Of a stretch of DNA of 39,021 bases, positions 1 to 39,021 are shown one piece after another (position 1 is the stretch's first letter; every line of letters starts with the position of its first letter). The stretch lies in contig JAJRBZ010000047.1 in the NCBI GenBank assembly GCA_028679185.1, positions 1 through 39,021 on the forward strand. The letters run 5' to 3'. The position numbers and the translations under genes are program-made. This DNA is from Methanoregula sp. Lineage in GTDB: Archaea > Halobacteriota > Methanomicrobia > Methanomicrobiales > Methanospirillaceae. Under the pieces are notes generated by a model. That model saw nothing but the letters and a program-made list of their open reading frames with translations. It was not told the DNA's origin and ran no database searches.

Positions 1-1
1 C

Positions 2-112
2 CCGAGGGAAGGCAAGTGGATTCCAAAAGATGGTGTGAATCCACACGAATGTCCACGGAATGAAAATTTCATGCAACTTCAGAAACAGAGTAGTGAACGA
101 CTACTCCGATGA
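2..112 (+). CDS. 3' end of an unidentified gene, cut by the window edge
   Basis: An open frame enters from the left edge and ends at TGA 110-112, giving 36 residues that include GKWIPKDGVNPHECPRNE. The composition is protein-like and highly charged. The Cys and His in NPHECPRN could bind metal. I do not recognise the family. The start lies outside the window, so length and function cannot be judged. Confidence 0.4.
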   Translation, partial: PREGKWIPKDGVNPHECPRNENFMQLQKQSSERLLR

Positions 113-183
113 ATGTGCATTGATTTTGGACTGTTCCAAAAAGACAATTAGCCCAAAGAAATGTACTAATCCATGTGCGATCT

Positions 184-205
184 GCTAACAGAACGCGAAT
201 ATGAA
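184..205 (+). repeat. dispersed repeat, copy A
   Basis: First of four copies of a 21-22 bp word, GCYAACAGAACGCGAATATGA. Similarity to copy D (1433) continues for about 55 bp past the core and includes a GC-rich hairpin, here GGGCAGAAACGCCCTGCCC at 233-251. Copies sit about 318, 575 and 356 bp apart, too irregular for a CRISPR array. Function unknown. Confidence 0.6.
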
Positions 206-259
206 CGCCATTATTGCGTCGTTAAAAGAGATGGGCAGAAACGCCCTGCCCGGCGTGTC

Positions 260-478
260 CTACACCGATATATTCCACAGGATCCCCTGTTGAGACAGGA
301 TCATCTCCTCCATAACTATAATATCCAGTATCCCCAATTGGCAACCACCGGCCCGGCGCAGACGAACTATTGCACCATGTGTAAATAAATTGAACTTTTT
401 TGCGACGGCAACCGGATGGACCCGCTTACCCGCATGTTCTTTGAGGTATTTTTCGATGCGAATTTCAAGAGGTTTCAT
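260..478 (-). pseudogene. remnant of a small winged-helix-like protein
   Basis: From ATG 478 the reading starts MKPLEIRIEKYLKEHAGKRV and continues through HPVAVAKKFNLFTHGAIVRLRR, which resembles a helix-turn-helix or winged-helix unit. After about residue 45 the frame loses protein character. A different frame of the same strand then reads YSYGGDDPVSTGDPVEYIG and ends in a stop inside repeat copy A, so a frameshift near position 345 is likely. The frame is open to 260 as it stands. This is inference from composition only; no family is recognised. Confidence 0.35.
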
Positions 479-501
479 CCGCACGCTCACCGCTGCTAAC
501 C

Positions 502-522
502 GCCAACAGAACGCGAATATGA
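502..522 (+). repeat. dispersed repeat, copy B
   Basis: Exact copy of the core word GCCAACAGAACGCGAATATGA, without the GC-rich hairpin seen downstream of copies A and D. Confidence 0.6.
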
Positions 523-585
523 GCTTATTTATTCTCTAAATAAAAAAAGATAAAATTACCTAGATGCCAACGATGCGACTAACGC

Positions 586-801
586 TTATTTCTTTTTCAT
601 CGCCTGCTTAATCATCTTCAAGGTCTCAACCTTGTGCTTTATGTATCCTACCTTGAACTCTTTATGCATGATCCGCTAATCGAGCTTACGCTGTATAATT
701 TCCTTTTTCGTCGCTTCGTCGAGTGTTTCCCATGAAGCCAGCTCAGCCCATTTGGTCTGACCCATGTACATTTCTAGATTACCTTCAGGTTTTTGCACCA
801 T
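586..801 (-). pseudogene. small charged protein gene interrupted by an in-frame TAG
   Basis: Reading from ATG 801 gives MVQKPEGNLEMYMGQTKWAE, then LASWETLDEATKKEIIQRKLD, then TAG at 676-678, then RIMHKEFKVGYIKHKVETLK and MIKQAMKKK to TAA at 586-588. Coding character (charged amphipathic helices) is the same on both sides of the TAG, so this was or is one 71-codon gene. A nonsense mutation is the simplest explanation, because the neighbourhood is full of broken genes. Readthrough as pyrrolysine is possible in principle in some methanogens, but nothing here supports it. Family not recognised. Confidence 0.5.
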
Positions 802-1076
802 TTCGTTTCAACTTCATAGGTTTATGTTGTTCTCACTATCTGGGACTGACATTTTTCTGATGATGAAACGAGAAGGCGTTGTTACGTCTAATCCCTTCGG
901 TTTGAATCTTTACACAATGTAATATACCAACTCATCGCATCACTCCTCCGGAAAAGTTGGACGGGAAGATCCGATGAAGGATATGTTGCTCCTAAGAAAA
1001 ACCTTGGTAGGACCTTCCTTGATTGACTACATATCTATATGACCATATAAGCGTTGGTACCCTCACCATGAGAAAC

Positions 1077-1097
1077 GCCAACAGAACGATGATATGA
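1077..1097 (+). repeat. dispersed repeat, copy C (diverged)
   Basis: GCCAACAGAACGATGATATGA differs from the core at two or three positions in the middle. The flanks do not match the other copies. Confidence 0.5.
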
Positions 1098-1190
1098 GGG
1101 TCTGTATTCCATATAGAAGAAACGACAAGCCTGGGATATTGATTGCTAATGATTAAAAGAAAAGTTTCGAAATGTCCGTTTGATGAAAAA

Positions 1191-1340
1191 TCAACGCTCA
1201 TCTGCGGGAGATGTTGAATCGGGTACAGGTACCCCTTCACATGGTTGATGATCCCGATACCCTGCCCCAGTGAAGAACTTTCCGCACTTTTTACATTGAT
1301 GGGGAAGGTTTTTTTGTCTATAAACCATCTTTGGAGACAT
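1191..1340 (-). CDS. 49-aa zinc-finger-like small protein
   Basis: From ATG 1340 the frame reads MSPKMVYRQKNLPHQCKKCG, then KFFTGAGYRDHQPCEGVPVP, and ends at TGA 1191-1193. Residues C16, C19, H31 and C34 form a CxxC-x11-HxxC pattern that fits a single zinc-binding finger. The C-terminal tail is Pro/Ser/Asp rich. No clear ribosome binding site is seen. It stands alone in a decayed region, so it could be a survivor or a remnant. Role unknown; nucleic-acid binding would be a guess from the fold. Confidence 0.5.
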   Translation of the reverse strand: MSPKMVYRQKNLPHQCKKCGKFFTGAGYRDHQPCEGVPVPDSTSPADER

Positions 1341-1432
1341 ATTACACGTTGATCTTCTTTCTCGTTATCTGTCTCGGTATAAGGATGTTGTTAGTAATCA
1401 CCAATGTTTGTTGTCGTGGCTGTCCGACTTCT

Positions 1433-1454
1433 GCCAACAGAACGCGAATATGAA
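1433..1454 (+). repeat. dispersed repeat, copy D
   Basis: The core word matches copies A and B. Similarity to copy A extends to about 1505 and includes a hairpin, GGGCGGAATCGCTCCGCGCCC-like, at about 1482-1502. The stem is conserved although the bases differ from those in copy A. Confidence 0.6.
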
Positions 1455-1794
1455 CATCTGTAGAACGCCGGTAAAAGATGTGGGCGGAATCGCTCCGCGC
1501 CCTAACGACCTTGGTGTTTTACTGGTCTTTTAGTTTATTAAGGAGTAGTATGAGGCTCACCTGATAACTGTTAAAGCAGGATTGTTGCCTTATTATATGG
1601 GGACAAAGGAGAGTCATCATTCATACCAATACATTCTGATGTGAACAAGCTCGTCTACAAGGCTGACCAGCGTGTGGGGAGTCATCGCAATCGATGAACT
1701 ATCGAATTGGAAATGATAAAATCTTTCTTAATAGCAAATTTTGAAAAATAACCTAACCAAATTTTTCCCGGTTAATTCCGTGGGGTCTTCCGAC

Positions 1795-1950
1795 TTACAA
1801 ATGAATAAAATATATCGTTGGTTGAGCAATTAAAAAATAAAGAATACAAAAAACCCCGAAAGCAATAATTATAACAATTACAATTTGCTCCCATAAGGGC
1901 AATTCTGCAAATAAACCGAAGATTCCACCACCACCGCTACGCAATGCCAT
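1795..1950 (-). CDS. 51-aa single-pass membrane small protein
   Basis: From ATG 1950 the frame reads MALRSGGGGIFGLFAELPLW, followed by EQIVIVIIIAFGVFCILYFL and IAQPTIYFIHL, and stops at TAA 1795-1797. Residues 23-41 are a strong transmembrane helix after a Gly-rich N-terminus. TTAGGT sits directly before the ATG and an AT-rich TATA-like stretch lies upstream. I do not recognise a family. Uninterrupted coding with a clean hydrophobic segment argues that it is real despite its size. Confidence 0.5.
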   Translation of the reverse strand: MALRSGGGGIFGLFAELPLWEQIVIVIIIAFGVFCILYFLIAQPTIYFIHL

Positions 1951-2110
1951 ACCTAACAATATTAAATTGGGTAATTATCATTTGTGATTTTGACGTAAGG
2001 CTATTTTTCCCATGCACCGTCACACTATTGCATGAATAACAGTGTCACGCCCTTTCTCATTTCGATACTCTTTTATGATCTGGAAAAATAGGCATTGTTA
2101 GGTTGGTTTC

Positions 2111-2362
2111 ATTATTGAGGAAGAGGGGAGAACAATTAACAAGATCGGAATTAATGTCAGACGACACAAGGAGTTAATCCATCGCCTGTCCGAGTTAATT
2201 GTGGCTTCCGGCATTGGTCCGGAGATCAGCACATCACAATTGATTGATACGATAGCAGATGAACCAACATTTACAAAGAAAGAATGTGTTTATCTTGGAT
2301 TGTATCTGGCATCAATCAATGACTTTGATAAACACATCCCCACAGAGGAAAAATCTCATTAG
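2111..2362 (+). pseudogene. ORF remnant without a usable start codon
   Basis: The frame from 2111 to TAG 2360-2362 encodes 83 residues with good coding character, for example NVRRHKELIHRLSELIVASG and TIADEPTFTKKECVYLGLYL. The upstream codons in frame include TAG at 2096-2098 and no ATG, GTG or TTG before residue 31. The N-terminus therefore appears lost, or initiation uses ATT. It is helical and charged with no recognised domain. Confidence 0.4.
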
Positions 2363-2466
2363 ATGGACAATTTCAGGTCCTTCTTTTCCCTTGCCGCATA
2401 GGAACGTCCCCCCATTATCCCATCTTTGCATTCATCCATAGGGCATGGCGTTAATGCAGGATTTAT

Positions 2467-2634
2467 TCATCTCACATTTTTCAAATCCATCTTAACCCAG
2501 TTATGACACCGGGGACACCGTACCTTCACAGGTCTTCTCGATTTTTGCAGACTGGCGAGCCGTATTCCCATGTATGTCCATTTATGACTGCAACGATGAC
2601 AGGTAACATGGCAGCTCGTGTATTGGCTGTCCAT
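2467..2634 (-). CDS. 55-aa zinc-ribbon small protein
   Basis: From ATG 2634 the frame reads MDSQYTSCHVTCHRCSHKWT, then YMGIRLASLQKSRRPVKVRC, then PRCHNWVKMDLKNVR, and stops at TGA 2467-2469. Cys12 and Cys15 pair with Cys40 and Cys43 as a CxxC-x24-CxxC zinc ribbon. A basic stretch (KSRRPVKVR) lies between the knuckles. Small zinc-ribbon proteins of this type are common in methanogens and mostly uncharacterised; nucleic-acid binding is plausible but not shown. No strong ribosome binding site is present. Confidence 0.6.
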   Translation of the reverse strand: MDSQYTSCHVTCHRCSHKWTYMGIRLASLQKSRRPVKVRCPRCHNWVKMDLKNVR

Positions 2635-2969
2635 ACATCATCATGCAGGAATGGGAGGTATGAACAGTATGCAGGTGAAGGGTGAAAGTGCAATCATGGA
2701 AGACCGGTCAGTCCCGTTCTCGGTATCAATATGAAGTTCCTTACAAACCTTCTGTGTCCAAACAAGTCATTGATACACTATCTGATTTACCCGTAATTCT
2801 TGGGCAACTCCTGAAAATTCCACATACGTGAAGTAACAGTTCCAAAAATCCCAAATTGGAGCAATTAATATGGTCTGAATGCCAAATTCTTGGGAAAAAT
2901 CCCATTCATTTACATTTCTCATGCTATGATGACCAAAACATAAAAAAAGCATCAGATAAAATAAAAACT

Positions 2970-3512
2970 ATGTACGTTCCCACCAGGATTTTTTTCACAA
3001 AAGGGGTAGGTGTTCATAAAGACCGTCTTGCTTCTTTTGAACTTGCATTGAGGAAAGCTGGTGTTGAAAAGTGCAATCTTGTATATGTTTCGAGTATCTT
3101 CCCCCCAAAATGTAAACAGATATCAAAATCAGAAGGATTGAAATGTCTACAGCCGGGCGGAATTACCTTTTGTGTCATGGCAAGAAACGAAACCAACGAG
3201 CCCAACCGCCTGGTTTCAGCCGCAATTGGCCTTGCCCTTCCCAGCGCTTCAGAAGAATACGGGTACCTGTCCGAGCATCATGCTTTCGGCGAGACTGAAA
3301 AAAAGACCGGGGAATATGCAGAGGATCTTGCAGCAACAATGCTTGCAACCACCCTTGGCATCGAATTCGATATAAATGCAGCATGGTCAGAACGCGAGCA
3401 AACCTATAAAGCAAGCGGAAAAATTATCAAGACCCAGAATACATGCCAGTCTGCAGAGGGAGATAAAAACGGCCTGTGGACCACAACAATCGCAGTGGCT
3501 GTATTTATATAA
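2970..3512 (+). CDS. pdaD: pyruvoyl-dependent arginine decarboxylase
   Basis: PdaD decarboxylates arginine to agmatine, the first step of archaeal polyamine synthesis. Its catalytic pyruvoyl group forms by self-cleavage of the chain. The product from ATG 2970 is 180 aa, close to the roughly 165 aa of the Methanocaldococcus enzyme. The cleavage site is visible as YVSSIFPP, with Ser41-Ser42 as the expected scissile pair. The family segment [18 protein letters not shown] follows. An earlier in-frame ATG at 2856 would add 38 residues not typical of the family, so I prefer 2970. No Shine-Dalgarno sequence precedes it, which fits a leaderless transcript. The gene stands alone. Confidence 0.9.
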
Positions 3513-3660
3513 CGAAAGAAATCAGGATAATTAAGCGGCATATCGCCCAGAATATTTCATGAACAGCCAATGAATTTTCTCTCATTTTTATACAGCAGAT
3601 AATCGCGGTGATAAAGAACCAGGAGAAAAAGTTCTGACTATTCCACCATTATTCCGGTTT

Positions 3661-4422
3661 TTAAGATCTTTCCTGTGCAAATATCCGGATTTTCTGAGCG
3701 AGGTTCAGCACTGCAATCCGGGCCGGACTATCAGCCGGAATTTGTGAAACCGGCGTTGCAGCAAGATCGGCGGCTTCCACCTGAGAGTCATCAGGAATTA
3801 TTGCTATCGGTATATCCTTTCCGATGTCAACCGGTGCAGTCCCTGACTTGAAACGATTAAAGACTATGTGAATTCGTTCCGGTTCAAGTCCCAGCTGCAT
3901 TGCAATCTCTTTTATACGGGCAAAAGTACGCAATCCTCTTGCACCTGGATCACTCACGATAAGCAGCATATCCGGTTTTCCTATTGTTCCCCTGCTGATA
4001 TGCTCCATACCAGCCTCCGTATCTATGACAATAAACCTGTACTCACGTTCAAGCTGGAACATACATTCCGTTAACAGGTCGTTGGCAAAACAATAACAAC
4101 CGCTTCCCTCAGGGCGTCCCATTGCAACAAGATCGAACCCATGTGCTTCGACCAGGGCCTGGCGAAACCGGAGCCGGATATAATCCTGGCGGTTCATTCC
4201 AGGTGGAATATGACGGGTGAAGGCCTCTTCACGCATACTGCCCAGTGTTTCGACAACGGTGACACCAAGTGCTTCGTGCAGGTTCGCATTCGGGTCGGCA
4301 TCGACAGCCAGAACGGGTGTTTCCCCAATGTCAATGAACGATCGGATAAGCAGGGAACTGACCGTCGTCTTCCCGGTTCCTCCTTTACCTGATAATGCAA
4401 TAGTAAATGGACGTTTTGGCAT
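3661..4422 (-). CDS. cooC: CooC/AcsF-type nickel-insertion ATPase
   Basis: This MinD-like P-loop ATPase is of the type that matures the nickel active sites of CODH and acetyl-CoA synthase. The 253-aa product has the deviant Walker A SGKGGTGKTT at residues 11-20, a switch-like VDADPNANL at 40-48, and the CxC metal-binding pair at Cys109/Cys111 (SGCYCFAND) that marks CooC, CooC-like and AcsF proteins. Dimerisation through CxC and Ni(II) binding are known for the family. It is the last gene of the acs cluster, 36 nt after the methyltransferase, which suggests its client is AcsB (A-cluster). AcsF and CooC cannot be told apart by reading alone. Confidence 0.88.
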   Translation of the reverse strand: MPKRPFTIALSGKGGTGKTTVSSLLIRSFIDIGETPVLAVDADPNANLHEALGVTVVETLGSMREEAFTRHIPPGMNRQDYIRLRFRQALVEAHGFDLVAMGRPEGSGCYCFANDLLTECMFQLEREYRFIVIDTEAGMEHISRGTIGKPDMLLIVSDPGARGLRTFARIKEIAMQLGLEPERIHIVFNRFKSGTAPVDIGKDIPIAIIPDDSQVEAADLAATPVSQIPADSPARIAVLNLAQKIRIFAQERS

Positions 4423-4458
4423 TAATCCACCTTTGATTAACCTGGTATGGGGGTACGC

Positions 4459-5493
4459 TCACTTTTCCCTGTGCCTGATTCGTCCTGAGATCTCTGCTGC
4501 TGTCTGCATAATTGCAAGGGCACCATTCCGGTCAGCAAACCGTATGCCGCAGCTGGGCGTGATAAGGGATTGTGCATCAAAAAGGTCTTCGGGCATTCGT
4601 GCACAGAGCTGAGTTCTCACAGCAAGATACCGTTGATAGAGAGATTCGGTAGTTTCAGTTGCAAAGATTTTGTATTCTGCCGGAACTATGCCCCATGCCA
4701 CAATCCCCCCTTGCTCCATGTATGCGATTATTGCATCGGCATATAACAAAAATTCCTTTGCTGTTGCATAAGCGTCAATGGATATCAATGAAGGGCGTAG
4801 ATCCAAAACAAATTCCCAGTCAGTATTCGAGCAGCAGTGGATGCCAAGCCCACCTTCAACGAGAGCAGCAATATCCTCCCACCCGGATCGTACTGTTTCC
4901 TGATCAACCGGTACTACGGACGATCCCAGCGAAGCAAGGTACGGTTCGTTTAAGACTACTACAGTTTCCGCGACACCAGTCTTTTGTCTCATTTCCATTT
5001 CGCACCAGCGTGCCTTGAGTGCGATCATTTTTGAAAGCACATCAGCAAGTTGTGCATCGTAATAGATCGGGCGTTTATTTGCATCAACTACCTGCATACC
5101 AAACGTGACCGGCCCGGTCAGCTGGCATTTCAGCACTTTTGCACAAGGGAGATTACGGGTCATCATTTCGATGAAACCGGATGCATATTCCTTGTGCAGC
5201 CCATACGGCGTAAAGTTACCTTCAAAATAATCCATATACACCTGTTCCAGGGAAGCTGTCTGGTCAGTTGTACTGTTAAAAAGAAGCCGTTCCTCCCTTA
5301 TCATCCTTCCTGGCAACTGTTCGGAATCGTTAAAGACAATACGTTCCAGCAGCCCCCTTTCAGGAAGGGTTGGCACATACGGAAACTCGGGGAATATTTC
5401 CAGAATATCCCTGCACGCTTCCCCGGGATCTGTGTGGGGAAGTGCGCCTATGCCTGTGGCCAGGGAATGTGGTGAAAGGATCATCTTTGCCAT
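4459..5493 (-). CDS. MetE-core methyltransferase, probable corrinoid-dependent methionine synthase (MesB-like)
   Basis: A 344-aa protein of the UROD/MetE-like fold that lacks the N-terminal half of classical MetE. Zinc ligands of the MetE core can be placed: H219 and C221 in GIHCCSN, D240 (ISIDAY) near the usual Glu position, and C315 in ITPSCGI. Core MetE proteins of the MesB group take methyl from the corrinoid iron-sulfur protein to make methionine, as shown for the Dehalococcoides enzyme, and their genes lie near acs genes, as here. The start at 5493 was chosen because GGAAGGGG lies 6-13 nt upstream and it begins 4 nt after the acsV stop. An earlier in-frame start would run through acsV. 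A methyltransferase feeding the corrinoid protein is an alternative. Confidence 0.75.
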   Translation of the reverse strand: MAKMILSPHSLATGIGALPHTDPGEACRDILEIFPEFPYVPTLPERGLLERIVFNDSEQLPGRMIREERLLFNSTTDQTASLEQVYMDYFEGNFTPYGLHKEYASGFIEMMTRNLPCAKVLKCQLTGPVTFGMQVVDANKRPIYYDAQLADVLSKMIALKARWCEMEMRQKTGVAETVVVLNEPYLASLGSSVVPVDQETVRSGWEDIAALVEGGLGIHCCSNTDWEFVLDLRPSLISIDAYATAKEFLLYADAIIAYMEQGGIVAWGIVPAEYKIFATETTESLYQRYLAVRTQLCARMPEDLFDAQSLITPSCGIRFADRNGALAIMQTAAEISGRIRHREK

Positions 5494-5497
5494 TGGA

Positions 5498-7399
5498 TTA
5501 CCCCTTCCTGAGCCTGCATTCATCCAAGAGTTGCTGGACCATCGGGAACAAGGTGAGATCCGTGTGCGGTAAAAATGTACTTGAGGTATACTCATCCATA
5601 AACGAAGGTTCGGCATTGAGTTCAATATACGCGATTTTTTTAGCGATATCATCGAGAGTTTTTCGCACCCCCCGGTTAATCAGCGCAAGGTTCGCACCCG
5701 TTATTGCACCATTCCCGATATTTTTTATCTGGTCCAGTCCGATCTCCGGGATTAAACCGATAATCGTCGCATTTTTCTTGTTTAAAAAATTACCAAATGC
5801 CCCGGCAAAGTAAATGGTGTTGATTTCGTGCCGGGTCACGCCCGCCTGTTTCATGAGGGTCACACAGGCAGCATGAATCGATGCCTTGCTCATGATAAGG
5901 TTCTTGATATCATTTTCCGTGATAACGATATCCTTCCCGATATCTGTTTCAGCTGCAAATGCCACTACAAACTCCGGGAAGTGAGCGCCCGTCCGGACTC
6001 TTTTATGTTCTATTTGGGTATTTATCCGTCCGGTCCTGTCAATGACACACGCGGAGATGAGTTCTGCAAGCAGGTCAATTAATCCGGACCCGGTAATGCC
6101 CCGTGGTTTGATGTTGTTTATTGTGCTGTAAGTAGGATCGAGAGTATAAGGATCGATGGTAATTTTCTCGATCGCACCCGGATTTGCCCTCATGCCAAAA
6201 AGGACTTCCCCGCCTTCGAGTGCAGGTCCTGCAGCGCCGGCGCAGGAAAACATCCATTCCTTGTTTCCGAGCACCACTTCGAAGTTTGTGCCGATATCGA
6301 TCAACAACGAGATCTCGTCATGTTCGCTCATACCGCAGGAAATGATATCAGCGATAATGTCGCCCCCGATGAAGTCGCTGACAGCAGGGAAGGCAAAGAG
6401 CCCGCAGTTCTGGTTACCGGCAATACCAATCCTGCCTGCCGCTACTGATAATGCCCGCTGGACCACCGGCACATAGGGTTCCGCGATAATATATGCCGGG
6501 TCAATCCCAAGGAGCATATGGGTCATTACCGTATTACCGGCAACCACCACTTCGTAGATATCCTCCCTGTCGATACCGGCAGAATTCGAAGCAGCGGTGA
6601 GTGCTGTATTGATGCTCTCAGCAGCGAGTGCCTGGAGTTTCACAAGCCCGTTTTTCTTCGCAAAATTCACGCGTGCAAGGATATCTTCACCACAGCTAAT
6701 CTGTTTGTTGTAATTCGAGGCAACCGCCACCACCTTCCCTCTGAGCAGATCCCATATATAGGCAACCACAGTTGTTGAACCGAGATCGATCGCTGCACCA
6801 AAGATGCGGTTTGATGTGTCATTCTCCTGGAGATCAACAAGGCGATACCCCCCGGGTACAAGAGCAATTGTTCCGGTGACTCTCCAGTTACTATGACGAA
6901 GGAGTGTCGGAATTTCGCGCATGACTTCCAGCGGAACATAGACCTTTTCAGCAACCGGACCCCCCCATTTCTGGATACCCCATAAAAGCCGGGTCAGGTC
7001 CGGTGAGGGATCGGCGAGGGTTGGTGGCTCCAGTTCGACGTAATATTTCCTGACCGATGGATGCAGCTCAATCTGGGTATCCCTGCCTTCGATGAGGATT
7101 TTTTGTTCCTGGATAAGGGTACTCTCGGGAATAAGCACCTGCAGATCGCCCTGCACGGTTGTCTCGCAGGCAAGACAGGCACCTTTATTCAGTTCATCCT
7201 CGCTAAAAAACCGCAGATATTTCTGCTGGTCAAATTCTGCTCTTCCTGATTGCAGGTAGACAATGCACTTACCGCATTTGCCCTGCCCACCGCAGACGAC
7301 ATTAATACTGATGCCAGCCCTCTGGGCAGCATCAAGAATGGTACTTCCGCGAGGCACATCGATCTTGCGATAACCGGGAAGAAAGGTTACGGTGCGCAT
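5498..7399 (-). CDS. acsV: corrinoid Fe-S protein reductive activator (AcsV/RACo-like ASKHA ferredoxin)
   Basis: The 633-aa protein starts with a [2Fe-2S] plant-type ferredoxin domain, with ligands visible as C36, C42, C45 and C75 or C78 (CGGQGKCGKC; GACLACET). A linker follows, then an ASKHA-type ATPase (AAIDLGSTTVVAYIWDLL, about residue 206) and Gly-rich phosphate-binding loops near the C-terminus (GAFGNFL, GAITGANLALI). Family members use ATP to return Co(II) of the corrinoid protein to the active Co(I) state after accidental oxidation. Its position between acsC and the methyltransferase gene supports AcsCD as its substrate. The 127-nt gap to acsC could hold a promoter, but I see no convincing TATA box. 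Confidence 0.9.
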   Translation of the reverse strand: MRTVTFLPGYRKIDVPRGSTILDAAQRAGISINVVCGGQGKCGKCIVYLQSGRAEFDQQKYLRFFSEDELNKGACLACETTVQGDLQVLIPESTLIQEQKILIEGRDTQIELHPSVRKYYVELEPPTLADPSPDLTRLLWGIQKWGGPVAEKVYVPLEVMREIPTLLRHSNWRVTGTIALVPGGYRLVDLQENDTSNRIFGAAIDLGSTTVVAYIWDLLRGKVVAVASNYNKQISCGEDILARVNFAKKNGLVKLQALAAESINTALTAASNSAGIDREDIYEVVVAGNTVMTHMLLGIDPAYIIAEPYVPVVQRALSVAAGRIGIAGNQNCGLFAFPAVSDFIGGDIIADIISCGMSEHDEISLLIDIGTNFEVVLGNKEWMFSCAGAAGPALEGGEVLFGMRANPGAIEKITIDPYTLDPTYSTINNIKPRGITGSGLIDLLAELISACVIDRTGRINTQIEHKRVRTGAHFPEFVVAFAAETDIGKDIVITENDIKNLIMSKASIHAACVTLMKQAGVTRHEINTIYFAGAFGNFLNKKNATIIGLIPEIGLDQIKNIGNGAITGANLALINRGVRKTLDDIAKKIAYIELNAEPSFMDEYTSSTFLPHTDLTLFPMVQQLLDECRLRKG

Positions 7400-7526
7400 G
7401 GTGATCTGTCCTTAATACTACCATTTGGGAGAGAGATAAGAAATATGCTCTGGTAATTATCCCCGTTCTTTTTCGTTAACAACGGAAAAAATCATGAGAA
7501 CACCATACCACCACAGAATATCAGCC

Positions 7527-8864
7527 TTACTGTTTCTTCCATTCCTCTTGCAGGTATTTCCCGATTTCTGCGGCATCCCGGGGCCCGACCATCACTTTCC
7601 AGCCGGTCACTTCTTCAATCCTTCCTGACAGGGGTGCGGAATATCCCGGAATAATCAGTGTTTTGTGCGACACTTCATTCTCTACATCAAATTTTTTTAT
7701 CGAATCATGCACCAGAGTTTCATTGAGTTTTCCTGCAGCTACCGAAGTCAGCACCGACAGCCCTTCAGTATCGACAATCAGAAGGAAACAGGGAATGCGG
7801 GAGGACTCCAGGTACCCTTCAAGAGTAAAGAATGTGAGTGAAAAGTTCACCGTCATGAGTACCGGCGCATCTTTTCCCGGGGCTCCGACACGGTACAATC
7901 CCGGATTCATCTGGATTGGTTTCTGGGGATCAGTATAAATGTTCTGCCGGAGCGTGAGGGCAGCCTTTGCAGACGCTACCGGAAGCGGAGGCGTGATGAT
8001 TATGGATGCATATTTGATAATACCCAGTGCAATTGCAGCATCCTGCAGCTGGGAATTTGCAGCATCAAAATAAACAGGATACCCCAGATCCGGAACCGCT
8101 CTCGTGATAGCGAGTTGCCGTACTGCAGTAGACAGCATTATATAATCACCAAGCGATTGAGGGCAAAGATCCATCACCAGTTTCTTTACACCTTCTTCAG
8201 AACAGGATTTGGCAAGAACGATAAACTCCTCAAGACCATAGGCTTTGATTACCAAAGGACAATTATGTTTTTTGACGATTGCACACATTTCCCTGAAATT
8301 TTCCATCGTAGCTGCATGGATCAGGGGCTGGTAACTTCCGACCTGGACAAGAGCCTCATTAAACGCTTCAAAATTCTTTGATATCAACACAAGGGGGAGA
8401 TCTGCATTTTCCTCGACCGTGGCAACCGCTTGTGCAAACTTCTCTGCAGAACCGCTTGAATTTTCAATCGCAATACCGTTAAACCGCAGATCAGTGCCGA
8501 TGCGGGTAAATATTTCATCCCTGACCCGTTTGGTTACAGAAGCAATCTCTTCATCTGACTGGGTATCCAGAACCTTGAACAGAATTCCCGGTGGATGATA
8601 GAATGTTTTATCATGCCGGTAAAGAACAAATTCTTCACCGACGGCAAAAGAACGTTCCCCCACGCCAATTTTTATCAGACGGATTGGAGGGCGGGTTGTA
8701 GCACCCAGCAGAGATTTTGCACTATCATCCAGATGCGGGCAGAGATCAACATCCGCTTTTCCGCTTGCGAGTTTCATGGCAAAGGTAAGGCATGTTGGAT
8801 CACCGCATTCCTTGCAGTTCTTTTTTGGAAGGATTTTGTAAATATCCAGTGCTTTGAGTGCCAT
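7527..8864 (-). CDS. acsC: corrinoid iron-sulfur protein large (gamma) subunit
   Basis: The 445-aa subunit carries the [4Fe-4S] cluster and the cobamide of the corrinoid iron-sulfur protein, the methyl carrier of the Wood-Ljungdahl pathway. The N-terminal cluster ligands C17, C20, C25 and C42 are present (KKNCKECGDPTC; VDLCPHL). A TIM-barrel-like middle follows, then a C-terminal B12-binding domain (LIIPGYSAPLSGRIEEVTGW). It starts 2 nt after the acsD stop with an AGAGGTGA ribosome binding site inside the acsD end, so translation is probably coupled. Length fits both bacterial AcsC and archaeal CdhE. Confidence 0.93.
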   Translation of the reverse strand: MALKALDIYKILPKKNCKECGDPTCLTFAMKLASGKADVDLCPHLDDSAKSLLGATTRPPIRLIKIGVGERSFAVGEEFVLYRHDKTFYHPPGILFKVLDTQSDEEIASVTKRVRDEIFTRIGTDLRFNGIAIENSSGSAEKFAQAVATVEENADLPLVLISKNFEAFNEALVQVGSYQPLIHAATMENFREMCAIVKKHNCPLVIKAYGLEEFIVLAKSCSEEGVKKLVMDLCPQSLGDYIMLSTAVRQLAITRAVPDLGYPVYFDAANSQLQDAAIALGIIKYASIIITPPLPVASAKAALTLRQNIYTDPQKPIQMNPGLYRVGAPGKDAPVLMTVNFSLTFFTLEGYLESSRIPCFLLIVDTEGLSVLTSVAAGKLNETLVHDSIKKFDVENEVSHKTLIIPGYSAPLSGRIEEVTGWKVMVGPRDAAEIGKYLQEEWKKQ

Positions 8865-8866
8865 GG

Positions 8867-9823
8867 TTATTTCACCTCTGAAAAATCCGCACTCTTTTTA
8901 AAGCTGGCAAATGCATTTTTAAGTAATCCGACCGTCTTTGGGTGGCGGACACTGATAATCTCGGCACCGGCGACTGCTGCGGCAATACCAGTATAGTATT
9001 CCCACTGTACGGCCATATCATCCTGCTGCTCCGGGTCTGCTTCCCTTACTTCTTTAATATTCAGTGAATCAATTGCAGAGGAGATCATCGGCATGCCAAG
9101 ATCGGCATCACCCTTTAATGCAGAAAACCGGATTCGTTCCATTGCAGAATAGGAATACTCAAACCCATAACCAAGAGCACCGGTATAGGGATCGATTATG
9201 ATATGATCCCGTTGCACACCTATCTCCCGTAAGAGGATATTGAGTTGTTTTGCAAGGTTGACATCAATTGGAGACTGGGCGATAAGTGAGTGATTGTAAG
9301 CAATAGCTGATGCAGCAATACTACGGTACCTGCTTGCCTCTGCAGTTCCAAGGAGAAGTTTCTCTCCCTGTGCAACCTCACCACATTTCTGGAAAACGTC
9401 GCTATCGATCCGTGGCTCGTTACTACCCTCAATAATTAAAGGGAGCGCAGTTGCTTGAAGAACGGATTCCACCGTTTTTCCGATGGAAACAATATCGGAA
9501 AAATTTCGCTCACGGGTACTTGTCAGGTACAGACGAACCAGATCAGCACCATAGACTGTTTCAGCAGTCTTTGCCCAGTCATCTGCAGTCGTGACAAGAT
9601 CACCACAGAAATGCCGGACGATAGGTGACCAGTATTCCGGGTTATCGCAGATCTCTAAAGCAACAAGAGGTGAGGATGATGGCGGGGTGGTGTCAAGAAA
9701 CGGAAGTGTGGTTCCGCCACCGATATGATAGGCCATTTTTCTCGTCCCCCCCTCTGCCTTCGTAGCTCCGAGAGTAACCGGCCCAATCACACCTGTCCAG
9801 CCAAAATGAAGGTCATATCCCAT
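8867..9823 (-). CDS. acsD: corrinoid iron-sulfur protein small (delta) subunit, bacterial-type
   Basis: The 318-aa protein partners AcsC and forms part of the cap over the cobamide. It aligns by eye with Moorella AcsD along its length: VTLGATKAEGGTRK, LLLGTAEASRYRSI, SPIDVNLAKQLNILL, HIIIDPYTGALGYGFEYS, MERIRFSALKGD. At 318 aa it matches bacterial AcsD (about 310-323) rather than the longer archaeal CdhD (over 400). The gene lies 9 nt after acsB with GAGGT upstream of ATG 9823. Confidence 0.93.
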   Translation of the reverse strand: MGYDLHFGWTGVIGPVTLGATKAEGGTRKMAYHIGGGTTLPFLDTTPPSSSPLVALEICDNPEYWSPIVRHFCGDLVTTADDWAKTAETVYGADLVRLYLTSTRERNFSDIVSIGKTVESVLQATALPLIIEGSNEPRIDSDVFQKCGEVAQGEKLLLGTAEASRYRSIAASAIAYNHSLIAQSPIDVNLAKQLNILLREIGVQRDHIIIDPYTGALGYGFEYSYSAMERIRFSALKGDADLGMPMISSAIDSLNIKEVREADPEQQDDMAVQWEYYTGIAAAVAGAEIISVRHPKTVGLLKNAFASFKKSADFSEVK

Positions 9824-9832
9824 ACCGGTACC

Positions 9833-11884
9833 TCACACGAGTGGTTTCATGGTCAGGGCCGGATGTTTTACGGAGTCAAGATAGGAGATAAGGTCTTCAA
9901 TAGTCGTTGCTTTGGTTTCATCCGCAATTTTTTCAAAGAGATCTGACTTATTTTGATCGCTAAGTTTTTTCGCCAGCCGGGTCTTCAGTTCTTCTTTGAG
10001 CTGTGACGGCATCCAGACCAATCGTTCAATTCCCCCTTCCCCTTGCAGGAACCGGTCAGACAGAATATAGTTTTTCGATATACCGATAAATCCCGGGGTC
10101 TGTGAACCACCACCGATAGTTCCGGCAAGCGTGGAGAACGTCATTCCCGATGGTGTGATACCTTTGAATTCACGGTTCACAATCATGATCCCGTTCACTT
10201 CGGGGAGCATGAGAGCTATACACTCAAAACAACCACAGCAGGTCATCGGATATTCCATCAGGCTATAGAGAGAGCATCTGTCTATCTCGCCATGACTTGC
10301 CTTTTTCACAAATTTATTGACGCCTTCATATTCCCCATTCTGGGCGTTTATGAATGCTCCCTTTTCTATCGGCTGGTTAGCACCGGAGGGAGCTATTTCA
10401 TACGCAATTTTTCCATCCAGCCAGCTGATAGCTCCGCAGAGGGCGGGATGTTCTGGTGTTATTACACAGACATGGTTTGGGGCAAAGGTCTGGCAGAGTG
10501 TGCAGGAATAATACGTATTCACATCTGAGTCCCGCATACCCCTGATACGTGAATCCCGTTCTTCGTATACCTTTTCTGCATCCTTTTTTGCTGATAGTAC
10601 CTTTGCTTCATCAGTAATCAGCGTGACAGATACTGCATCCAGCAGCTGGGGAAAATCCATACGGAACTTACTTGCCAGGAGCTTTCCTATATGTTCAATT
10701 TTTACCCCTTTTGCTACAACCTCTTTTGAGATCCGTATCCAGACGATATCCCTTTGGGCAACATGCCAGGACCCTTCCCCATAATTGACGAAATTATGGA
10801 TCCGTCGCTCGAGAACCGGCTCATATTCTTTTTTCATCATCTTGCCGGCGACTTTTATGATAATTCCAAGCGGGTATGCACTCCCCTCTTTCATCGCCTC
10901 TATCTCTGGTCCGATAACGGTTATCTGCCCGTCCTTAATTTCTTCAGCATTCACCATTTGCAATAATTCAAAAGCGGGTGTTCTTCCCCCACCAAACTCA
11001 ACATACATCTCCTCTTTCCGGATGCTCTTTCCTTCAAATGCAGGAGAACACCCCATCGGTATGGGGATAGCTGTGACGTTCACACGTATTCCTTTTATCT
11101 CCATTCCGCGACGCACTACCTCATCAGGTAATGCTGATATCCAGTCTCCACCCTCATAATCCCCAAGGGATAGGATGGGAAACCCAAGTACTCGCATACC
11201 ATCAACAAAAGCTATTTCCTGGTCAGAAAGCCCGGGAAAAACAATTACGATCGCCCGTGCCCGTTCTGCAGCATACGTTAAAAGACGGTGTATATCACCT
11301 GGAGTAACTCCGCCGAACATCATCGCAACTCTTGCGATGATATCGACAAAATGAATCCCATATGCTGGTTTCGAGCCCAGAGGGATAAGACGGTATTCAA
11401 GCCCGACTTTCACTCCTGCCCGGGATAGTGATGCTATGATGTCTCCGGCAAGGAATGTAAGCATGTATTTTTCCTGCAATTCGCGGCATAAAGCAGCTGC
11501 ACGGTCTGCGCTTTGAGGAGTGCCAACAACAAGAGCAAGTCCAAGGATACTGCCATCGACCAGTGAGTATCCAAGTTTCCTGATAACAGTATCATCGATA
11601 AAACCGGTATAGGGGGGCGGTTCCCTGCCGTCCGCTGCTGTTTTTTCTGCAGTAATACACTCCAGTGCAACCATGGGGTTGCTGTTTGTCCGGTTGAATA
11701 CATCCAGTGCAGTCTTCTGGTCATGTACCGCTATTCCGGTAAGAGCAAAAGAAATCGGAAGGTGATATGCGGTTTCATCATAAGAAATGGTGTGATTTAT
11801 GGCTTTTATCATCATTTTCAGATGATTTTCACCATTGCTTTTTGCTGATTTTACGTCTGTCACAGGTTTATTCACTCCGATCAT
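9833..11884 (-). CDS. acsB: acetyl-CoA synthase, full-length bacterial-type AcsB
   Basis: AcsB joins a methyl group from the corrinoid protein, CO and CoA into acetyl-CoA at the Ni-Ni-[4Fe-4S] A-cluster. All A-cluster ligands are present: C461, C464, C473, C483 and the C550-G551-C552 motif. The 683-aa protein includes the N-terminal Rossmann-like domain (about residues 30-300, with YTGFIDD, MMFGGVTPG and CSPAFEGKSIRK) that docks to CODH in bacteria. Archaeal CdhC (about 470 aa) lacks that domain. The C-terminus HPALTMKPLV matches Moorella closely. Residue 549 is Cys where Moorella has Ser (TCCGCF versus TSCGCF). The start at 11884 lacks a strong ribosome binding site; M24 is an alternative. 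Confidence 0.95.
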   Translation of the reverse strand: MIGVNKPVTDVKSAKSNGENHLKMMIKAINHTISYDETAYHLPISFALTGIAVHDQKTALDVFNRTNSNPMVALECITAEKTAADGREPPPYTGFIDDTVIRKLGYSLVDGSILGLALVVGTPQSADRAAALCRELQEKYMLTFLAGDIIASLSRAGVKVGLEYRLIPLGSKPAYGIHFVDIIARVAMMFGGVTPGDIHRLLTYAAERARAIVIVFPGLSDQEIAFVDGMRVLGFPILSLGDYEGGDWISALPDEVVRRGMEIKGIRVNVTAIPIPMGCSPAFEGKSIRKEEMYVEFGGGRTPAFELLQMVNAEEIKDGQITVIGPEIEAMKEGSAYPLGIIIKVAGKMMKKEYEPVLERRIHNFVNYGEGSWHVAQRDIVWIRISKEVVAKGVKIEHIGKLLASKFRMDFPQLLDAVSVTLITDEAKVLSAKKDAEKVYEERDSRIRGMRDSDVNTYYSCTLCQTFAPNHVCVITPEHPALCGAISWLDGKIAYEIAPSGANQPIEKGAFINAQNGEYEGVNKFVKKASHGEIDRCSLYSLMEYPMTCCGCFECIALMLPEVNGIMIVNREFKGITPSGMTFSTLAGTIGGGSQTPGFIGISKNYILSDRFLQGEGGIERLVWMPSQLKEELKTRLAKKLSDQNKSDLFEKIADETKATTIEDLISYLDSVKHPALTMKPLV

Positions 11885-11951
11885 GGGTTACCCGGTAAAA
11901 CAGATATAGTTTCGTTATAGGTTATGTCATTTCATATCAACACCCTGTTAA

Positions 11952-12125
11952 AAATTTTTTACCCAAAATCTTCCCGCACCTGGTGTTCCTCTCAATAACC
12001 TGAATAGGATACCGTATAATGCGTCACCTTCGTCGATCCCCCTGTCCGCACTCACTGCAATTGCAGTACTCATTATTTCCGGTTTTATTATACTCGTTGG
12101 GTCAGAAACACGAAAGAGACTTTAA
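11952..12125 (+). pseudogene. possible remnant of a surface-protein C-terminal anchor
   Basis: In the 373-nt gap between acsB and the next gene, an open frame without any start codon encodes SSIPLSALTAIAVLIISGF and then IILVGSETRKRL before TAA 12123-12125. A hydrophobic helix followed by a basic tail is how archaeal surface proteins end. A T-rich run at 12142-12152 follows and could end plus-strand transcription. I read this as the tail of a lost gene; chance is possible. Confidence 0.3.
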
Positions 12126-12205
12126 TCCTCTGGCAGTCTTTCTTTTTTTTTTAATTCCGTAGTTTATTGCATGACGTATAATTCCAAAATCTCGGATTTT
12201 ACCGT

Positions 12206-12215
12206 AATATATATC
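12206..12215 (+). promoter_or_regulatory. TATA box for the ACT-MBL gene
   Basis: AATATATATC lies 43 nt before the TTG start at 12258, which predicts transcription from about 12236 and a leader of about 20 nt. GGTGA at 12247-12251 is the likely ribosome binding site. Confidence 0.5.
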
Positions 12216-12257
12216 GGAATTCATATCCAATACTATGTTCACATTCGGTGAATATCC

Positions 12258-13796
12258 TTGAAAAAATTCTCTTTTATCGCTCATATGCCAAATACTCCGG
12301 GATCCCTCCATAAAGCAGCGGAGATTATTTTAAAATATGAGGGTAATATCAACCGCATTCAATATGACCGGCGTATAGATCCGGCAACTGTTTTTTATGA
12401 AGTTACAGCTTCAGATGATGCATTCGGTAAAATTACCCATGATCTTGAGCGGATAGGCTATCTTCAGACTTCATTAAAACCTTTAAATTTTTTAAGGATC
12501 TGTGTTTATCTTCCTCACCAGCCCGGTGCACTTTATGAATTCCTGAACTTTACTACAACCGTCGGAGCTAATATCGCCTTTATTGATTTTGATGAAAAGG
12601 GGAGACACCCCGACCGTCTCATTGTCAGCCTTAATCTCGAACAGAGTTCCGTTGTTGACCAGCTTTTGGACCAGCTGAAGTCACGCTACCGTCTTGAAAT
12701 ACTTGAATACGATACTACGGGAAAACATCTCGATGATACTGTCTTTTACGTCAGGTATGCACAGGCAATACGTGAAATTATCGGTGAATCCGAGGAGAAT
12801 TTTTTACTGTCATTCCTTGCTGATATAAATCACATCGTGCAGGAACTAATGGACAGGGGAAATGATCCACGGAAAGTATTTGAGAGCGTTCTTTTGACTG
12901 GTCAGACACTTTCAGCAACAACAAAAGCCAGTTTCTATGCAGATATCCAGCAATTCCGGATAACCGGGCATTTAATCCTTTTTTGCTTCCAGGCACCATG
13001 CGGCGGGAATATTTTTTTGATTTCCACTGACAATGAGAAAGTCCTGATTGATACCGGTTACGGTATATATCATCCTGATGTAATGGTAATGCTTTCGCGG
13101 TATGGTTTGGGCGATTTACACCGGTTATCACGAATTATCGTTACCCATGCAGATGCGGATCATTGTGGTGCTGCAGGGTATTTTTCCGTCCCGGTTTTTA
13201 TGCATGAAGGAACACTTGCGATTATCAAAAGAAACAACCGTGCGTTTGGTTCCCGCAGAGAACACTCTGTTCTCGAAGAGTTCTATACCAAGATGATCAA
13301 CCTTTTCTCTAAGTTTAATTCCCCGGAAAAGGTACGATGTTTCAATAATCAGCCGGTATCGGTCCGGGGAATTTTTCCGGTACTGGGTTATGTAACTATC
13401 GGGGATCTTGAGCTCGAAATCCTTGAAGGCTTAGGTGGGCATACGTATGGCCAGATTTATCTGTATTCCCAGGAACATGGACTGATATTTACCGCGGACT
13501 CTGTAATCAACTTTGCAAGTCTAACCAGAGAGCGTGCTGACTACAGCTCACTTGCTGCTTTTCTTGTAACTTCAGTAAACGTGGACAGCGATCTGGCAAA
13601 AAAAGAACGAAAAGCACTGATCGAGCTCGCTTCAGAAACTGATAAAAAGCTTATAACAACAGGTAAGAAATGCCTTATCTGCGGGGGTCATGGTGCCGTA
13701 TCGGTTCTTGAAGGTAACCAGCTTGTTGCTTATGGAAACATTGAGCGATATTTACCAACAGTTCATGACTCAGTGGTAAAGAAACCTGTAGTGTGA
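12258..13796 (+). CDS. ACT-ACT-metallo-beta-lactamase fusion protein
   Basis: The 512-aa protein starts with two ACT-like ligand-binding domains (residues 1-75, FIAHMPNTPGSLHKAAEI; residues 78-150, ICVYLPHQPGALYEFLNF). A helical linker follows, and from about 235 a metallo-beta-lactamase-fold domain. Metal ligands include THADADHCGAAG (the HxDxDH variant of HxHxDH), GGHTYGQIYLY and a late His in CGGHGAVSVLEG. ACT domains usually bind amino acids, so the hydrolase may be amino-acid regulated; the substrate is unknown. TTG start 12258 is chosen because the first ACT strand (KKFSFIAHM) needs it and the ribosome binding site and TATA box fit; the next ATG would cut that strand. Confidence 0.8.
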   Translation: MKKFSFIAHMPNTPGSLHKAAEIILKYEGNINRIQYDRRIDPATVFYEVTASDDAFGKITHDLERIGYLQTSLKPLNFLRICVYLPHQPGALYEFLNFTTTVGANIAFIDFDEKGRHPDRLIVSLNLEQSSVVDQLLDQLKSRYRLEILEYDTTGKHLDDTVFYVRYAQAIREIIGESEENFLLSFLADINHIVQELMDRGNDPRKVFESVLLTGQTLSATTKASFYADIQQFRITGHLILFCFQAPCGGNIFLISTDNEKVLIDTGYGIYHPDVMVMLSRYGLGDLHRLSRIIVTHADADHCGAAGYFSVPVFMHEGTLAIIKRNNRAFGSRREHSVLEEFYTKMINLFSKFNSPEKVRCFNNQPVSVRGIFPVLGYVTIGDLELEILEGLGGHTYGQIYLYSQEHGLIFTADSVINFASLTRERADYSSLAAFLVTSVNVDSDLAKKERKALIELASETDKKLITTGKKCLICGGHGAVSVLEGNQLVAYGNIERYLPTVHDSVVKKPVV

Positions 13797-13943
13797 ATAA
13801 AGGGATGCTTAATCTTAAAAAATTATCAAAGAACAATCTAGTAATAATGGGAAATCCCTGAATGATTTCAAGAATGCCGGCCAGAAGATCTCAGACTACG
13901 AAATTCTCATCTACTATGTGATTGCATCATTTGTGAGAGAAAC

Positions 13944-14543
13944 ATGGATAGTCACAGAGTACAGGATATGATGCGGCTGATGGCATCAAAGATCCGGGCA
14001 ATCGCCAATACATTATCAGATAAAGATGTCGAAAAATTTATTTCAGAACTCCTCAATGCAAAGCGTATCTACGTTATGGGTGCGGGAAGGTCGGGACTCG
14101 TTGCAAAGGCATTTGCCATGCGCCTCATGCATCTGGGTCTGCAGGTATTTGTTGTCGGTGAGACGATTACTCCATCAATGAATAAAGGGGATATTATGGT
14201 CGTATTCTCCGGTTCCGGACGGACAAAAACGATAGCCGATATTGCAGAAACAGCAAAAGAGATTGGGGCGAAGATCTGTCTGATAACATCAAATGCTGAA
14301 TCAAGGATCGGAAAGATATCAGATTGTATCGTGATTATTGAGCACCACAGGGACGAGGTGGGTGATGATGCCATTGAATTTGAAATCCGGCAGATGATGG
14401 GGAATCACAAGTCGTTTGCGCCACTGGGAACTCTCTTTGAGACTACATCCATGATCTTTGCCGATGCAGTGATCTCCCGGCTGATGGAGATTACCCAGAC
14501 TGATGAGAATGCATTGAAGAACCGTCACACAAATATCGAATAG
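13944..14543 (+). CDS. hxlB: 6-phospho-3-hexuloisomerase
   Basis: This SIS-domain isomerase interconverts 3-hexulose-6-phosphate and fructose-6-phosphate. In archaea it works with hexulose-phosphate synthase in the reverse ribulose monophosphate route that makes pentoses. The 199-aa product has the SIS signatures YVMGAGRSGLVAKAFAMRL (residues about 43-61) and FSGSGRTKTI (about 91-100), and the C-terminal FAPLGTLFETTSMIFADAVI typical of PHI. Length fits the family. No hps gene adjoins it. It ends 15 nt before the aminotransferase start and is probably cotranscribed with it and with the M42 gene. Confidence 0.88.
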   Translation: MDSHRVQDMMRLMASKIRAIANTLSDKDVEKFISELLNAKRIYVMGAGRSGLVAKAFAMRLMHLGLQVFVVGETITPSMNKGDIMVVFSGSGRTKTIADIAETAKEIGAKICLITSNAESRIGKISDCIVIIEHHRDEVGDDAIEFEIRQMMGNHKSFAPLGTLFETTSMIFADAVISRLMEITQTDENALKNRHTNIE

Positions 14544-14558
14544 GGAGGAGTGAAAAAT

Positions 14559-15665
14559 ATGAACTTAAAATTTGCACAGCGGGTACAGGGTATCGAAATA
14601 TCCGGAATCAGAAAAATATTTGAATCTGCGGGGAAGGATTCGATTAATCTGGGACTTGGACAACCAGATTTTGATACACCACAGCATATCAAGGACGCTG
14701 CGATAAAAGCGATTGCTGAAGGAAAAACAGGCTACACGAATAATACAGGAATTTCTGAACTACGGAGTGCAATCTGTAATAAATTCAAAAAAGAGAACGG
14801 GCTGTCCTATAATCCGGATCAACTTATTGTTACTGCCGGCGCAAGCGAAGCCCTCCACATAGTTATGCAGGCGTTGGTTGATGAGGGGGATCGTGTACTC
14901 TGCCCGGACCCGGGATTTGTTTCTTATGCAGCTCTTGCAACCCTTGCGGGCGGGTGCCCGGTAAGCATGCCACTTACACATGACTTTCATATCAATGTGG
15001 AGAAGGCAAAGGGATTGATGGACAATGCGAAGATTATGGTATTGAACTCCCCGTCCAATCCGACTGGAGCAGTAGAAAATAAAGAATCCATCCAGGCCCT
15101 TGTCGAATATGCGGATGATGCGGGCGTTACGGTTGTGTCCGATGAGGTGTACGAGCATTTCATCTACGGAAAACAGCACTGGAGTGCAGCCCGGTTTGGT
15201 GAAAATGTTATTACCATCAATGCGACAAGCAAGACCTATGCGATGACCGGCTGGCGATTGGGATACCTCGCCGCTCCTGAAGAGATTGGATCGCAATGCG
15301 TCAAAGTTCACCAGTATTGTCAGGCATGTGCAACATCCATTTCCCAGTATGCGGCTCTTGCAGCATACGAAGGAGACCAGAGTCCGGTAAAAATAATGCA
15401 TGACGAATACCGAGTGAGACGGGATCTCATCTGCAAAGGGCTGGCAGAATTAGGATTTGTCTTCCCGGTTCCGGAAGGTGCATTTTACGCATTTGTTCCG
15501 ATGAAACCGGAGCTCACCCGGAAAATTATTGAACAGGGAATTGTTATTGTTCCCGGCACAGCGTTTGGTGTGAATGCACCTGAGTATACCCGTTTCAGTT
15601 ATGCAACCTCCCGGGAAAATTTACACAAGGCCCTCGGCAGGATACAAAAAGCAATGAGTGATTGA
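14559..15665 (+). CDS. class I/II pyridoxal-phosphate aminotransferase (aspartate aminotransferase-like)
   Basis: A 368-aa fold-type I aminotransferase. Visible hallmarks are LGLGQPDFDTP at the N-terminus, the NSPSNPTGAV substrate/cofactor loop, SDEVYEHF (PLP-binding Asp and Tyr), the Schiff-base Lys in NATSKTYAMTGWRLGY, and the C-terminal Arg in YTRFSYATS that binds the alpha-carboxylate. Aspartate is the likely donor but specificity cannot be read. GGAGGAG at 14544-14550 is spaced 8 nt from ATG 14559; a GTG at 14550 overlaps that site and is less likely to be the start. Confidence 0.88.
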   Translation: MNLKFAQRVQGIEISGIRKIFESAGKDSINLGLGQPDFDTPQHIKDAAIKAIAEGKTGYTNNTGISELRSAICNKFKKENGLSYNPDQLIVTAGASEALHIVMQALVDEGDRVLCPDPGFVSYAALATLAGGCPVSMPLTHDFHINVEKAKGLMDNAKIMVLNSPSNPTGAVENKESIQALVEYADDAGVTVVSDEVYEHFIYGKQHWSAARFGENVITINATSKTYAMTGWRLGYLAAPEEIGSQCVKVHQYCQACATSISQYAALAAYEGDQSPVKIMHDEYRVRRDLICKGLAELGFVFPVPEGAFYAFVPMKPELTRKIIEQGIVIVPGTAFGVNAPEYTRFSYATSRENLHKALGRIQKAMSD

Positions 15666-15666
15666 A

Positions 15667-16704
15667 ATGGTCAAAGAACTTTTAAAAAAGTTATCGAATG
15701 CACATGGGGTATCAGGCAGTGAAAGCAGTGTATATGCAGTCATTAAAAAAGAACTCAAAGGGTATGTTGACGAAATAAAAGAAGACCCCCTCGGGAACCT
15801 CATTGCCATCAAGCGAGGTAATAAATTCAAAGTGATGCTCGCTGCCCATATGGATGAGATCGGGCTCATGGTTAAGTATGTCGATGAGAAGGGTTTTATC
15901 CGGTTTGTCGCTCTTGGAGGCTGGTATGGTCCGACACTTTATAACCAGCGGGTTATACTACATGGGACAAAAGGAAAGTATCTCGGCGTAATCGGTGGTA
16001 AACCTCCGCATATGATGGATGATGAAGAACGGAAGAAGGGGGTTAAAGTTGATGATATGTTTATCGACGTCGGGGCATCGAGCCGCGAAGAAGTTGAATA
16101 TCTGGGCATCGAAGTCGGAACACCAGTGACAGTCGATCGTGAGTTTACAAGCCTTGCTTATAACCGCGTATCCGGAAAGGCATTTGATAACCGGGCCGGT
16201 GTTGCCATGCTCATAAAAACCTTAAAAGAGATGAACTCCCCGCTTACCATCTTTGGTGTTTTTACCGTTCAGGAAGAAGTCGGACTCAAAGGTGCAAAAA
16301 CAAGTGCCTATACTCTGGAACCTGACTGTGCGATTGCTACAGATGTCACTATCCCTGGTGACCACCCGGGAATTGAGATAAAGGATGCACCGGTAGAAAT
16401 GGGAAAAGGCCCGGTAATTACTATTGTGGACAGCAGCGGCCGCGGACTCATCGCCAGTCGGAAAGTAGTGAAATGGCTCAAAGATGCAGCGGATAATCAC
16501 GGAATTCCGGTACAGATGGAAGTGGGTACCGGGGGCACTACCGATGCAACTGCGATCCACCTTACCAAGGGAGGTATTCCCAGTACCACAGTCAGCATCC
16601 CCTCACGGTATATACATTCACCAGTTGAAGTTCTTGATACACAGGATATTGAAGCCGGCGTAAAATTGCTAGTTGCGGCCCTGAAACAAAAACCAGTACT
16701 TTAA
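15667..16704 (+). CDS. M42 family metalloaminopeptidase (TET-type)
   Basis: The 345-aa product is a dinuclear-metal peptidase of family M42; archaeal members form large tetrahedral dodecamers that trim peptides after the proteasome. Metal and catalytic residues are visible: His61 in AAHMDEIG with the catalytic Asp two residues on, FDNRAG (bridging Asp), VQEEVG (catalytic Glu pair), ATDVTIPGD, and the final His in SRYIHSPVE. ATG 15667 begins just after the aminotransferase stop (TGA 15663-15665), and GAGTGA at 15655-15660 can serve as ribosome binding site. A GTG at 15658 would overlap the upstream gene. Confidence 0.9.
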   Translation: MVKELLKKLSNAHGVSGSESSVYAVIKKELKGYVDEIKEDPLGNLIAIKRGNKFKVMLAAHMDEIGLMVKYVDEKGFIRFVALGGWYGPTLYNQRVILHGTKGKYLGVIGGKPPHMMDDEERKKGVKVDDMFIDVGASSREEVEYLGIEVGTPVTVDREFTSLAYNRVSGKAFDNRAGVAMLIKTLKEMNSPLTIFGVFTVQEEVGLKGAKTSAYTLEPDCAIATDVTIPGDHPGIEIKDAPVEMGKGPVITIVDSSGRGLIASRKVVKWLKDAADNHGIPVQMEVGTGGTTDATAIHLTKGGIPSTTVSIPSRYIHSPVEVLDTQDIEAGVKLLVAALKQKPVL

Positions 16705-16798
16705 TCCAGATTACTTATTTTTTGGACCTGAACAGCAATCAACTGGTTACAGGAATGAGGGAATTATTATGATGGCAACAGATTGAAATATGGAATAA

Positions 16799-17151
16799 AG
16801 GAATTTTTGTGGGAGAATCCGAACATCCTTTGATTATAACTGCGTTGAATGCGGCACTCCTCATATTGTAAAGAAAGGGCAATTTTATTGTCACCATGTT
16901 TATTTCAATAAAAAGTCAAGTTGCGTTATTGAAGAAAATAGAATATATAAAACAAATCTTGGAATTAAGATTAACCAAAAAATTTTGGATAACAGGAAAA
17001 CCAAATAAATTTGTTCTTTCGTGTAATAGTTGTCATGTTAAATGGAATCCCAGAACGAATCGTGTATAATTGGGCTAAATATTTTGAAGAGATTATCAAT
17101 GTTTATTAGAATGGCAAATCTTGTAGCCCGAAAGAAGAATCTGAAAAATAA
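16799..17151 (+). pseudogene. decayed HNH endonuclease gene
   Basis: Three frames are needed to read it. It begins RIRTSFDYNCVECGTPHIV and continues KKGQFYCHHVYFNKKSSCV; a +1 shift near 16980 restores KPNKFVLSCNSCHVKWNPR; another shift near 17066 restores WAKYFEEIINVY, followed by TAG 17113-17115 and SPKEESEK. CxxC pairs, the CHH motif and the late CNSCH are what remains of an HNH active site. No start codon survives. The stretch is AT-rich and lies just outside the mobile element that follows. It is clearly dead. Confidence 0.75.
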
Positions 17152-17317
17152 TTTTATGTTAATAAACGTATACGCATTAAATAATGAGGTAGAGTATCCC
17201 GACCGAAATTCAATTGAGTGATTCTATTGATTATTCATTACTCGACTATTTGTATGGCCAATGGCTGTATATTTTTTTAAAGATGGTTCTGACCAGATTT
17301 ATAAAATCGGCAAATTT

Positions 17318-17911
17318 TTATTGGGAATGTAATAATTCTGTAGCTTTTATTAGAAGTCCTTCAGATCCTTTGCCACTAATCTTTTTTGCGGGTACTCCGG
17401 CAATAGTTATTCCTGGTTCTAAAAAAGATTTATTTACGACTGCATTTGCTCCAATTGCAATATTGTCGGCTATTTCAATCTCTCCAAATATTTTTGCACC
17501 AGGTCCAATGTATACATTATTACCAATTTTAGGCCTTTTATTTTGAGATCCAGCTTGTTTACCTATATTGACACATGAATGAATTCGGCAATTCGCTCCG
17601 ATTCGTGCCGATCCAACAATTAGCGTTCCGCGGTGTGCAATAGCCAAGCCGGGTCCAAAAACATTAAATCCAACTGAAAAACCCAATTTTGTCGAAATAC
17701 TTTGGAATCTCCATTTTAAAAAATAGATATATGGTTTCCAGAAGGGACTATTCTTGCAGTTAATAAAATATTCAATCTTTCGTAAAAGACGTTCAAATTT
17801 CCATATTTCGTTTGTATAGATCTCCGGCCAACGTCTCTCCGCTCCCAGTGCCAGCCGGTCTGTTTCCAGGTAATAAAGAAAATCGGTTTTTGATTGTATC
17901 ACAGTTTTCAA
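17318..17911 (-). CDS. hexapeptide-repeat acetyltransferase, serine acetyltransferase-like
   Basis: The 197-aa protein has a helical N-terminal part (residues 1-75) and a left-handed beta-helix with hexapeptide repeats (about 80-180, including IVGSARIGANCRIHSCVNIG, VYIGPGAKIFGEIEIADNIA, IGANAVVNKSF). AHRGTLIVG holds the His expected for acetyl transfer in the serine acetyltransferase group, and GVPAKKI closes the domain. It may make O-acetylserine or modify a surface sugar; isolated AT-rich genes of this type are often for polysaccharide decoration. Low GC, isolation and a neighbouring pseudogene suggest recent acquisition. Confidence 0.8.
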   Translation of the reverse strand: MKTVIQSKTDFLYYLETDRLALGAERRWPEIYTNEIWKFERLLRKIEYFINCKNSPFWKPYIYFLKWRFQSISTKLGFSVGFNVFGPGLAIAHRGTLIVGSARIGANCRIHSCVNIGKQAGSQNKRPKIGNNVYIGPGAKIFGEIEIADNIAIGANAVVNKSFLEPGITIAGVPAKKISGKGSEGLLIKATELLHSQ

Positions 17912-18318
17912 ATATGTTCTCTTTCGAATTTATTGCTATCGAATCAAATAATCGTGTGATCTTTTTAAACGATAAATGAATATAACGATTTTTCGAGTTA
18001 TTAATCTTCATGCAAAGTCTTACATTAATAAAAAAGCTGCATTATTCAATATCTAAATGAATCTCTACATCACAATTTTTTAATTATTCGGATTAAATTT
18101 CTTTTGAGTGCGATTTTGAGGGATGGAACAAAGTTTAACACCTGAAAAGTAGGTCGCCCCAGCCGAGACTTTAACTTTTTGATAAAATCACAATAAATTA
18201 GTATAATTAAAAAGCCAATTCGCAAAATCTATTCTTATTCTTGCAATCCAATTTTAGAAAATGATATCAGTTGGGGTGCTAGAAGTGAAGGGTGCATTTC
18301 GCTTGATACCACCAACGC
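17912..18318. other. AT-rich gap without a recognisable gene
   Basis: About 400 nt of low-GC sequence between the acetyltransferase start and the left end of the mobile element. I see no ORF with coding character, no tRNA and no clear repeat. The promoter of the acetyltransferase should lie in its left part. Confidence 0.5.
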
Positions 18319-18332
18319 TGACTAAATATGCG
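18319..18332 (+). repeat. left target-site duplication of the casposon-like element
   Basis: TGACTAAATATGCG is identical to 21555-21568, where its last four bases form the 3' end of a tRNA-Leu gene. At this left copy no tRNA follows; the inverted repeat starts at once. Confidence 0.85.
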
Positions 18333-18353
18333 GGGTTATAGGAAGTGCAAAAA
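18333..18353 (+). repeat. left terminal inverted repeat
   Basis: Begins GGGTTATAGGAAGTGC and runs into an A-tract. The reverse complement of 21533-21554 is the same apart from one extra G (TATAGGG for TATAGG). Confidence 0.85.
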
Positions 18354-18428
18354 ATGCCACTCTTTTGTTTCAGGTTGATGTTGTAAGGTTTATTCCTCTT
18401 GAGATGCTAGTATCATATATCCGAAAAA

Positions 18429-18438
18429 TTTTATAAAA
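18429..18438 (+). promoter_or_regulatory. TATA box for the 884-aa surface protein
   Basis: TTTTATAAAA lies about 45 nt before ATG 18479, and AAAAGGAG at 18463-18470 is a good ribosome binding site. It lies inside the mobile element, so the cargo gene brings its own promoter. Confidence 0.55.
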
Positions 18439-18478
18439 CATATTCAACTAATGTCGAATTGGAAAAGGAGTATTGTAG

Positions 18479-21133
18479 ATGAAATTTTGTAAATTAAATA
18501 GCATCTTCATAATAATACTTATTGAGATATTCCTGATGTCTATAGTCGGAAGTGCATCAGCATATCAACTCTATCTCAGTTGTCCCGGATTAGTACAGGT
18601 TGGTACCCCATTAGAATGCTCAATTGACAGCAATTTTCCGGCCGGGACAACCTTTGATGTTGTTATGTACCCGCCAGGATACACTACCATTCCACTCCTT
18701 AGCCAGACCGTTACAATTCAGGACAGTCATGCTACCCGGTATCAGATATTTGATACCACGGGATTATCCGGTGGGCAATACAGAGTAGAGATCCAGTTCA
18801 TCGGTTCTGATGAGGACAGGCTTTCATCTGACTCCGTTACCCTGCAATTGCCCAGACTTCTTGAGTCTCCAATTGCCAACTTTTCTTGCCTCCCTAGAAC
18901 CGGTGTTGCTCCTTTGACAGTACAATTCTCGGACAATTCGACCGGTTCCCCCACAGGCTGGGCATGGTTTTTCGGTGACGAGAATTACACACAGCCTTGG
19001 ACGCTCATGAATGCAAGTGCCGGGTGGTCGAGGAGATATACCCATAGCAGTTTGGTGATGCCGGATGGGAGCATCGTACTAATGGGCGGTTTTGACTGGG
19101 ATTTTAAGAATGACGTGTGGCGGTCGACGGATGAAGGTGCCACGTGGACTGAGATAAATAGTAGCGCCGGGTGGTCAGGTAGACTTCCTACCAGCGTGGT
19201 GATGCCGGATGGCAGTATTGTGCTGATGGGAGGAGGAACATACAGCAATTATAAAAATGACACATGGAGGTCGATAGATAACGGCGCAACGTGGACGCTC
19301 ATGAATGCAAGTGGCGGGTGGTCGGCAAGAATTGGTCATAGCAGTGTAGTGATGCCGGATGGCAGCATCTTACTGATAGGCGGAATAGGTAACAAAGGCG
19401 CAGCGAATGATCTCGTAATGAATGATGTATGGCGGTCAATAGATAACGGCGCAACGTGGATGCTGGTAAATGCGAGTGCCGGATGGTCAGGAAGATCTTT
19501 CCACACTAGTGTTGTAATGGCAGACGGCAGCATTGTTCTGATTGGCGGTAGGGACGATGACATGAACAGTAGAAATGATGTGTGGCGATCAATAGATAAC
19601 GGCGCAACGTGGATGCTGGTAAATGAGAGTGCCGGGTTGTCTCCGAGATGGGGTTACAACGGAGTAGTGATGCCGGACGACAGCATCGTTCTCTTGGGGG
19701 GCACGAATGGTGGCAGCACATATTACAATGACATCTGGCGGTCGACGGATGAAGGTGCAACGTGGGCTTATATGACCGCGACTGTCGGGTGGTCGGCAAG
19801 AGTGGGGTCTAGCAGCGTCGCGATGCCGGATGGCAGCATCGTGCTGATTGGCGGTTGGGACGCCATCTCCAATCTGAAGAATGACGTATGGCGGTTCATG
19901 CCTGCCGGTTCATCGGCACAGAATCCGTCCCATACCTATACCTCGCCTGGAACCTATCAGGTATCGTTGCAGGTATACAATGCCGATGGATACAACAGTA
20001 CGCGGAAGGCAGGGTATATCAACGTAGATGTGAATAACGGAATAGCTATCTTCCGACCATCAACCGGTTACTGGTACTTTGACTACAACGTCGATGGAAC
20101 TGTCGCTAAATCCTTTAGATACGGGGGAAGTACTGACCAGATCATTGTTGGTGACTGGGATGGAGACGGGCTGGATGGGATCGCAATTTTCCGACCTTCT
20201 ACCGGCAACTGGTATTTTGATAATAATCTCGATGGTATAGTGGATCAGTCCTTCAGATATGGTGGAGTTGGCGACCAGATCATTAAAGGAAACTGGGAAG
20301 GAACAAATGACGGGATAGCGATCTTCAGACCTTCGACTGGATATTGGTATTTTGACTACACTCTCGATGGTGTAGTCGATAAATCCTTCAGATACGGTGG
20401 CAGTACTGACCAGATCATTAAAGGGGACTGGGACGGTGACGGGAAAGAGGGGATAGCGATCTTCCGTCCTTCAACCGGGTACTGGTATTTTGATAATAAT
20501 CTCGATGGTATAGTGAATCAGTCCTTCAGATATGGTGAGAGTACTGACCGGATCATAGTCGGAAACTGGCAGGGAACCCAAGACGGAATCGCAATCTTCC
20601 GTCCTTCAACCGGGTACTGGTACTTTGATTACACTCTCGATGGTGTAGTCGATAAATCCTTCAGATACGGTGGCAGTACTGACCAGATCATTAAAGGGGA
20701 CTGGGACGGTGACGGGAAAGATGGGATAGCGATCTTCCGTCCTTCAACCGGGTACTGGTATTTCGATTATGCTCTCGATGGTGTGGTCGATAAATCCTTT
20801 AGGTACGGAGGTAGTAATGACTGGATCATAGTCGGAAATTGGGTACCCCAGCCAACAAAAACAATCACATTTACTCGGGATTTGACCGTTATCCCCAGCA
20901 CAACGGTATATATCCCACTTTTGGGTAAAGTAATCTGGAAGAACGACGATCCCTTAAAGCCCCACGGTATTGCAGCTATTGACGCACAGGGAGCAAAATA
21001 CTTTGGGGGGCTGACTGGTGTTCAAATCCCTTATAAAAAGACCTTCGAGGTTACCTTTGACACAATCGGTACATTCGACTACAAGACAACGTTCCAGCCG
21101 GAAATCACGGGACGAGTATTCGTAACTCAGTAA
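18479..21133 (+). CDS. secreted repeat protein: split PKD, kelch-like repeats, six 45-residue repeats, cupredoxin-like tail
   Basis: The 884-aa protein has an N-terminal signal peptide (residues 1-28, ending SASA) and an immunoglobulin-like region. Next come the first half of a PKD domain (PLTVQFSDNSTGSPTGWAWF), six kelch/BNR-like repeats marked by MPDGSIVLMGG and NDVWRSIDNGATW, and then the second half of the same PKD domain (NPSHTYTSPGTYQVSLQVYN). Six 45-46-residue repeats follow, each with GIAIFRPSTGYWYFD and FRYGGSTDQII, some with a Ca-binding-like DWDGDG. The last ~90 residues resemble a cupredoxin, but the usual Cys and second His of the copper site are absent (DYKTTFQPE). No C-terminal membrane anchor is seen. 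Probably exported; role unknown. It is the only intact gene between the element's inverted repeats. Confidence 0.8.
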   Translation: MKFCKLNSIFIIILIEIFLMSIVGSASAYQLYLSCPGLVQVGTPLECSIDSNFPAGTTFDVVMYPPGYTTIPLLSQTVTIQDSHATRYQIFDTTGLSGGQYRVEIQFIGSDEDRLSSDSVTLQLPRLLESPIANFSCLPRTGVAPLTVQFSDNSTGSPTGWAWFFGDENYTQPWTLMNASAGWSRRYTHSSLVMPDGSIVLMGGFDWDFKNDVWRSTDEGATWTEINSSAGWSGRLPTSVVMPDGSIVLMGGGTYSNYKNDTWRSIDNGATWTLMNASGGWSARIGHSSVVMPDGSILLIGGIGNKGAANDLVMNDVWRSIDNGATWMLVNASAGWSGRSFHTSVVMADGSIVLIGGRDDDMNSRNDVWRSIDNGATWMLVNESAGLSPRWGYNGVVMPDDSIVLLGGTNGGSTYYNDIWRSTDEGATWAYMTATVGWSARVGSSSVAMPDGSIVLIGGWDAISNLKNDVWRFMPAGSSAQNPSHTYTSPGTYQVSLQVYNADGYNSTRKAGYINVDVNNGIAIFRPSTGYWYFDYNVDGTVAKSFRYGGSTDQIIVGDWDGDGLDGIAIFRPSTGNWYFDNNLDGIVDQSFRYGGVGDQIIKGNWEGTNDGIAIFRPSTGYWYFDYTLDGVVDKSFRYGGSTDQIIKGDWDGDGKEGIAIFRPSTGYWYFDNNLDGIVNQSFRYGESTDRIIVGNWQGTQDGIAIFRPSTGYWYFDYTLDGVVDKSFRYGGSTDQIIKGDWDGDGKDGIAIFRPSTGYWYFDYALDGVVDKSFRYGGSNDWIIVGNWVPQPTKTITFTRDLTVIPSTTVYIPLLGKVIWKNDDPLKPHGIAAIDAQGAKYFGGLTGVQIPYKKTFEVTFDTIGTFDYKTTFQPEITGRVFVTQ
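20358..20783 (+). repeat. 273-bp internal tandem duplication
   Basis: The DNA from 20358 to about 20510 recurs almost base for base at 20631-20783. The 273-nt period equals 91 residues, or two protein repeats. Near-identity at synonymous sites points to recent duplication or gene conversion. Confidence 0.75.
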
Positions 21134-21181
21134 AAAAGATCTCATGACCTTTTTTTCAACCTTATCCCTGATTACGAATAC

Positions 21182-21541
21182 TTAACTCGCCTTTACAGGT
21201 TTATCCCATTGATCCAACCGCTTCCTTACATGCTTATTGAGTGTAAACGGTTTATTTGCCTGAGCGTTCTTTTTCATGTAATATAAAGTCCCTTTCGAAA
21301 ACTCCATCTTCTGCCAGTCAACGTAAGAAATGTTAAGAATTTTTTTTCGAACGGTGTCAGAATCGTTACGTTTAACGTTTAATTCAGACGTTAGAACGTT
21401 AAAATTAACGTTATATAACGTTAGAAAACGTACTAACTCTCTTGTTTTTAACGTTATCAAATACCCAAACGATATTTCTTTGTCATGGTATTTTTTGACC
21501 TTGTTCAGCCACATATTTACAGATTGAGTTACTTTTTGCAC
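21182..21541 (-). pseudogene. C-terminal fragment of a Cas1-type integrase (casposase remnant)
   Basis: The 119-residue frame carries the C-terminal helical end of Cas1: FGYLITLKTRELVRFLT, then VRKKILNISYVDWQKMEFSK, GTLYYMKKNAQANKPFTLNK and HVRKRLDQWDKP. Full Cas1 proteins are above 300 aa, and their catalytic Glu, His and acidic residues lie before this part, so the active site is gone. The GTG at 21541 lies inside the right inverted repeat, which implies that a deletion fused the repeat to the gene's 3' end. No other cas gene and no CRISPR array is present. A remnant of CRISPR Cas1 is the alternative; the inverted repeats and target duplication favour a casposase. Confidence 0.75.
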
Positions 21542-21554
21542 TTCCCTATAACCC
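21533..21554 (-). repeat. right terminal inverted repeat
   Basis: Inverted partner of 18333-18353; it ends CCCTATAACCC next to the right target-site copy. Confidence 0.85.
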
Positions 21555-21568
21555 TGACTAAATATGCG
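21555..21568 (+). repeat. right target-site duplication overlapping the tRNA-Leu 3' end
   Basis: TGACTAAATATGCG matches 18319-18332. Positions 21565-21568 are the discriminator base and the last three acceptor-stem bases of the tRNA, so the tRNA gene remains complete on this side. Confidence 0.85.
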
Positions 21569-21649
21569 TGGGGCCGGATTCGAACCGACGAACGCCTGCG
21601 CGACGGGACCCTAAATCCCGCTCCTTTGACCTAGCTCGGATACCCACGC
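21565..21649 (-). tRNA. tRNA-Leu (anticodon UAG)
   Basis: An 85-nt class II tRNA. The acceptor stem GCGTGGG pairs with CCCACGC, with A as discriminator. The anticodon stem CGGGA/TCCCG encloses TTTAGGG, giving anticodon UAG (codon CUA). A variable arm with a CGC/GCG stem and the T arm GTCGG-TTCGAAT-CCGGC follow. CCA is not encoded and no intron is seen. Its 3' end is the insertion target of the casposon-like element. Confidence 0.93.
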
Positions 21650-21655
21650 CCTGTA

Positions 21656-22014
21656 AAGAGGCACTGATTGATTTTTACGCGATGGTTAATCAACAGGACA
21701 TCCCTGCATAGTCATCCTCGCGTGCTTATTACTTAGGTGCGGTGAAAATATGAGCGTATCGTCAGCTTCGAGAGTATGATCCGATAAAAAATATTCAGCT
21801 CTGAAGAAAATGCACAAAAACACCAAAACGCTCAACACGGATTTCACAGCCGCTGTTATTTCCCCTTTAAAATGCAATAATTCCCGTAACAGGAACTTCG
21901 CCAAAATCCCTCCCAGCGCATTGGCGTTAAAGGGTGACAGGCACGTCTCCTTCTTTATTGAAGATAATATCGTGTACCCTGAAGAAGGAATTCCCCGGAG
22001 CTAAAAAAACGTCG
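21656..22014. other. intergenic region, no convincing gene
   Basis: About 360 nt between the tRNA and the kup stop. A 64-codon plus-strand frame at 21810-22004 has a mildly protein-like end (FFIEDNIVYPEEGIPRS) but no ribosome binding site or family match, so I do not call it. A T7 run on the minus strand (22004-22010) just after the kup stop is a likely terminator. Confidence 0.45.
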
Positions 22015-23829
22015 TTATAGTTCCACCCTGGTCACGACACCGTGGATCTTATCTGACGGCAACTTGTAGAACTGGACCATAGACGGGGTAATGCGTTTTA
22101 TCGCTGCAAAGATTCGCCAGACCGGATGGGTGGTAATAATGTCTTCCATACCATAGAAGATTGTCTTTTCATCAATCTCGGCTTCTTTTAAGATTGCGCC
22201 GATATCGACAATTTCCATGTATCCTAAATAGATCTCAAAGATGGAGAGCCCCGTTGCTATCTCGCGGGTAACCCCCCACGTTACGCCAAACGGTTGTTCC
22301 GTCCCGATAACCGAAACGATAATATTATCGTCATAGATGATGTTGTTCGTGAACATAATCCGGGGAATATACTGGGGCAACCTGCGGAAGTCACGTGCGA
22401 AAAATAATGCAGAGCCGGAAATCCTGTTGATGGAATTATATATTTCATTAAACTGCTTCAGGAAATCGTCAATGGGGACCGGTTGCAGGGCTGTGGCGAG
22501 TTTTTTCTGGCCGTATACATAGATCAAAATAACTCCAAGGGGAATGGATGCGATCAGAAGTGACCAGTAGCCCCCGTACGGAATTTTACTGAAATTGGAG
22601 AACAGGAACACGGTCGTGACAAGCAGCACGACAACCGTTAAAAGCGATTTTATCAGTTCACCGCGGAGGATTAATATCCAGAGGATCATAATACCGGTGA
22701 TCATCATCGTTCCGCAGACCGCCAGTCCATACGCATGAGTCAGGTTATTGGAATTCCGGAAAATTGCGATAATCAGCAGGACTGCAAAAAGCAGCATCCA
22801 GTTAACCACATCAATATAAATCTGTGACCTGAGATGAATTGAGGTATATTCAATGCGCAGAAGGGGCAAAATGCGAGTGGTGATTCCCTGGTAGACAATC
22901 GAAAATATTCCGGAAATCATTGCCTGAGAAGCGATGATGGTAGCTGTAATGCTCAAAAGAAGGAAAGGAATATACAGCATCTTCATCTGAGAAAATACCA
23001 TCTCAAAAAGGACATTTTTTGCATCCGGGTGCATCATTAAAAACGCACCCTGGCCAAGATAATTAATCGAAAGTGCGATAAAAACAAGGTACCACGCACG
23101 GACAATAGGTTCCCTGCCAAGATGCCCCATATCCGCATAGAGTGCTTCACCGCCGGTTGCGCAGAGTATTACCGATGAGAGGATGAGAAATCCTGCCATA
23201 CCGTTCTGCAGGAGATAATTTATTCCATACATCGGGTTGATTGCATAGAGTACCTGCGGTGCTGAAATAAGTGCGAAGAGCCCCGCTCCTGCAAGCGATA
23301 AAAACCATATGACCATCACCGGGCCAAAAGCCCATGCAACCTTTTCAGTGCCCCGCACCTGGATTGAGAAAAGTCCGATTGCGATAAGTGCGGCAAGAAT
23401 CATAAGAGCGAGCTGCGACAGGTTCTCAAAACCGGGGATAAGGAGGATTCCTTCTACCGCTGAAAGGATGCTGATCGCCGGTGTAATAACACTATCCCCG
23501 ATGAACAGCGAAATTCCGACAATCGCCAGCAGGGATATAAATGCAACCTGGTTTCCGGATTTTAACAGAGGTAAAAGGATCTCTTTGAGCACGATTGTCC
23601 CTCCTTCACCCTTTTTACCGAGGTGCATGGCAAGAAAAGTATACTGAACCGTGACAAGAATGGTGAGCGTCCAGATGATCAGGGAGAGGATACCCATGAT
23701 ATTCTGGGGTGTGGGGGGGATGAGGAGAAATATTGCCGTCAGGGTGTATATCGGACTTGTCCCGATATCGCCAAAGACAAGCCCCATCGACTTGACGATT
23801 CCCGGGATGGAGAAATAATTTTTGAGCAT
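22015..23829 (-). CDS. kup: KUP/HAK/KT-type potassium uptake permease
   Basis: The 604-aa protein couples K+ uptake to protons. The family signature is at the N-terminus (GLVFGDIGTSPIYTLTAIF), followed by about 12 hydrophobic segments up to residue 435, including GEGGTIVLKEIL and the conserved GDSVITPAISILSAVEG. A cytoplasmic C-terminal domain of about 165 residues follows (FFARDFRRLPQYIPRIMFTN). Length is near the bacterial value (about 620). ATG 23829 begins directly with a typical Kup N-terminus. Kup-type transporters are usual for low external K+ or acid conditions. Confidence 0.93.
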   Translation of the reverse strand: MLKNYFSIPGIVKSMGLVFGDIGTSPIYTLTAIFLLIPPTPQNIMGILSLIIWTLTILVTVQYTFLAMHLGKKGEGGTIVLKEILLPLLKSGNQVAFISLLAIVGISLFIGDSVITPAISILSAVEGILLIPGFENLSQLALMILAALIAIGLFSIQVRGTEKVAWAFGPVMVIWFLSLAGAGLFALISAPQVLYAINPMYGINYLLQNGMAGFLILSSVILCATGGEALYADMGHLGREPIVRAWYLVFIALSINYLGQGAFLMMHPDAKNVLFEMVFSQMKMLYIPFLLLSITATIIASQAMISGIFSIVYQGITTRILPLLRIEYTSIHLRSQIYIDVVNWMLLFAVLLIIAIFRNSNNLTHAYGLAVCGTMMITGIMILWILILRGELIKSLLTVVVLLVTTVFLFSNFSKIPYGGYWSLLIASIPLGVILIYVYGQKKLATALQPVPIDDFLKQFNEIYNSINRISGSALFFARDFRRLPQYIPRIMFTNNIIYDDNIIVSVIGTEQPFGVTWGVTREIATGLSIFEIYLGYMEIVDIGAILKEAEIDEKTIFYGMEDIITTHPVWRIFAAIKRITPSMVQFYKLPSDKIHGVVTRVEL

Positions 23830-23926
23830 TTCTTTAATACCAGTCGTCAGAAATAGGGTATAATCCTTTCTCTTTTAAAACAGGAACTGCGGATTATTGC
23901 TGTTTTTCTTGTATTATTTTCATGTA

Positions 23927-24958
23927 TTATGTTTGAGAAAGTGATGAGGGCTCACCCCTCTCTTTTCGTTCCTGCACGTACATCCGGTAACTGGTAATGA
24001 TGAGGACAATGATAAGCGGACCGAGTACAAAACCGGCGAGCCCCATGGTGAGAATCCCGCTGATAATCCCGATAAACATGATTACAGGATGAATTTTCAC
24101 CCTCCTGCCGACAAGCACCGGGCGGGCATATATTTCAGGAACACAGGACACGATTATGTATCCGAGGAAAAAGATGATAAATACACCCCGGGTATCGCCA
24201 AGAGCAAGAGCATATGTCCCAACCAGGAAAAATGCAACCGATGATCCAAGAACAGGAATAAGTTCACAGAATGCGGTTAGGAAAGAATAAAAGATGATGT
24301 TTCCGTAGCCCAGCAGGTAAAAAACCGGTAAGGCAATAAAGAATGTCAATACTGCAATTGCGATCTGGACATAATAAATTACATACAAGGTGTCCAGTGT
24401 TACTTCAGATAACTTCCTGATATACCCTGTTAATACGTCAGGCACGTGACGCGTGAATTTCATTTTCAGTTCTTCTCCCCATCGTATCAGGGAAAATAAT
24501 GAGACAAATAGCACGAGCATCTTGAACAATATGAGGTAGAGATTGCTGATCAGAGTCTTTTGATAGTCCACAAAAAGAGCGGTACCTTCCGCCAGAAAAG
24601 ACGACAGATTCGATTTGGAAATTGGGATGCCATAATCCAGGGGATTGGTTGCCGGGTCGTTAAGCCATGTACCAACCGTCCCGAACATGTCTGTCAGAAC
24701 ATTAACATTTGATGACACGATCAAGAGAGTGATGCCTGCTATAATGGCAGTTGCGAACAAGACAGCAAAGGTCACGACAGCCGCAGAGATCTCAGGCAAA
24801 GTATACCGGGAAATCCGGTGGTGCACCGGAATAAGAATTGCAGCAAGAGAGGCTCCGAGAAGCACCATATCCATGATCGACCAGAATACAATAAATCCAG
24901 CAAGTATAAGGGCGACAAAGAAAATAAAAACAAAAAGGTCGGCATGGAGTGGTTTCAT
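23927..24958 (-). CDS. AI-2E/PerM family transporter
   Basis: A 343-aa polytopic membrane protein of the AI-2E (UPF0118/PerM) family. It has paired N-terminal helices (FVFIFFVALILAGFIVFWSI, MVLLGASLAAILIPVHHRIS), a soluble stretch, and the C-terminal cluster of helices with FCELIPVLGSSVAFFLVGTY and the family-typical GLAGFVLGPLIIVL. Characterised members export small solutes or exchange Na+/H+. The substrate here is unknown. It lies 97 nt upstream of kup on the same strand and may be cotranscribed with it. Confidence 0.85.
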   Translation of the reverse strand: MKPLHADLFVFIFFVALILAGFIVFWSIMDMVLLGASLAAILIPVHHRISRYTLPEISAAVVTFAVLFATAIIAGITLLIVSSNVNVLTDMFGTVGTWLNDPATNPLDYGIPISKSNLSSFLAEGTALFVDYQKTLISNLYLILFKMLVLFVSLFSLIRWGEELKMKFTRHVPDVLTGYIRKLSEVTLDTLYVIYYVQIAIAVLTFFIALPVFYLLGYGNIIFYSFLTAFCELIPVLGSSVAFFLVGTYALALGDTRGVFIIFFLGYIIVSCVPEIYARPVLVGRRVKIHPVIMFIGIISGILTMGLAGFVLGPLIIVLIITSYRMYVQERKERGEPSSLSQT

Positions 24959-25047
24959 GAATAAATACCTATTGTAACGGGCTTGAATTAATAGCTATGT
25001 TGCTTTTTTAATCGGTAAACCGAACTAAAAAAGCGATACCCATAACA

Positions 25048-25057
25048 ATATAAAACA
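25048..25057 (+). promoter_or_regulatory. TATA box of trkH
   Basis: AATATAAAAC lies about 28 nt before ATG 25079. At the usual archaeal spacing transcription would begin at or next to the start codon, giving a nearly leaderless mRNA. Confidence 0.5.
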
Positions 25058-25078
25058 ACCAATCAGCATGATTATCAG

Positions 25079-26593
25079 ATGAAGCGCAGCGAGCATGTCG
25101 CTATGATAGCGCATAATATAGGTGTCACGTTTAATTTCCTTGGCATGGCTTCACTGCTGCCTTTTCTTGTCCTTGTAATTTTTCGGGAATGGGATATGCT
25201 TCTTCCCATGGCCTCCGCCCCGGTGATGTTCACCATATTAGGGTATCTCCTCTCCCGTGTTCCCTACACAGATCTCACGCCAACACTTTCCGACTCACTT
25301 GTTGTGGTAGCCCTTTCCTGGTTTGCGATTGCTCTAGTCGGGGCACTCCCGTTTGTTTTTGGGCTCCACATATCGTATACCGACAGCGTTTTTGAAGCGA
25401 TGTCCGGCTGGACCGGCACTGGTTTTACGATGATAACAACCCTCGATACAACACCCAACACCCTGTTATTCTGGCGTTCGTTTACTCAGTGGATCGGCGG
25501 GATTGGTATCATAGCGTTTCGCATCTCGCTCAGCAGGAAGACGAGTGCCACACTTTTCCAGCTCTACCGTTCTGAGGGCAGAACGGAAGCGCTGATGCCC
25601 AGCGTGGTTTCTACCGGGAGAAGGATGTGGCAGATCTATCTTTTTTTAACCTTCATGTTCACAGGAATGGTCATGCTGTCGGGAACTGCACTGTGGGACT
25701 CACTGAACCTTGTCATGGTCGCTCTTGCAACCGGCGGATTTTCGATTCATGATGCCGGTATGATGTATTATAACAACCCGATGCTTGAAATGCTCCTGAT
25801 CCCTGTTATGCTTGCCGGTGCACTGCCGTTCAAGATCTATTTTCTGCTTTATCGTGGGAATATTAAAGGAATGTTTAGGGACCAGGTCTTGCAGGTGCTT
25901 CTCCTTATCGCGGCAGTCGGTTCAGCGATTACATCTCTTGATCTTTTTATATTCAACAATCTCTCTCTTGAGCAGGCAATCCGTGAAGGAACGTTCTGCG
26001 CAATATCAGGGTTCACCACAACCGGTCTTCAGAATTCTAATCCTCATCTCTGGGCAGCAATCCCCATCGCGGTCGTCACGATGATGATGCTGATTGGCGG
26101 TGCAGCCGGGAGCACTGCAGGTGGTATCAAGGTGAACCGTGTCATGCTTGCGTATGATGGCGTGAAATGGTGGTTGAAACGCTTTTTTGTATCAAGCCGG
26201 GTGCTCGTCCCGTTGAGGTTCGAGGGGCGTACATTTTCGCGGGAGATCGCCGACCTTGAGATCTCCAAAAATATGGTTGTCATCATGCTGTATATCGTCA
26301 CAATCTTTTTAAGTACCGTTATACTGATGCATCTCTACATTACGATGTTCGGGCTGAATGAGATTGTCTTTGAGGAAGTGTCGGCAATCAGCAACGTGGG
26401 ACTTGGCCTTGGCTACATCACGGCAGCAAGCCCATTCGCTGTTAAATGGATCTTTATTATTCTCATGTGGCTCGGAAGACTGGAGATTGTTCCGGTGATT
26501 ATTCTTGTTACGGGCGTCTTCAAAGGGATTCAGGACGATTTGACAAAACAGAAACCGGCACCCAAGGTATATAATCTGCAGGAACGCTATTAG
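25079..26593 (+). CDS. trkH: Trk/Ktr-type potassium transporter membrane subunit
   Basis: The 504-aa protein has the four pore-loop repeats of TrkH/KtrB, with selectivity-filter glycines in SGWTGTGFTMIT, ALATGGFSIHD, SGFTTTGLQ and ISNVGLGLG. About ten transmembrane helices and the conserved QWIGGIGII and GGAAGSTAGGIK are also present. TrkH channels need a cytoplasmic nucleotide-binding TrkA subunit; none is in this window, so it must be elsewhere if the system works. It is divergent from the AI-2E/kup pair. Confidence 0.92.
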   Translation: MKRSEHVAMIAHNIGVTFNFLGMASLLPFLVLVIFREWDMLLPMASAPVMFTILGYLLSRVPYTDLTPTLSDSLVVVALSWFAIALVGALPFVFGLHISYTDSVFEAMSGWTGTGFTMITTLDTTPNTLLFWRSFTQWIGGIGIIAFRISLSRKTSATLFQLYRSEGRTEALMPSVVSTGRRMWQIYLFLTFMFTGMVMLSGTALWDSLNLVMVALATGGFSIHDAGMMYYNNPMLEMLLIPVMLAGALPFKIYFLLYRGNIKGMFRDQVLQVLLLIAAVGSAITSLDLFIFNNLSLEQAIREGTFCAISGFTTTGLQNSNPHLWAAIPIAVVTMMMLIGGAAGSTAGGIKVNRVMLAYDGVKWWLKRFFVSSRVLVPLRFEGRTFSREIADLEISKNMVVIMLYIVTIFLSTVILMHLYITMFGLNEIVFEEVSAISNVGLGLGYITAASPFAVKWIFIILMWLGRLEIVPVIILVTGVFKGIQDDLTKQKPAPKVYNLQERY

Positions 26594-29500
26594 AGAAGAT
26601 ACATTATCCGATCACGCCGCCGCTTCCTGCCATACAGGAATACAGCAACTGCAAGGATTACCAGCCCTGCTGAAAGCAACGCATTTTTTACTGCCATATC
26701 AATGATCCAGAGAATCATTCCCGAGAAGGTGGACATTGCTGTTGGAGGCGGCGGAGCGACAACGCTGGTGGGTATCTGGGTCGGTATATTGGTTACTGTA
26801 CGATTCTGTACCGGAGCAACTTCTTTGGAAAATAACGCAAAAAAGCAGAAATGCGATATCTGTGCAGAGACAATACCGGTGTTCGGGTTGTAACTGGTAG
26901 GTACATCCTGCCATGTGTTGTCATTTCGATCATATGTTTTTACCATAAAGTCCTGTCCCCAGTGTGCCTGAGGGACTATGAAATCGAGAGAAACTGATGG
27001 TGAGAACGTACAGGTATCCGGCTGCAGATCGTATGTCTCCCCTAGAGGAGTAAACGGGGAACCTGCTGGTAAAGCAGGTACGGTATCCTGAGGAATTGCC
27101 TTGATTGTTACAGATGAGAGCGGATTTCCTTCACTGTCCAGTGCTAAAACTCCTTCCCCGATGCTGACAGTAGCGATCCCGTCAGTTGACTGCAGTATGG
27201 TCTTCTGAGTTATGACTCCCTGGGCGTTTGAGTAGAGTTTGCCGGTTTTTCCCGGATCGGGGAGTGAGGGAGTTGTAATCACAGGTGCCGGTGTAGTCAG
27301 GACAACAACCGGTCCTCCTTCTGATCCACTTCCTGATCCCGTATGAGAGGCAACTGAGAGGGTAAGGAGCTGTATGGGGTTACCGTTACCGGAGACTTGT
27401 GCAAGTCCAAAAGTCGAGAAATAAAGTGGTACTTCAGCAGTAAAAAAATCCATGTCCCCCGCCCGGTTGCGGGTTGGTTTAAGACCGATACCCATGGTGT
27501 TGCCCAGAGAATCGTAACCGGTTCCGATGATTATAACAGGAGTGGTTGGTGTTTCCTGAATTGAATCGTACCATAGTGAACTTATGCTCATGTTTATTGT
27601 AGCAGTTCCCTGGCCAAATAGGGGATTTTTTGTAATGCGAGCGGTAAACGGGATGGTACTGACCGTAGTAGACCCGGTCGGAGGGATCAGGGAGGCAAAA
27701 TACTCAAAGGTAGCAATATCAGCGGGGATCGCACCTTCCCATAGCTCACTGGTGATGGTGGATCGGGCAGGGTAATTGGTATCGCTGAATTTATAATTCA
27801 CCCCAATCTGATGGGTTAAGTTGGTCGCCGTCAGGTCCCTTGTATGGAAATAAACTGTGGAAAAGTTGCCGATAATTGTCTGGTTTGCCAGTTCATTAAA
27901 ACCTGTTTCATCGGATGAAACAAAGGAAATATTCTGCCAGCCATATTCTTCAGGAGGTTCGGATGCAAAGAAAGACCAGTCGGCATCTGCACTATAGGAA
28001 CTCAGGAGTGAACCGTTGTAAACAACAAATGGTTTACGATATCTTTGATCAGTAGTTATTCCCTTTATAGGAAGTACTGAGATCTCCGATGCACCGATCA
28101 GGGTCCGGATATAATCAGTCTGCGTTTTTGTATTGGTAATGCCACTGCCGAACGTATTGTTGACGGTGAGCGATACGGTATACGAGAATCCTGGTTGGTT
28201 ATAGACATGACTCGGATTCTGCTCGGTTGAAGTGGTGCCATCACCAAAATCCCAGATCCAGCTTTTTGGCCCTCCACATGAGGTGTCCGTGAAGTGGACT
28301 GTGAGTGGAGTGAACCCATAGAGTGGTGCTGCGGAAAAATCGGCTTCCGGTGGAGCGTCAATATATATTTTATACTTACAGATATCCGGCGAAATATTCC
28401 TGCAGAGTGCATTCCCCACAGTAAGTTTCACCGGATAAATACCGGCACTGACAAACTGGTGGGTCACCGGAACGACCGGATTAAGGCTCCAGGGAGAACC
28501 ATCACTGAAATTCCATGAGTGGTAGAGGACCGGAGTTCCTTGTGTAGTTTCTGTAAAGGTTACCGATAGCCCGGGTGATCCGGAAGCAGGTGTTGCCGAA
28601 AAACCTGCAGCCGGGCATGCAACAGCAGGGCCAAGCGTGAACAGGAAAATATCCTGGTCGCTTTGACCAGCCCGGGAATCTGCCCATACAATCCGGGAGT
28701 CGTATATGTCAGGATTCATCTGCGATCCGGACAGGTTGTTGGGTGCGACCCATGTCTCAGTTCCGGTCAGGAGATCATAGAGATAGATATCAGGCAATGC
28801 AACAGGACGCCGATAATCTTCAACAACAACTTTGTTATCATTGATCGAGGGGTGAAGCTGATCGAATGGGGTTGCAGTCAGCGGTGTCAGGCGGGTTATT
28901 GCACCCTTATCGAATACATGAATATGGATTTTGTCATCTGTAAGATTGGTTGCTTCCCAGACAATTTTTTCGCCGTAGTTATGGGGGAAAGTTTCCTGGT
29001 AAAATTGTTCAGAGACAGGAACAGCGGTATCAGTACTCAGGTTATACAGCCAGATATCAGAGGGGGAATTAAGGGCATTACCGGTCCAGTTTTCGTAAAC
29101 AATGTAATCCTGATAGATTTCCGGATGCTTCTGGTCTCCATCACCATACACAATGAGTTCCGGTTGTAATCCGCTGTTTCTTACAACAGAAATATCCCAG
29201 TTACTGTTGGTTACATTGTAGTCCTGCCAGACAATTGTGTTCCCGGAAATCTTGGGATAATTGTATTCATAATTCATCGAATCATAGTAACCATTATACT
29301 CGTTCCGGGTAAGGGAAGTTGTGTCATAGTTGACGATCTTTGAATCGCTCCCCAAAAAGTCGGGCTCTGCCCAGACGACAGTATTCCCGTAAATTGACGG
29401 ATGATATTGATAATTTGGAGAAGGATTAAGCGGATATTCCTCTCCCGATGCAAGGTCGTAGAGATAAATCTGGCTTATGAATGAATCCCGGATGTCCTCC

Positions 29501-29661
29501 CAGACGATTTTATCCCCGGAGATTGCCGGAGCTGACCCAAGCGCAGCGGTCGGGCGTGTAGTGATGGGCGTCTCCGTGCCATTGGGAAGAGCGGAGGTAA
29601 AGCTGGTGAGGGAAGCGAGAAAAAGCAGTACTATAATGAGAATCATTCTCATTTCTCTCAT
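26590..29661 (-). CDS. large PKD-domain cell-surface protein
   Basis: About 1023 aa. The signal peptide (MREMRMILIIVLLFLASLTS) is followed by a TolB-like beta-propeller (about residues 25-340) with repeated SGNTIVWQD / DKIVWEDIR motifs. Two PKD domains follow (FSATPASGSPGLSVTFTETT; FSAAPLYGFTPLTVHFTDTS with WDFGDGTTST), then a 250-residue region typical of Methanomicrobiales surface proteins and a Thr/Pro-rich spacer. A C-terminal helix with a basic end (LVILAVAVFLYGRKRRRDR) anchors it. ATG 29661 was chosen because it begins the signal peptide and GGGAGGAGTG lies about 11 nt upstream; an ATG at 29715 is possible. Its stop overlaps that of trkH. Likely in the envelope, in adhesion or S-layer association. 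Confidence 0.8.
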   Translation of the reverse strand: MREMRMILIIVLLFLASLTSFTSALPNGTETPITTRPTAALGSAPAISGDKIVWEDIRDSFISQIYLYDLASGEEYPLNPSPNYQYHPSIYGNTVVWAEPDFLGSDSKIVNYDTTSLTRNEYNGYYDSMNYEYNYPKISGNTIVWQDYNVTNSNWDISVVRNSGLQPELIVYGDGDQKHPEIYQDYIVYENWTGNALNSPSDIWLYNLSTDTAVPVSEQFYQETFPHNYGEKIVWEATNLTDDKIHIHVFDKGAITRLTPLTATPFDQLHPSINDNKVVVEDYRRPVALPDIYLYDLLTGTETWVAPNNLSGSQMNPDIYDSRIVWADSRAGQSDQDIFLFTLGPAVACPAAGFSATPASGSPGLSVTFTETTQGTPVLYHSWNFSDGSPWSLNPVVPVTHQFVSAGIYPVKLTVGNALCRNISPDICKYKIYIDAPPEADFSAAPLYGFTPLTVHFTDTSCGGPKSWIWDFGDGTTSTEQNPSHVYNQPGFSYTVSLTVNNTFGSGITNTKTQTDYIRTLIGASEISVLPIKGITTDQRYRKPFVVYNGSLLSSYSADADWSFFASEPPEEYGWQNISFVSSDETGFNELANQTIIGNFSTVYFHTRDLTATNLTHQIGVNYKFSDTNYPARSTITSELWEGAIPADIATFEYFASLIPPTGSTTVSTIPFTARITKNPLFGQGTATINMSISSLWYDSIQETPTTPVIIIGTGYDSLGNTMGIGLKPTRNRAGDMDFFTAEVPLYFSTFGLAQVSGNGNPIQLLTLSVASHTGSGSGSEGGPVVVLTTPAPVITTPSLPDPGKTGKLYSNAQGVITQKTILQSTDGIATVSIGEGVLALDSEGNPLSSVTIKAIPQDTVPALPAGSPFTPLGETYDLQPDTCTFSPSVSLDFIVPQAHWGQDFMVKTYDRNDNTWQDVPTSYNPNTGIVSAQISHFCFFALFSKEVAPVQNRTVTNIPTQIPTSVVAPPPPTAMSTFSGMILWIIDMAVKNALLSAGLVILAVAVFLYGRKRRRDRIMYLL

Positions 29662-29773
29662 TTTTGCCGGTTCACTCCTCCCGTTAACGACAGAATGCAG
29701 CTTCATATTTTCCATCTCGACCGCGGAACTACGTTACCTCTGCATCATTGCTGCTGGTCATGCAATTATCTGA

Positions 29774-30886
29774 TTACGGGTAAACCCAGCCGAATCCCTT
29801 GAAGTAATCCTTGAATACACTTGCCTTGAGGCCAAATATTGCATCATTCGAAGTGGCAAGGTCAGTAGTCTGGTACCAGGCTCCTGATGCCAGCGCACCG
29901 GGGGGCAATCCTGTAGGATTAGGGTCTGTCTGACCCCACGGATTTCGCATGACAATATAATATGGGGAAATGACACCAAGGACAGAATATGAGTGGTTGC
30001 CGACAATCGTTGCATCAGTGTATGTTATACCTGCAGGGGGGGTCTGTATTCTTGGATCATAAGTATACGCGACCATGGGCTTTGCGGTTATCCTGTAAGG
30101 GCCGGCATTTTTACATGCTGAATTAATCTTATTGTAAATATCAGATGCATTGGTGAAATTTACTGTTGAGTACCTTGATGCCGTGCTTGTGACAGGATTA
30201 GTCCCTGGTAATGGTTTATATGTCGTAAATTTCCGACCGGTGAGATTCATGAGGGCAAGTATAGGATCACCCGTGCATATTTTTGAATAATCTGGTTTAT
30301 CTGACTTGTTTCCTACCCAACTGGCAAATGCTTTTTCATACATTGCGATCCAGATCTCTCCTGCAGTTAATGATTTTGAGTAATGGTAAATGTTATTTGA
30401 ATCCAAGGGAAGGAGATTTGTAATAGAAAACTGTGGATCGGCGATAGGTGCTAATCCCTCGGACGCTGGAGGCTTATAGAATGTATAGTAGTATGGCAGA
30501 CTGGGTTTGTCTGGAATGAGAATTGGTTCGGAAAAAGCTACTGATGTGAGAGCGGCAATGAAGAAACAGTCAGGAAGATCTCCCTGTACCGGATCTTTGA
30601 ATAACCGGCTCGTAACAGTGTAGTTGCTACCTGCCGGATTTGGAGCCCATGTAGGACTCGAAACCGGAGCGCATGGCCTCATATCACCGGTCTTCACAAA
30701 AAGAGGAGATTCATTTTTAGGATCGAAAAGCTTTTCATAGGGCATATCTAAAGCGTCTGCAAGTTTTCTTCTTTTTTGCTCCGGTTCCATTTTATTCCAT
30801 TCTATCTTTTCACCTTTTTTGAATTCGGCAATAGCGAAAGGATTTCTCGCTCCGATAACCAATGGTGTTTCAACTTCATCGGGCAT
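29774..30886 (-). CDS. calpain-like (family C2) cysteine protease
   Basis: The 370-aa protein shows the complete calpain catalytic set in order: Gln101 and Cys107 in QGDLPDCFFIAALTSVA, His298 in VGNHSYSVLGV, and Asn315 in VMRNPWGQTDP. The ~240 residues between Cys and His contain LTAGEIWIAMYEKAFASWVG, a typical calpain core segment. There is no signal peptide and no EF-hand or C2-like domain. Calpain cores are known mainly from eukaryotes and scattered bacteria. The start at 30886 has GAGGTTG nearby and an AT-rich TATA-like ATTATATATT upstream. Its neighbour is a surface protein, but there is no evidence that it is the substrate. Confidence 0.8.
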   Translation of the reverse strand: MPDEVETPLVIGARNPFAIAEFKKGEKIEWNKMEPEQKRRKLADALDMPYEKLFDPKNESPLFVKTGDMRPCAPVSSPTWAPNPAGSNYTVTSRLFKDPVQGDLPDCFFIAALTSVAFSEPILIPDKPSLPYYYTFYKPPASEGLAPIADPQFSITNLLPLDSNNIYHYSKSLTAGEIWIAMYEKAFASWVGNKSDKPDYSKICTGDPILALMNLTGRKFTTYKPLPGTNPVTSTASRYSTVNFTNASDIYNKINSACKNAGPYRITAKPMVAYTYDPRIQTPPAGITYTDATIVGNHSYSVLGVISPYYIVMRNPWGQTDPNPTGLPPGALASGAWYQTTDLATSNDAIFGLKASVFKDYFKGFGWVYP

Positions 30887-30915
30887 AGGTTTTCAACCTC
30901 ACGTGTTAATCAGAT

Positions 30916-31221
30916 TCACAATATATAATATTTATGTATGAAAATTATTAATATTTTAGATAACATATGTGACGTTCCCGTCTCAGTGGAAAATGAGAAA
31001 GTGTAAAGACATTCGAGCAGGTGAGACACAACAATGTCGGGCACCACTTTGGTCGCCTGCCTGAATGGTCTATTTTGTTTCACAGGTGCATCGATTGCAG
31101 TGATGACACATGGTTTGATGGATGCACCACAGACATAAATGATGTTTGCATTCACCGTATTACAGGTTATTAAAAAAAGACTATCATCCTGCTTAAGGTT
31201 CAACGCAATCAACTGCCTCAC
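30916..31221 (-). CDS. doubtful 101-aa hypothetical ORF in the calpain-traB gap
   Basis: The 457-nt gap between the protease and traB holds a 101-codon minus-strand frame. The middle (VCGASIKPCVITAIDAPVKQ) looks protein-like, but no ribosome binding site, domain or neighbour supports it, and its end runs into the AT-rich protease promoter. I rate it as possibly spurious or decayed. The right part of the gap holds the traB promoter, with CATATAAAAA at about 31276-31285. Confidence 0.25.
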   Translation of the reverse strand: MRQLIALNLKQDDSLFLITCNTVNANIIYVCGASIKPCVITAIDAPVKQNRPFRQATKVVPDIVVSHLLECLYTFSFSTETGTSHMLSKILIIFIHKYYIL

Positions 31222-31343
31222 TAAATTCAGGACATGCAGTAAATGTTGATAATGTGACTACCGCGTGAACCGGATCATATAAAAAAATCATCTCTCATAT
31301 TAATGAAGATGCAGCGCACATAGTTGTGGAATAACGGGGTTCA

Positions 31344-32549
31344 ATGGCAGAAATTAAGATCGTAGGGACAGCACATGTCTCACAGCAGAGTGTCGATGAA
31401 GTGCGGGCAGCAATCGAGGACTACAAGCCTGATGTCGTGGCGATTGAACTTGATTCATCCCGATTTACTGCCCTTAAAAAGCAGACCAGGGACCCATCCG
31501 TAAGCGACGTCCTTGAAGTAAAGAACTTCAACACACTTCTTGTCCAGTGGCTGCTCGCTTACCTCCAGCGCAAGATCGGTATAGACGTTGGTGTAGAACC
31601 TGGCGCCGAAATGAAAATTGCGATTGAAGAGGCAGAGAAGCGGAGCATTCCCATTGCTCTTGTTGATCGGGATATCCGCCTTACACTCCTTCGATTCTGG
31701 AGTTCACTGGGAATCCTGGAAAAGATCAGGATGTTCTGGGCGTTGATCATATCGATAGCTGAAATTGATAATGGCCAGGAAATTGATATCGAATCACTCA
31801 AAGAACAGAATGTCATCGATGCGGTGATGGAAGAATTCCGGAAATTTTCACCCAACGGAGCCCGTGCACTGATCGATGAACGCGATGCATTCATTGCTCA
31901 CCAGCTTCTCCTTTTAAAGATTCAGCGGCCTGAGGGGCGAATCCTTGCGGTTGTCGGTGCAGGGCACAGGCAGGGAATATCAGATTATCTTGACAAACCG
32001 GATTCGCTTCTCCCGTTCGATTCTCTCGTTTCCGAACCGGCATCGTTTCCATGGTCAAAAGTCTTTGGATTTGGCGTAACAGCAATATTCTTCCTTCTTC
32101 TTGCAGCAATTGCATTCTCCGGTGTTGGCTGGAATGTGCTGCTCTACGCATTTCTCTTCTGGGTCATTATTCATGGGGTGCTTGCTGCGCTTTTCACGCT
32201 TCTTGCCGGCGGGCACCTTTATTCGGCACTCACATGTTTTTGTGTTGCATGGTTTACCTCCTTAAACCCAATGATCCATGCGGGCTGGATTGGTGCATAT
32301 GTTGAAGCGAAAGTCAGGAAACCACCGATCTCGGACTTCAGGAAGATATATGAAGCCGAAACTCTGACCGATATGTCAAAAATCCCCCTTTTCCGGGTTG
32401 TTCTTGTTGCAGCCCTTGGAAATCTCGGGAGCCTCCTTGGAACTGTTCTTTACTTTATTTTTATCTTTCCGGTGCTTGGCATCGATCCCCGTATCGTAAT
32501 ATCGTCAGGGATTCACAATATGTGGGTATTTGCAACCGGCGGGATGTAA
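31344..32549 (+). CDS. TraB/PrgY family membrane protein
   Basis: The 401-aa protein has the N-terminal TraB domain (residues 1-225). It includes EIKIVGTAHVSQQSVDEVR with the conserved GTAHVS, VVAIELDSSRFTAL with an acidic residue, the mid-domain ALVDRDIRLTLLR, and the late VVGAGHRQGI. Four or five transmembrane helices follow (about 240-400). TraB/PrgY inactivates peptide pheromones in enterococci and is related to putative metalloproteases of the TIKI/EreA/GumN group. The archaeal role is unknown. A TATA-like CATATAAAAA lies about 60 nt upstream. Confidence 0.88.
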   Translation: MAEIKIVGTAHVSQQSVDEVRAAIEDYKPDVVAIELDSSRFTALKKQTRDPSVSDVLEVKNFNTLLVQWLLAYLQRKIGIDVGVEPGAEMKIAIEEAEKRSIPIALVDRDIRLTLLRFWSSLGILEKIRMFWALIISIAEIDNGQEIDIESLKEQNVIDAVMEEFRKFSPNGARALIDERDAFIAHQLLLLKIQRPEGRILAVVGAGHRQGISDYLDKPDSLLPFDSLVSEPASFPWSKVFGFGVTAIFFLLLAAIAFSGVGWNVLLYAFLFWVIIHGVLAALFTLLAGGHLYSALTCFCVAWFTSLNPMIHAGWIGAYVEAKVRKPPISDFRKIYEAETLTDMSKIPLFRVVLVAALGNLGSLLGTVLYFIFIFPVLGIDPRIVISSGIHNMWVFATGGM

Positions 32550-32563
32550 AAATTGTATGATTT

Positions 32564-32902
32564 TTATTTTTTCATTTCTGCGATCTCTTTGTCAATCCAG
32601 TCCTGAACGAGCAGTGTCAGTTCCTGACAGTTCATGTTGGCATGGTATCGGATTCTGATCTCGATTTCAAGTAAATCCAGAAGTGGCTGCACAACGGAAA
32701 AATAGGATTCAGGACAGGAAAAACCCCCTTCTTTTTTGAGCTGAAGCATTACCAGCTCGTTTAAGTGTTCGAGTTCTCCGGTAAGATCGATGATATTTTC
32801 CAGAGTCATGCCAGGTGGGACTGGAGAGAGTAATACATCGTCAGCCTCAGTTGAATTTTTTCTTGGAGAATCCTGGTCATTATCACGGTTCTGATCCGGC
32901 AT
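32564..32902 (-). CDS. 112-aa hypothetical acidic protein
   Basis: Not recognised. It has a polar, disordered-looking N-terminus (about 1-35), then helical segments (LENIIDLTGELEHLNELVML; VVQPLLDLLEIEIRIRYHAN; LTLLVQDWIDKEIAEMKK). Two Cys residues are not arranged as a metal site. ATG 32902 was chosen over ATG 32926 because AAAGGATG lies 8 nt upstream. It is convergent with traB, with a 14-nt gap. Confidence 0.6.
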   Translation of the reverse strand: MPDQNRDNDQDSPRKNSTEADDVLLSPVPPGMTLENIIDLTGELEHLNELVMLQLKKEGGFSCPESYFSVVQPLLDLLEIEIRIRYHANMNCQELTLLVQDWIDKEIAEMKK

Positions 32903-33086
32903 TGTATTGCATCCTTTGAACAACAATCATATCAGACAGCTGAGCGGCCTGTAGAAGATGGAATTTACACAACCTCTCGTCTGAAAGAATTTATATTTTC
33001 TCGTATGTGCACCAGACCAGAAAGATTATTCTCTTCTACGGCACTCTCCTCTTTGAAGCACAGGAAACATCAAAAAAAGTGATCCC

Positions 33087-33797
33087 ATGTCTAGCACGGC
33101 ACTCCTTGTTATCGAAGGATTATGGTGGACCCCTGAACAGAAGCCAAAACGCCCGTCCGTTCTGCTTTTCTTAGAAGGACTGGAAAGTTTCCGGGGTGAT
33201 TTTAACATATATTACGCTAACTTTTACGAAAAAACCGGATTCCGCAAAGCGCTTGAAGATGATTTAACCAATACCCGCGAAGACCGTCTTTTCTTATATG
33301 TCGCTGCGCATGGAACGGGTAAACGTATAGGTGGCTTAAAATCAAAAACCGGTATGAAACTTCCTGCGATGTTCAAAGCGGTGAAAAGTGCCGCCAACTA
33401 TTCAAATATTGAAGGCGTTCTCATCGGTTCCTGCAGCGTGGGGAATAATATCAATGACTTCATTTCCACAACGAAAAATTCGCACATCGCATGGATCTTC
33501 GGGTATACATGTGAGATTGGCTGGATGGCAAGTACACTTATCGATGTATCAATTTTTGAACACTTAATGAAACTCAAGAAGAGTGATCTTAAAAGCAGGA
33601 AAAAAATCCTGAATGCGTTTCAAAAAGCTCTCATGCGTTTTAATGGTGATTCGGTCCTGTGCAAGGAGAAAGGAAAAAACATCCCTTTAAAGGAGGCCAT
33701 TACACTGGTCGTCCAGCCCCGCACCCTTGGATCTAAAGCCCAGGATGAGACAAAAAATCTGCTTGAAAATCTGGGGTGGAATAATAAAATAAGGTAA
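33087..33797 (+). CDS. unknown protein with a possible caspase/CHAT-like His-Cys dyad
   Basis: The 236-aa protein is not assignable by eye to a named family. The core alternates strands and helices, with RLFLYVAAHGTGKRIGG (His75 after a hydrophobic strand) and YSNIEGVLIGSCSVGNNIND (Cys116 after a strand). That is the spacing and setting of the catalytic dyad in clan CD peptidases such as caspases and CHAT. A basic helical tail follows (LKKSDLKSRKKILNAFQKAL). GTGATCC, complementary to the 16S 3' end, sits directly before ATG 33087. It has no signal peptide or membrane segment. Protease activity is inference. Confidence 0.5.
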   Translation: MSSTALLVIEGLWWTPEQKPKRPSVLLFLEGLESFRGDFNIYYANFYEKTGFRKALEDDLTNTREDRLFLYVAAHGTGKRIGGLKSKTGMKLPAMFKAVKSAANYSNIEGVLIGSCSVGNNINDFISTTKNSHIAWIFGYTCEIGWMASTLIDVSIFEHLMKLKKSDLKSRKKILNAFQKALMRFNGDSVLCKEKGKNIPLKEAITLVVQPRTLGSKAQDETKNLLENLGWNNKIR

Positions 33798-33937
33798 TCG
33801 GGCACTATTTTCATTAATCGTCCCACCTCCTCTTACCCTTCCATCCATGTGATCATCGCTGTTACTCTGATAGCACTGCAATCCTTTTTTGCATGCTCCC
33901 CTGCTATCAGTCAAAAAAAAGAAAATCTTCACCCTCC

Positions 33938-33992
33938 AAAAAAAAAATGCAACCGCAGACAGGGATAACAGAATGCCTTCTGTTATTCTGTT
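33938..33992 (-). terminator. terminator downstream of pan
   Basis: An inverted repeat AACAGAAT/ATTCTGTT (33967-33974 with 33985-33992) is followed, in the minus-strand direction, by a run of ten T residues (A-run 33939-33948 on the plus strand). It lies just past the pan stop. Confidence 0.55.
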
Positions 33993-34016
33993 GCCTGATA
34001 ATTAAAAAAAAGTTTT

Positions 34017-35327
34017 TCAGGCAAACATGACGCCTTCAACATCTCTGAAATTACGGTTGAAATCGAGATGGATTTTGGTAATAGCTGCAAGGAAATCTTC
34101 CTGTTTAATCGCCGGACGTTCCTTCCTGATCGCAAACATACCCGCTTCCATGCAGATTGCCCGAAGGTCTGCACCGTTCTTGCCTTCGGTCTGTTTTGCG
34201 ATTTCGCAGAGATCCACATCTTCATCAATCGTTAGTTCCCGGCAGTGAACCTTGAGGATTGAGAGACGTCCGGTTTCATCCGGTAACGGGATCTCGATAA
34301 TCCGGTCAAAGCGTCCTGGTCGGAGCAATGCCCTGTCAAGAATATCTATACGGTTTGTTGCACCAATGATTTTCACGTCACCCCGGTTCTCGAATCCGTC
34401 CATCCCGGCCAAAAGCTGCATAAGCGTACGCTGCACTTCCCGGTCCCCGGATGTATTTGCCTCAGTACGGGATGCCCCTACTGCATCAATCTCGTCAATA
34501 AAGATAATCGTCGGAGCCTTCTTCTTGGCAAGATCAAAAAGTTCACGGACAAGTCGTGCTCCTTCCCCTATATATTTCTGGACGAGCTCAGATCCCACGA
34601 CCCGCATAAAGTGAGCGTGTGTCTCATGGGCAACAGCTTTTGCCAGCAACGTCTTTCCCGTTCCCGGTGGTCCATGAAGCAGCACTCCTTTTGGAGGATC
34701 AATACCGATCCGCAGGAAAAGTTCAGGACGCGTCAGCGGGAGCTCGACTGCCTCCTTTATTTCGTTGATCTGGACTTCAAGACCCCCGATATCAGCATAG
34801 TTTTCCTGCGGGGACTCTACCAGTTCCATGCCATATACCTGAGCATCAAAGCTGGTGGGGAGAATCTCAACAATTGCCAGTGACTGCTGGTTGAGTGTGC
34901 AGCGTACACCGGGTTTGAGTTCCTCAGCATTAATTGATGGAGAACTCCGTACCAGAAAACGAGGGCCGGCACTGCTCCGGACAATGACACGGGATGTGTC
35001 GACAACGTCAGTGATAGTACCGATAATCAGCGGAGGGCTTCGGAGCTGTTCACTCTCACTTTTCAGTTTCCGTACTTCGCGTTCGTACCGGATCTTCTGG
35101 GTTTCAATATATCTCTTATCCGCTTCCACCTGTCGCAGTTGTTCGCGGAGTTCAAGGTTGCGGGATTCAAGGTTTCCAACCCGTTCTACCATCTGTACTT
35201 CGAGCTCGTGCTTGTCGTTTTCGATCTGGATCAGCTGACTGCGGAGCTGTTCCGAAAGTGTGCGGTATAATCGGTAGAGCTCTTCAGGCGTCTGGGGGTC
35301 CGGTGACTGATGGAGTATATCTCCCAT
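34017..35327 (-). CDS. pan: proteasome-activating nucleotidase
   Basis: PAN is the AAA+ ring that unfolds proteins and feeds them to the archaeal 20S proteasome. The 436-aa product has an N-terminal coiled coil (about 15-80), an OB domain ([20 protein letters not shown]), and one AAA module with Walker A GPPGTGKT, Walker [12 protein letters not shown] and the arginine-finger region [14 protein letters not shown]. The chain ends GVMFA, so the terminal HbYX motif that opens the 20S gate appears with Phe in place of Tyr and Ala last. ATG 35327 is preferred over TTG 35339 because it fits the TATA position with a leader of about 10 nt. Confidence 0.93.
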
Positions 35328-35341
35328 CTTGTTTCTCAATT

Positions 35342-35368
35342 AGCTATATAGGGAAACTGCATATAAAG
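35342..35368. promoter_or_regulatory. interleaved divergent promoters of pan and mbf1
   Basis: Two TATA-like boxes lie in the 54-bp spacer. CTATATA (35344-35350) is about 35 nt before the MBF1 start, and CTTTATAT (35368-35361, minus) is about 37 nt before the PAN start. Each box is nearer the other gene, so the two pre-initiation complexes would overlap and may exclude each other. Confidence 0.5.
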
Positions 35369-35381
35369 TGTTTGTGAGAAT

Positions 35382-35894
35382 ATGCAGTGTGAAATGTGTG
35401 GAGAAACGATACGGGGCATCCCCAAATTAGTAAGGGTAGAGGGTGCTGAACTGCAGGTATGCACGAAGTGCGAAAAATTTGGTACTGAAGTGCAGCAGCC
35501 TCGGCGCAAGGATCTTGTACGCCCGGAAACTTCGAAAACCCCGCGATCCGGTACAGGTCCGGGGGCTGTTCCTCAATTACGGAGAAAACGGGATCTCTTT
35601 GATTATATGGAGGGGGATATCGTTGATGATTATGCAGCCCGCATAAGGAAAGCACGAATGGATAAAGGGTTCACCTCAAAAGATCTGGCCATGCAGATTA
35701 AGGAACGTGAACACCTCATTAAAAAGATTGAGAACAGTGAATTGATCCCGGAAGAAGATGTAAGGAAAAAATTAGAAAAGATCCTCGAGATCAGGCTTAT
35801 CGACGCTCCTGAAACGGAAAGCGAAAAAAAGGTTCAGAGTAAACTCACTCCCACACTGGGCGACCTTACGATCATTAAAAAAGTGAAGAAATAA
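35382..35894 (+). CDS. mbf1: archaeal multiprotein bridging factor 1 (MBF1)
   Basis: The 170-aa protein has an N-terminal zinc ribbon (MQCEMCGETI and QVCTKCEKFG, two CxxC knuckles), a flexible basic linker, and a C-terminal Cro/C1-type helix-turn-helix (ARIRKARMDKGFTSKDLAMQ). This is the standard archaeal MBF1 layout; the protein associates with ribosomes and possibly with the transcription machinery. Its 3' end overlaps the frameshifted end of the convergent DUF47 gene. Confidence 0.93.
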   Translation: MQCEMCGETIRGIPKLVRVEGAELQVCTKCEKFGTEVQQPRRKDLVRPETSKTPRSGTGPGAVPQLRRKRDLFDYMEGDIVDDYAARIRKARMDKGFTSKDLAMQIKEREHLIKKIENSELIPEEDVRKKLEKILEIRLIDAPETESEKKVQSKLTPTLGDLTIIKKVKK

Positions 35895-36585
35895 CAATAC
35901 GTATTGGATTCTTTTCTTCTTTATGCCAGATCAATAACCGCATTATGCAGGATATCCAGCGTATCCCGCAATGCCCGTCCCGCATGGCGGGGTGGTGATA
36001 GATCTCCTGTGTCCGCAACGCATTCATCGCATCAGTTGTCCTGAGCAGATCGGTCATTCCGGAGATGTATAACTCCTCAATCATGTTATAATCATCCCGG
36101 GCATGCCGGATTTCTTCTTCCACTGCATCTTTATCAGTGTTCAGGTTCCTGATTCCACTGGAGATACACTCCGTACCGCTGAGAAGGTATTTTGCCATAG
36201 CAAGTATTGATTTATCGGGCTGAACACCAAAAGCGTACATCTCTTTTGCGGTCTCCTTTGAAAAGTTGAGGATATAATCCATCTGCCGCGAGATGCTGTA
36301 GATATCCTGCCGGTCAAACGGCGTGGAGAAGGATCGGATCAGTTTATCCTCCATATCATGGCGCATACTATCCACCTCATTTTCTATGCGGTCGAGTTCA
36401 TGGGGATTTGAGAGAGGAAGCGTTTCCAGCCATACTACGAATGCCCGTACACCGGAAACGGTCCAGTCGGACTGGTGGGCAAGCATGGATTCAAAATCAT
36501 ACTCTCGGGGGAAAAATGCGGAGAACAGGTTCTTTTTTCTCTCCGGCTGCGGATTTTTGTGTGTGTTTTCTTTCTCAGTAACCAT
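35875..36585 (-). CDS. DUF47/PhoU-like phosphate-transport regulator, C-terminus frameshifted
   Basis: A helical PhoU-like protein (FSAFFPREYDFESMLAHQSD at the N-terminus, then helices such as LDRIENEVDSMRHDMEDKLI) that pairs with PiT transporters. From about residue 196 the frame changes character (HHPAMRDGHCGIRWISC). One base more in the G-run at 35989-35992 would restore HHPRHAGRALRDTLDILHNA and VIDLA with TAA at 35921-35923, the family's normal end. So the gene is either a recent mutant or carries a sequencing error; as written the frame runs to 35875 and overlaps mbf1. GGAGTGTGATCC gives a strong ribosome binding site. It starts 6 nt after the pit stop. Confidence 0.8.
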   Translation of the reverse strand: MVTEKENTHKNPQPERKKNLFSAFFPREYDFESMLAHQSDWTVSGVRAFVVWLETLPLSNPHELDRIENEVDSMRHDMEDKLIRSFSTPFDRQDIYSISRQMDYILNFSKETAKEMYAFGVQPDKSILAMAKYLLSGTECISSGIRNLNTDKDAVEEEIRHARDDYNMIEELYISGMTDLLRTTDAMNALRTQEIYHHPAMRDGHCGIRWISCIMRLLIWHKEEKNPIRIVISSLF

Positions 36586-36591
36586 AGAGGA

Positions 36592-37707
36592 TCACACTCC
36601 GGTAAAAGGGGAAATGATCAGGTAAAGGACGGCTGAAATGAGCATGGTGACCGGCATGGTAATTATCATTGCAGTCAGAATATGCGTTCCTACTGACCAT
36701 TTCACTTTCCTGGGATTCTCGGCTGCACCCACGCCAATCACAGACATTGTGATGACCTGGGTGGATGATACAGGTGCCCCTGCCAGGGTTGAAATTGCAA
36801 GGGATGACGACGAAAAAAACTGTGAATCAAATGAGTGGATGGGTTCGATTTTGAAGATCCTGCGTCCCAGTGTGTTCATGATGCGCCATCCGCCGCTCAT
36901 GGTGCCTGTCGCGAGCAGGATCGCACAGGTAATCCGGGCCCACAGCGGCACTTCTGCAGCCGTTGAGAGCCCGGCAGCAAAGAGTGCAAGGGCAATGATA
37001 CCCAGCTGTTTCTGTGAATCGTTTGCCCCGTTGGAAAAGGCCATGACCCCTGCCGCACACCAGTTAAAGAACACAATCGTTTTGTTTGTCGTTCTTTTTG
37101 CATTCCGCAGGATGAAACCGGTGCTCTTGTGCATCAGGAAACTCCCGGCAAATCCAATCAGGATTGAGATTTCAAAAAAGAACAGGATTTTTACCAGACC
37201 GGTGATTTCATACGGAGGATTGACCAGCTCATAAAGACCCCAGAAGATGCTGCTGATCCCGGCTGCAGCAATACCGCCTCCGATAAGACCCCCGATCAGG
37301 GAGTGCGTGGACGATGAAGGGAGCCCGAATTTCCAGGTAATAATGTTCCAGACTGTTGCCGTCAGCAGCCCAATCAGGAGCACCAGCACAGTCTGATCAC
37401 GGGAGGACAGGATAAGCAGTCCGGAGATGGTAAAGGCAACAGCACTGCCACCAAGGATCGCCCCGAGCAGCGATACACCTGCAACAAAGATGATCCCCGC
37501 TTTTGGTGTTGCCGACCGTGAAGCGATGAAGGTCGCAGCAATGGAACTTGCATCCTGAAACCCGTTGGTAAAGGTGAACACCAGCGCCAGGAGGACCGTG
37601 ATAATTGCAATCTCGATCATGAGACAAGCTGCAAAGGCAGTGTGGCCGGATTGGGGCTGTACGGGACCCTGCAGTGTACCCAGCGCTGTATTCTCATCTC
37701 CACTCAT
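36592..37707 (-). CDS. pit: PiT family inorganic phosphate transporter
   Basis: The 371-aa membrane protein has the two inverted PiT signatures, TFTNGFQDASSIAATFIASR near the start and FSNGANDSQKQLGIIALAL in the second half, plus about ten helices. It imports phosphate with Na+ or H+. The DUF47 gene 6 nt downstream is the usual partner. The start is uncertain: ATG 37707 adds a 29-residue soluble leader and overlaps a doubtful upstream frame by ATGA, whereas ATG 37620 (MIEIAIITVLLALVF) gives the family-typical N-terminus. Neither has a strong ribosome binding site. Confidence 0.9.
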   Translation of the reverse strand: MSGDENTALGTLQGPVQPQSGHTAFAACLMIEIAIITVLLALVFTFTNGFQDASSIAATFIASRSATPKAGIIFVAGVSLLGAILGGSAVAFTISGLLILSSRDQTVLVLLIGLLTATVWNIITWKFGLPSSSTHSLIGGLIGGGIAAAGISSIFWGLYELVNPPYEITGLVKILFFFEISILIGFAGSFLMHKSTGFILRNAKRTTNKTIVFFNWCAAGVMAFSNGANDSQKQLGIIALALFAAGLSTAAEVPLWARITCAILLATGTMSGGWRIMNTLGRRIFKIEPIHSFDSQFFSSSSLAISTLAGAPVSSTQVITMSVIGVGAAENPRKVKWSVGTHILTAMIITMPVTMLISAVLYLIISPFTGV

Positions 37708-38072
37708 AAAAGGATAGCGAGTGGAGGGCCGAGTAAGCTGACTCCTTCCAGGCTCTGATGGGGCACCTCATTCCGATCATAGAGCTGTACGAATGACTTT
37801 GACATTGTGCATGTCCAGAAAAATGAAAGGAGGCCGGCCATGTTCATGGCAGAATGGTGAGGAACACGTCTCCCACCCTTTTTTCCCGGTTTGTCAATGA
37901 CTCCCTTCCCGCCGAAGGATCCGGCCTGAAGGATCTGGTGCGTCTGAAAGAAACGCCAGGTTTCCGGATCACCGATTACTACACATGACCCAAGCAGACG
38001 TACTCTCTCGCATTCCGTTTCTCCGTCGGTGACTTCTTCCCGCGGAACGTTATTTTTCTTTCCTGGTTGCAA
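37704..38072 (-). CDS. doubtful 122-aa hypothetical ORF upstream of pit
   Basis: The frame (LLGSCVVIGDPETWRFFQTH in the middle) ends with TGA overlapping the longer pit start as ATGA, a layout often seen in coupled genes. I recognise no domain and see no ribosome binding site. It may be a genuine small gene or the transcribed leader of pit. Confidence 0.3.
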   Translation of the reverse strand: MQPGKKNNVPREEVTDGETECERVRLLGSCVVIGDPETWRFFQTHQILQAGSFGGKGVIDKPGKKGGRRVPHHSAMNMAGLLSFFWTCTMSKSFVQLYDRNEVPHQSLEGVSLLGPPLAILL

Positions 38073-38114
38073 AAAGTGACGAATTCCGGCACATGTTTTT
38101 AAAATACGTCCATC

Positions 38115-38131
38115 CTGCCGTTTTCAGGCAG
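38115..38131. other. hairpin before repeat copy 1
   Basis: CTGCC-GTTTTCA-GGCAG, a short stem-loop about 30 bp before the first long direct repeat. Confidence 0.5.
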
Positions 38132-38160
38132 AAATAAGGATTTTAATGGCAGGAAAATGT

Positions 38161-38244
38161 ACGCTAATGGACGCTATTGGGAGGCAAAAACTAAGGGGTC
38201 GGATGGTCTGGTATGGGTCAAGTGAAAAGAAGGCCTGTTTTGGG
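38161..38244 (+). repeat. long direct repeat, copy 1
   Basis: Begins ACGCTAATGGACGCTATTGG and ends near TGTTTTGGG. The first 25 bp are identical to copy 2 at 38640 and the rest is about 65-70% alike by eye. Each copy opens with two related 10-mers, CGCTAATGGA and CGCTATTGGG. Confidence 0.7.
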
Positions 38245-38300
38245 CATTGGAAACCCGGATTTTCTCGTCGGATACCGTCATGGATTTAGGGATCCCTTAA

Positions 38301-38345
38301 ACGGGTCATCTGACCCGTGCGATGGTAGGTTACCTGTGACAGGTA
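38301..38345. other. two adjacent perfect palindromes
   Basis: ACGGGTCA-TC-TGACCCGT (38301-38318) and TACCTGT-G-ACAGGTA (38331-38345) lie 12 bp apart between the long direct repeats. They are candidates for dimeric repressor operators or structured RNA. Confidence 0.6.
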
Positions 38346-38602
38346 TGGTGATTTGGCCGGGTCAGTGAATTTTTTAGTGTTCCAGTGGAAGCCCGGATCT
38401 ACACAAACATATAGGGTGGTTTGGGAGAGGATTACGTCGGTGATCGTCGGTGGCAGGGAGGCATCGAACACCATCTCACCCACCCACCGTTCCGGGCCCG
38501 CTACGGCTTTGGATTACCCCTCCGGACACCCTTTTTCCGGAATCCCTTGCAAAAACAGGTCCGGATTTACCCACTTTTTCCAGAAACGCCCGTATAGCAG
38601 GA

Positions 38603-38639
38603 TTTACGGCAAACGGGGCAATTTCCGTGGCGCCGTAAA
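38603..38639. other. two-tier hairpin before repeat copy 2
   Basis: TTTACGGC (38603-38610) pairs with GCCGTAAA (38632-38639), and ACGG (38613-38616) pairs with CCGT (38625-38628) inside. It abuts the second long direct repeat. Confidence 0.55.
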
Positions 38640-38724
38640 ACGCTAATGGACGCTATTGGGAGGCGAAACTCAGGCAAGACGGGGGCGGGGAGGGGATAGA
38701 TGAAAGGAGGGGCTGTTTTGGGGG
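38640..38724 (+). repeat. long direct repeat, copy 2
   Basis: Second copy of the 38161-38244 repeat, same orientation, 479 bp further on. The 395 bp between the copies holds no convincing gene. Confidence 0.7.
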
Positions 38725-38773
38725 GTATGTGATTAATACTCGAAGAGGAGTAAGTTTTCAAACATTAGAAATA

Positions 38774-38786
38774 TTTTTTATATATA
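38774..38786 (+). promoter_or_regulatory. TATA box of the flavodoxin gene
   Basis: TTTTTTATATATA lies about 50 nt before ATG 38833, which predicts a leader of about 20-25 nt containing the GGAGG at 38819-38823. Confidence 0.6.
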
Positions 38787-38832
38787 CAATAATCGATCAA
38801 GGGATTGAGACCCCCATTGGAGGATGACATAC

Positions 38833-39021
38833 ATGAAAGTGAGGAAACTGAACGAAAATGATTCAAAATGTCTGATCGCCTATTTTTCGCGTTCAGAAAA
38901 CAACTATGTCAGCGGAACGATTGTGAACCTGCCGGTCGGCAACACAGAAGTCGTAGCAACGATGATCCAGGAAATGACAAAAGGCGATCTGTTTCATATT
39001 GAAGCGGTGAATGCGTATCCC
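38833..39021 (+). CDS. flavodoxin family protein, 3' end outside the window
   Basis: The 63 visible residues are MKVRKLNENDSKCLIAYFSR, then SENNYVSGTIVNLPVGNTEV and VATMIQEMTKGDLFHIEAVN. The AYFSRSENN phosphate-binding-loop region and GNTEVVATMI are typical of the flavodoxin group that reads (L/I)AYFSRxG..VGNTxxVA. Such proteins carry FMN and move low-potential electrons. GGAGG at 38819-38823 is 9 nt before ATG 38833; an ATG at 38824 overlaps it. The gene is cut by the right edge. Confidence 0.8.
   Translation, partial: MKVRKLNENDSKCLIAYFSRSENNYVSGTIVNLPVGNTEVVATMIQEMTKGDLFHIEAVNAYP

Follow-up and report, generated by a model that had tools for sequence, protein, structure and literature searches.

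A bacterial-type acetyl-CoA synthase cluster of Methanomicrobiales with a constant MesB partner and no constant CODH

Among the described systems closest to the locus analysed here is the incomplete Wood-Ljungdahl module of Dehalococcoides mccartyi, where a CODH-less AcsB feeding a core-MetE has been discussed, in the excerpts consulted of two papers (PMC7005905, PMC7857596). As far as those excerpts describe it, our cluster resembles this module in combining AcsB, CoFeSP and MesB, with mesB linked to acsBCD and AcsE absent; CODH is also absent in 10 of 63 relatives. It differs in that the window genome has a CooS, the MesB active-site residues of Methanomicrobiales are different, and the host is a methanogen, which uses methyl-H4MPT and has a second methionine synthase, MesA. 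With the acetogen CODH/ACS (AcsABCDE of Moorella, Carboxydothermus and Clostridium autoethanogenum) the cluster shares an AcsB over the NF040764 cut-off, the A-cluster, the A1-A2-A3 domains, the CoFeSP pair and AcsV. Unlike the acetogen system, it has neither AcsA nor AcsE, the helical part of its A1 domain is shortened, and the gate Ile146/149 is replaced by Tyr. In the archaeal ACDS complex (CdhABCDE), by contrast, CdhC is without the A1 domain and CdhD is longer than AcsD. Price et al. 2021 reported mesB-acsCD operons of methanogens, with the same mesB-acsC-acsD linkage, and treat acsBCD and cdhCED as equivalent; the consulted parts of that paper (PMC7857596) make no mention of the bacterial AcsB type, of independence from CODH or of the residues lost from MesB. 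Bacterial-type AcsB of Methanomicrobiales was likewise not found in the literature on ACS/CODH in archaea, taken mostly as titles and abstracts, though Adam et al. 2018 may already note it.

The window, 39,021 nucleotides long, corresponds to a single contig from a Methanoregula-like methanogen in the order Methanomicrobiales. Profile searches place the acs genes where the first-pass annotation had put them, in the minus-strand order acsB-acsD-acsC-acsV-mesB-cooC/acsF, and there is indeed no gene for a CODH catalytic subunit or AcsE within the cluster. The acsB gene (9833..11884, minus strand) encodes a bacterial-type acetyl-CoA synthase of 683 aa with an N-terminal A1 domain, matched by NF040764, an alpha/beta model (921.8 bits, cut-off 800), PF19436 and PF03598. 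The CoFeSP small subunit AcsD (8867..9823, minus strand; 318 aa) is recognised by PF03599 (129.5 bits) and NF003376 (342.6 bits, cut-off 280), and scores 180.4 bits against the WLP_AcsD profile, below the 430 cut-off. Its bacterial length, pointed out before, is evident beside the 401-464 aa open frames of nine archaeal CdhD. The large subunit AcsC (7527..8864, minus strand; 445 aa) matches NF003195 (550.1 bits, cut-off 306) and has the PF04060 Fe-S domain. AcsV (5498..7399, minus strand; 633 aa) is a RACo-type reductive activator of CoFeSP with PF14574, PF17651, PF17650 and Fer2 above their cut-offs, and 560.8 bits against NF040756, below the 800 cut-off. The cooC/acsF-type (CooC/MinD-like) P-loop ATPase (3661..4422, minus strand; PF01656) is probably the Ni insertase for AcsB, and its gene adjoins the acs genes in 10/10 clusters of Ni-CODH-less genomes, one of them interrupted by a contig end. 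The acs gene order is conserved throughout the order.

The open reading frame 4459-5652, which the first-pass annotation left unnamed, encodes a MesB-type core methionine-synthase homologue. Because this frame overlaps acsV, the true start is likely the Met codon at 5493, so that mesB (4459..5493, minus strand) gives a core MetE-type methyltransferase of 344 aa from an internal Met. MesB has no match in Pfam and NCBIfam, and its structural model has the MetE fold (3rpd_B, Z 26.4, rmsd 2.7, 280 residues). It had been proposed that the methyl source lies elsewhere or is non-standard; AcsE is in fact absent, and the likely explanation is MesB inside the cluster. The Zn ligands of the window protein (P0002) are H272, C274, D293 and C368. 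Sequences with stops or above 520 aa were excluded, and 76 were reduced to 56 by identity over the last 300 residues; among these, the HxC..D..C ligands are invariant (H, C and D in 56/56, the last C in 55/55 with one gapped row). The sites that are supposed to hold homocysteine are rarely kept: the Ser433 equivalent in 10/56, the Asp599 equivalent in 6/56 and both in 5/56, the window MesB having Ala and Asn. Both residues are found in 10/10 MesA of the order, one from each of ten fetched loci, chosen by a pattern including [DN]EP and GS. Since a MesA-type methionine synthase (PF01717) is present in 132/135 genomes, MesB is not required for methionine, and a role as sole methionine synthase is ruled out.

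These features raise the alternative that MesB is a methyl-CoFeSP:thiol methyltransferase for a thiol other than homocysteine, e.g., coenzyme M, which would link acetyl-CoA cleavage to methanogenesis. The invariant Zn ligands combined with the rarely kept Ser433/Asp599 pair would agree with this, as would the redundancy of MesB for methionine given MesA and the resemblance of the model to the Methanosarcina mazei methyltransferase 4ay7_A (Z 20.0, rmsd 3.2, 280 residues), which we take to be MtaA. However, MetE structures match clearly better, as the Z of 26.4 indicates, and two lost residues do not prove a new substrate. We consider this alternative unlikely.

In the rest of the host genome, genome-wide searches of the assembly (97.26% complete) found no CdhA (best stray match 25.7 bits), no CdhC of archaeal type, no CdhD/E (the CdhD-family matches are acsC, acsD and one HgcA) and no AcsE (the sole pterin-binding protein is dihydropteroate synthase). 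The single CdhC-domain protein is the window AcsB. The single Prismane/CODH protein is a CooS on contig C60, a monofunctional CODH encoded with CooC. The archaeal ACDS has been lost by, or was never present in, this Methanoregula-like genome, and no complete archaeal CODH/ACS operon makes the acs genes redundant. The earlier expectation that the CO source is encoded elsewhere agrees with the CooS and CooC of this genome but does not extend to the 10/63 cluster-bearing relatives without Ni-CODH.

The catalytic residues of AcsB are intact. The six Cys of the A-cluster region (461/464/473/483/550/552 in the window protein) are kept in 168/168 AcsB sequences, the ten CODH-less genomes included, after exclusion of those with stops, with fewer than 600 residues or at 60% identity or less. 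Four of the five CO-alcove residues (G145, I146, V149, F229 and F512, Moorella numbers) are kept, I146 being Tyr, and in all ten CODH-less clusters the A-cluster Cys are retained, as are four of the five alcove residues. In the window protein this Tyr is residue 106 of the CO gate/alcove motif G-Y-S-L-V (residues 105-109; codons 11558..11572, minus strand), where it replaces Ile/Val. The change from gate Ile to Tyr is found in 94/94 distinct Methanomicrobiales AcsB (168 reduced by identity over the last 640 residues); three bacteria and the f7 fusion have I or V at this position. A recent study attributes strain on the Ni-acetyl bond to the gate residue Ile149 (PMC12289521).

The first-pass annotation stated that AcsB keeps the N-terminal CODH-docking domain. 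This is correct for the Rossmann part, but the helical CODH-docking subdomain is truncated clade-wide. The AcsB model (pLDDT 80) matches 6ytt_A with a Z of 47.5 at an rmsd of 18.7 over 644 residues, and its residues 9-269 match the N-domain of C. autoethanogenum ACS (9g03_D, Z 29.0, rmsd 2.6, 253 residues). The CODH-binding helical subdomain CODH_A_N (PF18537) scores 20.1 bits in the window AcsB, below the 32.2 cut-off, and 20-31 bits in three Methanomicrobiales, compared with 95 in Acetoanaerobium and 84 in a natural CODH-AcsB fusion. Two of the 22 members were matched at E<=1e-10, a fusion giving the best E, and the remaining 20 are Methanomicrobiales. The subdomain is 44-49 residues long in 93/94 distinct sequences and 36 in one, against 65-68 in four comparison sequences. 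Even so shortened, the presence of the bacterial N-terminal domain contradicts the published claim that it is missing in all methanogens.

In a few draft genomes (L051, L055) the frames are broken, which could make the cluster a relic, the decaying remains of a pathway once acquired and now without function. Against this, the A-cluster Cys are kept in all sequences and the gene order across the order. The acsB gene is under purifying selection, with dN/dS of 0.036-0.151 in seven pairs, including 0.151 and 0.081 in the two pairs with both genomes CODH-less; this rules out a relic, to which we give hardly any chance. For mesB, one pair was saturated and gave no ratio.

The origin of the cluster had been explained by horizontal transfer. 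In trees, AcsB joins bacterial AcsB, separate from archaeal CdhC (100/100), with which its catalytic core is homologous at 42-47% identity. AcsC and AcsD fall outside archaeal CdhE/CdhD (100/100), so that none of the three is placed within archaeal CdhCDE; neither nests among the four bacterial sequences sampled, the four groups forming a near-star, and the bacterial sample consists of PDB fragments and one Acetoanaerobium record (2.6 Mb, filed as plasmid, L213). The bacterial type of AcsB is in line with transfer, but any such transfer was old rather than recent: the cluster is found across the order, and its clades broadly follow the families. A scan of genome contigs with highly specific patterns kept 80 loci, all Methanomicrobiales or, for three MAGs, Euryarchaeota by title. 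A scan of viral contigs found no matches, and plasmids yielded a single AcsB record and a distant MesB homologue on a Desulfosarcina plasmid (25.9%). The bacterial gene type might also reflect a bacterial contig placed in an archaeal bin. We regard such an assembly or binning artefact as still less credible than a relic: of the first 20 relatives fetched, 12 have the flanking genes of the window contig next to the cluster, close homologues occur in many independent genomes, several of them closed, and synteny in one-contig genomes (L042-L046) rules out contamination. These data support an archaeal host.

Across Methanomicrobiales, AcsB is present in 63/135 genomes, and MesB occurs in exactly the same ones (63/63 with AcsB, 0/72 without), though the genomes are phylogenetically related and such counts are not independent events. 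Some Ni-CODH is found in 53 of the 63 (31 with CdhA, 22 with CooS or a fragment); it is absent from the other ten, which include one genome assembled as a single contig and 99% complete. In the 94 genomes that lack CdhA, CooS accompanies AcsB in 22/32 and occurs without it in 37/62 (Fisher p=0.50), and CooS of its own type is also unrelated to AcsB (15/32 vs 24/62, one untyped). This distribution rules out CooS as the dedicated partner of AcsB.

An ordinary assimilation pathway from scattered parts could nevertheless operate: an unlinked CooS would make CO from CO2, CoFeSP would be methylated directly from methyl-H4MPT and AcsB would make acetyl-CoA, MesB only tapping methyl-CoFeSP for methionine. 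The CooS and CooC of the window genome and the 53 AcsB genomes with some Ni-CODH are consistent with this, and to our knowledge archaeal CODH/ACS needs no AcsE. In addition, CooS lies about 2 kb outside the cluster in 2/20 loci (L250, L253), which points to CODH-made CO being used in at least these loci. However, ten AcsB genomes have no Ni-CODH, CODH and AcsB are statistically unassociated, the docking subdomain is truncated and the gate changed throughout the clade, and 31 of the 135 genomes hold AcsB in addition to archaeal-complex CdhA and CdhC. Scattered assimilation is, in our estimate, the less probable explanation.

We favor, by a modest degree, an ACS/CoFeSP/MesB module uncoupled from CODH, by analogy with Dehalococcoides, that would turn acetyl-CoA into free CO and a methyl group, or form it from them, the methyl passing via MesB. 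The identical AcsB and MesB sets, the missing association with CODH, the ten CODH-less clusters with conserved residues under purifying selection and the truncated docking subdomain speak for this reading; the 53 AcsB genomes with some Ni-CODH, the nearby CooS in L250 and L253, the dispensability of MesB for methionine and the loss of most of its homocysteine sites speak against it. The reaction direction, the free-CO step and the thiol acceptor are inferred. AcsB, bearing a predicted Ni-Ni-[4Fe-4S] A-cluster with nickel presumably loaded by the CooC/AcsF ATPase, would convert acetyl-CoA reversibly to CoA, free CO and methyl-CoFeSP, as proposed for D. mccartyi. AcsCD would be the corrinoid methyl carrier, with AcsV re-reducing the corrinoid. 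The methyl group would leave or enter AcsCD through MesB, a putative zinc methyltransferase, passing from methyl-CoFeSP to a zinc-bound thiol. Free CO could be oxidised or supplied by the unlinked CooS in the window genome, and elsewhere be handled by CdhA or by nothing encoded.

A more far-reaching version is improbable in our estimate: nearly half of the order would use its ACS as an acetyl-CoA lyase/synthase standing on its own, adapted to the lack of a docked CODH by short helices and a Tyr gate, and MesB would transfer methyl from methyl-CoFeSP to a thiol, perhaps coenzyme M. If true, carbon from acetyl-CoA could end up in methane, or that of methyl-CoM in acetyl-CoA, with neither Mtr nor CODH involved. 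Methanomicrobiales hold an ACS with the bacterial N-terminal domain in 63 of 135 genomes, of which 31 also carry archaeal CdhA and CdhC, and this clade represents a natural experiment in uncoupling ACS from CODH. Because shortened docking helices and a changed gate residue occur in the same lineage, the debated role of the gate and the favoured direction are testable with natural variants. The findings also bear on the handling of acetate and CO by hydrogenotrophic methanogens.

The acetyl-CoA synthase (ACS) cluster lies on the minus strand of the window in the order acsB (9833-11884), acsD (8867-9823), acsC (7527-8864), acsV (5498-7399), mesB (4459-5493) and cooC/acsF (3661-4422). The first-pass annotation saw this cluster correctly, but its gene inventory passed over the ORF at 4459-5652, which is mesB. 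The ORF is overlong, and a Met codon at 5493, just past the end of acsV, yields a protein of 344 residues. The window is the whole of contig C80 (39,021 bases) in a genome of 2.10 Mb and 104 contigs that is 97.26% complete; named relatives whose AcsB shares 85-87% identity are Methanoregula MAGs, which makes the host a methanogen of the order Methanomicrobiales. The flanking genes encode an ACT plus metallo-beta-lactamase protein, a hexuloisomerase, an aminotransferase and an M42 peptidase. Of the first 20 relatives fetched, 12 have the same genes adjoining the cluster, one-contig genomes among them, so contamination is ruled out; six of the remaining eight relatives belong to other families, and in loci L052 and L055 the contig stops shortly after acsB. 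The six-gene order is found again in these 20 relatives (L038 and L053 are cut by contig ends, L051 and L055 have broken frames, and in L053, from genome G031, about 3 kb of additional DNA separates acsC from acsV). It also recurs in 20 further loci, L237-L256, of which L242 and L256 are cut by contig ends and L251 (genome G142) shows no cooC after mesB. The ACT-like/metallo-beta-lactamase protein (12258-13796), divergent from acsB, is a possible sensor and, in the loci compared, stands next to the cluster only in Methanoregula-type genomes. Elsewhere in the window, big Kelch/PKD and PKD-repeat surface-type proteins (18479-21133 and 26590-29715) flank Kup- and TrkH-type K+ transporters.

This is not a single odd genome. 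In a set of 135 Methanomicrobiales genomes with a completeness of 90% or more, AcsB occurs in 63, spread over all of the six families but f6, and MesB occurs in exactly the same 63 (Fisher p = 4.5e-40, a formal figure, the genomes being related). AcsB of the order forms a single group (support 94/95), which together with bacterial AcsB and the fusion proteins of family f7 is split from archaeal CdhC at 100/100, supporting a bacterial type as first proposed. AcsC and AcsD of the order form 100/100 groups that lie outside archaeal CdhE and CdhD but also do not group with the four bacterial sequences, in trees where long branches come together and the inner branching order is not settled. Since AcsB clades broadly track host families and are separate from CdhC, we suggest that AcsB was acquired at or before the radiation of Methanomicrobiales and lost later in some lineages; transfers within the order may also have occurred. 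In a phylum sample of 391 genomes, other bacterial-type AcsB was found, among the matches listed, only in f7, fused to CODH; these matches reach about E = 6e-113, where there are only core-domain matches (about 45%). In three f7 loci (L225:6600-10766, L226 and L227, from genomes G170, G152 and G161), one frame of 1,375-1,407 aa joins a CooS-type CODH to AcsB (in L225, TIGR01702 at 728.9 bits and, for the AcsB part, NF040764 at 950.7 bits). Downstream of it come acsD and acsC; cooC and acsV are encoded on the opposite strand. Judged by its sequence, this frame is a natural CODH-ACS fusion protein of archaea. In relatives of Methanoregula type (loci L228-L231 and L233), the archaeal Cdh cluster has its own AcsV-like activator by CdhC-D-E, at 35-38% to the AcsV of the window.

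Domain A1 of acetogenic ACS, as described in PMC11474084, consists of a helical bundle and then a Rossmann fold, holds most of the gas channel and forms the CO alcove. The AcsB of the window keeps the Rossmann part, in line with the N-terminal CODH-docking domain first assigned to it, but its helical-bundle stretch is short: 48 residues (of 94 distinct sequences, 93 have 44-49 and the last has 36) vs 65-68 in three bacteria and the f7 fusion. PF18537, from its name and place presumably the CODH-binding part of AcsB, scores 94.9 bits in Acetoanaerobium and 84.2 bits in the CODH-AcsB fusion; three Methanomicrobiales AcsB give 20.1, 30.6 and 23.1 bits, all under the 32.2 cut-off. At E<=1e-10 it matches only 2 of 22 members, and fusions make up two of the 22. 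Residue numbers here follow the papers and an alignment with a Carboxydothermus fragment. The alcove residues G145, V149, F229 and F512 are retained in 94/94 or 168/168 rows, and I146 (Moorella; I149 in Carboxydothermus) is replaced by Tyr in 94/94. According to PMC12289521, this position is occupied by Ile, Leu, Val or Thr; the paper terms the helix gating and ascribes strain on the Ni-acetyl species to this residue. All six Cys of the A-cluster region are retained.

The window AcsB is the one CdhC-domain protein of its genome. The one CODH is a CooS on contig C60 (TIGR01702 673.2 bits, cut-off 478), with its own CooC downstream; its best solved relative is the Desulfovibrio vulgaris CODH (727.6 bits vs 460.3 for Moorella AcsA). 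CdhA is absent from this genome (top score 25.7 bits), and its CdhD-family matches are acsC, acsD and HgcA, with no others. AcsE, first noted as missing from the cluster, is absent from the rest of the genome too, the sole pterin-binding protein being a dihydropteroate synthase next to FolD. This folP, on contig C100 (L280), adjoins folD-like and glyA-like genes, both judged by eye, a folate-type C1 set inside a methanogen. On C60 (L004:3598-18329), efflux genes of the ArsP and Acr3 types precede CooS-CooC, as does an ABC transporter, and ThiF, LarE, FdhD and NadA genes come after. Contig C26 carries hgcA (L279:1342-2723; NF040863 442.2 bits, cut-off 275) and then a 110-aa ferredoxin-like hgcB candidate, putative mercury methylation genes.

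A potential CO source elsewhere in the genome, as first proposed, is thus present here as CooS-CooC, but 10 of the 63 AcsB genomes have no Ni-CODH (G015, G039, G088, G090, G095, G101, G118, G120, G122 and G148). CODH models found zero matches in seven of these and only the short hybrid-cluster type in G039, G095 and G118; G039 is a single contig of 1,980,381 bases, 99% complete. Across the 135 genomes, CdhC and CdhA share one set of 41, and CooS is above cut-off in 83, with fragments in 3. CdhAC accompanies AcsB in 31 of the 63 (CooS in 15 of these 31, a CooS fragment in 2), 21 have CooS only and one a CooS fragment only. CODH-made CO may feed AcsB in many strains, since CooS lies about 2 kb past the cluster in 2 of 20 loci (L250 and L253) and most AcsB genomes, that of the window included, have some CODH. 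Among genomes without CdhA there is no link between CooS and AcsB (CooS in 22/32 with AcsB vs 37/62 without; p = 0.50), and typing leaves none (own-type CooS, at least 57% identity, in 15/32 vs 24/62; G103 untyped). Strains that lack CODH could also use AcsB for synthesis, drawing on CO from the environment. A relic is opposed by purifying selection, with dN/dS of 0.036-0.151 for acsB in seven pairs and 0.091-0.172 for mesB in four, a fifth being saturated.

We favor a CODH-independent, reversible module of ACS, corrinoid protein (CoFeSP) and MesB, because MesB, not CODH, constantly accompanies AcsB, as in D. mccartyi. In the scheme proposed there, according to PMC7005905, AcsB cleaves acetyl-CoA, CO departs and core-MetE accepts the methyl group. 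The 344-residue MesB has no match in Pfam or NCBIfam; its confident model (pLDDT 93.4) is a barrel of the MetE type (Z 26.4 and rmsd 2.7 over 280 residues to 3rpd_B), and the zinc ligands H, C, D and C are present, as described for MesB in PMC7857596 and PMC7005905. A simple copy of the D. mccartyi scheme is opposed by the CODH present near the cluster or elsewhere in most AcsB genomes, and by two features of the methyltransferases. Methanomicrobiales already own the other methionine synthase, MesA (a MesA-type protein is encoded on contig C79 of this genome), and in their MesB the supposed homocysteine-holding residues are mostly gone: both are retained in 5 of 56 MesB but in all ten MesA rows of the order. 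Therefore, the acceptor thiol of MesB may differ from homocysteine; coenzyme M would be a bold guess.

The first interpretation was thus partly right, and the finding is more interesting than it stated: an ACS remodelled across an order. PMC11474084 states that domain A1 is missing from all methanogens, and the AcsB of Methanomicrobiales breaks this generalisation.

Follow-up and report, generated by a model that had tools for sequence, protein, structure and literature searches.

Both ends and the landing-site mark are kept, and the enzyme genes lost, in a cut-down casposon beside a leucine tRNA gene of Methanoregula

The window analysed here is a stretch of 39,021 nucleotides of the genome of a Methanoregula, a methanogenic archaeon. 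Its sole tRNA gene is a tRNA-Leu with the anticodon TAG (ARAGORN; Rfam at gathering scores has no match within the window), and this gene adjoins an element of 3,222 bp (18333-21554) with terminal inverted repeats (TIRs) and a flanking target-site duplication (TSD); the features are listed in Table 1. The two TIRs are near-identical, GGGTTATAGG(G)AAGTGCAAAAA, and their sole difference is an indel of one extra G. From the left TIR, the subterminal sequence AAAAATGCCACTC runs on to about position 18365 and is conserved in other casposons of the order. The direct repeat TGACTAAATATGCG is perfect (14/14) and its opening CGCA doubles as the final four bases of the tRNA: read in the orientation of the tRNA, the tRNA ends with ...CCCACGCA, followed by TATTTAGTCA and then by GGGTTATAGGGAAGTGCAAAAA, and the 14 bases and the repeat recur, in mirrored arrangement, at 18319-18353. 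An earlier note on this DNA had proposed these inverted repeats, the 14-bp direct repeat and the overlap of its right copy with the tRNA 3' end, and all three are found at the positions it gave. When repeat structures are defined as a duplication of at least 12/14 beside a 10-bp exact inverted repeat, at most 15 kb apart, the window has only one, exactly at the coordinates of the element, and dinucleotide-preserving shuffles of the window have none (0/200).

Table 1. Features of the element and its target site (positions in the window)
Feature	Position	Strand	Basis or remark
Target-site duplication, distal copy	18319..18332	+	TGACTAAATATGCG; 14/14 identical to 21555-21568
Left terminal inverted repeat	18333..18353	+	Compared with the ends of L035, L055 and L159
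Passenger gene, 884 aa, host-like surface protein: PKD, kelch, repeat region, cupredoxin-like C-terminus	18479..21133	+	Domain content; position compared with L034
C-terminal 119 aa of a family-2 casposase (Cas1): end of the catalytic part and complete HTH domain; catalytic core missing	21182..21541	-	6OPM match, order-wide relatives, alignment
Right terminal inverted repeat	21533..21554	-	Cut after GTGCAAAAA, fused to cas1 codon ~291
Target-site duplication, tRNA-side copy	21555..21568	-	21565-21568 are the final four bases of the tRNA
tRNA-Leu(UAG), integration target	21565..21649	-	ARAGORN; adjoins a KUP-type gene across the genus

The shorter of the two reading frames in Table 1 starts inside the right TIR and is of casposase ancestry: among solved structures it matches the casposase of M. 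mazei (6OPM, chain residues 305-418, E 5.5e-28), in agreement with the Cas1 C-terminal fragment recognised earlier. The fragment starts at about residue 291, and residues ~291-403 are all that remains of the enzyme. Profiles of Pfam, NCBIfam and PADLOC have no match to it, because Pfam Cas_Cas1 matches an intact casposase no further than residue 299, and the HMM search that had been suggested as a check would have been misleading. A C-terminal HTH domain sets family-2 casposases apart from CRISPR Cas1 and is needed for integration (PMC6977970). When the order is searched with a full-length casposase, the matches to the many distant Cas1 genes stop at about residue 347, and one stop-interrupted match reaches residue 377; the match continues over the HTH domain in casposase relatives alone. 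The fragment is 44-47% identical to the casposases of Methanosarcina and Forterrea, with the invariant runs KILNISYVDW and SKGTL in the alignment, and about 50% identical to its nearest relatives, its position in the tree not being resolved. The predicted model of the fragment (pTM 0.44) has helices at 62-70, 73-77, 83-94 and 103-113; a fold search with this model ranks casposase 6OPM first, with an E of only 0.55, and adds little. No relative was found in viral contigs. The catalytic core is absent, and tblastn with the polymerase of a complete casposon of the same order (L034, described below) finds no polB match in the window: the polymerase and the integrase core are lost, as the earlier note had it.

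The passenger gene lies where L034 has its cargo, between the 3' end of cas1 and the TIR. Residues 11-156 of its product share about 65% identity with a 280-aa protein that the same genome encodes and that is conserved across the genus, residues 130-518 resemble the kelch regions of large surface proteins, residues 478-799 share 78% identity with a protein of the same genome and residues 789-883 share 80% with a segment of another. The protein is a mosaic of host-like parts. Shuffled surface proteins of this kind are common in the genus, and we therefore do not claim that the element captured the gene.

Contrary to the view in the earlier note that casposons are few, their ends are not rare in this order. 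Among 232 genomes of Methanomicrobiales, a search with the repeat in the form of the tRNA-side junction, CGCA-N10-GGGTTATAG, finds 60 places in 41 genomes (reversed control pattern: 4), and the distal junction CTATAACCCCGCA is present at 20 places (control: 0). At half of the ends examined, the repeat starts about 10 nt past the 3' end of a tRNA-Leu gene (ARAGORN), and all five anticodons are seen (TAA, CAA, TAG, CAG, GAG); many of the remaining ends come after a tRNA-like 3' end or after another casposon end, the latter being tandem insertions. The majority of the casposon traces in the order have nothing but the tRNA-side end left and are relics. A full casposon with the same kind of ends, which the earlier note had suggested looking for, is present in genome G057: L034 is complete with 9,347 bp, a TSD of 14/14 and TIRs of 30/30, and has an intact cas1 (Pfam Cas1 E 1.5e-67; 6OPM E 1.4e-174), a family-B polymerase and methylase/Vsr cargo. 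Another complete casposon, L142, has 14.3 kb. L055 is internally deleted to 5,065 bp and has both ends, a TSD of 13/14, cas1 codons 342-403 just inside TIR_B and cargo genes for NERD, RDD/TPR, metallophosphoesterase and 2'-5' RNA ligase proteins; it is a second clear case of the architecture seen in the window. Two further short elements with both ends are present at L155.

All 19 congeners examined have the KUP-type gene beside tRNA-Leu(UAG). In 16 of them, the orthologous tRNA has no recognisable casposon end at +10, and the other three have casposon ends unlike those of the window: two short tandem elements of about 0.6 and 1.1 kb without cas1 or polB (G162), a casposon end with a polB remnant (G161) and a casposon end (G174). 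In one congener (G191/L224) synteny without the element is two-sided, as genes from the left side of the window come after the tRNA there too, with no casposon end. This empty-site comparison rests on the synteny of neighbouring genes: a DNA search with the left flank found no alignable empty site in the genus, and a base-by-base empty site was not obtained because the flanking intergenic DNA is too diverged. The empty tRNA-Leu(UAG) site that the earlier note had suggested looking for in a close relative is thus found as gene order, not base by base, and at this level the orthologous sites support the proposed insertion. A search of 108 genomes of the family found neither the truncated form nor its TIR variant a second time and so gives no sign of movement after the truncation. 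The genome itself (97% complete assembly) has no parent casposon by the TIR variant and no intact casposase; the exact parent casposon is not represented among the genomes searched.

Family-2 casposons have terminal inverted repeats and a 14-bp TSD starting with CGCA at a tRNA-Leu 3' end, and both are present here. Of the intact Cas1-type casposase with HTH extension that characterises autonomous elements, only the C-terminal piece exists, and the element has, like a non-autonomous derivative, casposon ends and a TSD without a functional casposase. Its descent from a full casposon is visible in the fusion of the casposase fragment to the TIR and in the end type that it shares with full elements. 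We are highly confident that the element is an internally deleted casposon, whether the deletion came before or after the insertion. It is not filed as a casposon proper because an intact casposase and polB, two defining features of autonomous elements, are missing. The earlier note had called the casposon decayed: its casposon origin is borne out by the 6OPM match, by the agreement of TIR, 14-bp TSD and tRNA-Leu target with the published M. mazei casposon, by the complete relatives and by the empty or differently occupied orthologous sites, but, since the ends and the duplication are essentially intact, 'internally deleted, non-autonomous' fits better than 'decayed'.

The break itself suggests how the element was shortened. 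At the left end, GTGCAAAAA continues into ATGCCACTC, a continuation that other casposons of the order also have; at the right end, it continues into GTAACTCAATCTGTAAAT..., which aligns with the casposase codons for KVTEEVN. Intact casposase genes read GGTGCAAGGAAAATC or similar at that point (L035), and thus TIR and cas1 have a short sequence in common at the break. A full casposon of this lineage has the order TIR_B - polB (3' end outward) - HNH - HTH - cas1 (divergent from polB) - cargo - TIR_A. We infer a central deletion, probably at the short common sequence (TIR ...GTGCAAAAA; cas1 ...GGTGCAAGGAAAA...), that would have started inside TIR_B, reached cas1 codon ~291 and removed all that lay between, polB included. 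Between TIR_B and TIR_A it would have left only the C-terminal part of the casposase, HTH domain included, and one passenger gene. A casposase, either the element's own before the deletion or that of another casposon acting in trans afterwards, would have linked both ends of the element to tRNA-Leu(UAG) at its 3' end, which would have duplicated 14 bp and left the tRNA intact. TIR_B faces the tRNA in the window element; most relatives have the opposite orientation.

Across the order, 37 pieces of cas1 are C-terminal only and none is N-terminal only. We considered whether this excess could be an artefact of a C-terminal query and rejected this, as a full-length casposase query likewise lists no N-terminal-only piece order-wide. 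Pieces of polB are also C-terminal, and in L044 and L046, polB codon 647/692 directly faces cas1 codon 170/275-290. Because polB and cas1 are divergent in intact elements, internal deletions remove the 5' parts first, and remnants that keep only the 3' parts of both genes are what central deletions between two divergent genes are expected to leave. Selection for the HTH domain was also considered as the cause of the bias and set aside, as polB shows the same bias and central deletion is the simpler explanation. Erosion of the far side contributes to the C-terminal pattern too, since many of the pieces are relics with a tRNA-side end only. Truncated cas1 does not abut a TIR as a general rule: it does so in the window, in L055 and weakly in L048, but the other pieces do not.

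As to the order of events, we lean slightly towards a deletion that preceded the insertion. The variant that a complete casposon was inserted and then shortened in place, and that the present form has never moved, has not far below an even chance of being correct: the element is single copy and loss in place is common, given that relics with the tRNA-side end alone make up most traces in the order. However, the perfect TSD and the TIRs with a single indel suggest little time since the insertion, the deletion is large, ends inside the TIR and leaves an uninterrupted ORF of 119 codons, and other short two-ended elements exist (L055, L155); none of these points is decisive.

It is far less probable, and in our opinion very unlikely, that the 119-aa ORF is a retained HTH protein, for example a transposition repressor, that is read together with tRNA-Leu. 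The tRNA 3' end lies 24 nt upstream of the ORF on the same strand, the ORF is open and covers the whole HTH domain, the model predicts the four helices given above, and C-terminal pieces predominate in the order. However, the central deletion of divergent genes explains this predominance, with the same bias in polB, several pieces elsewhere contain stops, the pTM of the model is only 0.44 and for the isolated HTH domain of the M. mazei enzyme DNA binding was not confirmed by its authors (PMC6977970). Short repeats are common in a window of 39 kb, but a chance coincidence of repeats and Cas1 piece is practically excluded by the absence of such a structure from all 200 shuffles and by the recurrence of the same ends at tRNA-Leu genes order-wide. 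Equally improbable is that a CRISPR cas1 remnant adjoins a tRNA-targeted integrative element to which it is unrelated. The fragment does resemble Cas1, and elements with tyrosine recombinases likewise insert at tRNA 3' ends, but distant Cas1 genes match the casposase to residue ~347 (one to 377) and not over the HTH domain, which is much of the fragment and matches 6OPM, no integrase gene is evident in the element and a 14-bp CGCA TSD beside a TIR does not point to tyrosine recombinases.

Casposons are mobile elements that move by means of a Cas1 enzyme, and the Cas1 of CRISPR adaptation is believed to derive from them. Published work deals with elements that have a complete casposase, and our literature search, of limited coverage, turned up no natural casposon described as non-autonomous. 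The locus described here and the ~60 tRNA-Leu-type junctions in one order provide naturally occurring examples of complete, deleted and relic elements and of tandem insertions at one target, which allows the study of target rules, of the loss of autonomy and of array-like growth at a fixed site. Natural mini-casposons might even be a transposing class of their own in Methanomicrobiales, in which the window element, L055 and the two short L155 elements would be moved in trans by resident casposases, some keeping the HTH domain as a regulator, and would carry host-like or defence-like genes between tRNA-Leu sites; we consider this wider reading unlikely.

Internal-deletion derivatives are familiar from other DNA transposons (Ds, MITEs, TIMEs), which keep their ends, have a centrally deleted transposase gene and presumably move in trans. 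The internally deleted casposon resembles them in its kept ends and central deletion and differs in having a Cas1-type casposase and a tRNA-specific target. L034 has the same target rule and TIR core and, likewise, cargo flanked by the 3' end of cas1 and by the TIR, with cas1 and polB divergent; unlike the window element it is 9,347 bp long, has an autonomous gene set and methylase/Vsr cargo, and lies in the opposite orientation at a tRNA-Leu(UAA). The casposon of M. mazei has a 31-bp TIR GGGATATAGGTAACTC... (GGGATATAGGTAACTCAAAAAAACGCAACGC) and a 14-bp TSD starting with CGCA, the first four bases of which are the last 4 bp of tRNA-Leu (PMC6977970, PMC10359463). MetMaz-C1 and its relatives (family 2; Hickman et al. 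2020, PMC6977970; PMC10359463) have in common with the window a TIR starting GGG(A/T)TATAGG, the 14-bp CGCA TSD, insertion at a tRNA-Leu 3' end with 4 bp overlap and a casposase with C-terminal HTH domain; MetMaz-C1, however, has about 10 kb, eight genes and intact cas1 and polB, whereas the window element, from another order, has 3.2 kb with a casposase C-terminus and one passenger gene. Artificial mini-casposons that consist only of TIRs and TSDs move in vivo in M. mazei (PMC10359463), which makes movement of the window element in its present form a testable idea. In one of these, pRS1520, TIRs and TSDs flank foreign genes, no casposase is encoded and insertions are in tandem at the target (PMC10359463); pRS1520 is engineered, whereas the window element is natural and retains a fragment of its casposase.

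The genome from which the window comes carries further casposon traces (table). The second casposon end stands behind a tRNA-like 3' end, and a search for its distal end found none. The passenger gene of the window casposon (18479-21133) is a mosaic of four parts, which have separate nearest relatives in the same genome (contigs C63, C41 and C89) and among kelch-type surface proteins of the genus. Another non-autonomous casposon, L055, carries a cargo of genes for NERD nuclease-related, RDD/TPR and metallophosphoesterase proteins and a 2'-5' RNA ligase, possibly with defence- or RNA-repair-like functions.

Casposon ends also occur in clusters: at four loci, back-to-back ends share one common CGCA target and are tandem insertions into a single site, in an array-like arrangement. 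In genome G001, which has three ends in one direction at L124, no casposase relative reaching across the HTH domain was found. The tandem elements of the congener (L155) are very short (~0.6 and ~1.1 kb), both lack cas1 and polB, and they can be described as casposon-like elements of MITE size.

Casposon ends, remnants and elements in Methanomicrobiales genomes (L, locus with its own coordinates; G000, the window's genome)
Feature	Locus	Genome position	Strand	Remarks
Second casposon end	L161 16926	G000:C8:17417-17439	-	CGCACTTATTACCG then GGGTTATAGGTATGTG
Second casposase HTH remnant	L053 9928-10026	G000:C69:18427-18546	-	decayed, with stop codon
Non-autonomous casposon	L055 5086-10150			5.07 kb
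Back-to-back ends	L037 16993-17011			common CGCA
Back-to-back ends	L142 2478-2493			common CGCA
Back-to-back ends	L150 4739-4754			common CGCA
Back-to-back ends	L130 16929-16944			common CGCA
Three ends, one direction	L124 2947, 3179, 5361	G001		all within 2.4 kb
Two casposon-like elements in tandem	L155 3031-4789			congener's orthologous tRNA-Leu(UAG)
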